A stretch of DNA of 33,859 bases, taken from contig CAMYKW010000060.1 of NCBI GenBank assembly GCA_947259175.1, positions 1-33,859 of the forward strand, given 5' to 3'. Shown here piece after piece: positions 1 through 33,859 of the stretch; within the stretch, counting starts at the first letter, position 1, and every line of letters begins with the position of its first letter. This stretch comes from an uncultured Gammaproteobacteria bacterium. GTDB lineage: Bacteria > Pseudomonadota > Gammaproteobacteria > Arenicellales > JAANXG01. The notes beneath the pieces were generated by a model. It made no database searches. It worked only from the letters and a program-made list of their open reading frames with translations, and was not told the origin of the DNA. The position numbers and the translations under genes were made by a program.

Positions 1-1
1 C

Positions 2-25
2 AACCCATAGCTACGGCTATGGGTT
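2..25. other. Perfect hairpin with UACG tetraloop
   Basis: Ten-base arms AACCCATAGC (2-11) and GCTATGGGTT (16-25) pair perfectly around the loop TACG, closed by a C-G pair. C(UACG)G is one of the extra-stable UNCG tetraloops, so the RNA hairpin would be very stable. There is no real U-tract after it, so it is either a weak terminator for a gene left of the window or an RNA end-protecting or REP-like element. The window edge prevents a decision. Confidence 0.4.
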
Positions 26-202
26 TCGTTCCAGCGCGGCGTCCAGTCGCCCGGTCTCTTCGCCAGCATCCGGGATCCTGGTGAGAAATGCGGGCTAGGT
101 GTTCACGAATTGAAGCGTATTACAGGGAATCGCTAAACCAGTGCCGGCGAACGACGCTTCGGGCGGCGCAGCCGGCTTAAGGTGAGGCTGTGCAGGCGTT
201 TT

Positions 203-400
203 TTACGGCGCAGCCGGATCGAATCCTTCCGACGATCCTTCCCGTACCACGTGGATCACGTTGGTGCTTATATGGTGCGATGAATACACTGTTGTTCTGA
301 CCAACCATCCACCCCACGGGGACTGGGCCTGTTCTGTCATCGTGCGCAGATTTGTGGTGTCGTCAAAAGAGTCTTCAACAAGATCATATTCCAGTTTCAT
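203..400 (-). CDS. Small hypothetical protein (65 aa)
   Basis: A short open frame starts at ATG 400 with a purine-rich stretch (gagcgaggaac) a few bases upstream that could serve as ribosome-binding site. The product is acidic at its N-terminus, followed by a W-G-G-W-L-V-R segment and a likely beta-strand region, with no signal peptide or membrane segment. I do not recognise a family. A 64-aa frame on the opposite strand (261-455) covers the same DNA and has no better ribosome-binding site. This strand was chosen for its start context and its more protein-like composition. The gene may not be real. Confidence 0.35.
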   Translation of the reverse strand: MKLEYDLVEDSFDDTTNLRTMTEQAQSPWGGWLVRTTVYSSHHISTNVIHVVREGSSEGFDPAAP

Positions 401-533
401 GGGCGTTCCTCGCTCAAGGATTGGCTACCATTCAAATCCTAGCCAATTCGTCTGATCGGGTAACTGACCTAAATCAAACGAATCAGCGAAGCCGGCACTG
501 ACTTGTCAGTTGATGCTTTATCGCGGAACAAAA

Positions 534-553
534 CCCCGTGCGTGAGCACGGGG
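534..553 (-). terminator. GC-rich hairpin with GTGA loop and T-tract on minus strand
   Basis: CCCCGTGC (534-541) and GCACGGGG (546-553) form a perfect 8-bp stem around GTGA, a GNRA-type tetraloop. Read on the minus strand the stem is followed by TTTTGTT, the usual form of an intrinsic terminator. No minus-strand gene lies directly upstream of it, so it would end stray antisense transcription or act as an attenuator before the small minus-strand ORF at 203-400. The stretch 401-734 otherwise holds only the promoter and leader signals listed separately. Confidence 0.45.
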
Positions 554-568
554 ACGGACGCGATGCCC

Positions 569-595
569 GTTACAGTCATAGCGCCGCGATATAAT
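569..595 (+). promoter_or_regulatory. Possible sigma-70 promoter for the 79-aa gene
   Basis: A perfect -10 hexamer TATAAT lies at 590-595. The best -35 candidate, GTTACA at 569-574, gives a short 15-base spacer, so recognition would be imperfect. Transcription would start near 602 and leave a leader of about 130 bases before the ATG at 735. Confidence 0.35.
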
Positions 596-661
596 ATTTC
601 CGTTCAGCCTCGATGCTTTCGACGTCGTGAAGTGAATGGGGTGCCGACGCTTTTCGCGTAG

Positions 662-679
662 AGGGAGCAGCTCCCTTTT
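662..679 (+). terminator. Short hairpin with T-tract in the leader of the 79-aa gene
   Basis: AGGGAG (662-667), loop CAG, CTCCCT (671-676) followed by TTT gives a small terminator-like structure on the plus strand, between the candidate promoter at 569-595 and the start at 735. It could be an attenuator or a chance hairpin; the T-tract is short. Confidence 0.3.
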
Positions 680-734
680 CCATTCTGGCGGGATCTCAAA
701 TACAATGATTACACGCGTTCGAGAAGGTTCAAAA

Positions 735-974
735 ATGGCGGTAGATCACATCAAGGCTTTAAATTATGCAAAGGAAGGAAAATGGGACGAGGCCCACCGG
801 CTGATTCAACCTTTCTCCGATAAAACCTCTTGTTTGATTCATGGCTATTTGCATCGAGTCGAAGGAGATCTCAGCAACGCACGCTATTGGTACAACCGTG
901 CCGACGTCGCCATGCCGGATAATACCCTCGAGGAGGAATTCAGTCGCCTGTATCAACTGGTAACGTCCGTGTGA
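735..974 (+). CDS. Conserved small helical hypothetical protein (79 aa)
   Basis: The start is placed at ATG 735 because GAGAAGG lies about eight bases upstream. The longer open frame from 636 has no such site and its extra N-terminus is low-quality Arg/Ser-rich sequence. The product (MAVDHIKALNYAKEGKWDEAHRL...) is predicted to be two or three helices with TPR-like spacing: a W-D-E-A-H helix, then H-G-Y-L-H-R-V-E-G-D, then N-A-R-Y-W-Y-N-R-A. From memory this matches a small uncharacterised protein family common in proteobacteria, but I know no assigned function. It has no signal peptide or Cys, so it should be cytosolic. Confidence 0.75.
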   Translation: MAVDHIKALNYAKEGKWDEAHRLIQPFSDKTSCLIHGYLHRVEGDLSNARYWYNRADVAMPDNTLEEEFSRLYQLVTSV

Positions 975-1058
975 CGTGACGTGATCGACGCAACATCGAC
1001 AGGTGTGTGAGCGGACCTGCTGAAAAGTACAGAACCGACCATTCGTTATATATGCTGC

Positions 1059-1082
1059 TACAATGAATTGTTAACAACAATT
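1059..1082 (+). promoter_or_regulatory. Candidate -10 element and dyad upstream of the HDOD gene
   Basis: A -10-like TACAAT (1059-1064) is followed at once by the dyad AATTGTT-AAC-AACAATT (1066-1082), which contains the perfect palindrome TTGTTAACAA (1069-1078). A dyad placed just downstream of a -10 box would suit a repressor operator. No convincing -35 is visible. Confidence 0.3.
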
Positions 1083-1111
1083 TATCAGCAAAAGCAGCGG
1101 CTACTCGCACT

Positions 1112-3055
1112 GTGCTATCGAACTTTCCCAATCTCGATGCAATGGCCCGGCATTGTGTTCTGAGCGTCGATGGTGATATCGGATTCCTGGATCGCAAAGG
1201 ACGAACGGTTGTTGATGACATTGCCACCGACGCGTTTCATGCCTATTCACAACAGCTTCTCCAGGAGTACAAGCTTCATCCGGCGGAAGGTGGCATGCAT
1301 TTGGGGGTGATTTTGGAGAACGATGGGGACCGTCCCTGGAAGAGTTTGACGATCAGATTGTCGGATAGTTTGTTGCGTCGCTTATATCCGATCCGCCACC
1401 AGCAATCTACCGATCCTCTCACGACATTCCAGAAACGCAATCAGTGGCAAAGCATCTATCGGGGGCTGGAGCTGTTGCTCGAATACCGCGTGGAGTCGAT
1501 GCCGGAAACGCCGATGTTTTGCCCTGTGATACTTGATAGGAAGATCGACGCCGCAACCCGGCAGGTCTTGCTAGGCGGTGCCGCCGAAGACGTTGATGAA
1601 ACCACGCCGCTGTTGGAGATCATCAACCTCATCTCGTTGATGACGCCTACCGACAAGAATAAACATATCGTGAGGGAATTGATTCAAAAGATCTGCGCGG
1701 GCGTCATCTATAAATCACTACGTAAGCCATCCGAGTTGAAATTAATGGACGAAGAAAAGACATCGGATTGGCGCAGGGAACCGATACCGGAGGTGAAACA
1801 GCCGGGGGCCGATTCAACGTCGGTGATGATACGGGTCGCTCTCGGCCATCAGTATGAGCAGATGTCGATCGGTCGACTGAGGGAGTACGAAACATTTTCC
1901 CGGCTCGCAGACGTACCGCTCGCGCTGCTGGCCGGTCGTATGTCGATCATCAGCCTGCACCGGGGAGAAAAGCTGTTTGCGCGCGGCTCGTCAGATCCGT
2001 ATGCGTTCTTCCTCATGGACGGAAGTGTGGAATTGGAGGCGGCCGATCAGCGTGTCAAGACGATCAAGGCTGGGGACGCGGCAGCCAAGCGGCCGTTGTC
2101 GTTGCTGCGACCGCGTCAATTCACGGCGCGGGCGATCGAAGATACGAAATTTCTGCGGGTCGACTATGACCAGGTGAATGCCCTTTCGGGTGACGCCGAC
2201 AAGTTCGTCGGCGCCGAGTCCCCCGCGGCGTCTATGTTTGAGGTGCTGTATGAAGACCTTAACCAGCGGCGATGGGTCTTGGCCGCCCTGCCAGCCCTGA
2301 CACGGCGTGTCCTTGGTGCCATGGAAAAAAACCTGTCGGACCCCAACCGGGTGGCGGAATTGGTGGCGGTGGATCCGGCGGCTACGGTAAAAGTGCTGGC
2401 CGCCGCGAATCGGCCGACGACGCCCGGTGAATACGCTGTCCCGGTGTCCACGTTGGTGCAGGCCGTCAACCGGCTGCAGCCGCACATTGTGTTGTCTCTG
2501 GTCCGCGAGATCATCGATCAGGATGATTTCGAAATAAGAGACACAACGGTTCAAAAGCGTCTTGAGCAGTTGTGGCGCCACAGCTTGGAAGTGGCTTGTA
2601 TCAGCTATGTGTTGTCACGGCACACGTCCAGCATTGATCCGGAGCGCGCATGGCTGCACGGCCTCATCCACGACATCGGCGCGTTCGGAATACTCAAGTA
2701 TGTGGACTTTACCGCCGGCCAAGACGCCGTGGAGCAAATGGTGACTTCCCTCCACGGCTGGATCGGGGGCGTCATCCTGAAAGAATGGGGATTGCCGGAG
2801 GAGTTCATCATCACCAACCTTGAGGCAGACGACTGGTATCGCAATGTGCACGGCCCCGTGGATTACTGTGATGTGGTCGTGTTAGCGCAGCTGCACCACT
2901 TCGTGGGCACGCCGATAAGTAAAGTCGTACCTACCATCGACATGGTTCCGTTGTCGGCCAAAGTCCCCGCGGGGAATCTGACACCGTCGGTCAGCGTCGA
3001 GATCATAAAACAGTCGCGCCAGATGGCAAAAGACGTCATGCGCCTGCTGTCGTAG
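1112..3055 (+). CDS. HDOD-domain signalling protein with cNMP-binding-like domain (647 aa)
   Basis: The order is an N-terminal region I do not recognise (about 1-250), a cyclic-nucleotide-binding-like beta-barrel (about 260-355; L-x-R-G-E-K-L-F-A-R-G then F-F-L-M-D-G-S-V-E-L), and an HDOD domain (about 385-580) holding H-G-L-I-H-D-I-G near residue 516. HDOD domains are HD-superfamily relatives usually lacking a full metal site and act as output or scaffold modules in bacterial signalling. The stretch where a phosphate-binding cassette should be (about 318-345) lacks the usual F-G-E...R pattern, so nucleotide binding is doubtful. The GTG at 1112 is the first start; ATG 1142 is an alternative. 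Neither has a good Shine-Dalgarno sequence. No transmembrane segment is evident. Confidence 0.85.
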   Translation: MLSNFPNLDAMARHCVLSVDGDIGFLDRKGRTVVDDIATDAFHAYSQQLLQEYKLHPAEGGMHLGVILENDGDRPWKSLTIRLSDSLLRRLYPIRHQQSTDPLTTFQKRNQWQSIYRGLELLLEYRVESMPETPMFCPVILDRKIDAATRQVLLGGAAEDVDETTPLLEIINLISLMTPTDKNKHIVRELIQKICAGVIYKSLRKPSELKLMDEEKTSDWRREPIPEVKQPGADSTSVMIRVALGHQYEQMSIGRLREYETFSRLADVPLALLAGRMSIISLHRGEKLFARGSSDPYAFFLMDGSVELEAADQRVKTIKAGDAAAKRPLSLLRPRQFTARAIEDTKFLRVDYDQVNALSGDADKFVGAESPAASMFEVLYEDLNQRRWVLAALPALTRRVLGAMEKNLSDPNRVAELVAVDPAATVKVLAAANRPTTPGEYAVPVSTLVQAVNRLQPHIVLSLVREIIDQDDFEIRDTTVQKRLEQLWRHSLEVACISYVLSRHTSSIDPERAWLHGLIHDIGAFGILKYVDFTAGQDAVEQMVTSLHGWIGGVILKEWGLPEEFIITNLEADDWYRNVHGPVDYCDVVVLAQLHHFVGTPISKVVPTIDMVPLSAKVPAGNLTPSVSVEIIKQSRQMAKDVMRLLS

Positions 3056-3120
3056 TGTCTTGGTGCTGACCGCGAGGTTCCTGCTGCACTGTGTGCGCGA
3101 AAGATGTATTCAATAAGAAA

Positions 3121-3148
3121 AGGGGCGATCGACATGTCGATCGCCCCT
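3121..3148 (-). terminator. 28-bp perfect palindrome between convergent genes
   Basis: AGGGGCGATCGACA and its exact reverse complement abut with no spacer, so the RNA would form an 11- to 12-bp stem with a tight ACAU-type loop. On the minus strand it is followed by TTTCTTATTG, fitting a terminator for the minus-strand gene at 3223-3843. On the plus strand it follows the HDOD stop by 65 bases without a U-tract, so it may still block read-through in both directions. Confidence 0.6.
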
Positions 3149-3222
3149 GCGTTGGGTCCATTTATATATCGGTTAACTGATCCGTGTTAACGAATTCGCG
3201 CCATTGTATATTTATGCTGGTT

Positions 3223-3843
3223 TTACTGGGTAACCATGGCCTGCTGAAAGCCGCCTAACCACTGCGAAAGGAAATCGATGCCGGCGCCGCCTTCCACGAT
3301 TCCGGTGGGCTTACCGGAGATGGAGTACGCGGCCGGGTCCACCCATGCGGCGTAGGTCTCCGTCGAAATAAACGGCGTGTAGTTGGCGAGGTTGAACATC
3401 TGCAGATAGTTGTCGGGATTCATCGCATGGATGTACGCATGCGGCGTCATCCAATACAGATAGGTGTTCGGATCCAGGAACGTCGCGTAGGAAGCCGGAT
3501 TCATCCACGCCAGCCAGTTCTGCGGATTCAGGAACTGCGCGTAGAATTCAGGCCGCATGAACTGGGCGTAAGTCGCGGGATTGGTGAACGCCATATGGAA
3601 ACTGGTGTGAGTCCGCGGATTCATGATCTGGGCCCAGCCGGCGGGATGCGCGGGATTGAACGCCATCGTCATGCCGGGCTTCGGCATGTTCTGAAACCAG
3701 GTAGACGGCTCCAGCAGGGTAATGGTGCTGTAGTCGTCGTTGTAGGTGGGCTGGGCCTGTTCTTCGTTTGCCTGCGAAATAGTGGTGGTTCCCAACATCA
3801 GCGCGGCGGCGACGGAGACCAGGTAACGGTTGATCTTGGCCAT
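3223..3843 (-). CDS. Secreted nonapeptide-repeat protein, (N/D)-P-x-x-Y type (206 aa)
   Basis: The start ATG 3843 has GGAGAG upstream (about six bases). Residues 1-25 are a classical signal peptide (K-I-N-R..., hydrophobic core, S-Q-A-N). From residue 87 to 176 the chain is ten uninterrupted nine-residue units with consensus x-(N/D)-P-x-x-Y-x-x-(F/W), for example LNPQNWLAW, MNPASYATF, LDPNTYLYW. A further unit, MNPRTHTSF, lies at 74-82. The mature protein has no Cys and is rich in aromatic residues, Met, Asn and Pro. I recall similar Asn-Pro-Tyr/Met repeat proteins from other gammaproteobacteria, but know no function. An extracytoplasmic structural or surface role is a guess. The gene is monocistronic, ended by the 3121-3148 palindrome. 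Confidence 0.8.
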   Translation of the reverse strand: MAKINRYLVSVAAALMLGTTTISQANEEQAQPTYNDDYSTITLLEPSTWFQNMPKPGMTMAFNPAHPAGWAQIMNPRTHTSFHMAFTNPATYAQFMRPEFYAQFLNPQNWLAWMNPASYATFLDPNTYLYWMTPHAYIHAMNPDNYLQMFNLANYTPFISTETYAAWVDPAAYSISGKPTGIVEGGAGIDFLSQWLGGFQQAMVTQ

Positions 3844-3947
3844 GGTGGCTCTCCTTCAGTGATTACGGGTTGATTGATTGAGTCCGCTGGGGCCGTAACG
3901 CGCCTTGGGGAACTCGCTTACTGTGAAAATAGAATATTAGAATATAA

Positions 3948-3980
3948 GGAATTATTAAATAATTATTAAGTAATAATTCC
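3948..3980. promoter_or_regulatory. AT-rich inverted repeat upstream of the nonapeptide-repeat gene
   Basis: GGAATTATTA (3948-3957) and TAATAATTCC (3971-3980) are exact reverse complements separated by 13 A/T-rich bases. It lies about 105 bases upstream of the minus-strand start at 3843, in a stretch (about 3930-3990) far more AT-rich than its surroundings. It could be an upstream promoter element or a regulator site. No exact -35/-10 pair can be assigned. Confidence 0.35.
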
Positions 3981-4007
3981 ACCTATATCCAATGGGATAG
4001 TGAGCCG

Positions 4008-4028
4008 GTGCCGGCCGTTGGCCGGCAC
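4008..4028. terminator. Strong GC hairpin downstream of the exporter gene
   Basis: GTGCCGGCC (4008-4016) and GGCCGGCAC (4020-4028) pair perfectly around GTT. It lies about 90 bases beyond the stop of the minus-strand exporter at 4119. No T-tract follows on either strand, so factor-independent termination is uncertain; it may be a REP-like or mRNA-stabilising element. Confidence 0.35.
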
Positions 4029-4118
4029 GCACGCGCCGCCCGAGTAAAAACCTGCCGATCTTCGCGCTTGCTCAGTCAGCCGCGTGCAGCGGCGCGCCGC
4101 CGGGTGTCGATGGCCGCG

Positions 4119-6428
4119 TCAGTCTTTGCCGGTGGTGGACACGTTTTCCGGCCGCAGTTGCCACAGCTGCAGCAACAGCGCGGGCAAGCCGATCAAAGTC
4201 GTGATCAGCGCCACGAAAATCGCCCCCGAAGTCAGCAAACCAAACCGCAGCGTGCCGCTGAGTGACGCCGACAACGCGATGCCAACGAACCCGAGGCCGA
4301 GTATCAGGGAAGTGGAGATCACCGCGGTTTCAATCTCGCGCATCGTTTCGAAGCCGGCTTGTTTGACGCTGCGGTTGTTTCGCAGCCCGCTTCTGAAACG
4401 CGACATAAAATGAATGGTGTCGTCCACCGCGATGCCGATCGCGATCGACGCCACCATGACGTTGAAAAAATCGAGGTTCACTCCAATCAGGCCCATCAGC
4501 CCGAACACCGACATGATGGGTAACAGGTTCGGTATCAGGCTGAACATACCCACGAGGACGGAGCGGAATACGATAATGATGGTCAGTAGAATCGTCACGC
4601 AGGCGCCCACGAATGATCGAATCTGATTGTTGACCAGGTGTTCCGTGGCTTCTGCGAACACGGCCGCCGTGCCGGTGATGCGCGCCGTCAGGTTGGTGTC
4701 CGCGAGCGCTTTCGCAATCTCCGCATTGAGCTCTTCGATAAGGCTTTGAAGTTCCGTGGTTCCGAGGGACCGAAGACGGACTATGATTCGCGCTTTGGCG
4801 GCGTCGGCGGTGATCAATTTGTAAAGTCCCTCCCCTTGCTCGGACAGATTGGCCAGGTAAACGAAGTTGTCTATGGTCGATTGATCGCCGGGGACGGACA
4901 GGAAGGCCGGGTCGGATTGGTTGAGATACAAGTTGCCGAGCTTCACCAGCTCGACAATGGAAAATGTCTTTTGCACGGGTTCGAACGCTTCCAGCCGTCG
5001 TTGCAGGGCGTCCACAGCCTGCAATGCATTCACGGTCAGCAGCTGGCCGGCGTTTCCCTCCACGATAATATCCAGGGGACCGGTGCCGCCGAAGCGCGTT
5101 TCGACGAAATCGTTCGCCCGTGAAACCGGGTGGTCGGCTTTGAATATATTCAGGAAGTTCGTGTTCGTTGTTATTTGCGACATACCCACCAGAAAAATCA
5201 CCGCAAAGATCACGAACACGCCGATGATTCGGTTTGGGCTGCGCTCGATCAATCGCTCCAACCACGTCGCCGACAGATCGATTCGTTTGTCCGGTCGGCA
5301 CAGGCGGGTGGATACCGCAGGCGCCACCAGAAGCAGCGCCGGCACGAAGGTGACGGACAAAATGAACGCCACACCGACGCCGTAAGCCGCACACAATCCG
5401 AATACCTTCATCACCGGAATATCGCCCAGGGTAAGCGATAGAAATCCAAGCATCGTGGTGAAGCTGGTCAGCGCGCAGGGCACCAGATTCTGCGCCAGGG
5501 AGTGCCGTACCGCCGCGGGTCTGTCCCCGGCGCCGCAATTCTGTTTGTAGGTCGACAGAATATGCACGGCATCGGCGATGGCGATCACCAGTATCAATGG
5601 GGCGACCAACGAGGTCCAGCTGTTGATCGCCAGGTCGAACAGCCCCATGAATCCAGCGAGCCACACCATGGCGAGCACAAAGGTGGCGACTGGAACCAGA
5701 ACCGCCCAGATGTCACGGAAGATAAAGGCGAGGACCACGGCGACGAGTACCAGCGTGACGATCATGGCAACCGCCGTATCGTGCTTTGCCGCCTCCAGTA
5801 GACCCTGCTTGATCTTGGGGCTGCCGACGACGTGGTACTCGCCGGGAAATTCGGCCAGTATCTGTTCAACCCGCTCGACCAGCAGCACGGCGTCGACTTC
5901 TCCGTGTTGCGGCAGCTTGGGGTGAATATATAAGGTCGCCACGCGCGCGTCTTCGGAGATCAGCAGCCCCCGCACCAAAGGCGATATTCCGTGTTTGAAG
6001 GCGGCGATGCCCTGCTCGTCTTGGGAGTACAAGCCGTAGGCGGCGACCAGTTGCGGCATGCCCAGCATGTAACTGACCGTCGGCACGTTGGTCAGGCTCA
6101 GTACCTGGTCGACGCCGGACAGCGCCGTGAGCCGTGTTGTCAATTCGTCAATACGGGCAAGTACGCGTGGACTGAATATGGTGTCCGGGTCTTCGAGGGC
6201 AACGACCAGGGTTTCGTCATTTCCAAAGGTCTGGCGAAAGTTGTTGAAGTATTCGACCGCTGGATTGTCATCCGGTAGTAAATTGACCGTCGACGGGTCG
6301 AAACGGAGGTCCTTGGCCCAATAGGCGAAGAACGCGGATGCGATAATCGTGACCAGCAGGATCGCCCGCGGGTACCTGAGCAGGATGCGGTCGATCACCC
6401 AATCCGCTATGGACGCGTTCGATTTCAT
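4119..6428 (-). CDS. MMPL/RND-superfamily exporter (769 aa)
   Basis: The product has the two-fold layout of the MMPL branch of the RND superfamily. A first membrane helix lies at about 20-37 and a large extracytoplasmic loop at about 38-218. A helix bundle follows, including I-A-I-A-D-A-V-H near 280-290. The second half repeats this with a loop (about 425-600) and a bundle holding A-I-G-I-A-V-D-D-T-I-H-F near 665-675. The paired Asp in these helices is the proton-relay position of the family. Relatives export hydrophobic molecules, sterol-like lipids or pigments in a proton-driven way; the substrate here is unknown. ATG 6428 was chosen over the longer frame from 6545, whose 39 extra residues are Pro/Arg-rich and would precede the normal N-terminus (M-K-S-N...). 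No partner adaptor or outer-membrane gene is adjacent. Confidence 0.85.
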   Translation of the reverse strand: MKSNASIADWVIDRILLRYPRAILLVTIIASAFFAYWAKDLRFDPSTVNLLPDDNPAVEYFNNFRQTFGNDETLVVALEDPDTIFSPRVLARIDELTTRLTALSGVDQVLSLTNVPTVSYMLGMPQLVAAYGLYSQDEQGIAAFKHGISPLVRGLLISEDARVATLYIHPKLPQHGEVDAVLLVERVEQILAEFPGEYHVVGSPKIKQGLLEAAKHDTAVAMIVTLVLVAVVLAFIFRDIWAVLVPVATFVLAMVWLAGFMGLFDLAINSWTSLVAPLILVIAIADAVHILSTYKQNCGAGDRPAAVRHSLAQNLVPCALTSFTTMLGFLSLTLGDIPVMKVFGLCAAYGVGVAFILSVTFVPALLLVAPAVSTRLCRPDKRIDLSATWLERLIERSPNRIIGVFVIFAVIFLVGMSQITTNTNFLNIFKADHPVSRANDFVETRFGGTGPLDIIVEGNAGQLLTVNALQAVDALQRRLEAFEPVQKTFSIVELVKLGNLYLNQSDPAFLSVPGDQSTIDNFVYLANLSEQGEGLYKLITADAAKARIIVRLRSLGTTELQSLIEELNAEIAKALADTNLTARITGTAAVFAEATEHLVNNQIRSFVGACVTILLTIIIVFRSVLVGMFSLIPNLLPIMSVFGLMGLIGVNLDFFNVMVASIAIGIAVDDTIHFMSRFRSGLRNNRSVKQAGFETMREIETAVISTSLILGLGFVGIALSASLSGTLRFGLLTSGAIFVALITTLIGLPALLLQLWQLRPENVSTTGKD

Positions 6429-7136
6429 ACATTGATCCACCAGCGCGGGTGGACTGCGTAAATCATGAGGGCCAATCCCGGGCCGCCGGAGATGACGGGG
6501 TGTCATTGGGTGTCGAGTGAGTATAGAGACACAACAAGACGCCAAGCAACCCCTTCACGTGGAAAGGCGCTTGCTGCATTATTTCGCCGTTGCAGCGAAT
6601 TTCACCAACGCCTGTTTTACGCCTCGGGTCAATATGGAGTTGATGATCCATGCTACGCAATCGCGACGTAGATAACGCTTGCATGGGTGAGTATTTCGGC
6701 AACGGCGCGATTGCAACGATTTGGGCCGCCCACGAGCGATCGTCCGTTCGATTCACCTCATGTTCTCATCCACCGCGTTGCTCGCGGCGGTTTGCGGTCC
6801 AATCGCCCGTGTACCCGTAACAAAAGTGGGGTCTTTGTCAGCGACAATTGACCGCCGTCGCTAAGGTCGCGAATTTATTATCAAAGTATGTGACCGTTCA
6901 GTCGCGTTACATAACCGACCGCCGGGCTGGGTATTGATTAACGCGCAACGAAAGCGGATGATCTCGCTGACGGGCTTTCAGCGGCAGACGTATTGCGGCG
7001 CAACATCGGGTTTTGCCGTGAACGATACGATCCGCGTGCTCGACGCGCCCGCCGCGCAAGCACCGAAGAACTCGGTGTAGGCGTTTTGATTGGTTGTTAG
7101 ACGTATCACCCAACGGTGAAACAAGGAGGATCCGCC
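6429..7136. other. 708-bp intergenic region upstream of the dioxygenase cluster
   Basis: This divergent region separates the exporter (minus) from the dioxygenase cluster (plus). Its short frames (6463-6756 minus, 6465-6671 plus, 6907-7113 minus) lack good starts and look non-coding. It contains a dyad TATGTGAC (6887-6894) / GTTACATA (6906-6913) with 11-base spacing and one mismatch, a plausible regulator site about 225 bases before the first gene. TTGACC (6848) and TATTAT (6876) are spaced too widely (22 bases) for a standard promoter. The cluster's Shine-Dalgarno sequence AAGGAGG is at about 7124-7130. Confidence 0.5.
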
Positions 7137-10058
7137 ATGCTGTTAAGACTTCCCCTGTATTGCACTTCGTTCGTGGTGCTGATTTTTTCCCCGACTGTTT
7201 GGTCGCCGCCGGCGAACGCCACCGACATCGCGGCCTGCAAGCAAATGGTCACACAGGGGCTGCGGGACGTGGCTGAAGATCGCTCGCGGAGATTTATGGG
7301 TAAGGTCAGCGAGGCGGCGGCGCGCTGCCGCGGCGGTGACAAGGCCGTAGAGTATAGAGACACGCCGTGGGTGGATTGGGCGAATTACTGGGCCACGGGT
7401 GATGAAACCTCGCTCAAAGACGGATCGGAAGCCAAGACCAAGCTGGGCAATCACGTCAAGCCGAACGGCCGCGGAATCGACGGTTCATTGCTCGACCTCG
7501 AATACCAGCGGATCGAACTGATCAAGTTCAATCTGTTCGATAACCATACCTACGAATCCTACGTCAAAGGCATCAACGGCACGCCGGGATCGGCGCTCAG
7601 ACGATGGGACGAAATGCGGCTGGATCCGACTCATACGGCCTACACGGCGGTCGGCGGCGAACAACAACAGCGTTGCCGCGGCGGTCTGATCCGCCATCGC
7701 ACGCTGGATGGGATCTGCAACGACATCGACAACCCGAAGATGGGATCGACCGGCACGTATTTTTCACGCAACGTTGAATTCGAGGCCACCTATCCACGCC
7801 TGGCTCGCGAGCACGGCAACCAGCTGGCGATTAATCGCCACAGCGATCCGCAGAACGGGTTTCGCATCGGACTGCTCAAACCCGATCCGCAGTTGATCAG
7901 CCGTAAACTGTTTACCCGACAACAGAAGCCGGATAACAACTGCAACAACGGGCTGGGCGCCGCAGATTATTCTTCGGCCGCGGACTGCGACTACGCCAAG
8001 GCGCCTTTTTTCAACGTACTGGCCGCTTTCTGGATTCAGTTCATGACCCACGACTGGTTTTCGCACATGGTCGAAGGCCACAACAAACCGGGGCTGAAGA
8101 CCGTGGGTTGCGAATCGGAACAGGCGCGCCGGCTCGGTTGCCGGCCGGGCGATCAAATCGAGTATTCCCTGTTCGCGCAGCAGACGGCGCCGGGTTCATT
8201 CGAACACAACGGCGCGAAATTCCTGAAACGCGCGTACAAAACCACGCAAAACACCAACACCGCGTGGTGGGATGCGTCTCAGATCTACGGTTTCGACTCG
8301 GTTTCGGGACAGCGCGTCATACGGGATCCCCGGGACCAAGCCAAATTGCTGCAGCCGCGGGGATATCTGCCGCTGATTGACGATTGCGCGCCCAACTGCG
8401 CCGTCAAGCCGCAATGGAAAGGGCAGGAGTCAGCGGCATTTGCCGACAACTGGAACATCGGCATGAGCTTTTATCACAATCTGTTTGTTCGCGAACACAA
8501 CAGCTTCGTCGACGCCTTTCGCGACATCCAGCGCACGCGCCCGGAAGACGACTCGGGGCTTCGTCATCCCAATAAGCACGATGAGGTCATCCGTTACCGG
8601 GACGTGAGTGACGAGGAAATCTACCAGGCGGCCCGGCTGGTGGTCTCGGCCATGATCGCCAAGATCCACACCATTGAATGGACCCCGCAGCTCTTGTACG
8701 GCGAGCCGTTGTTCAAGGGCATGAACGCCAACTGGTTTGGGCTGTTCAATCACGAGGAAGATGACGTTTCCGTGGTGCTGAGAAAAATATTCGATCGCGA
8801 CGAGAACTTCCTGAGCCGCTGGTCGAGTCGCATCGCGCGCGGCCTGGGGAGCGAGAGTAAGGGAGATGAGTCCAACGCATGGTATTCGGTGCTGGCGTCG
8901 GGAGCCGGGATTTTCGGTCTCAATAACAAACGGGAAAAAGGCAAGCTGTTCTGGAAACGGGATGCGTGGGCGTTGAGCAATCCTGACGACGTCAATGGAG
9001 GCATCAACCATTTCGGTTCACCGTTCAATTTCCCCGAGGAATTCACCACCGTGTATCGGCTGCACCCGCTGGTGCCGGATTTGATCGAGTACCGGGAAAC
9101 GAACTCGCCCAACGAGATCAAACTGAAGATCCCGGTGGTAAAAACCGTGCGCCGTGAATCGACGGACGAGATGCGCTCGCGTGGGCTGGAGAACTGGGCG
9201 TTGAGCATGGGCAGGCAGCGTCTCGGCCTGCTGCATCTGCGCAATCATCCGCTGTTTCTGCAAAACCTCGACATGCCGCACCTGAGTTCGGATTCCGGGA
9301 AAATCGACGTGGTGGCGCTGGACATATTGCGCGATCGGGAGCGCGGGGTGCCGCGCTTCAACGAGTTCCGGCGGCAGATCGGGCTGAAAACCTTGACCAG
9401 CTTCGACGACTTTATCGACAAGCGGCTTGCCGAAGGATCCGCGGCGCGGCGGGCGCAGGAGGAGGTGGTGGGATTGATTCGTGACGTCTACGGCACCCAC
9501 GTCTGCGACGCGAGCAAACAGATCACCCGTGTACAGCGTGACGAAAATGGTGAATTCCTAAACGATTGCCTGGGTCACGCGGACGGCACCCGGGTCGACA
9601 ACATCGAAGACGTCGATACGGTTGTCGGCTGGCTGGCCGAGTACACCCGGCCCCATGGCTTCGCGATATCGGAAACCCAGTTTCATATTTTTATCATCAA
9701 CGCATCGCGGCGGCTGTTCAGTGACCGCTTTTTCACCTCCAGCTTCAGACCCGAGTTCTATTCGCGGCTCGGTTACGACTGGGTGACAAACAACGGCCCG
9801 CTGAGCGATTGTCCCTATGCGCCGGAAAAAACGAAAGACGACAAACCGGTGTGCAATGAACCTGAGCTGTCCAATGGGCACAAAGTACCGGTATCACCGC
9901 TCAAAAGGGTGTTGGCGCGCAACGTTCCCGAGTTGCGCAGCGAGCTCAAACACGTGTTCAACGCCTTTGACCCGTGGGCGCGGGATCGCGGCAAGTACTA
10001 TTCGCTGGCCTGGAAGCCGCGCGCAGACGCGGCCGCCGATCCGTCTTTTTCCAATTAG
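7137..10058 (+). CDS. Exported alpha-dioxygenase-like fatty-acid dioxygenase / haem peroxidase (973 aa)
   Basis: ATG 7137 follows AAGGAGG by six bases; the open frame runs seven codons further up to a GTG. Residues 1-28 form a signal peptide (cleavage after A-N-A). The body follows plant and bacterial alpha-dioxygenases in the peroxidase-cyclooxygenase superfamily. F-W-I-Q-F-M-T-H-D-W carries the distal His305; next come N-T-A-W-W-D-A-S-Q-I-Y-G, F-V-R-E-H-N, and A-K-I-H-T-I-E-W-T. The motif E-F-T-T-V-Y640-R-L-H643 has the catalytic tyrosyl-radical Tyr and proximal His. G-F-A-I-S-E-T and S-R-R-L-F-S-D-R-F-F-T-S lie near the C-terminus. Such enzymes insert O2 next to the carboxyl group of fatty acids, giving 2-hydroperoxides. 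At 973 residues it is much longer than plant enzymes (about 640), with insertions and a long N-terminal part. It is the first gene of a six-gene cluster. Regiospecificity cannot be read from sequence. Confidence 0.88.
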   Translation: MLLRLPLYCTSFVVLIFSPTVWSPPANATDIAACKQMVTQGLRDVAEDRSRRFMGKVSEAAARCRGGDKAVEYRDTPWVDWANYWATGDETSLKDGSEAKTKLGNHVKPNGRGIDGSLLDLEYQRIELIKFNLFDNHTYESYVKGINGTPGSALRRWDEMRLDPTHTAYTAVGGEQQQRCRGGLIRHRTLDGICNDIDNPKMGSTGTYFSRNVEFEATYPRLAREHGNQLAINRHSDPQNGFRIGLLKPDPQLISRKLFTRQQKPDNNCNNGLGAADYSSAADCDYAKAPFFNVLAAFWIQFMTHDWFSHMVEGHNKPGLKTVGCESEQARRLGCRPGDQIEYSLFAQQTAPGSFEHNGAKFLKRAYKTTQNTNTAWWDASQIYGFDSVSGQRVIRDPRDQAKLLQPRGYLPLIDDCAPNCAVKPQWKGQESAAFADNWNIGMSFYHNLFVREHNSFVDAFRDIQRTRPEDDSGLRHPNKHDEVIRYRDVSDEEIYQAARLVVSAMIAKIHTIEWTPQLLYGEPLFKGMNANWFGLFNHEEDDVSVVLRKIFDRDENFLSRWSSRIARGLGSESKGDESNAWYSVLASGAGIFGLNNKREKGKLFWKRDAWALSNPDDVNGGINHFGSPFNFPEEFTTVYRLHPLVPDLIEYRETNSPNEIKLKIPVVKTVRRESTDEMRSRGLENWALSMGRQRLGLLHLRNHPLFLQNLDMPHLSSDSGKIDVVALDILRDRERGVPRFNEFRRQIGLKTLTSFDDFIDKRLAEGSAARRAQEEVVGLIRDVYGTHVCDASKQITRVQRDENGEFLNDCLGHADGTRVDNIEDVDTVVGWLAEYTRPHGFAISETQFHIFIINASRRLFSDRFFTSSFRPEFYSRLGYDWVTNNGPLSDCPYAPEKTKDDKPVCNEPELSNGHKVPVSPLKRVLARNVPELRSELKHVFNAFDPWARDRGKYYSLAWKPRADAAADPSFSN

Positions 10059-10100
10059 TGGCGTCCGCCCGCGCGGCGATAATCGATCGGAGGCCGGCTG

Positions 10101-11171
10101 ATGTGTATTCACGAGACACCCGCTAGCAAACTTGGGATCGGCAGACTGTTTGTCGTCCTGCTGGTGTGCCTGTCGCTCAATCCGGCGAGCGCAGGGGATG
10201 CGCTACGCCTGGGTGAGGAACGGATCGACGACAACGAAGCCCGCATTGCCGATGAACTGGTCAAGGCGATAAAGGAAATCAGTCTGGAGCGCCATCCACA
10301 AGGTCCGTTATTGCGCTTCAATCAGGCGAAAACCCTGGGCTGTGTCAGCGCCCGATTTGAAGTGGGCGATAACATCCGTCCTGAGCTCAGGCGAGGGTTG
10401 TTCGCCAACCCCGGCACCTATCCCGCGACCATCCGCTTCGCCAATGCCAGTCAGTTCGATGATACCAAAAAAGACTTTCGTGGCATGTCGATCAAACTGT
10501 CCGGCGTTGCCGGCGACAGTCTGTGGGGTGAAAGCGGTGAAATGGATTTCGTACTCAACAGCCACCCGGCCCTGTTCGCCGCGGACCCGCAAGACTTCTA
10601 TGACTTTGTCGCGGCGACGCGCAAAGGCCGCCGTTGGCAATATTTCTTGAACCCCACGCATCTTTACTCGCTGCTGATCGTGCTGCGCGGCAGGCAGAAG
10701 ATCTCCAGCCCGTTCGACATCGCTTATTACAGCACCACGCCCTACCGCTACGGCGGCGACGGCACCAAGGCGGTGAAATATGCCGCAACGCCGTGTTCAG
10801 AGTTCGTCGGCGACGCGCCGCGAGGCGCCGATGAGAATTATTTGACCGCGGCGATGCAGAAGCACCTCGACAAAGGAGAGGCTTGTTTCGACTTCAGGGT
10901 ACAGTTTCAAAAGGATGCGCAACACATGCCGATCGAGGACGCTTCCGTGGTTTGGGACGAATCCGTGTCTCCGTTTCTGAAGGTCGCCCGTATCACCGTC
11001 CCCAAACAGAGCATTCAGGATCCGGATGCGCGCGAAAGCTGCGAGCGGATGAGCTTCAACCCGTGGCGTACGCTGGCCGCGCACCAGCCGCTGGGGGGCA
11101 TCAATCGCGTGCGCAGAACGGTGTATGCCGAGATGGCGGCGTTTCGGGCGGCCCGCAATACGTCACAGTGA
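10101..11171 (+). CDS. Exported catalase-fold haem protein with distal His replaced by Gln (356 aa)
   Basis: ATG 10101 has CGGAGG upstream and follows the dioxygenase stop by 42 bases. Residues 1-31 are a signal peptide ending A-S-A. Landmarks align with classical catalase. R72-F-N-Q75-A-K-x-x-G matches human R72-V-V-H75-A-K-G-A-G, so the catalytic distal His is Gln. D-F-V-L-N153-S-H-P matches the Asn148 region. R338-x-x-x-Y342-x6-R349 matches Arg354/Tyr358/Arg365, keeping the proximal haem ligand. It is shorter than catalases (about 500 aa), like the catalase-related group that includes coral allene oxide synthase and small bacterial catalase-like peroxidases. Haem binding is likely; ordinary catalase activity is not. 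Next to an alpha-dioxygenase-like enzyme, a role in converting fatty-acid hydroperoxides is a reasonable inference. Confidence 0.85.
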   Translation: MCIHETPASKLGIGRLFVVLLVCLSLNPASAGDALRLGEERIDDNEARIADELVKAIKEISLERHPQGPLLRFNQAKTLGCVSARFEVGDNIRPELRRGLFANPGTYPATIRFANASQFDDTKKDFRGMSIKLSGVAGDSLWGESGEMDFVLNSHPALFAADPQDFYDFVAATRKGRRWQYFLNPTHLYSLLIVLRGRQKISSPFDIAYYSTTPYRYGGDGTKAVKYAATPCSEFVGDAPRGADENYLTAAMQKHLDKGEACFDFRVQFQKDAQHMPIEDASVVWDESVSPFLKVARITVPKQSIQDPDARESCERMSFNPWRTLAAHQPLGGINRVRRTVYAEMAAFRAARNTSQ

Positions 11172-11192
11172 CTTTGGTTGAGGGAATACGAT

Positions 11193-11645
11193 ATGCATGA
11201 GACCATTTCAGGCTGGCTGGGAAAAACCCGCGACGAATTGGACGACATTTACCGCCAGGCGAAGCCCGGAGCCATCCCCGCCGGGGATACCAAAGGGACT
11301 GCGATTGCCGTCGCCTTTGGCAGCGGCCATGCGAAAATCGTAGCGACGATCGCCAAGCTGTTTGCCTGGCAGGGGAAAGTATTCGACATGTTCCCGCCCG
11401 ATCTAGAGCGCGGCATCCTGATCAACAAGATCACGCCGTTCAGCCTGACGTTTGTTGTCGCCAAGGTGTACCGGGACGACAGCTGGCTGGACGGTGAGCC
11501 GACCATCGTCATTGACTACTCGACGACGTCCTTTATCGCCAAGAAGATCCGCGACGAAATCCGCGAGGTCGAGCCGGGTGTTTACCTGGGCAAGGTGTGG
11601 TGGGGTAAGACACGTATTCTGGATTTTGCGTTGACCGCTAAATAG
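11193..11645 (+). CDS. Uncharacterised protein of the dioxygenase cluster (150 aa)
   Basis: ATG 11193 is preferred over the upstream TTG 11178 because GAGGGA lies at good distance before it. The gene starts 21 bases after the catalase-like gene. The product has no signal peptide, no clear membrane helix and no Cys. Conserved-looking blocks are G-T-A-I-A-V-A-F-G-S-G near the N-terminus, W-Q-G-K-V-F, S-W-L-D-G-E-P-T-I-V-I-D-Y-S, R-D-E-I-R-E-V and P-G-V-Y-L-G-K-V-W-W-G-K. The alternation suggests a mainly beta protein, perhaps a small barrel. I do not recognise a named family and assign no function. Its position inside the cluster suggests a job linked to the lipid-oxidation enzymes. Confidence 0.75.
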   Translation: MHETISGWLGKTRDELDDIYRQAKPGAIPAGDTKGTAIAVAFGSGHAKIVATIAKLFAWQGKVFDMFPPDLERGILINKITPFSLTFVVAKVYRDDSWLDGEPTIVIDYSTTSFIAKKIRDEIREVEPGVYLGKVWWGKTRILDFALTAK

Positions 11646-11662
11646 TCGCCGGAAATCGAGCC

Positions 11663-13021
11663 ATGTCCCATCAGTCTGCATTGACGATTATCGATGAGAT
11701 CAAGCCGGACCAGGTGGAATCACTGAAAACCGCATTGGGCACCATCGCCGCCCCGGGTCCGTTGCATGACGCCATCGCTTTTTCCGCGCTTGGAAACGTG
11801 CACTTCGCCAGGCTGGTCGTATTCGATCAGGATCGCGATCTTGACGGTAACCCGCTGCCGCCGAAGCTGGCGTTATTGACGAATTTTGACGGCGATGTCG
11901 ACGCGCACATCGGCGCGATCGCCGGCACCTGTGGTGGCGGCCTTGACGCCGTATTCTCGGCCTGCGTGCATTACCCCGAACAGGCCGCGGTCTCTGCCGC
12001 GAGGCGCGAACAGTATCTACGCCGGCATCGAGTCAAGGAAAAAGCGTTGTACGTCAACCGGCAGGGTCGCACGGTCAGTCAAATTCTCAGGGAAAAACAA
12101 CTCCGGGATGAGATCCAGCGACATCTCGATGCTCACCCGATTGCATCGCAATCGCCCGCTGAGGTGCATCGCGCCATCGTATCTTTCGTGAAAGACCGCT
12201 CGGACCTGGATTGGGCGCTGGAACCGGAGGTCGGTCCGTCGGAACTCTGGAAGCGCAACGAGCTCGTCCATCGCTGGGCCGGATTGGCGCTGGCGGTGTT
12301 GCTGGCGCCGGTGTTCCTTATCTCCCTGCCCATTTTCCTGCTGGTGTTGCGTTACCACGAGAAACGAGACGTGCCCGATGACTCCGCGGCATCCGCCGAA
12401 TCGGTGCGCGCCTTTCGCGCCGACGAAGATATCTGGGTCCACAACCAGATCATCGCCGTCGGTGTGGTCAAACCGGGATTGTTTCGGCGGCTGCTTACCG
12501 AAGGCATGCTCAAGCTGACCGACTATGCCGCCCGCCATATCTATAACCGCGGGTTTCTTTCCGGCCTGAACACCATCCACTTCGCACGCTGGGTGCCGAT
12601 GGACGACGACCGCAGGTTGTTTTTTTCCAGCAACTACGACGGCAGTCTGGAGAGCTACATGAACGATTTCATCGATAAAGCGGCGTGGGGGTTGAACGCC
12701 ATCTTCTCCAACGGCGACGGATTCCCCAGGACGTGTTTTATGTTTTGCGGCGGCATCACCGACGAGAAGGCCTATAAGCGATTTCTGCCGACGCGGCAGG
12801 TGCACTCGCGGGTCTGGTACAGCGCCTATCCCGATCTGACGACCAAGAATATCGCCAACAACGCGGAAATCCGCGAAGGTTTGTCGCAGACGATGAGCGA
12901 GGCGCAAGCCGCGGATTGGCTGTTGCGACTCGGTGTCGGCAATCGGCTGCCGGCATCGGGCTTCGTGGCGCGCCTCCTCGACAGCATCAGGTGGGACCGG
13001 ATATGTCGCAATTGCAGCTAG
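11663..13021 (+). CDS. Membrane-anchored protein with two related alpha/beta domains (452 aa)
   Basis: ATG 11663 starts 17 bases after the previous stop with GGAAATCGAG before it. Two similar domains flank one strong membrane segment (about 203-226, A-L-A-V-L-L-A-P-V-F-L...). The first (about 30-105) reads V-H-F-A-R-L-V-V-F-D-Q-D then L-A-L-L-T-N-F-D-G-D-V-D-A-H-I. The second (about 256-355) reads I-H-F-A-R-W-V-P-M-D-D-D then L-F-F-S-S-N-Y-D-G-S-L-E-S-Y. This 'HFAR ... NFDG' pattern looks like an internally duplicated ferredoxin-like/dimeric alpha-beta barrel, the fold type also used by DyP peroxidases. I see no DyP haem motifs (no G-x-x-D-G). The 3' end overlaps the DyP gene by 19 bases, implying translational coupling. 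Function unknown; a membrane platform for the neighbouring peroxidase is one possibility. Confidence 0.78.
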   Translation: MSHQSALTIIDEIKPDQVESLKTALGTIAAPGPLHDAIAFSALGNVHFARLVVFDQDRDLDGNPLPPKLALLTNFDGDVDAHIGAIAGTCGGGLDAVFSACVHYPEQAAVSAARREQYLRRHRVKEKALYVNRQGRTVSQILREKQLRDEIQRHLDAHPIASQSPAEVHRAIVSFVKDRSDLDWALEPEVGPSELWKRNELVHRWAGLALAVLLAPVFLISLPIFLLVLRYHEKRDVPDDSAASAESVRAFRADEDIWVHNQIIAVGVVKPGLFRRLLTEGMLKLTDYAARHIYNRGFLSGLNTIHFARWVPMDDDRRLFFSSNYDGSLESYMNDFIDKAAWGLNAIFSNGDGFPRTCFMFCGGITDEKAYKRFLPTRQVHSRVWYSAYPDLTTKNIANNAEIREGLSQTMSEAQAADWLLRLGVGNRLPASGFVARLLDSIRWDRICRNCS

Positions 13022-14457
13022 ACGATATTCAAGGCCTGATTCCGCATGGCTACGGCCGGCTGGGTTTCGCCAGCTTCGTGCTGCTTGCCGTCCGTGACGC
13101 GGAGTCGACGAAGAGCTGGCTCAAGACCCTGCCGATCCGCGATGCCGGGTCCAGGCCGTCGGCGGACGACAGCTGCGTCAACATTGCGTTCAGCTATTCC
13201 GGCCTGGCGGAACTCGGCCTGCCGGAAAGCCTGTTGCAGGGATTCGCCGGCGAATTCCGCGAGGGCATGACGGGGACGGAGCATCGCGTGCGCATACTCG
13301 GCGACCACGGTCCCAACGCCCCGGAGCACTGGCATTGGGGCGGTCGCTACCGCCCGGCGGTGCACATTCTGTTGCTGCTGTATGCCGGCAGCGAGGATTC
13401 GCTGGCGCGGCTCAAAGACGATCATCTGGCTGATTCGCACTCTGCCGGATTGGAAATCCTAACGCAGCTCGATACCAACCGCCTGCCCGAACACAAGGAG
13501 CATTTCGGTTTTCGTGACGGAGTTGCGCAACCGGCGATCGCCGGCCTCGGCGCCAACTCGGTCGACGACGCCGACGGCAATACCATCGCCGCCGGCGAGT
13601 TTTTGCTCGGCTACCCGAACGCCTACGGCCAGTACACGGCGAGACCGCTTCTAGCGGACGGCGATGCGGAACTCGATGCGGACAATCTACTCCCGCCCGC
13701 TCCCGACGAAACGGGCATGCGGGATCTGGGAGCAAACGGCAGCTATCTGGTGTTTCGTCAGCTCGGCCAGAATGTGAGCGCATTCTGGCGTTACATCGCC
13801 GATCAATCGCGTCGCGCCGATGGCGAAGTCGACTTGTCCGCCTGCACGCGCCTGGCGGCGAAGATGGTCGGCCGCTGGCCCGGTGGTGCACCACTCACCC
13901 GGTCTCCCGACCACGACGACCCGGCGTTGAGCAGCGACAATGACTTTCTCTACCACCGCTCAGGCGACGCCATTGGACTGAAGTGCCCGATCGGTGCACA
14001 CATACGCCGCACCAACCCGCGCGACTCGCTGGAGCCGCAGCCGGGCTCCGACCGTTCGATCGAGGTCGGCAAACGTCACCGCATCCTGCGCCGCGGCCGC
14101 ACCTACGGCCCGGCTTTGTCTTTGCCGTTGACAGCGGAGGATCTGATCAACGCCGAACCCGACGGCCGGGAACGCGGATTGCATTTTCTTTGTTTCAATA
14201 CCCACATCGGCCGCCAGTTCGAGTTCATCCAGCATACCTGGGTGAACAATCCAAAATTCGACGGATTGTACGAGGACGACGACCCGATCATCGGCGGTCG
14301 CGGCCACCGGGACATGCCGGGCGGCGTATTCACGGTGCAGGCCGAACCGGTGAGAACGCGCGTTACCGATCTGCCGCCGTTCGTAGAGATGAAAGGCGGC
14401 GAGTACTTCTTCATGCCGGGCATCCGGGCCGTCGAGTTTATTGCGTCGTTGACCTGA
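13003..14457 (+). CDS. DyP-type haem peroxidase (484 aa)
   Basis: ATG 13003 follows AGGTGGGAC and lies inside the end of the upstream gene. The longer frame from 12916 adds only out-of-family residues. The hallmark G-F-R-D172-G (169-173) supplies the distal Asp. G-A-H333-I-R-R-T-N-P-R supplies the proximal His. H-R-I-L-R-R-G-R-T-Y-G (359-369) contains the distal Arg, and Q-H-T-W-V-N-N-P-K-F lies near the C-terminus. DyP peroxidases use H2O2 or organic hydroperoxides to oxidise dyes, phenols and other bulky substrates. At 484 residues without a signal peptide it resembles the longer cytosolic classes rather than Tat-exported EfeB. Its place beside the membrane protein and an alpha-dioxygenase suggests it consumes or uses hydroperoxides made by the cluster. 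Confidence 0.92.
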   Translation: MSQLQLDDIQGLIPHGYGRLGFASFVLLAVRDAESTKSWLKTLPIRDAGSRPSADDSCVNIAFSYSGLAELGLPESLLQGFAGEFREGMTGTEHRVRILGDHGPNAPEHWHWGGRYRPAVHILLLLYAGSEDSLARLKDDHLADSHSAGLEILTQLDTNRLPEHKEHFGFRDGVAQPAIAGLGANSVDDADGNTIAAGEFLLGYPNAYGQYTARPLLADGDAELDADNLLPPAPDETGMRDLGANGSYLVFRQLGQNVSAFWRYIADQSRRADGEVDLSACTRLAAKMVGRWPGGAPLTRSPDHDDPALSSDNDFLYHRSGDAIGLKCPIGAHIRRTNPRDSLEPQPGSDRSIEVGKRHRILRRGRTYGPALSLPLTAEDLINAEPDGRERGLHFLCFNTHIGRQFEFIQHTWVNNPKFDGLYEDDDPIIGGRGHRDMPGGVFTVQAEPVRTRVTDLPPFVEMKGGEYFFMPGIRAVEFIASLT

Positions 14458-14475
14458 GCGCGGCGTTGACCGCAG

Positions 14476-14913
14476 ATGCCCCCACCGGACGTGAAACCAT
14501 GGATCCCCGTTCCGCTGCGGCTGGCGCTCGGTATCGGGTTGATCGTGCACGGCGGCATCAAACTGTTTGTCGACGGCGGTCACGAGAATATTTCGCACAT
14601 GATCAGTTTGCTCGGACTGCCGCTGCCGAACCTGCTGGGCTGGGTGGTGGGGGTGGTCGAATTTGCCGGCGGCGTAGGCATGTTGCTCGGTTTGTACTTC
14701 AAACCGGCGGTGGTGATCAATATCCTCAATATTCTGGGCTTGCTGGTGTTTGGCTATCTGGCCGGCGGCATCCCGGAGCCGCTGCCCGACGGTGATCCGC
14801 TGCCCGCCTACCGCGAGGCGTTTATGATCCTGGCCGGCCTGGTGACCCTGCTCATGCTCGGCGCCGGCAGGTGGTCTCTCGATCACCTGCGGCGCGGTAA
14901 CTCCGGGTACTGA
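14476..14913 (+). CDS. DoxX-family membrane protein (145 aa)
   Basis: Starts 18 bases after the DyP stop, so it is the last gene of the cluster; no strong Shine-Dalgarno sequence is visible. Four membrane helices are evident. R-L-A-L-G-I-G-L-I-V-H-G-G-I-K-L-F near the N-terminus is the usual DoxX signature. It is followed by G-W-V-V-G-V-V-E-F-A-G-G-V-G-M-L-L-G and two more hydrophobic stretches. DoxX-like proteins are small inner-membrane proteins often found beside redox or oxidative-stress genes; their biochemical role is generally unclear. A membrane redox or quinone-linked partner for the haem enzymes is possible but unproven. Confidence 0.85.
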   Translation: MPPPDVKPWIPVPLRLALGIGLIVHGGIKLFVDGGHENISHMISLLGLPLPNLLGWVVGVVEFAGGVGMLLGLYFKPAVVINILNILGLLVFGYLAGGIPEPLPDGDPLPAYREAFMILAGLVTLLMLGAGRWSLDHLRRGNSGY

Positions 14914-15345
14914 ACCGAGTTGTAGTAACGGGTGTGTGCCTGCGGAGTGTCCCGGACACCGCGCTCGGGCCCCGCCCAGAGCGCGACGCAAATCCACAAC
15001 GCCTCAGTCGGTATTCGCCGTAACCCGATCTCGCGCCGAATAAGGCTTCGTGTTCGTGAACGGTGGAGAAAAACAAAAATCGCACCTTTCGTTTTTCTGA
15101 TAATACAGGGATGGATTATTCAGAGCTTCCTTAAATCTTATTCGTGGGTGATCCCCATCAATGAACGCATCGACGAATTGTGTTGGAGTGCTGCTATACG
15201 ACACGGGCTGCCGATCAAGGAAGCCGCCATGTGCGCACCAACAATTATGAATACACCCTTGTTGGTGCAACTGACGTTCGAACTTCGGTCCTGAACACCC
15301 TACCGATGGCGAATGGTTGCGCCGTTGGGGTGAAAGGAGAAACTA
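14914..15345. other. Intergenic region after the dioxygenase cluster, with hairpins
   Basis: No convincing gene in 432 bases. Three inverted repeats stand out. GTGTC-CCG-GACAC lies at 14947-14959. GCGCTCGGGC / GCCC-A-GAGCGC (14961-14984) may end the upstream operon although no T-tract follows. GCACCAACAA (15235-15244) / TTGTTGGTGC (15259-15268) is a perfect 10-bp pair with a 14-base loop, about 80 bases before the next start, and could be a regulatory leader structure. Confidence 0.45.
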
Positions 15346-17721
15346 ATGAAGGAATTCAGTCGGTTGTTTCTTTCCGCGATGGTCTTTGCCGGATTTCTCT
15401 TAACGACCTTTACATCCAACGCCACGGTACGCGACTGCTACCACGTCTCCCAGGACGCAGACAGTGACGGCTTTGCCCGCGAGGGGGCAACCGCAAAAAA
15501 GCTTACGGTGCTTCACAGCCAAAAACTCAACTGTCCCAACGGATACGTCAAGCTGGCGGGCGATAGATACGACGACAACGTACCCGGCAACCGGGATATT
15601 CATCCGCGCAGCGCGGAAGTCGCCTATGACGGCGTCGACAACGACAGCGATGGTCGCACCGACGACCCCGGATTTGTGTATCCGATGAATAATCGCGCCA
15701 ACTGGGTGACCTCGAGCTCGTTCAAGGTAAAGTTGAAAATCAATGACCGCGTCATCACGGAAGCCAGGGCGAGGGGCCAGCGTGTCGGAGCGGTCGTTAC
15801 CCTCACTAATCTCAAACAATCTCAAACGAGTCTTCCTCCTATCACCCTCAATTACATCGACTGGGAGACGTCTGGCAGTCGACTCTACGCGACGTTGACG
15901 GTGCCGAATCTGGATCCGATCACCGTGTATAAGGCGATTGTGCAATTTGCCGATGTGGGCAGCTCCACGGAGCTGGGCGCAGAAACGGATGAGTACTTCA
16001 CCACGACGACCGGGCCGGGCACCGAAGACAAACGACGTACCGGGATTCTTCTTCGTGGTTTTCATGAACTGAATGAATCGAAAGAAGGAAGGGTGGGGTA
16101 TTTGGGTAAACCTTACGAAGACGGCGCCAAGTATGGCTCCCGTCCGACGGAAGCGTGGTGTTCGGAATTCTATAACTGGGCCACGACGCCCTATATCAAA
16201 GGCATCAAGAACGAGACATCGGTGCCGCAGATGGTGAGATTCTTCGAGTACCGCCATTCTTATCGTTCCAAAGACGATATAGCCGCCAGCGCCGCCACTG
16301 AGGACTTCCGCGGCGACTACCTGCCGCAGTTCGAGGGCACCACTAAGATCCTGGGCCACTCATCCATGTTTCTTGCCTATGATGCCGATGCCGACAAAGT
16401 CTGGACGCTGGAGGGCAATGTTGGCGACGGCGTCGGGGTAAGACATCGCGGGTTCGACAAACTGAGCGGTCATGGCCACTTTGAATACAAGAAACTTGAT
16501 TGCGAAGAGTGGTGCGCGGCGAATGCCGAGTGCAGCAAGTGCGATACCAACCGCGCCTGCGGTGTCGGATACGAACGGCTCGAGAGTTGGACCGGGCCGG
16601 GAACCAATTGGCACGCGTGTGCGGAGAAGGCGCGTTCCCGGAATAACCACAACGCCTGTCTGTCGTGGTGTAACGCCAATGACAATTGCAAGAAGTGCGA
16701 CACCAACCGGGCATGCGGGGTAGGGTACGAACGGCTCAAGAGCTGGACCGGGTCGGGTACCAACTGGCACGCCTGCGCGGAAAAGGCACGTTCGCGGGGT
16801 CATCATGCCGCCTGCGAGGCCTGGTGTCGTGAGCATGAAGAATGCGCTAAATGCTCGACCATTAAGACCTGCGGTCCCGGTTACACACGGCTGCAAAGCT
16901 GGACCGGGCGGGGAACGAACTGGCACGCCTGTGCCGAAGAGGGGATTACCATCGACAACCACGCACTTTGCCAGGAGTGGTGCGATGCCCGTGATGATTG
17001 TATCAAGTGCGATACCAGTAGCGGCTGCGGGGTCGGTTTCGAGGGCATCAAGAGCTGGACGGGGAGGGGAACCAATTGGCATGCCTGCGCGGAAAAGTCG
17101 CGCTCGAGAGAGAACCACGCCGCCTGTGAACTGTGGTGCAGGGACCACAGAGAGTGCACCAAGTGCTCCACAAAGGTGGGATGCGGCTCCGGCTATGCGC
17201 GCTTGAAGAGCTGGACCGGAAAGGGAACCAATTGGCACGCCTGCCGCAAGAGCACGTCGCGGGATAATAAGGTCGAATGTGAAGCCTGGTGCAATACGCG
17301 CACGGATTGCGTCAAATGTGATACCAACAGCGCGTGCGGCGTGGGTTTCGAACGCCTCGAGAGCTGGACCGGCCCGGGATCGAATTGGCATGCGTGCGCG
17401 GAGAAGGCGCGCTCAAAAGGTAATCACGACGCCTGTATGGCGTGGTGTAACGCCAATGACAATTGCAGGAAGTGCGACACCAACCGGGCATGCGGGGTGG
17501 GGTACGAACGGCTCAAGAGCTGGACCGGGTCGGGCACCAACTGGCACGCCTGCGCGGAAAAACAACGCTCACAGGATAATCACGCCGCTTGCGCGGCCTA
17601 CTGCGAACAAAATCCAGACTGCGTAAAGTGTTCCACAAAATATGGATGCGGGCGCGGCTATAAGCGCATGGACAGTTGGACCGGTCGCGGCACCAACTGG
17701 CACGCGTGTAAGAAAAGATAG
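15346..17721 (+). CDS. Secreted MopE-motif / CHAP-like protein with eight Cys-rich repeats (791 aa)
   Basis: ATG 15346 is preceded by AAAGGAGA. A signal peptide covers about 1-26. Residues 35-105 hold D-A-D-S-D-G-F and Y-D-G-V-D-N-D-S-D-G-R-T-D-D, the pattern of MopE-type metal-binding segments (Cys of 'DNDCDG' replaced by Ser). A beta-rich segment follows (about 105-225). Then comes a region like CHAP/NlpC amidases: A-W-C272-S-E-F-Y-N-W, G-H338-S-S-M-F-L-A-Y-D and L-E-G-N358, fitting a Cys-His peptidase site. From about 385 to the end are eight units of about 52 residues with six Cys each, carrying S-W-T-G-x-G-T-N-W-H-A-C and C-x-K-C-D/S-T. The even Cys count suggests disulfide-bonded modules outside the cell. 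Enzymatic activity, cell-wall target and repeat ligand are inferred possibilities only. It is followed after 44 bases by the next gene. Confidence 0.8.
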   Translation: MKEFSRLFLSAMVFAGFLLTTFTSNATVRDCYHVSQDADSDGFAREGATAKKLTVLHSQKLNCPNGYVKLAGDRYDDNVPGNRDIHPRSAEVAYDGVDNDSDGRTDDPGFVYPMNNRANWVTSSSFKVKLKINDRVITEARARGQRVGAVVTLTNLKQSQTSLPPITLNYIDWETSGSRLYATLTVPNLDPITVYKAIVQFADVGSSTELGAETDEYFTTTTGPGTEDKRRTGILLRGFHELNESKEGRVGYLGKPYEDGAKYGSRPTEAWCSEFYNWATTPYIKGIKNETSVPQMVRFFEYRHSYRSKDDIAASAATEDFRGDYLPQFEGTTKILGHSSMFLAYDADADKVWTLEGNVGDGVGVRHRGFDKLSGHGHFEYKKLDCEEWCAANAECSKCDTNRACGVGYERLESWTGPGTNWHACAEKARSRNNHNACLSWCNANDNCKKCDTNRACGVGYERLKSWTGSGTNWHACAEKARSRGHHAACEAWCREHEECAKCSTIKTCGPGYTRLQSWTGRGTNWHACAEEGITIDNHALCQEWCDARDDCIKCDTSSGCGVGFEGIKSWTGRGTNWHACAEKSRSRENHAACELWCRDHRECTKCSTKVGCGSGYARLKSWTGKGTNWHACRKSTSRDNKVECEAWCNTRTDCVKCDTNSACGVGFERLESWTGPGSNWHACAEKARSKGNHDACMAWCNANDNCRKCDTNRACGVGYERLKSWTGSGTNWHACAEKQRSQDNHAACAAYCEQNPDCVKCSTKYGCGRGYKRMDSWTGRGTNWHACKKR
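16492..17718 (+). repeat. Eight tandem ~156-bp coding repeats
   Basis: In-frame tandem units of 156 bp (unit 5 is one codon shorter) encode the Cys-rich modules of the 791-aa protein. Most units have diverged, but bases 16671-16784 and 17448-17561, five units apart, differ at only three of 114 positions. This points to recent duplication or gene conversion within the array. Confidence 0.85.
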
Positions 17722-17765
17722 CGCAACGGCTGCAACCAGGATTCCTGAGTTCCGGGAGGCAACTG

Positions 17766-19637
17766 ATGAAGGCATGGATTAAGTACGCTGCACCCGTAGC
17801 TGTCGTGTCGCTTATTGCATTGTTCGCTTGGGTATGGGTTGAGTACCTGCAGCAACGCCCTTGGCCACCGGAACTGAATAGCCCAGGCGCCACATTTCAG
17901 TCTGGAGATGTGTATACCTTTACCTGGATCCCGGCTGCAACCGGGCCAAAGGCCGAATTTTATTACCTGCAGCAATCAACGAATAAGAATTTCAGCTCAC
18001 CCACCGCATATAAAGTGGCGCACCAAGCTGCCGGGACTCAACAACAATCAGGTCAAATCGTCGCACCGGAAGGTCCGGTAACGTATTATTATCGGATTGT
18101 CGCCGGCTATACGAGTAAATATTTCAGCCCGGCGGATATACTGAGTGACCCCTCTAACGTCGTTTCAATATCAATCACGCCGTTACCGACTCCTTCGGTT
18201 TTACCTATTACCAAGAAGCTGTATTCCGGTGAAGATTACACTATCAGCTGGACGTCGATCACAAAGGCGAATGCCTATCTACTGGAAGAGAAACGGCCAG
18301 ATGGCGCCACCAAGGATTACAAGCCAACCACCACCTCACACAAGTTTGTTGCACCACCGCTCAAACAAGATGGCAGTTTTTCCTATCGCGTTAAAGCGGC
18401 GAATGCCGCTGGTTCAAAATGGGTCTATATTACCGGCTGGTCCAACCAACAGAGCATAATGATTACGCATGTGGAGCCGCCGCCAAATCTAAAAGTCAGC
18501 CCGAGCTCTGTTCACTACCCAAATAAGTACCAGCTGAGTTGGGGAGTCCCGACTCCCGGACCACAGCCGACTACGTCCTACACCTATAGTCTGCGCGAGA
18601 AAAAATCATCGCAGCCTCCCAAGGTGCTTGCCGCGCAAAGCCAGACAACGTATACCGCTGCGGCGCCTAAGGTGACGAGTAGTACGACTCACGTCTATGA
18701 GGTGATGGCGTATTTTGGTAAGAATCCAATGACGTTCTTTTCATCGCCGGTTAGCGTCACGATTACACCACCACCACCGCCACCGCCGCCCCAGATTACG
18801 AGTGTGTCGCCAGATATGGCGCCGATAGGAACCGAGGTGACGATTAATGGCAAGTACTTTAGCGGGGCGAAACTCGAATTGTATTCCTCCGCCACCGGCA
18901 AAAGCATCACTGTGACACCGAAGAGTCTTACGGCCGATAAGGTCGTATTCAAGGTGCCGTCGGCGGCGTCGTTAAAGACCACCCATGTCCAGCTTATCGT
19001 TAACAAGGTCACTGTCAAAAAGGCCTTTCAAGTGACACGTGCGACCGGCAAGTTCGTGGAACGGCAAGACAAGGTGCAACCCAAAACCCATACCTGCGGC
19101 AAGTTTACTGCAGAGGTGGATTGGCCTCCAAAACAACTCAACATATTCACCGGCCGATTCAAGCAAGGCACGACACCCTTGATCAACTTTGCAACCGGGT
19201 TTAAGGGTACGAATATGGTCAAGAGCGGCTTAGGATTCTCTAAAAACTGCAAGGTCGGCGTTATGGTTGCCGCGACCACCGGTGGCTTGGTTCAGCCGGC
19301 CTACGTCAATTTTTACAATATCGGTTTCAAAGTAGACAGCCAGACGAACCCGGGTACCAAGATCAGCGGACCTCACGGCATAGAACCCAGCGCGTTTTAC
19401 GTCGAGGGTTATAAGTTGCTGTTCAGCCCTGACGATACCATTGCCGCGGTGGTCAATCGAAATAAGTTGGGGCCCACCAAGCTTTGGATCTACATCGTCG
19501 ATATGTTGACCGGTAAACAACTATACGCCGACGGTTTTAACAATCCCATGTTCAGTCTCAGTGTCGACAAAAAGAACAATATCAGCTTTAAGCCCAGTGG
19601 AGCGCAAAGCAAATTAATCAAGATTCCAACGCCATAA
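17766..19637 (+). CDS. Membrane-anchored FN3-like / IPT-domain protein (623 aa)
   Basis: ATG 17766 has GGGAGG about seven bases upstream. One N-terminal hydrophobic helix (about 7-26, no clear cleavage site) anchors the chain outside the membrane. Three FN3-like beta-sandwich segments follow (about 34-140, 145-235, 238-335; each with the S-W/T-W and Y-x-Y-R-V style strands). Next are an eight-proline hinge (18768-18791) and an IPT/TIG domain beginning I-T-S-V-S-P-D-M-A-P-I-G-T-E-V-T-I-N-G. A C-terminal region of about 200 residues is unlike anything I recognise. The architecture suits adhesion or envelope structure. It lies 44 bases after the Cys-repeat gene and may be co-transcribed. The gene is visibly more AT-rich than the neighbouring peroxidase cluster, hinting at different ancestry. 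Confidence 0.78.
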   Translation: MKAWIKYAAPVAVVSLIALFAWVWVEYLQQRPWPPELNSPGATFQSGDVYTFTWIPAATGPKAEFYYLQQSTNKNFSSPTAYKVAHQAAGTQQQSGQIVAPEGPVTYYYRIVAGYTSKYFSPADILSDPSNVVSISITPLPTPSVLPITKKLYSGEDYTISWTSITKANAYLLEEKRPDGATKDYKPTTTSHKFVAPPLKQDGSFSYRVKAANAAGSKWVYITGWSNQQSIMITHVEPPPNLKVSPSSVHYPNKYQLSWGVPTPGPQPTTSYTYSLREKKSSQPPKVLAAQSQTTYTAAAPKVTSSTTHVYEVMAYFGKNPMTFFSSPVSVTITPPPPPPPPQITSVSPDMAPIGTEVTINGKYFSGAKLELYSSATGKSITVTPKSLTADKVVFKVPSAASLKTTHVQLIVNKVTVKKAFQVTRATGKFVERQDKVQPKTHTCGKFTAEVDWPPKQLNIFTGRFKQGTTPLINFATGFKGTNMVKSGLGFSKNCKVGVMVAATTGGLVQPAYVNFYNIGFKVDSQTNPGTKISGPHGIEPSAFYVEGYKLLFSPDDTIAAVVNRNKLGPTKLWIYIVDMLTGKQLYADGFNNPMFSLSVDKKNNISFKPSGAQSKLIKIPTP

Positions 19638-19768
19638 CCAATGACGCAGCGACATAATCGACTCGAGTTTTTCGATCTTCTCGCCAACGGCGCCTACTGA
19701 GTTACCTTGTTCTTCCGTCGGTGCGTAGGAAACCTTCCGGCCGCACGACGAAGGGAAAAGAAGAAAAG

Positions 19769-19807
19769 GGGTCGGAACCCTTTGGGAATAGAAAAGGGTA
19801 CTGACCC
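19769..19807. repeat. REP-like inverted repeat at the edge of dispersed repeat copy 1
   Basis: GGGTCGGAACCCTTT (19769-19783) and AAAGGGTACTGACCC (19793-19807) are reverse complements with two mismatches around nine bases. The GGGTC-core hairpin resembles the one at 33361-33400, suggesting one REP family in this genome. Confidence 0.6.
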
Positions 19808-20025
19808 ACTGCTGTCGCATGAAACGCGGATAGAGACGTCGAAATGCGTTGTTTTATGGGGCGTTGGTTGAGCCCTGCACCGTAAGGGACATGAACCGGT
19901 GGATACATTCCGCGACCCGCCGTGAATCCATCCATGGAGGCTCGGATGCCGCATCCGTGCGACCCATTCATGTCGACGCATGGGTTTGAGATTATGTGGG
20001 ACAGCGTTGGGTGCTGCCCCCTTTT
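19796..20025. repeat. Dispersed intergenic repeat, copy 1 (~230 bp)
   Basis: This segment is nearly identical to 32521-32719: I count five mismatches over the first 166 bases. Copy 1 carries 31 extra bases (19962-19992) containing ACCCAT...ATGGGT, an inverted pair. It fills much of the gap between the FN3/IPT gene and xsc (19638-20036), and no gene is supported there. The translated frames across it (for example a minus-strand 'MRHPSLHGWIHGG' peptide) recur in both copies only because the DNA is repeated. Confidence 0.85.
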
Positions 20026-20034
20026 CCGGGGGCA
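20015..20034 (-). terminator. Hairpin directly after xsc
   Basis: TGCCCCC (20015-20021) and GGGGGCA (20028-20034) pair around six bases, only two bases beyond the minus-strand xsc stop at 20037. No T-tract follows, so it may act as an mRNA 3'-end stabiliser as much as a terminator. It overlaps the right end of the dispersed repeat. Confidence 0.45.
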
Positions 20035-20036
20035 CT

Positions 20037-21821
20037 CTAGACATAGTCCTTGTACTTCTCGAGGTGGCGTACCGGCATGGACAGGGCGTCGCGGCGGAAC
20101 GGATCGCCCAGCTCGCGGGTGACCATCACTTCGACGATGGTGGTCTTGCCGTCCTTTTGCGCCTCGCAAGCGGTGTTGAGCGCATCGCCCACGTCGCCGA
20201 GCTGGTCGATGGTCACGCCCTCGGCACCCATCGACCGCGCCACCGCGGCGAAGCTCGGGTTTTCCAGGTTGGAGCCGACGAACCGGCGGTGGTAGAAATC
20301 CACCTGGTTCTTCTTCTCCGCGCCCCACTGCTTGTTGTTAAACACCACCGCGGTCACCGGGATGTCCTCGCGCACGCAGGTCAGGATTTCGCCCATGCTC
20401 ATCGCCCACGCGCCGTCGCCCACGTACGCCACCGCCGGACGCTCCGGCGCCGCCAGTTTGGCGCCGATGATCGCCGGAAACGCGTAGCCGCAGTTGCCGA
20501 AGCTCATCGCCGCGAACATGCTGCGCGGCTGCTCGAAGCGCAGATAACTGTTCGAAATCGAACAGATATTGCCGATGTCGGTGGACACCATGGCATTGGC
20601 GGGCAGCGCCTTTTCCAACTCGCGCAGCATCTGCCGCGGATGCATCTCCTTGGCGTCCTTGATCATGTCCAGGCTGTACGGATCGGTCTCGTGGTGCCAG
20701 GCATCGAGCTCCGCTTCCCACTCGGCCTTTTCGCTGCGCATGGTCTCGGCGCGTTGCTCGCGGTTGGCGGCACAGGCCAGGTCCTTGCCCGCGAGCCGGG
20801 CGTTTAATGCCTCGGCGGCGGCCTTGGCGTCGCCGCAGATTCCCACCGATATCTTCTTCACCAGTCCCAGCATCTTGGCGTCGTTGTCCACCTGAATGAT
20901 CTTGGCGTTCTCCGGCCAGTACTCCAGGCCATGCTGGGGCAGGGTGCCGAACGGGCCCAGGCGTGTGCCCAGCGCCAGCACCACGTCCGCCTGGCTGATC
21001 AGCTTCATGCCCGCCTTGGAGCCCTGGTAGCCCAAAGGCCCGCACCACAGCGGGTGGCTGGCCGGAAACGCGTCGTTGTGCAGGTAACTGGTCACCACCG
21101 GTGCACCGAGTCGTTCCGCCAGGGCCACCGCCGCCGGCACGCCTTCCGAGAGAATCACCCCGCCGCCGGAGACGATCACCGGAAAATTGGCCGACGCCAG
21201 AAGCTGCGCGGCCTGGTCCAGGCTGTCGCTGCCGCCGGGGCCGCGCTCCACCCGGATCGGCGCCGGTATCTGGTACTCGTGCTCGCCGTAAAACAGGTCC
21301 CGCGGGATGTTGAGTTGCGCCGGCGCCATTTCCAACATCGCGCGGTCGAAACATCGCGCGGTGAACTCGGCCATGCGCCTGGCGTTGTTCACGTGGGCCT
21401 GATACTTGGTAATGGTCTCAAAAAACGGCAGCTGCTGGGCCTCCTGGAAGCCCCCCAGCCCCTGGGTCATGGTCCCGGTCTCCGGTGTAATCACCACCAC
21501 CGGCGAATGCGCCCAGTAGGCGGCGGCGATCGCGGTGACGAAATTGGTGATCCCGGGCCCGTTCTGGGCGATGCATACCCCATGGCGGCCGCTTACCCGC
21601 GCGTAGCCGTCGGCCATGTGCCCGGCGCCCTGCTCGTGCACCACGGGCACATAACGAATGCCGGCGGCGGGAAAGATGTCCAGTGCGTCCATGCACGCCG
21701 AGCCGACGATGCCGAATACGTCGGTGACGCCGTTCGCCACCAGGGTTTCCACGAACGCCTCCGACGGCGTCATCAGGCGCTTGCCGGTCACCACCCCGCG
21801 CTCAGGGAGAGGATGGGTCAT
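20037..21821 (-). CDS. xsc: Sulfoacetaldehyde acetyltransferase (594 aa)
   Basis: A thiamine-diphosphate enzyme that converts sulfoacetaldehyde and phosphate to acetyl phosphate and sulfite, the C-S cleavage step in taurine, isethionate and related C2-sulfonate breakdown. The N-terminal PYR-type domain has V-H-E63-Q-G-A-G-H-M-A-D-G-Y-A-R with the cofactor-activating Glu. The C-terminal domain has the ThDP motif G-D-G-A-W-A-M (about 468-474) ending in N-N near 495. Start ATG 21821 follows AAAGGAGA. The internal M17 (M-T-P-S-E-A-F-V) is where many relatives begin, so the true N-terminus may be shorter. Length matches the family. It lies 55 bases after the GMC gene, probably one operon. No phosphotransacetylase, sulfite oxidase or sulfonate transporter gene is present in the window. 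Confidence 0.9.
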   Translation of the reverse strand: MTHPLPERGVVTGKRLMTPSEAFVETLVANGVTDVFGIVGSACMDALDIFPAAGIRYVPVVHEQGAGHMADGYARVSGRHGVCIAQNGPGITNFVTAIAAAYWAHSPVVVITPETGTMTQGLGGFQEAQQLPFFETITKYQAHVNNARRMAEFTARCFDRAMLEMAPAQLNIPRDLFYGEHEYQIPAPIRVERGPGGSDSLDQAAQLLASANFPVIVSGGGVILSEGVPAAVALAERLGAPVVTSYLHNDAFPASHPLWCGPLGYQGSKAGMKLISQADVVLALGTRLGPFGTLPQHGLEYWPENAKIIQVDNDAKMLGLVKKISVGICGDAKAAAEALNARLAGKDLACAANREQRAETMRSEKAEWEAELDAWHHETDPYSLDMIKDAKEMHPRQMLRELEKALPANAMVSTDIGNICSISNSYLRFEQPRSMFAAMSFGNCGYAFPAIIGAKLAAPERPAVAYVGDGAWAMSMGEILTCVREDIPVTAVVFNNKQWGAEKKNQVDFYHRRFVGSNLENPSFAAVARSMGAEGVTIDQLGDVGDALNTACEAQKDGKTTIVEVMVTRELGDPFRRDALSMPVRHLEKYKDYV

Positions 21822-21876
21822 GAGAATTCTCCTTTGGTTGAATGTTCAAGAGTGTTGATAAGGGACCGTGAGGATG

Positions 21877-23493
21877 TTAACGCGCGTTGTGGTGTGCGTC
21901 CTCCACGATCATGTCGGCGGCCTTCTCGGCGATCATGATGGTCGGCGCGTTGGTGTTGCCGGAAACGATCTCCGGCATGATCGACGCGTCGACCACCCGC
22001 AGGCGTCCTATGCCGTGCACCCGCAACCGGTCATCCACCACGGCCGTCTCGTCGTCCCCCATCTTGCACGTACCGACGGGGTGATAGATGGTCTGGCTGT
22101 GCAGTCTTGCCGCCTGCAGTAACTCGTCATCGGTCTGATACTGGGAGCCCGGCACGAATTCGGACAGAATATGCGGCGCCAGGGAGGGCGCCGCGGCGAT
22201 CCGCCGCGCCACCTTGATGCCGGCGATCGCGACTTGGTGGTCGCGCTCGTCGGACAGGTAGTTGGGGTGAATCGCCGGATATTGCAGCGGGTCTTTGGAT
22301 TCGATCTCCAGGTGTCCGCGGCTGTACGGGCGCAGTTGACACACCGAGGAGGTGAATGCCGAAAACTTGTGCGCGCCGTCACCGGGCTTGTCGGCGCTCA
22401 AGGGTTGCATGTGAAACTGGATGTCGGGGCGGTCCACGGAAGGATCGGACTTGGTGAAGATCGCCACCTGGCTGGCGGCCAGGGTCAAGGGCCCGGTACG
22501 GGTGAGCGCGTACTGCAGACCGACCCATACCTGTTTCAGCAGGCTGTTGACCTCGTCGTTGAGAGTGCGTTGACTGGTCTTGAACACCAGACGGATCTGC
22601 AGGTGATCCTGCAGGTTGCGGCCGACACCGGGCAGATCGTGAACCTCCGGTATCCCGACGCGGTGCAATAAATCCCCCGGCCCGACACCGGAACACTGCA
22701 GAATCTGCGGTGAACCGATGGCGCCCGCGGACAGGATCACCTCCGATTCGGCACCGACCTGGTGCATGCGGCCACCCAGCATGTATTCCACGCCGATCGC
22801 CTGGTTGCCTTCGAACAGCACCCGGGTGGTTTGGGCACGAGTCTGCACGTCCAGGTTGGCACGTCTTTTCGCGGGCCGTAAAAATCCCTTGGCGGTGCTC
22901 CAGCGCAATCCCTTGTAGGCGGTCTGCTGAAAATAACCCACCCCCTCCTGGGTCGCCCCGTTGCAATCATCGTTGCGGGGTATGCCGATCTCGGTGGCCG
23001 CCTGGATGAAGTAGTCGGCGATCGGTCGACGCAGGCGCAGATCGGAGACCTTCTGCGGTCCACTGACACCGTGGTAGGCGTCGGCGCCTCGCTCCTGGTC
23101 CTCCGACTTTTTGAAGTAGGGGAGCACATCGTCGTAGGACCAGCCCGAGTTACCCAGATCCGCCCAGCGGTCGTAATCTTCCTTTTGACCGCGCACGTAC
23201 AACAATCCGTTCAACGAACCTGATCCCCCAAGCACCTTACCCCGCGGCCATTGCAATTGACGGCCGGCTATCCCTGGGTCCGGCTCGGTGATGTAGCACC
23301 AGTCGGTCTTCGGGTTGTGCATGGTCTTGAAGTAGCCGACCGGAATATGGATCCACGGACTGAGATCGCGGGCGCCGGCCTCGAGCAACAGCACCCGCGT
23401 TCGTGAGTCTTGTGATAGACGGTAGGCGAGCACACAACCGGCCGATCCGGCGCCGACGATAATGTAATGGTAATTCTGGTCACTTGTGCTCAT
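21877..23493 (-). CDS. GMC-family FAD oxidoreductase, candidate isethionate dehydrogenase (538 aa)
   Basis: Choline-dehydrogenase-like flavoprotein: [10 protein letters not shown] (10-19) binds FAD, and L-E-A-G ends the first beta-alpha-beta unit. The C-terminal signature holds Y-H471-P-V-G-T-C-K-M-G and S-G-N-T-N-A-P-T (about 511-518), the His/Asn catalytic pair. The family oxidises alcohols to aldehydes. Because xsc follows directly, the likely product is sulfoacetaldehyde and the likely substrate isethionate, as with the GMC-type IseJ. A choline or other alcohol substrate is possible. ATG 23493 fits the family N-terminus. An upstream in-frame GTG at 23541 overlaps the stop of the preceding USP fragment (GTGA) and would add 16 residues by translational coupling. 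Confidence 0.85.
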
Positions 23494-23537
23494 GAGCGTT
23501 ATTCCAGATCCGATCACGTCATCCGCGATTTGCTCGA

Positions 23538-23699
23538 TCACCTCTCGGTAAGCACCGGGCAGTGCGCCAGGATGTTGACCTTGTGCGCGACGCTGCCGAT
23601 CAGCATGTCTTTAATTCCCGTCAGGCCGCAGATGCCCATGGCGATGAGAGCTACTGTCTCGGTCTTAGCCGGATCCGACTTATTGTATAGGTAAACCAT
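23538..23699 (-). pseudogene. Universal stress protein C-terminal remnant (53 codons)
   Basis: The minus-strand frame from ATG 23699 to TGA 23538 encodes 53 residues ending A-M-G-I-C-G-L-T-G-I-K-D-M-L-I-G-S-V-A-H, then K-V-N-I-L-A-H-C-P-V-L-T-E-R. This is the standard UspA C-terminus (G-x-x-G...L-G-S-V-A-x-x-V...C-P-V-L). The normal 140- to 160-aa protein is missing everything before it, and the few upstream residues (M-V-Y-L-Y-N-K) do not look like USP. Usp genes often accompany TRAP-type uptake systems, including organosulfonate ones. Its stop overlaps a possible GTG start of the GMC gene, suggesting an original operon. Whether the short peptide is made is unknown. Confidence 0.7.
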
Positions 23700-23707
23700 G
23701 AGACGCG

Positions 23708-23725
23708 CTGACCCCCTTTAACAGT
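23708..23725. repeat. REP-like half-site at the junction of two gene fragments
   Basis: CTGACCCCCTTTAACAGT matches CTGACCCCCTTTTACCAGT at 33386-33404 with one gap and one mismatch. It sits exactly between the truncated universal stress protein (23538-23699) and the truncated GntR regulator (from about 23712), so it marks a probable rearrangement junction. Confidence 0.55.
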
Positions 23726-24089
23726 TCGTCGAGTCTTACATATTGAATTGATCAAATGCGGAAATCTGATTCCCGATGACTTGATCCCGTCAGAGCCGCA
23801 GATTGCAGCGACTCTCGACGTCAGTCAGGGAACCGTGAAGAAAGCAATGGAGAATCTGTTCTCACAAAAGCGCCTGTACCGGCATCGGGACAAAGGGGCC
23901 TGTTTCTTTAGAATCGACTTCAATAACGGTCTATTCCGTTTCTTTTCCTACCGCGATGAGAAAGGGCAACAGGTACGTGTCCACGAGGAAACGACTATCA
24001 GCAAGTTTAAAACCGGCACTGCGAAAGTCTGCAAGCGGTTGGAAGTGCCGACGGGAACAGAGTCGTTGCAGTTCGAGCGCGTCGCCTAA
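23712..24089 (+). pseudogene. Truncated GntR-family (UTRA-type) regulator
   Basis: The frame reads V-L-H-I-E-L-I-K-C-G-N-L-I-P-D-D-L-I-P-S-E-P-Q-I-A, then A-T-L-D-V-S-Q-G-T-V-K-K-A-M-E-N-L, which is a GntR winged helix. The first strands of a UTRA ligand domain follow (F-R-F-F-S-Y-R-D-E-K-G...R-L-E-V-P-T-G-T-E), and the frame then stops at 24089 after F-E-R-V-A. Intact members have about 240 residues; here only about 113-126 exist. No ATG is available (TTG 23748 is the best), and upstream the frame runs into the REP-like half-site and a TGA at 23709. Both ends are therefore lost. It may once have regulated the sulfonate genes on the opposite strand, which is an inference. Confidence 0.75.
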
Positions 24090-24196
24090 GTCCACACTTC
24101 GCAGTTAAACAGCCGAGGCGTTCGTGGGCGGCTGTCCTTGCCGCCAACGGAACCGGCAATGCATACGCGTTGAGACCGCTGACGCGGCCGCCGCGA

Positions 24197-25624
24197 CTAG
24201 GCGCCCTGCACCATCGATCGCCCCAGTCGGCTACGGCGGATGCGGCGAAATCTCTTGCGGAGAACCGGGCGTTCGTCCTCGCGGTTTACCCGCGTGCGCA
24301 GATATCTGACGCCAAGGAAGATGAGGCCCATCACAAGAGGAATAGCGAGTCCGGTGGTCACTTCGATGTCCACTTTAACGCCAGATGCCTTTACTGCCTT
24401 TAAGGCGTAACTCAGCAGACCGACAGAGTAATAGGTCAACACGACCACGGAGAGCCCCTCCACGGTTTCCTGGAGGCGCACCTGCATGTGTGACCGACGA
24501 TCCATGGAACGCAACAGATCGCGTGTTTGCTCCTCGGTGGCAATCTCTACTCGGGTGCGTAACAGGTCCGATGCGCGGGACACTCCCGTGGACAACGCCA
24601 CCTTACGGTTGCGGACTGCGGCGCAGGTGTCAGTGGCCGGAGTCAAGCGTCGCTCCATGAACTCCTGAATCGTTTGCAGACCGTGAATGCGGCGTTCGCG
24701 CAGCTCCGCGATTCGGCTCTGCACCAACTGGTGGTACGCCAGAGAGGCGCCAAAACGATAGTTCGTCGCGGCGGATAGATTTTCGACTTCGGCGGCCAAA
24801 CCGGACAATTCTTGAAGAAGGTGCCGCTCGTCCTCCACGCCGTCCAGTTCGATCGTCTTGCCGGTCAACATCGCCAACCGCTCCTCCAGCACCGCCAACT
24901 GCGGCGTATACCTGCGAATCAGCGGTAAGGACAGCACCGCGAGCGTCCTGTATGTCTCGATTTCCAGCAGGCGTTGGGCCACGCGCCCCGCCTGTCGGCG
25001 TCGTAAATTGATGTCGCGCACCAATATACGCCCGAAACCGTCCGCATGAATCCGGTAATCCGTCCAAACGGCGGCGGCGCCGGCGGCTAGTCGGCTGCCG
25101 ATCACCGTATTGCCCGCGAAAAGCAGACCCAGGTCTTCCAACTCCCTTTGTGGTGCCCGCCGATCCTCGATCGCCAGATGGGTCGCGACAACGACCTGCC
25201 CGGGGAGCTGTTGCAGCCACTCTGAAGGCACCTGACTGATAGCGGGAACCGCGAACGGTGTGTCGAAGGGCGCCGCATGGAAAAAGGTGTAGGTGGAAAA
25301 CTCGGTGTGACGTTCCCACTTGAACCGAAAAGAACCCAGCTGTTCGCTGTAGTGATTGGCGGATTCGGCCGGTGGATTAACGCCATAGCGCTCGCAAAGC
25401 TGGACGATCAGACGGCGCTCCTCAAGGATCGCATCGCCGTCGTGCATCAATGCCAAGTGGGACGCTTGTACCGGCGCCGCCAGCAGCTCATACGGTCGCG
25501 CGTGAAGCTCGTTGTTCAAGCCAAAGCGCAATGGATGCTCGACCACGCCGGCCACGCTGCCGCGCAGGGGCTCGGCGGGGACAACTGCCGCGAAATCATT
25601 CAAATGTGTAATCTGTTTCTCCAT
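24197..25624 (-). CDS. DUF3422 family membrane protein (475 aa)
   Basis: ATG 25624 has TTGGAG about seven bases upstream. Early residues carry the family signature H-P-L-R-F-G-L-N-N-E-L-H-A-R-P-Y, followed by W-E-R-H-T-E-F-S-T-Y-T-F. A long helical, probably coiled-coil middle (about 230-370) leads to two membrane helices near the C-terminus (L-S-V-V-V-L-T-Y-Y-S-V-G-L-L-S-Y-A-L and I-P-L-V-M-G-L-I-F-L-G-V-R-Y-L) and a very basic tail. The bulk should face the cytoplasm. The family is widespread in proteobacteria and I know no proven function. It is separated from the xsc locus by the GntR fragment, so co-function with sulfonate metabolism is not established. Confidence 0.85.
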   Translation of the reverse strand: MEKQITHLNDFAAVVPAEPLRGSVAGVVEHPLRFGLNNELHARPYELLAAPVQASHLALMHDGDAILEERRLIVQLCERYGVNPPAESANHYSEQLGSFRFKWERHTEFSTYTFFHAAPFDTPFAVPAISQVPSEWLQQLPGQVVVATHLAIEDRRAPQRELEDLGLLFAGNTVIGSRLAAGAAAVWTDYRIHADGFGRILVRDINLRRRQAGRVAQRLLEIETYRTLAVLSLPLIRRYTPQLAVLEERLAMLTGKTIELDGVEDERHLLQELSGLAAEVENLSAATNYRFGASLAYHQLVQSRIAELRERRIHGLQTIQEFMERRLTPATDTCAAVRNRKVALSTGVSRASDLLRTRVEIATEEQTRDLLRSMDRRSHMQVRLQETVEGLSVVVLTYYSVGLLSYALKAVKASGVKVDIEVTTGLAIPLVMGLIFLGVRYLRTRVNREDERPVLRKRFRRIRRSRLGRSMVQGA

Positions 25625-26400
25625 TTATCAATCTCCAAAGAATTCGTTACGGATCTTCTCACCGAGCGCGGTATCGCGCGGGTCACCGGTGCGCTCCAAA
25701 GCTTGTTCGGAGGCGGAACTCAGTGACGGCGAGAAAGGTCTATCCCGGTGCGGCACATGGCAGCGGGACAAGAAATTTGATCTTGTAAACACTCGCACCC
25801 GTGTTCAGGTGCGCCTACAACCCCCAACTATGGGTCTGTAATCCCTTAATATTCTTAGTATTTTTCAGCAACGATCGTATCAGGCCCCCTCCCCGACAGT
25901 CAATCATTGCAACACACCCTTGTGACGAATTTATGACGAAAATCCCGGAAACCGGCACAGTTTGGATGACCGGCGTGCCGACGATCCGCGAAATTCAAGA
26001 CGAAATTCAAGACACCCAAGAAATCGGGCAAGCAAAAGGAATTTCAAGACACCGAACAAATTGGATACGCGGCATCCTGCGAGACGCATTCTCCGACCAC
26101 TGACCATTGCGTGGAGGGCGAGGCGGATGCCGTAGTGGTGGCAGAGATCAGCGGCGCTCCCGGTCGCAATTAGAACCGGTTGTTAATTGCATAAACACCC
26201 AAACCGCTTATCTGAAACTACATTACGCCCGCCGCGTCAATGGGCTATACTCGGCGCTCTTGCTTGGGATGTTGTACACCATAATCGCCGTCTCTGTACG
26301 CCGATTTATGCGGCGGATTGGACCACTACCAATCCGTGACGCAATCGCACCTGACTCATATACCGCCGCCATGTGGTGCGGCCTGATAATTTTTCCAATG
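25625..26400. other. 776-bp region without a supported gene
   Basis: A frame at 25801-26103 (GTG start, inner ATG 25933) contains a short direct repeat (GAAATTCAAGAC twice near 26000) and has no ribosome-binding site or recognisable product, so I do not call it. The open frame upstream of the 212-aa gene (26107-26400) has non-protein-like composition. I see no clear promoter; AACAC...GTGTT near 25787-25804 is a weak inverted repeat. Confidence 0.4.
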
Positions 26401-27039
26401 ATGCGAATTATGTCGAAGTTAGCAGCCGCTCTTGTGATGTTTGTGATTCTTGTGCCGGGAACCGCCGTAGCGCAACAGGGCGGTCAGGGGCAAAGCTTTC
26501 CGTTTTTTACTCCCTGGACTACAACGCAGCCGCCCAAGACGCAGGCGGTCCGCCCGTTCTGGCCAACGACCCAACCCGCCCGCCGCAAACAACCGGCCGG
26601 CGGATCATCGTTTCCCTGGTTTGGTCAAGCGGCGCCCGGCCCGCGCTACAACTATTCCGCCCCTACTTACGGCAGTAGTTTCATGGCGCCGTTTCAGGGC
26701 GGCACGATGATGAATCCGGGGATGAACATGAATATGTTTTCGCCGATGATGCAGGGGGCGATGGGGTTTATGGCACCGGTGGCGGTGAATTACGCGGTGG
26801 CGTCGATGAACCCAACCACCATGACCAACTTCTTTGGTTTGATGGCGCAGCCCAACACTGGTTTCGGCGGCATGGGCTTCGGCGCCGCGCCGATGTTCGG
26901 CTCGCCGTTTGGCGCGTCGTCCTTTGCGGGTACGCCGTTTGGCGCCGCACCACGCGTTCCGGGATTTCCGTTCGTCTCCCAATCGGCCCCACGCGTCGCC
27001 CCCAACCCGTTCGCCGCTTTCCTGAACCCGCGCCGCTGA
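26401..27039 (+). CDS. Exported low-complexity Met/Phe/Gly/Pro protein lacking acidic residues (212 aa)
   Basis: Adjacent ATGs lie at 26398, 26401 and 26410, none with a clear Shine-Dalgarno sequence; 26401 is a compromise. Residues 1-24 form a signal peptide (M-S-K-L-A-A-A-L-V-M-F-V-I-L-V-P-G-T-A-V-A before Q-Q). The mature chain of about 188 residues contains no Asp, Glu, Cys, His or Ile. It is Pro/Trp/Phe-rich first (S-F-P-F-F-T-P-W), Met-rich in the middle (M-M-N-P-G-M-N-M-N-M-F), then Gly-Phe-Ala rich with a degenerate G-T-P-F-G-A / G-S-P-F-G-A repeat. One unit (M-N-P-T-T-M-T-N-F) resembles the repeat of the protein at 3223-3843. It is probably an extracytoplasmic structural or self-assembling protein. 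Function unknown. Confidence 0.65.
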   Translation: MRIMSKLAAALVMFVILVPGTAVAQQGGQGQSFPFFTPWTTTQPPKTQAVRPFWPTTQPARRKQPAGGSSFPWFGQAAPGPRYNYSAPTYGSSFMAPFQGGTMMNPGMNMNMFSPMMQGAMGFMAPVAVNYAVASMNPTTMTNFFGLMAQPNTGFGGMGFGAAPMFGSPFGASSFAGTPFGAAPRVPGFPFVSQSAPRVAPNPFAAFLNPRR

Positions 27040-27250
27040 CCCGGCATCAATCCGCCGCCTTACGCCCTGCGCCGGTCGACACACAACACTCCATCGGGTT
27101 GTGCGGGACGCGAACGATCGGTCACGGGATCGCGGTGGGGAGCATCAGCCTCGCAAACCAAAATCACCCTAGCGATGGAACTTTTGCCGCTGCTTGCGGC
27201 CTAACCCGACAGTCGTCCATCAGTAAATTCTTGCTGTCTTTCTGCGCGCC

Positions 27251-27634
27251 ATGTCGCTACGAGTCAAGAAATCACTATATTACCTGCTCGCGCTCACATT
27301 GCTGTTGGGACCGCTACAGTCCGTGATTGCGAAAGCGGGCATGTCCAATCATTCCGGTGCCAACACCGAGACATGCGCCATGCATCACCATGTGGCGACA
27401 ACCGATGCGTCTATGCAGCACAATCAAGCCGTTGACCAGGCCGTTATGTGCGATCATGCGGGTTCGTGCAGCCACGGGGTGTGTGCATCCGGATCGTGTA
27501 TGTCGCAAATGCCTTTCTTGAGAAATATTGTTTCAACCTCGGTAGCGGCACGATCGGGAGAGCAGACCGGACTCCTGAGTTCGGTGATCGTCAATCTGTT
27601 CGGTCCCCCCCGCCACAAACCACCGCGCGCTTAA
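27251..27634 (+). CDS. Small exported Cys/His/Met-rich protein of the copper island (127 aa)
   Basis: ATG 27251 has no clear Shine-Dalgarno sequence. Residues 1-27 form a signal peptide (K-K-S-L-Y-Y-L-L-A-L-T-L-L-L-G). The mature part has seven His, five Cys and several Met clustered between about 30 and 90 (C-A-M-H-H-H, M-C-D-H-A-G-S-C-S-H-G-V-C), a likely metal-binding region. It ends in a basic Pro-rich tail (P-P-R-H-K-P-P-R-A). It lies 101 bases before copA, and similar small His/Cys-rich proteins commonly precede copA in proteobacteria. I infer periplasmic copper binding or sensing support; the exact family is uncertain. The gap to copA contains an imperfect hairpin (27647-27665) followed by a T7 run. 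Confidence 0.7.
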   Translation: MSLRVKKSLYYLLALTLLLGPLQSVIAKAGMSNHSGANTETCAMHHHVATTDASMQHNQAVDQAVMCDHAGSCSHGVCASGSCMSQMPFLRNIVSTSVAARSGEQTGLLSSVIVNLFGPPRHKPPRA

Positions 27635-27646
27635 TTTCTCTGCAAA

Positions 27647-27682
27647 GAAGCCGGTTCCCGGTTTCGAAATATCCAATTTTTT
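27647..27682 (+). terminator. Possible attenuator between the small protein and copA
   Basis: GAAGCCGG-TTC-CCGGTTTC (27647-27665, one G-U pair) is followed about ten bases later by a run of seven T. The spacing is longer than in a standard intrinsic terminator, so it may reduce rather than stop transcription into copA. Confidence 0.35.
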
Positions 27683-27735
27683 TCTGTTGATGCTGTTGGG
27701 CTTTGGCCACAGCGCTTTAATTAGGAATGCGAATC

Positions 27736-29643
27736 ATGAATCGTTTTTTTGTTCCTCACAGTGGGGGGGTCAATCTGTCCCGACGTCGCTTTGTCACCGG
27801 CATAGCGGCAGGCGGCGCGCTGCTGGGTGCGGGTGTGGCGTCCGGTATTGCTTCGACGGCCCCGATGCGCAAGCAGAAGCTGCAGACCTTGACCGGCACC
27901 CGTTTTGATCTGACCTACAGCCCCACACCGGTCAACTTTACCGGCCGAGAACGGTTTGCCACGGCCATTAATGGCTCCGTACCGGCGCCAACGCTGCGCT
28001 GGCGCGAAGGTGACACCGTGACTTTGAAGGTCACGAATCACCTGGCCGAAGATACCTCTATTCACTGGCACGGCATGATCCTGCCGAGCAGTCAGGACGG
28101 CGTGCCAAATATCAGCGACGGCTTTCCTGGAATCAAACCGGGCGACAGCTTTACCTATCGATTTCCGGTCATACAGAGTGGGACTTTCTGGTACCACAGT
28201 CATTCCGGCTTTCAGGAACCCACCGGCGCCTATGGGGCGATCGTCATCGACCCGAAGGAACCGGAACCGTTCAGTTACGATCGGGATTACGTGGTCGTGC
28301 TGTCCGACTGGAGTGACGAAGACCCGACTCATATCTACGCCAAGCTGAAGAAGCTGTCCCACTACTACAATTTTCGCGAACGCACCATTTTCGACGCAAT
28401 GCGTGAAGTCGGCGAAAAAGGCTGGAAGGGATTCTGGACCGAGCGCGGCATGTGGAATCAGATGCGCATGTCCGACCGCGATATATCGGATGTCACGGGT
28501 TATACCTATACCTTCCTGATGAATGGTCAGGTTCCGGCCGAGGGCTGGACGGGTCTGTTCAAGCGTGGCGAAAAAATTCGCCTGCGATTCATCAATGCGG
28601 CAGCGATGACATTCTTTGATGTGCGCATTCCCGGTTTGAAAATGACGGTGGTGGCGGCGGATGGTCAGAACGTGCAACCGGTTACTGTCGAAGAGTTCCG
28701 CATCGGCGTTGCCGAAACTTACGACGTCATTGTCGAGCCCAGTATCGAGCAGGCATATGCCATCTTCGCGCAGGCGATCGACCGCTCCGGTTACGCGCGG
28801 GGGACGTTAACGCCCAATCCGGCCATGGCCGCCGCGGTGCCGGAGATGGATCCTGCGCCGGTCCTCGGTCATGGTGACATGGGAATGAGCATGATGGGCA
28901 TGGACCACAGCGGCCACGACATGGGCGGCGGCGGCATGAAGGGCATGGACCACAGCGGCCATGACATGGGCGGCGGCGCGAAGGGCATGGACCACAGCGG
29001 CCATGACATGGGCGGCGGCATGAAGGGCATGGATCACAGCGGCCACGACATGGGCGGCGGCGGTATGAAGGGCACGGCGTCGCGGCCCCAATATGGTTCT
29101 GGCAAGGCCGGTTTCGGCAGCAGTCGTAACGTGGTCCACGCGGATACGGAGTACGGTCCGCATATCGACATGCGGGCCGACGCGCCGGAATACAGGATCG
29201 ACGATCCCGGTATCGGTTTGCGCCACGGCAAACGTCGTGTGCTGACTTATGCCGATCTGAAGAATCTTTACAAGACACCGGATCCGCGCGAACCCGAGCG
29301 GGAGATTGACCTGCATCTGACCGGCAATATGAGCCGTTACATGTGGTCCATCAACGGCATCAAATTTGCTAATGCCGAGCCGCTGAAGTTCAGGTATGGC
29401 GAACGGCTTCGCATCAACTTCATCAATGACACGATGATGAATCATCCGATGCATCTGCATGGCATGTGGAGCGACCTGGAAACGGGCGATCCCGGTTACA
29501 TTCCGCGAAAACATACGACCATTGTTCAACCGGGATCCAGACTCAGCTATCTGGTGACGGCGGACGCGTTGGGTGGCTGGGCATTTCACTGCCACCTGTT
29601 TTTCCACATGCTGGGCATGTTCCGCAAAGTTGAAGTGAGCTAG
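27736..29643 (+). CDS. copA: Copper-resistance multicopper oxidase CopA (635 aa)
   Basis: Periplasmic multicopper oxidase that oxidises Cu(I) and binds copper. ATG 27736 lies nine bases after AGGA. ATG 27727 is also in frame but touches the AGGA. A Tat signal (S-R-R-R-F-V-T-G) shows export of the folded protein. Copper motifs are H-W-H-G and H-S-H-S-G in domain 1, H-P-M-H-L-H-G and H-C-H-L-F-F-H-M near the C-terminus. Between domains lie four Met/His repeats of 14-15 residues (28897-29070; G-M-D-H-S-G-H-D-M-G-G-G...). Length and order match the CopA/PcoA family. copB follows 10 bases downstream. Confidence 0.95.
   Translation: MNRFFVPHSGGVNLSRRRFVTGIAAGGALLGAGVASGIASTAPMRKQKLQTLTGTRFDLTYSPTPVNFTGRERFATAINGSVPAPTLRWREGDTVTLKVTNHLAEDTSIHWHGMILPSSQDGVPNISDGFPGIKPGDSFTYRFPVIQSGTFWYHSHSGFQEPTGAYGAIVIDPKEPEPFSYDRDYVVVLSDWSDEDPTHIYAKLKKLSHYYNFRERTIFDAMREVGEKGWKGFWTERGMWNQMRMSDRDISDVTGYTYTFLMNGQVPAEGWTGLFKRGEKIRLRFINAAAMTFFDVRIPGLKMTVVAADGQNVQPVTVEEFRIGVAETYDVIVEPSIEQAYAIFAQAIDRSGYARGTLTPNPAMAAAVPEMDPAPVLGHGDMGMSMMGMDHSGHDMGGGGMKGMDHSGHDMGGGAKGMDHSGHDMGGGMKGMDHSGHDMGGGGMKGTASRPQYGSGKAGFGSSRNVVHADTEYGPHIDMRADAPEYRIDDPGIGLRHGKRRVLTYADLKNLYKTPDPREPEREIDLHLTGNMSRYMWSINGIKFANAEPLKFRYGERLRINFINDTMMNHPMHLHGMWSDLETGDPGYIPRKHTTIVQPGSRLSYLVTADALGGWAFHCHLFFHMLGMFRKVEVS
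28897..29070 (+). repeat. Four tandem Met/His repeats within copA
   Basis: Units of 45, 42, 42 and 45 bp (28897, 28942, 28984, 29026) encode G-M-D-H-S-G-H-D-M-G-G-G(G)-(M/A)-K. The DNA of the units is almost identical, so unit number probably varies between strains. The residues suit Cu(I)/Cu(II) binding. Confidence 0.9.
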
Positions 29644-29653
29644 GGGGACTGGA

Positions 29654-30355
29654 ATGAAAAAACTATTCATTACTTTGGTGTGCCTGCTCACCTCAGCAAA
29701 CAGCCTGGCCGGTGGTCGGAGCGATGACCCGCTGTTGGGCAAGCTTATGATTGGTCAATTCGAAGTGCGTGAAGCCGACGGGTCGGACCCCGTTGTGCTG
29801 GAGGCGCAAGGATGGCTGGGCAGGGACCTGCACAAGTTTTGGGTCAAAGCCGACGTCGAGCGGGTCGGCAGCGAAACCGAGGAAGCGGAGCTGCAGTTGC
29901 TCTACAGCCGGGCGGTCGCACCCTACTGGGATCTGCAGGTCGGTTGGCGTCATGACGATAGGCCGAAACCGAATCGAGATTGGCTCGCGTTGGGCCTTCA
30001 GGGACTTTCGCCGTATTATTTTGAAATTGACGCCGCGGCATTCATCGGCGAGGACAGCCGCACCGCATTGCGATTGGAAGCTGAATACGAAATTCTATTC
30101 ACGCAAAAACTCATCCTCACTCCCGAAGTCGAGCTCAACTTATTTGGCAAAGATGATCCCGAGTTGGGTATCGGTTCCGGCTTGGCAAACGCGCAGGCGG
30201 GTTTGCGCCTGCGCTATGAATTCAGGAGGGAATTTGCGCCCTATATCGGCATTAACTGGACCAAGCTTTTTAATGGTACCGCCGACTCGGCTCGTGAAGA
30301 AGGTGAGGAAACCAGTGACACCCAGTTCGTTGCAGGCATCAGGGCCTGGTTTTAG
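29654..30355 (+). CDS. copB: Outer-membrane copper-resistance protein CopB (233 aa)
   Basis: ATG 29654 follows AGGGGGA and starts 10 bases after copA. Signal peptide about 1-19 (ending S-L-A). The mature protein is a predicted beta-barrel with alternating strands and a C-terminal Phe, as expected for an outer-membrane protein. Family landmarks include L-L-Y-S-R-A-V-A-P-Y-W-D-L-Q-V-G-W-R-H-D, Y-E-F-R-R-E-F-A-P-Y-I-G and T-Q-F-V-A-G-I-R-A-W-F. Many CopB proteins carry an N-terminal Met/His-rich copper-binding stretch; this short one lacks it, so soluble copper binding here rests on CopA and the small upstream protein. It ends the copper operon; no copC, copD or CopRS genes are present. Confidence 0.92.
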   Translation: MKKLFITLVCLLTSANSLAGGRSDDPLLGKLMIGQFEVREADGSDPVVLEAQGWLGRDLHKFWVKADVERVGSETEEAELQLLYSRAVAPYWDLQVGWRHDDRPKPNRDWLALGLQGLSPYYFEIDAAAFIGEDSRTALRLEAEYEILFTQKLILTPEVELNLFGKDDPELGIGSGLANAQAGLRLRYEFRREFAPYIGINWTKLFNGTADSAREEGEETSDTQFVAGIRAWF

Positions 30356-30364
30356 CCGCAAAAC

Positions 30365-30395
30365 CGGCGGTCCGTCCGCAACGGGCTGACCGCCG
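30365..30395. terminator. Hairpin between convergent copB and membrane-protein genes
   Basis: CGGCGGTC (30365-30372) and GACCGCCG (30388-30395) pair perfectly with a 15-base loop, ten bases after the copB stop. A second small stem GCCGG/CCGGC follows near 30437-30454. Neither has a T-tract. Confidence 0.4.
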
Positions 30396-30476
30396 TTCCA
30401 GGAGTGACGGGTTCAATCCAAACAAAACCAGCAGTTGCCGGCGATTGACCCGGCATCGGCGCGGCGAAGCAAGATC

Positions 30477-30989
30477 TCAATGTGCGCACGGCGCCGTTGC
30501 CGGTCGACGCGACGCGGCGCTGTGCCGTAGCTGCACGATGGCGATCACGCCATGCGCGACCAGCAGTACCGGCACGAACAGCGCCGGGATAAAGTACGTC
30601 GCCCCCAAGTGTCCGTCCGCGGTGTAACGCAAGCCTTGCAGCACGGCGTTGAACAGATCCAGCGCGCCGAAGACATTGAAGACCCAGATCAGCGCCCCCG
30701 CCAAGAACCAACTCCGGCGTAACGCCAGCAGCGCGATCAGCGCCAACACCGCCGCGGCCAAGTCGCCCCAGGCGGCGGGTGCAGCGAACCGCGGGTCCAA
30801 CGCCTCCGCCGTAACCCCTGGGATCAAGAACGCCAGACCCACGTAGCGCAGCGTATTCAAAAGCAGCAGCGGCGTCAGCGCATCGACCAGCGGCTTGCCC
30901 GCCATCCATGGCAGGACATACCACTTTGCGACCAGCCACCAGGTGAGCACACCGATGACGATGCTGCCTGGCAACAACAGGTCGATCAT
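30477..30989 (-). CDS. Uncharacterised polytopic membrane protein (170 aa)
   Basis: Starts at ATG 30989, overlapping the stop of the upstream DoxX gene in an ATGA, so the two are translationally coupled. Hydrophobicity suggests five membrane helices (about 4-22, 40-58, 74-90, 95-115, 128-150), with a short basic Ala/Arg C-terminal tail in the cytoplasm. Recognisable features are W-F-L-A-G-A-L-I-W-V-F-N-V-F-G-A-L-D-L-F-N and Y-F-I-P-A-L-F-V-P-V-L-L-V-A-H. I do not recognise the family by name. The pair with DoxX and a divergent LysR regulator is a common type of small stress-related locus. Confidence 0.78.
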   Translation of the reverse strand: MIDLLLPGSIVIGVLTWWLVAKWYVLPWMAGKPLVDALTPLLLLNTLRYVGLAFLIPGVTAEALDPRFAAPAAWGDLAAAVLALIALLALRRSWFLAGALIWVFNVFGALDLFNAVLQGLRYTADGHLGATYFIPALFVPVLLVAHGVIAIVQLRHSAASRRPATAPCAH

Positions 30990-31417
30990 GAAGCCGCCCT
31001 TTGTAACGGACGCACCAGGGTTGTGGTAGATGCGTCGATAGCGTAACTACCCGCGCCGAGAAAAACCTGCGCTACGGCGACGGCAGCCAGAAACACGGGA
31101 TATTCCCAGCCGCCGCCGTTGTTGGTAAACAGCCAGCCGTTCGCCCAGTGCGCCCACGCCGCGCCAAGCAGCACGGGCACGACCGCCGCCGCTGCGATAC
31201 GCACGCGGTAGCCCAGCACCAGTGCGACCCCGGCAGCCGCTTCGATGGCGAAGACCGCGTAGGCGCCGGCCGCGGGCAGGCCGAGGGAGGCGAAGAACTG
31301 CGCCGTCCCCGGCAGCGTAAAGACAACGAGTTTCAAATACAGGCTGTGGGCGATTAGCACCAGTCCGAGGCTGACCCGGGTTACGAGTGCGCCGTGGTCT
31401 TGAATGTTGGTATTCAT
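30986..31417 (-). CDS. DoxX-family membrane protein (143 aa)
   Basis: ATG 31417 follows AGGAGA by five bases; the longer frame to 31513 runs through the divergent promoter region and is not used. Four helices are evident. V-S-L-G-L-V-L-I-A-H-S-L-Y-L-K is the family N-terminal signature, then F-A-S-L-G-L-P, A-A-A-G-V-A-L-V-L-G-Y-R-V-R and a last pair of helices. The G-W-x-F-x-N-x-G-G-G-W-E-Y-P block near 105-118 is typical of the DoxX group. It is the first gene of a two-gene operon read away from the LysR regulator, which probably controls it. It is clearly different from the other DoxX protein at 14476-14913. Confidence 0.88.
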   Translation of the reverse strand: MNTNIQDHGALVTRVSLGLVLIAHSLYLKLVVFTLPGTAQFFASLGLPAAGAYAVFAIEAAAGVALVLGYRVRIAAAAVVPVLLGAAWAHWANGWLFTNNGGGWEYPVFLAAVAVAQVFLGAGSYAIDASTTTLVRPLQRAAS

Positions 31418-31507
31418 GGGTTTCTCCTGAGCGTAAAGTTGTGTTCGGAGTGGAAAATTTATCCCTTGTAATAAAGCAAGTAAATTATCAAAATAGGCAA
31501 AATAATA

Positions 31508-31521
31508 TTGCAAATTTGCAA
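31508..31521. promoter_or_regulatory. Perfect palindrome in the LysR/DoxX divergent region
   Basis: TTGCAAATTTGCAA is a perfect 14-bp palindrome with the T-N11-A form expected for LysR-type regulators. It ends two bases before the lysR ATG (31524). Binding there would cover the lysR ribosome-binding zone and could give autorepression. The rest of 31418-31523 is strongly AT-rich and should hold both divergent promoters, but I cannot place exact boxes. Confidence 0.5.
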
Positions 31522-31523
31522 AT

Positions 31524-32414
31524 ATGGATTGGGACGATCTACGTTACTTTCTGGCGGTCGCGCAGGCGCGCTCGCTCCAGGGCGCGGCGCGCAGACTGGG
31601 AGTGAATCATTCGACGGTATTCCGGCGCATCAACCGCTTCGAAGACACGGTGGGGGCGCGGCTGTTTGAGCGCCTGACGGATGGTTACCAACTAACCGCG
31701 GCGGGCGACGAGTTGTTGGCGCACGCGGCGCGCGTCGGCGAGGAGATCGACCTGCTGCAGCTCAAAGTGCTCGGCAAGGACTATCGCCCCAGCGGCAAGA
31801 TCCGGCTGACCGCGCCGGACAACCTGGCCTACGAATATCTTCCGCGTTATCTGACGGCGTTCTCGAAGCGCTATCCGGAGATCACGTTTGAACTGGTGGT
31901 CGGCGCGGAAAGCCTCGATCTGACGCGCCGCGAGGCGGATGTGGCCGTACGCGCCACCACCAATCCGCCGCCCCACCTGGTGGGCCGCAAGGTGTTTTCG
32001 CTGCAATGGTATTACTACGCGGCGAAACCTTACTTACGCCGTCATGGCTGGCCGGAGGGCTCGCAACAACTTGCCGGCCACCGCCTGATCGGCGCCGATG
32101 GCGCGCTCAGGCGTATCCCCGCGTTCCGGCAACTCGAAGCGGAGCGCGCCGATGACATTGTCATGACCTGCTCCACGCTGAACGCAATGTCGGCGATGGC
32201 CGCCGCCGGCCACGGCATCGCATTGCTCCCCGACGATCAGGCCAAATCAACTCTCGAGCGGCTATTTTCATGCACCCCTTCGTTCGTGTCGGAAATCTGG
32301 TTGCTGACCCACCCCGAGTTGCGCCGCACGGAGCGCATTCGCCTGCTGATGGACCACTTGGTGGAATCGTTTCGCGCGGATCGCCGTCTACAAGGCGTAG
32401 CGTTAGTTATCTAA
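31524..32414 (+). CDS. LysR-family transcriptional regulator (296 aa)
   Basis: M-D-W-D-D-L-R-Y-F-L-A-V-A starts a standard LysR winged helix (about 1-60; Q-G-A-A-R-R-L-G-V-N-H-S-T-V-F-R-R-I as the recognition part). A linker helix and a two-lobed effector domain (about 90-290) follow; the length is typical. No Shine-Dalgarno sequence is visible before ATG 31524, and the palindrome at 31508-31521 occupies that place. It is divergent from the DoxX/membrane-protein pair, the usual arrangement for LysR regulators and their targets. The effector is unknown; the G-R-K-V-F-S-L-Q-W-Y-Y-Y-A lobe suggests a small organic ligand site but no specific one. Confidence 0.92.
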   Translation: MDWDDLRYFLAVAQARSLQGAARRLGVNHSTVFRRINRFEDTVGARLFERLTDGYQLTAAGDELLAHAARVGEEIDLLQLKVLGKDYRPSGKIRLTAPDNLAYEYLPRYLTAFSKRYPEITFELVVGAESLDLTRREADVAVRATTNPPPHLVGRKVFSLQWYYYAAKPYLRRHGWPEGSQQLAGHRLIGADGALRRIPAFRQLEAERADDIVMTCSTLNAMSAMAAAGHGIALLPDDQAKSTLERLFSCTPSFVSEIWLLTHPELRRTERIRLLMDHLVESFRADRRLQGVALVI

Positions 32415-32520
32415 TGGTGCCCCGGCGAGTTGGTGCTAAAACGCTCAGTCCGCATGCGCTACCGATCGTCCGTATCGCGATGTTCTCCCATGTACCCGAA
32501 GCGCACATAACTTCACCTAA

Positions 32521-32719
32521 GGGTACCGACCCACTGCTGTCCCATGAAACGCGGATAGAGACGTCGAAATGCATTGTCTTATGGGGTGTTGGTTGAGCCC
32601 TGCACCGTAAGGGACATGAACCGGTGGATACATTCCGCGACCCGCCGTGAATCCATCCATGGAGGCTCGGATGCCGCATCCGTGCGTATGTGGGACAGCG
32701 TTGGGTACCGACCCCTTTT
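32521..32719. repeat. Dispersed intergenic repeat, copy 2 (~199 bp)
   Basis: Near-identical to 19796-20025 but lacking the 31-base internal segment. The 12-mer GGGTACCGACCC occurs at both ends in the same orientation (32521-32532 and 32703-32714), so the element looks bounded by direct repeats. It fills most of the gap 32415-32770 between lysR and the DUF5665-like gene; no gene is supported there. Confidence 0.85.
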
Positions 32720-32770
32720 TCTTTCTTTTCTTTTGCTTTCATTCGGCGATGAAAGACCCCATTTGAGTGA

Positions 32771-33130
32771 TCAGTTGTTTCTTAGATTCTCGTTAATTTG
32801 CTCCAGCAGGCGGTTCATCCGGTCGAACTCGTCGGTGTAGTTCGTTTTCTCCGCGTATTCCTGAATGTTTGCTTCTATTTTCTCGAAGTACTCGCCGACC
32901 ACGGGAAGGCTGACGAGTTGGGTGAGGATCCAGATGAATATACCCAGCACCACCGTCATGCCGACGGTAATGCCGAATCCTCTGCTTATACCGGCCAGGA
33001 AATTGGTCCACATGATTTTTCTGGTCGACTTCAGGTACTGTAAATATTCGACCACTCCCGCCGCTTCGAAAGCCTTGATCAATTCTTTGTCTGGAGAGCT
33101 GTGCGTTGATGATGTCATATTGGACGCCAT
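32771..33130 (-). CDS. DUF5665-like small membrane protein (119 aa)
   Basis: The product begins M-A-S-N-M-T-S-S and has a hydrophilic helical N-terminus with Y-L-Q-Y-L-K-S-T-R-K-I-M-W-T-N-F-L-A-G-I. A single strong membrane segment follows (about 52-75, F-G-I-T-V-G-M-T-V-V-L-G-I-F-I-W-I-L), then L-P-V-V-G-E-Y and a charged C-terminal helix. The 'W-x-N-F-L-A-G-I-x-R-G-x-G' block with the following helix matches, from memory, the DUF5665 family, for which no function is known. ATG 33130 is the first start; ATG 33118 is four codons later. Neither has a clear Shine-Dalgarno sequence. It stands alone between repeat-rich intergenic regions. Confidence 0.75.
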   Translation of the reverse strand: MASNMTSSTHSSPDKELIKAFEAAGVVEYLQYLKSTRKIMWTNFLAGISRGFGITVGMTVVLGIFIWILTQLVSLPVVGEYFEKIEANIQEYAEKTNYTDEFDRMNRLLEQINENLRNN

Positions 33131-33360
33131 AGAGTATTTATCGTGTGGTGTGGGAATATACAGGGAATGCGTCGGCCATCAAATGCCGGCGACCCGGGCG
33201 GTTCATGGGGCGGCGTGCTCGACGATTGAATCGTGTTTGGTGTTGTTCCATGGCGTCCTTGTCATGATATTTTTCGATACGGCGGAGGACTCAAGATCAC
33301 AATGAGTAGACTGTCCGCGATTTAAGGATTTAAGGGATCAGTACAGTTTAAGGAACAATA

Positions 33361-33400
33361 AGGGGTGAGAACCCTTACGGGATCTCTGACCCCCTTTTAC
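33361..33400. repeat. REP-like hairpin with GGGGTnAGA core
   Basis: GGGGTGAGA (33362-33370) and TCTCTGACCCC (33383-33394) form an imperfect stem around a short loop. The half CTGACCCCCTTTTACCAGT recurs at 23708-23725, and the GGGGTC core recurs at 19768-19807, 32703-32719 and in the 46-bp repeats. Confidence 0.55.
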
Positions 33401-33450
33401 CAGTATCGTCGGGCGGCACAATTCACCGCATAAATTGGACCATTGACTTC

Positions 33451-33542
33451 CCAACCACGACCGGGGGTCAGGTCTTTCATTGCCACATTATCAAGACCAA
33501 CCACGACTGGGGGTCAGGTCTTTCATTGCCACATTATCAAGA
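33451..33542. repeat. Tandem duplication of a 46-bp unit
   Basis: Units 33451-33496 and 33497-33542 differ at one base (CCG versus CTG). Each contains GGGGGTCAGGTCT, again the REP-type core, followed by TTTCATTGCCACATTATCAA. The next bases (CCCGACCTG) do not continue a third copy. Confidence 0.85.
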
Positions 33543-33612
33543 CCCGACCTGCTTTAATTGACTGTTGCGATGGTTTGCCGGGATTCCGGGACGGCGGTTT
33601 CTGCCCCCCCAG

Positions 33613-33722
33613 CCCTTTTTGTCATTCTGAGCGACAGCGAAGAATCTTTTCAGCGCCAGATGACACCACACTGATCAACGGCAAGATCCTTCGGCCCTTC
33701 GGGCCTCAGGATGACAAAGGGG
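33613..33722. repeat. MITE-like element with terminal inverted repeats (~110 bp)
   Basis: TTTGTCATTCTGAG (33618-33631) and CTCAGGATGACAAA (33705-33718) are reverse complements with one mismatch, and pairing continues inward imperfectly (GCGAAGAATCT against AGATCCTTCGGC). The 'TGTCATTCTGAGCG...GAAGAATCT' form is a well-known intergenic repeat type in many bacterial genomes. It has no coding capacity. Confidence 0.7.
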
Positions 33723-33859
33723 ACGTGACTGTGGGTTTCCAACCGCGAAAGTTCGCGGCCACTTGTCGCCCTGCATTGCCGCTGGTGACGTCGTTTGTGC
33801 TTGATCCGGGTCATGGAAATCCCGCCCTACACCGGTCATGCTTTAGGTGCAAACTCATC

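Follow-up and report, generated by a model that had tools for sequence, protein, structure and literature searches.

The window analysed here, a stretch of 33,859 nucleotides from an uncultured gammaproteobacterium, contains six genes in the same orientation at positions 7137-14913. All six are open reading frames with the spacings given in the first-pass annotation, and the three types of haem enzyme named there (alpha-dioxygenase-type, catalase-like and DyP) were each matched by family models. The following genes were annotated:

7137-10058, + strand: aDOX, alpha-dioxygenase-type haem enzyme (973 aa; PF03098, N-terminal signal-peptide-like stretch)
10101-11171, + strand: CATL1, catalase-related haem protein (356 aa; PF00199, start resembling a signal peptide, Gln75 in place of the distal His)
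11193-11645, + strand: P150, candidate calycin/lipocalin-like beta barrel (150 aa; AlphaFold2 fold)
11663-13021, + strand: DUPM, a pair of ABM-like alpha+beta barrel domains separated by a long hydrophobic helix (452 aa; AlphaFold2, self-alignment)
13003-14457, + strand: DyP-type peroxidase (484 aa; TIGR01413)
14476-14913, + strand: DoxX membrane protein (145 aa; PF07681)

The intergenic distances are, in order, 42, 21 and 17 bases, a 19-base overlap of the DyP start with DUPM, and 18 bases. Scans for promoters (2 sites compared to 3.5 in shuffled sequences) and terminators (14 sites compared to 9.5, sd 3.1) revealed nothing decisive.

aDOX matches the animal haem peroxidase family (PF03098, E 9e-69). 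Its best solved relatives are the plant fatty-acid alpha-(di)oxygenases 4kvj and 4hhr (4kvj, E 2e-61), whereas prostaglandin G/H synthase 1 reached an E of only 0.047 in the PDB comparison. The residues His305, His511, Thr516, Tyr640, His643 and Arg859, numbered from the start at 7137 (the alignment and the gap table used a start at 7176), align with the catalytic set of the plant enzymes, whose catalytic Tyr shows up as a Tyr/Phe difference when 4kvj and 4kvl are compared. We take their counterparts in the rice enzyme, by presumed numbering and roles, to be H157, H311, T316, Y379, H382 and R559. The Tyr, the proximal and distal His, the carboxylate-binding His and the Arg are kept in all 83 aDOX sequences of more than 700 residues, and the carboxylate-binding Thr in 82 of them. 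Judged by these residues, aDOX is a putative fatty-acid alpha-dioxygenase-type enzyme with a predicted oxygenase activity. It has the fold and the full catalytic residue set in common with the plant enzymes, but is longer (973 aa compared to 621-652 aa in the solved plant chains) and has an N-terminal extension and inserts. Furthermore, it is predicted to be exported and is clustered with peroxide-converting genes, unlike the plant enzymes (rice, Arabidopsis) and the cyanobacterial ones (CalDOX, LepDOX; PMC8720084).

The catalase-fold protein had been described as altered, and this was confirmed at the residue level. CATL1 matches PF00199 weakly (E 9e-8). A CATL1 profile placed coral allene oxide synthase (AOS) 1u5u first among PDB entries (E 3e-11), ahead of the best catalase (2e-9). 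When the window sequence was used by itself, the uncharacterised catalase-like entry 3e4w (E 1e-8) ranked just above 1u5u (E 4e-8). For CATL2, a second catalase-like protein encoded in related clusters, the profile retrieved only 1u5u, ranked first, and 3dy5 at E up to 0.1. The position of the catalase distal His is occupied by Gln in 42 of 42 CATL1 and by Asn in 35 of 35 CATL2 sequences (34 distinct places, L019 and L026 being apparently the same contig), but the His is kept in nine of ten catalase-like relatives that stand apart from aDOX or are fused to an alpha-dioxygenase. Partial domains of less than 230 residues and L120 (apparently L102) were left out of these counts. The proximal Arg and Tyr are kept in all 42 CATL1 sequences. 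CATL1 also keeps the distal Asn of catalase, which is missing in CATL2. CATL1 thus departs from the monofunctional haem catalases in its distal His and would no longer be a working catalase, because Gln replaces this residue. The distal Thr66-His67 of coral AOS, which uses His67 (PMC5617202), is likewise absent; CATL1 has Asn-Gln there and CATL2 Gly-Asn. An amide at the distal haem position resembles plant AOS, which has Asn321 there (PMC13049297). A PF00199 search of the window's own assembly (97.7% complete) gave the CATL1 gene as the sole match; CATL2 was not found elsewhere in this genome, where CATL1 alone answered.

P150 and DUPM have no Pfam or NCBIfam match above cut-off. P150 is 63-85% identical to 33 of 36 aligned relatives and 35-44% identical to the other three. 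Its AlphaFold2 model (pLDDT 76, moderate confidence) has eight strands and fits 4mve best (Foldseek 9e-5, Z 13.2), with weak matches to lipocalins and FABPs. The domain duplication proposed for DUPM was borne out, as its halves align with each other (E 8e-9) and both match ABM-type barrels in the model (pLDDT 81.6; best fold match 9lmn, WhiE-ORFI, Z 13.9). These fold rankings only re-rank Foldseek matches and make no claim that another fold is absent. A long hydrophobic helix (194-235) with the most hydrophobic 19-mer at residue 211 lies between the two domains, and DUPM is predicted to be membrane-anchored. A patatin match (E 0.04) was too weak to be used. The DyP protein exceeds the TIGR01413 cut-off (106.7 bits, cut-off 100.5), while the Pfam DyP models stay below theirs. 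Its best PDB match is 8re3 (E 2e-60), it carries GFRDG (GxxDG motif) and GAHIRRTNPR (proximal His motif), and no signal peptide is evident. DoxX matches PF07681 (E 7e-11).

The conservation of the cluster was determined for the best 80 of 203 aDOX relatives, so that the counts lean towards the window's kin. Downstream genes were counted in the 71 loci that have 1.5 kb or more of downstream sequence, excluding nine of the 80 with less; L017 was left out, being apparently the same contig as L024. The order aDOX-CATL1-P150-DUPM-DyP-CATL2 is present in 22 of these 80 nearest loci, including one with DyP split over two ORFs (L037) and one with CATL2 cut by the contig end (L031). It occurs in Pseudomonadota, Thermodesulfobacteriota and, by a single MAG, Campylobacterota; MAG contigs, for instance those of Sulfurovum and Gemmatimonadota, may be wrongly binned. 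Genera with cluster-type loci include Alteromonas, Methylomonas and Halomonas. Directly after aDOX, CATL1 follows in 40 of the 71 loci and a P450, assigned by hand, in three; P150 lies in the flank of aDOX in 45. With start codons picked by rule, spacings of at most 100 bases were found for aDOX-CATL1 in 33 of 41 cases, CATL1-P150 in 39 of 39, P150-DUPM in 24 of 26, DUPM-DyP in 25 of 25 and DyP-CATL2 in 11 of 21. A lack of co-occurrence in other genomes had been set beforehand as the refuting observation; instead, the unit is clearly conserved. This does not extend to DoxX, which had been counted as a member of the cluster. Only the window and one relative (L017/L024) showed it next to the cluster, whereas CATL2 is the commonest sixth gene elsewhere. 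DoxX is lineage-specific and stands in place of CATL2.

The gene families were also traced apart from aDOX. Two genome samples, of 369 and 398, each gave four genomes with P150; seven of these are distinct, as the window's own was sampled twice, and in all seven P150 lies beside other cluster-type genes, which argues that the adjacency is not due to chance. The CATL1 profile matched 10 of 274 genomes, eight of them without aDOX in the fetched stretch; one of these eight matches belongs to a DUPM block and is a CATL2. In two genomes P150 and the DUPM-DyP-CATL2 block lie beside GMC oxidoreductases without aDOX. Conversely, 26 of the 71 aDOX loci have neither CATL1 nor a downstream P450 nor P150, among them L055 with an upstream P450 and RoxA-like genes. 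aDOX may work alone, since the catalytic residues at these loci are identical. In L025 and L026, aDOX is followed by P150 without CATL1. In the aDOX tree, labelled by hand, the class without partner (30) takes in L064, L072, L090, L093, L096 and L098, which have short downstream sequence, and L047 is labelled as contig end, yet has 6.5 kb downstream without partners.

Fusions and exchanges of single genes were observed as well. ORFs fusing a catalase-like domain to an alpha-dioxygenase occur in three bacteria (Phyllobacterium, Rhizobium phaseoli and genome G121). These related ORFs, together with the adjacency of CATL1 and aDOX described above, couple catalase-like proteins to a putative fatty-acid oxygenase. 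In four loci a P450 replaces CATL1 between aDOX and P150, identified by Pfam in L022 and by a profile made for this analysis in L054, L089 and L100. An assignment of this P450 to CYP74 was rejected, as the CYP74-like features are too weak and the I-helix is fairly conventional. Of the best 80 of 203 loci, 11 have RoxA-like dihaem proteins in the vicinity of aDOX, and in some these take the place of the second half of the cluster; in Alteromonas and others, RoxA-like pairs lie beside aDOX-CATL1-P150. Patatin-like lipase genes adjoin P150 in L067 and L103 and lie at most 5 kb from the alpha-dioxygenase gene on Phyllobacterium and Calothrix plasmids. Seven recurrent neighbour families checked against Pfam belong to signalling, transport, peptidase, FGE-type or Tle1-like phospholipase families. 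A thiamine enzyme and a GMC oxidoreductase at 20040-23541 of the window were considered as a lyase pair of alpha-oxidation, because the Phyllobacterium fusion has a thiamine enzyme beside it as well. This was rejected, as NCBIfam identifies the former as sulfoacetaldehyde acetyltransferase (973 bits) and the latter as choline dehydrogenase-like.

The fusions, the P450 exchange and the RoxA-like pairing point to an organic, most likely fatty-acid, hydroperoxide that is formed and converted. We lean towards the reading that the cluster encodes a bacterial fatty-acid hydroperoxide (oxylipin-type) pathway, in which a lipid peroxide is made and then processed. Further points in its favour are the conserved gene order and spacing, the kept aDOX residues, the first rank of coral AOS with both CATL profiles, the distal amides and the patatin-like lipase neighbours. 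As suggested by the conserved residues, the fatty acid would be held by Arg859, His511 and Thr516 of the exported aDOX, the Tyr640 radical would take a hydrogen from its C2, and addition of O2 would yield the 2-hydroperoxy acid. CATL1, predicted to be exported to the same compartment, may then cleave or isomerise the lipid hydroperoxide, for example to the 2-hydroxy acid or to an aldehyde with a shortened chain, and the predicted lipocalin-like barrel of P150 may carry the oxidised lipid. In the weakest step of the model, DUPM, DyP and usually CATL2 might further convert or reduce the products or the peroxide on the membrane or cytosol side. The lipid pathway of the first-pass annotation is thus retained in its outline, based on the conserved unit, the fusions and the P450 and RoxA-like contexts, but DoxX is dropped as a core gene, and rearrangement of the allene-oxide type is not supported. 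A 2-hydroperoxy acid, not being allylic, does not qualify as a substrate of classic allene-oxide chemistry, and the His that coral AOS employs is missing from CATL1. Reduction of the remaining hydroperoxide by DyP at the membrane is at most a possibility; DyP has no evident signal peptide, while its neighbour DUPM is predicted to be membrane-anchored. Counted against the pathway were the allene-oxide mismatch and the missing His of CATL1, the rank of 3e4w above 1u5u with the single sequence, the loss of the distal Asn in CATL2, the moderate confidence of the P150 model, and the loci described above in which aDOX, CATL1 or P150 occur without their partners.

It is rather unlikely that the cluster serves lipid alpha-oxidation for carbon use, or supplies odd-chain aldehydes and 2-hydroxy fatty acids for membranes and not for signalling, with the same first enzyme but with CATL1 and DyP only clearing the 2-hydroperoxide or by-product peroxide. 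The cyanobacterial alpha-dioxygenases characterised so far give fatty aldehydes (PMC8720084), many loci of Acidobacteriota, Nitrospirota and Burkholderiales have a partnerless gene, and some loci have the lipase neighbours described above. However, with two different catalase-like families, a P450 as alternative and a lipocalin-like protein of its own, the cluster has more than aldehyde formation would require. A weak further argument is that the seven neighbour families checked out of a longer recurrent list include no aldehyde dehydrogenase. General peroxide defence under stress, in which H2O2 or organic peroxides would be scavenged by the haem peroxidases and the catalase-like proteins, with aDOX as a peroxidase, would be in keeping with the names of DyP and the catalase-like proteins and with the absence of an ordinary PF00199 catalase from the window's assembly. 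We regard it as improbable, given the distal His lost in every CATL1 and CATL2 sequence and kept in most other relatives, the conserved carboxylate-binding set and catalytic Tyr of aDOX, and the oxygenase families to which the slot-holding P450 and RoxA-like proteins belong. Another hydrophobic acid or an isoprenoid or polymer might be the substrate, with the cluster acting in its breakdown or tailoring. The PDB matches of one RoxA-like partner include 4b2n, the rubber oxygenase RoxA (PMC4496055), the best folds of DUPM are polyketide ABM-type enzymes, and GMC oxidoreductases accompany the P150-DUPM-DyP-CATL2 block in the two genomes mentioned. Nevertheless, aDOX keeps the residues that hold the fatty-acid carboxylate and the seven neighbour families checked out of the recurrent list include none of polyketide or isoprenoid synthesis, which makes this very improbable.

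Tandems of a dioxygenase and a catalase-related protein are already known. In Nostoc punctiforme, a linoleate 10S-dioxygenase is paired with a catalase-related 10S-hydroperoxide lyase (Brash et al. 2014, via PMC13049297 and PMC9579011), and a cyanobacterial catalase-haem dioxygenase fusion is mentioned in PMC11719350. The likeness lies in a cyclooxygenase-superfamily dioxygenase combined with a catalase-related protein acting on fatty-acid hydroperoxide, and in the domain fusions. By description, aDOX differs in being nearest to alpha-dioxygenases among solved structures; CATL1 and CATL2 have Gln or Asn at the distal position; and the cluster adds P150, DUPM, DyP and CATL2, in Gammaproteobacteria and some other phyla. 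Coral AOS/HPL and cyanobacterial catalase-lipoxygenase fusions share the catalase fold, the haem Tyr ligand and the coupling to a fatty-acid oxygenase, but their partner is a lipoxygenase and that of CATL1 a haem dioxygenase. Fungal linoleate diol synthases (PMC13049297) join a haem dioxygenase to a hydroperoxide-converting P450; in the bacterial clusters with a P450 in the catalase slot, the genes are separate. The RoxA-like pairs resemble PA2077/PA2078 of P. aeruginosa (PMC4496055), two dihaem periplasmic enzymes that act as oleate 10S-dioxygenase and diol synthase. In the window, DUPM-DyP takes the place of such a pair, and no aDOX is reported with PA2077/PA2078 in the available text of that paper. 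For the arrangement aDOX-CATL1-P150-DUPM-DyP-CATL2, no description was found in a literature search that reached few of the subscription papers.

In its most far-reaching form, the proposal is that two new catalase-fold hydroperoxide enzymes, with Gln and Asn for the catalytic His, act in series, one on either side of the membrane, on alpha-dioxygenase products, with P150 as lipid carrier and DUPM-DyP as a dedicated membrane step, forming a complete cross-phylum oxylipin pathway with exchangeable P450, RoxA-like and catalase-like modules. This is possible, though doubtful. A published phylogeny reports alpha-dioxygenases in five bacterial phyla and describes them as little known outside plants (PMC8720084). 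The cluster gives the bacterial enzyme a fixed set of partners by which its role becomes testable. Here, too, the His, Gln and Asn forms of the catalase active site that occur in nature are tied to gene context, which bears on how the catalase fold can become a hydroperoxide isomerase or lyase. The predicted formation and conversion of a peroxide resembles the making of lipid signals in plants, corals and fungi, and if the products are exported, bacterial lipid signals or volatile aldehydes would have a new source in such clusters.

The first-pass annotation had described six frames on one strand, with intergenic gaps and a 19-base overlap, all of which was borne out by the ORF check.

Genes of the window considered here
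4122-6545, minus strand: MMPL/HAE3-type exporter, opposite strand, upstream of the cluster
7137-14913, plus strand: the cluster, with products 1-6 an alpha-dioxygenase-type haem enzyme (aDOX), an altered catalase-like protein (CATL1), a 150-aa protein (P150), a duplicated-domain membrane protein (DUPM), DyP and DoxX
15346-17718, plus strand: protein of 791 aa, no Pfam match, containing many Cys-rich WTGxGTNWHAC repeats
17766-19634: TIG-domain protein, after the Cys-rich repeat protein
20040-23541, minus strand: sulfoacetaldehyde acetyltransferase-like thiamine enzyme adjoining a choline dehydrogenase-like GMC oxidoreductase (NCBIfam)

The genes at 20040-23541 are, by NCBIfam, ordinary taurine/choline-type genes. 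When the exporter was compared with ORFs from the other loci, no relatives were found at E 1e-10.

The 973-aa aDOX belongs to the animal haem peroxidases in Pfam (PF03098, E 9e-69), and a PDB search places it closest, among solved structures, to plant fatty-acid alpha-oxidases (4kvj, E 2e-61). CATL1 matches catalase weakly (PF00199, E 9e-8) and product 6 is DoxX, both by Pfam. Product 5 was assigned to the DyP-type peroxidases via NCBIfam, where its 106.7 bits exceed the cut-off of 100.5; the DyP models of Pfam score under theirs. For P150 and DUPM, no family above cut-off was found in Pfam or NCBIfam. The predicted structure of P150 has eight strands with a helix between strands 1 and 2; structurally it resembles 4mve most (Z 13.2, 130 aligned, rmsd 3.0), and lipocalins and fatty-acid-binding proteins rank well below. 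DUPM was modelled as two ABM-type domains joined by a long helix (194-235), with 9lmn as top match (Z 13.9, 221 aligned, rmsd 4.0).

Genome contigs were scanned with aDOX, yielding 203 relatives; the best 80 were taken together with flanks of up to 10 kb on either side, and all ORFs of at least 60 residues in these loci were profile-searched with the cluster proteins. The order aDOX-CATL1-P150-DUPM-DyP-CATL2 on one strand was found in 22 of these best 80 loci, CATL2 being a second, different catalase-like gene in the place of DoxX; L037 has a split DyP, and in L031 the contig ends within CATL2. The hosts include Pseudomonadota, a Sulfurovum MAG and Thermodesulfobacteriota, with Desulfopila sp. 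IMCC35006 among the last.

Loci with the full gene order
L027, L031, L032, L036-L038, L042-L046, L048, L049, L051-L053, L056, L058-L060, L069, L081

In L046, a TIG protein likewise lies downstream of CATL2.

Among the 71 of the best 80 loci with at least 1.5 kb downstream of aDOX, CATL1 directly follows in 40 and a P450 in three, and P150 is in the flank of 45; 26 lack CATL1, a downstream P450 and P150, including L055 with a P450 upstream and RoxA-like genes downstream. For the 56 with at least 5.5 kb downstream, the counts are CATL1 35, P450 3, P150 39, DUPM 28, DyP 29 and separate CATL2 23. The five Halomonadaceae loci carry a DyP~CATL2 fusion, with DUPM and DyP divergent from aDOX. Gaps are at most 100 bases for CATL1-P150 (39/39), DUPM-DyP (25/25), P150-DUPM (24/26), aDOX-CATL1 (33/41) and DyP-CATL2 (11/21). 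On an aDOX tree of 82 sequences with partner-gene labels set by hand, the DUPM/DyP-block label changes 12 times, against a shuffled mean of 25.8; the labels are clustered, yet not of single origin.

Searches from the other genes recovered P150 in 4/369 genomes of the class and 4/398 of the phylum, seven distinct genomes including the window's own. P150 lies beside aDOX in four of the seven (G000, G300, G410 and G788, the last apparently the genome of L102). It adjoins a RoxA-like gene in G190, where DUPM-DyP-CATL2 is on a separate contig, and in G483 and G641 it occurs with DUPM-DyP-CATL2, adjoining a GMC oxidoreductase. Of 321 genomes searched, three have DUPM: that of the window, G190 and G021, where it is part of a P450~DUPM~DyP fusion. 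The CATL1 profile matched in 10/274 genomes. In eight of the ten, aDOX was not found in the examined stretch, so the CATL1-type family is wider than the cluster; these eight matches comprise the CATL2 of G190, two that adjoin a RoxA-like gene and five without a cluster-type gene in that stretch. In L150 (4260-7861) and L151 (6240-9616), from two genomes of the taxonomic order of the window, a RoxA-like dihaem protein is directly followed by a catalase-like protein keeping the distal His, and aDOX was not seen within the examined stretch.

Several parts are exchanged or fused. A P450 takes the usual place of CATL1 in four loci (L022 by PF00067; L054, L089 and L100 by our own profile). A RoxA-like dihaem cytochrome pair lies near aDOX in 11 of the best 80 of 203 loci, on the opposite strand in L029 (PF21419 in L028 and L089, own profile elsewhere); in L089, a single ORF spans P150 and a RoxA-like domain. 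According to the consulted part of PMC4496055, the oleate 10S-dioxygenase and diol synthase of P. aeruginosa are RoxA-like dihaem proteins. Catalase-like and alpha-DOX domains share one ORF on Rhizobiales plasmids and in G121, and in R. phaseoli a RoxA-like gene directly follows this fusion.

Catalase-like~alpha-DOX ORFs
Phyllobacterium WP_262263662.1
R. phaseoli WP_199287286.1
genome G121

P450~DUPM~DyP fusions of about 1430-1640 residues occur in L020 (6882-11171), L104, L105 and L106, from a gammaproteobacterium and alphaproteobacterial plasmids of Pararhizobium, Novosphingobium and Sulfitobacter; aDOX was not seen within the stretches examined. In the fusions and REPLACEMENTS, each exchangeable part is a haem enzyme from a family making or converting lipid or other organic peroxides, which is our main argument and an inferential one.

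Other neighbours were also recorded. In L130 (Streptomyces plasmid), alpha-DOX is near a thiamine enzyme, an FAD oxidase, a P450 and a hydrolase; in the Phyllobacterium and Calothrix cases (L109, L127), it is near a patatin and a thiamine enzyme in Phyllobacterium, and a GMC oxidoreductase and a patatin in Calothrix. A recurrent aDOX-neighbour family (L081 18488-20200, kin in L026, L086, L087 and L089) has a Tle1-like phospholipase catalytic domain.

Active-site residues of aDOX were placed via alignment to solved structures, in rice alpha-DOX numbering. In sequences above 700 residues, the distal and proximal His and the equivalents of His311, Tyr379, Arg558 and Arg559 are kept in 83/83, and that of Thr316 in 82/83. 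DyP sequences above 380 residues carry GxxDG (33/36) and the proximal-His motif (32/36). In all 42 CATL1 sequences adjacent to aDOX, Gln occupies the distal-His position, while distal Asn, proximal Arg and proximal Tyr are intact. CATL2 has Asn there in 35/35 (34 distinct places); Arg and Tyr are retained and the distal Asn is replaced by Ile, Val or Thr. This assignment is supported by an R-x-x-H-x-K motif in the relatives and by the CATL2 profile alignment, which puts Asn on His67 of coral allene oxide synthase (AOS; residues from the consulted part of PMC5617202), the alignment piece holding His67 being not significant by itself. The three aDOX-fused catalase-like domains retain the distal His and carry Thr where the distal Asn would align. 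Six of seven unlinked relatives retain the distal His; at the Tyr position, three of the seven carry Met and one is unaligned. L145 (2-2944) encodes a 981-aa ORF with Phe at the distal position of its catalase-like domain and a long C-terminal part.

In the consulted text of PMC13049297, plant AOS has a distal-side amide, Asn321, and its Gln variant still makes some allene oxide. Since the plant enzyme uses a distal amide, Gln or Asn in CATL1/CATL2 would be compatible with hydroperoxide cleavage; H2O2 dismutation by these proteins is unlikely.

By a simple hydrophobicity rule (L017, apparently the same contig as L024, excluded), possible signal-peptide-like starts were counted for aDOX (60/84), CATL1 (26/41), CATL2 (1/27), DyP (1/39), P150 (3/48) and DUPM (0/37). 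From these counts, the first-module enzymes aDOX and CATL1 are probably exported, and the module of DUPM, DyP and usually CATL2 is probably cytosolic or membrane-bound by the DUPM hydrophobic helix. Most P150 lack a signal; divergent forms in L075, L077 and L119 have a membrane anchor or lipoprotein-type start.

We favour, as the probable reading, a predicted oxylipin-type pathway, mainly because the exchangeable parts all belong to peroxide-forming or -converting haem families. Exported aDOX would form a 2-hydroperoxy acid, which CATL1 would cleave or isomerise; P150 may be a lipid carrier, and the DUPM-DyP-CATL2 module would work downstream. The main weakness is that many aDOX genes lack cluster partners. 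Catabolic alpha-oxidation is a rather unlikely explanation, peroxide defence is clearly improbable, and a substrate other than a fatty acid slightly more so.

The principle of a dioxygenase with a catalase-related converter is already known from Nostoc punctiforme, where the dioxygenase is of the cyclooxygenase family (as cited in the consulted parts of PMC13049297 and PMC9579011). The part consulted of PMC11719350 also mentions a catalase-haem dioxygenase fusion from cyanobacteria. No description of this alpha-DOX-based operon-like cluster was found in the literature searched. As far as these searches show, the cluster is apparently new, as are its cross-phylum spread, its exchangeable slots, the catalases with an amide substitution and the components P150 and DUPM.
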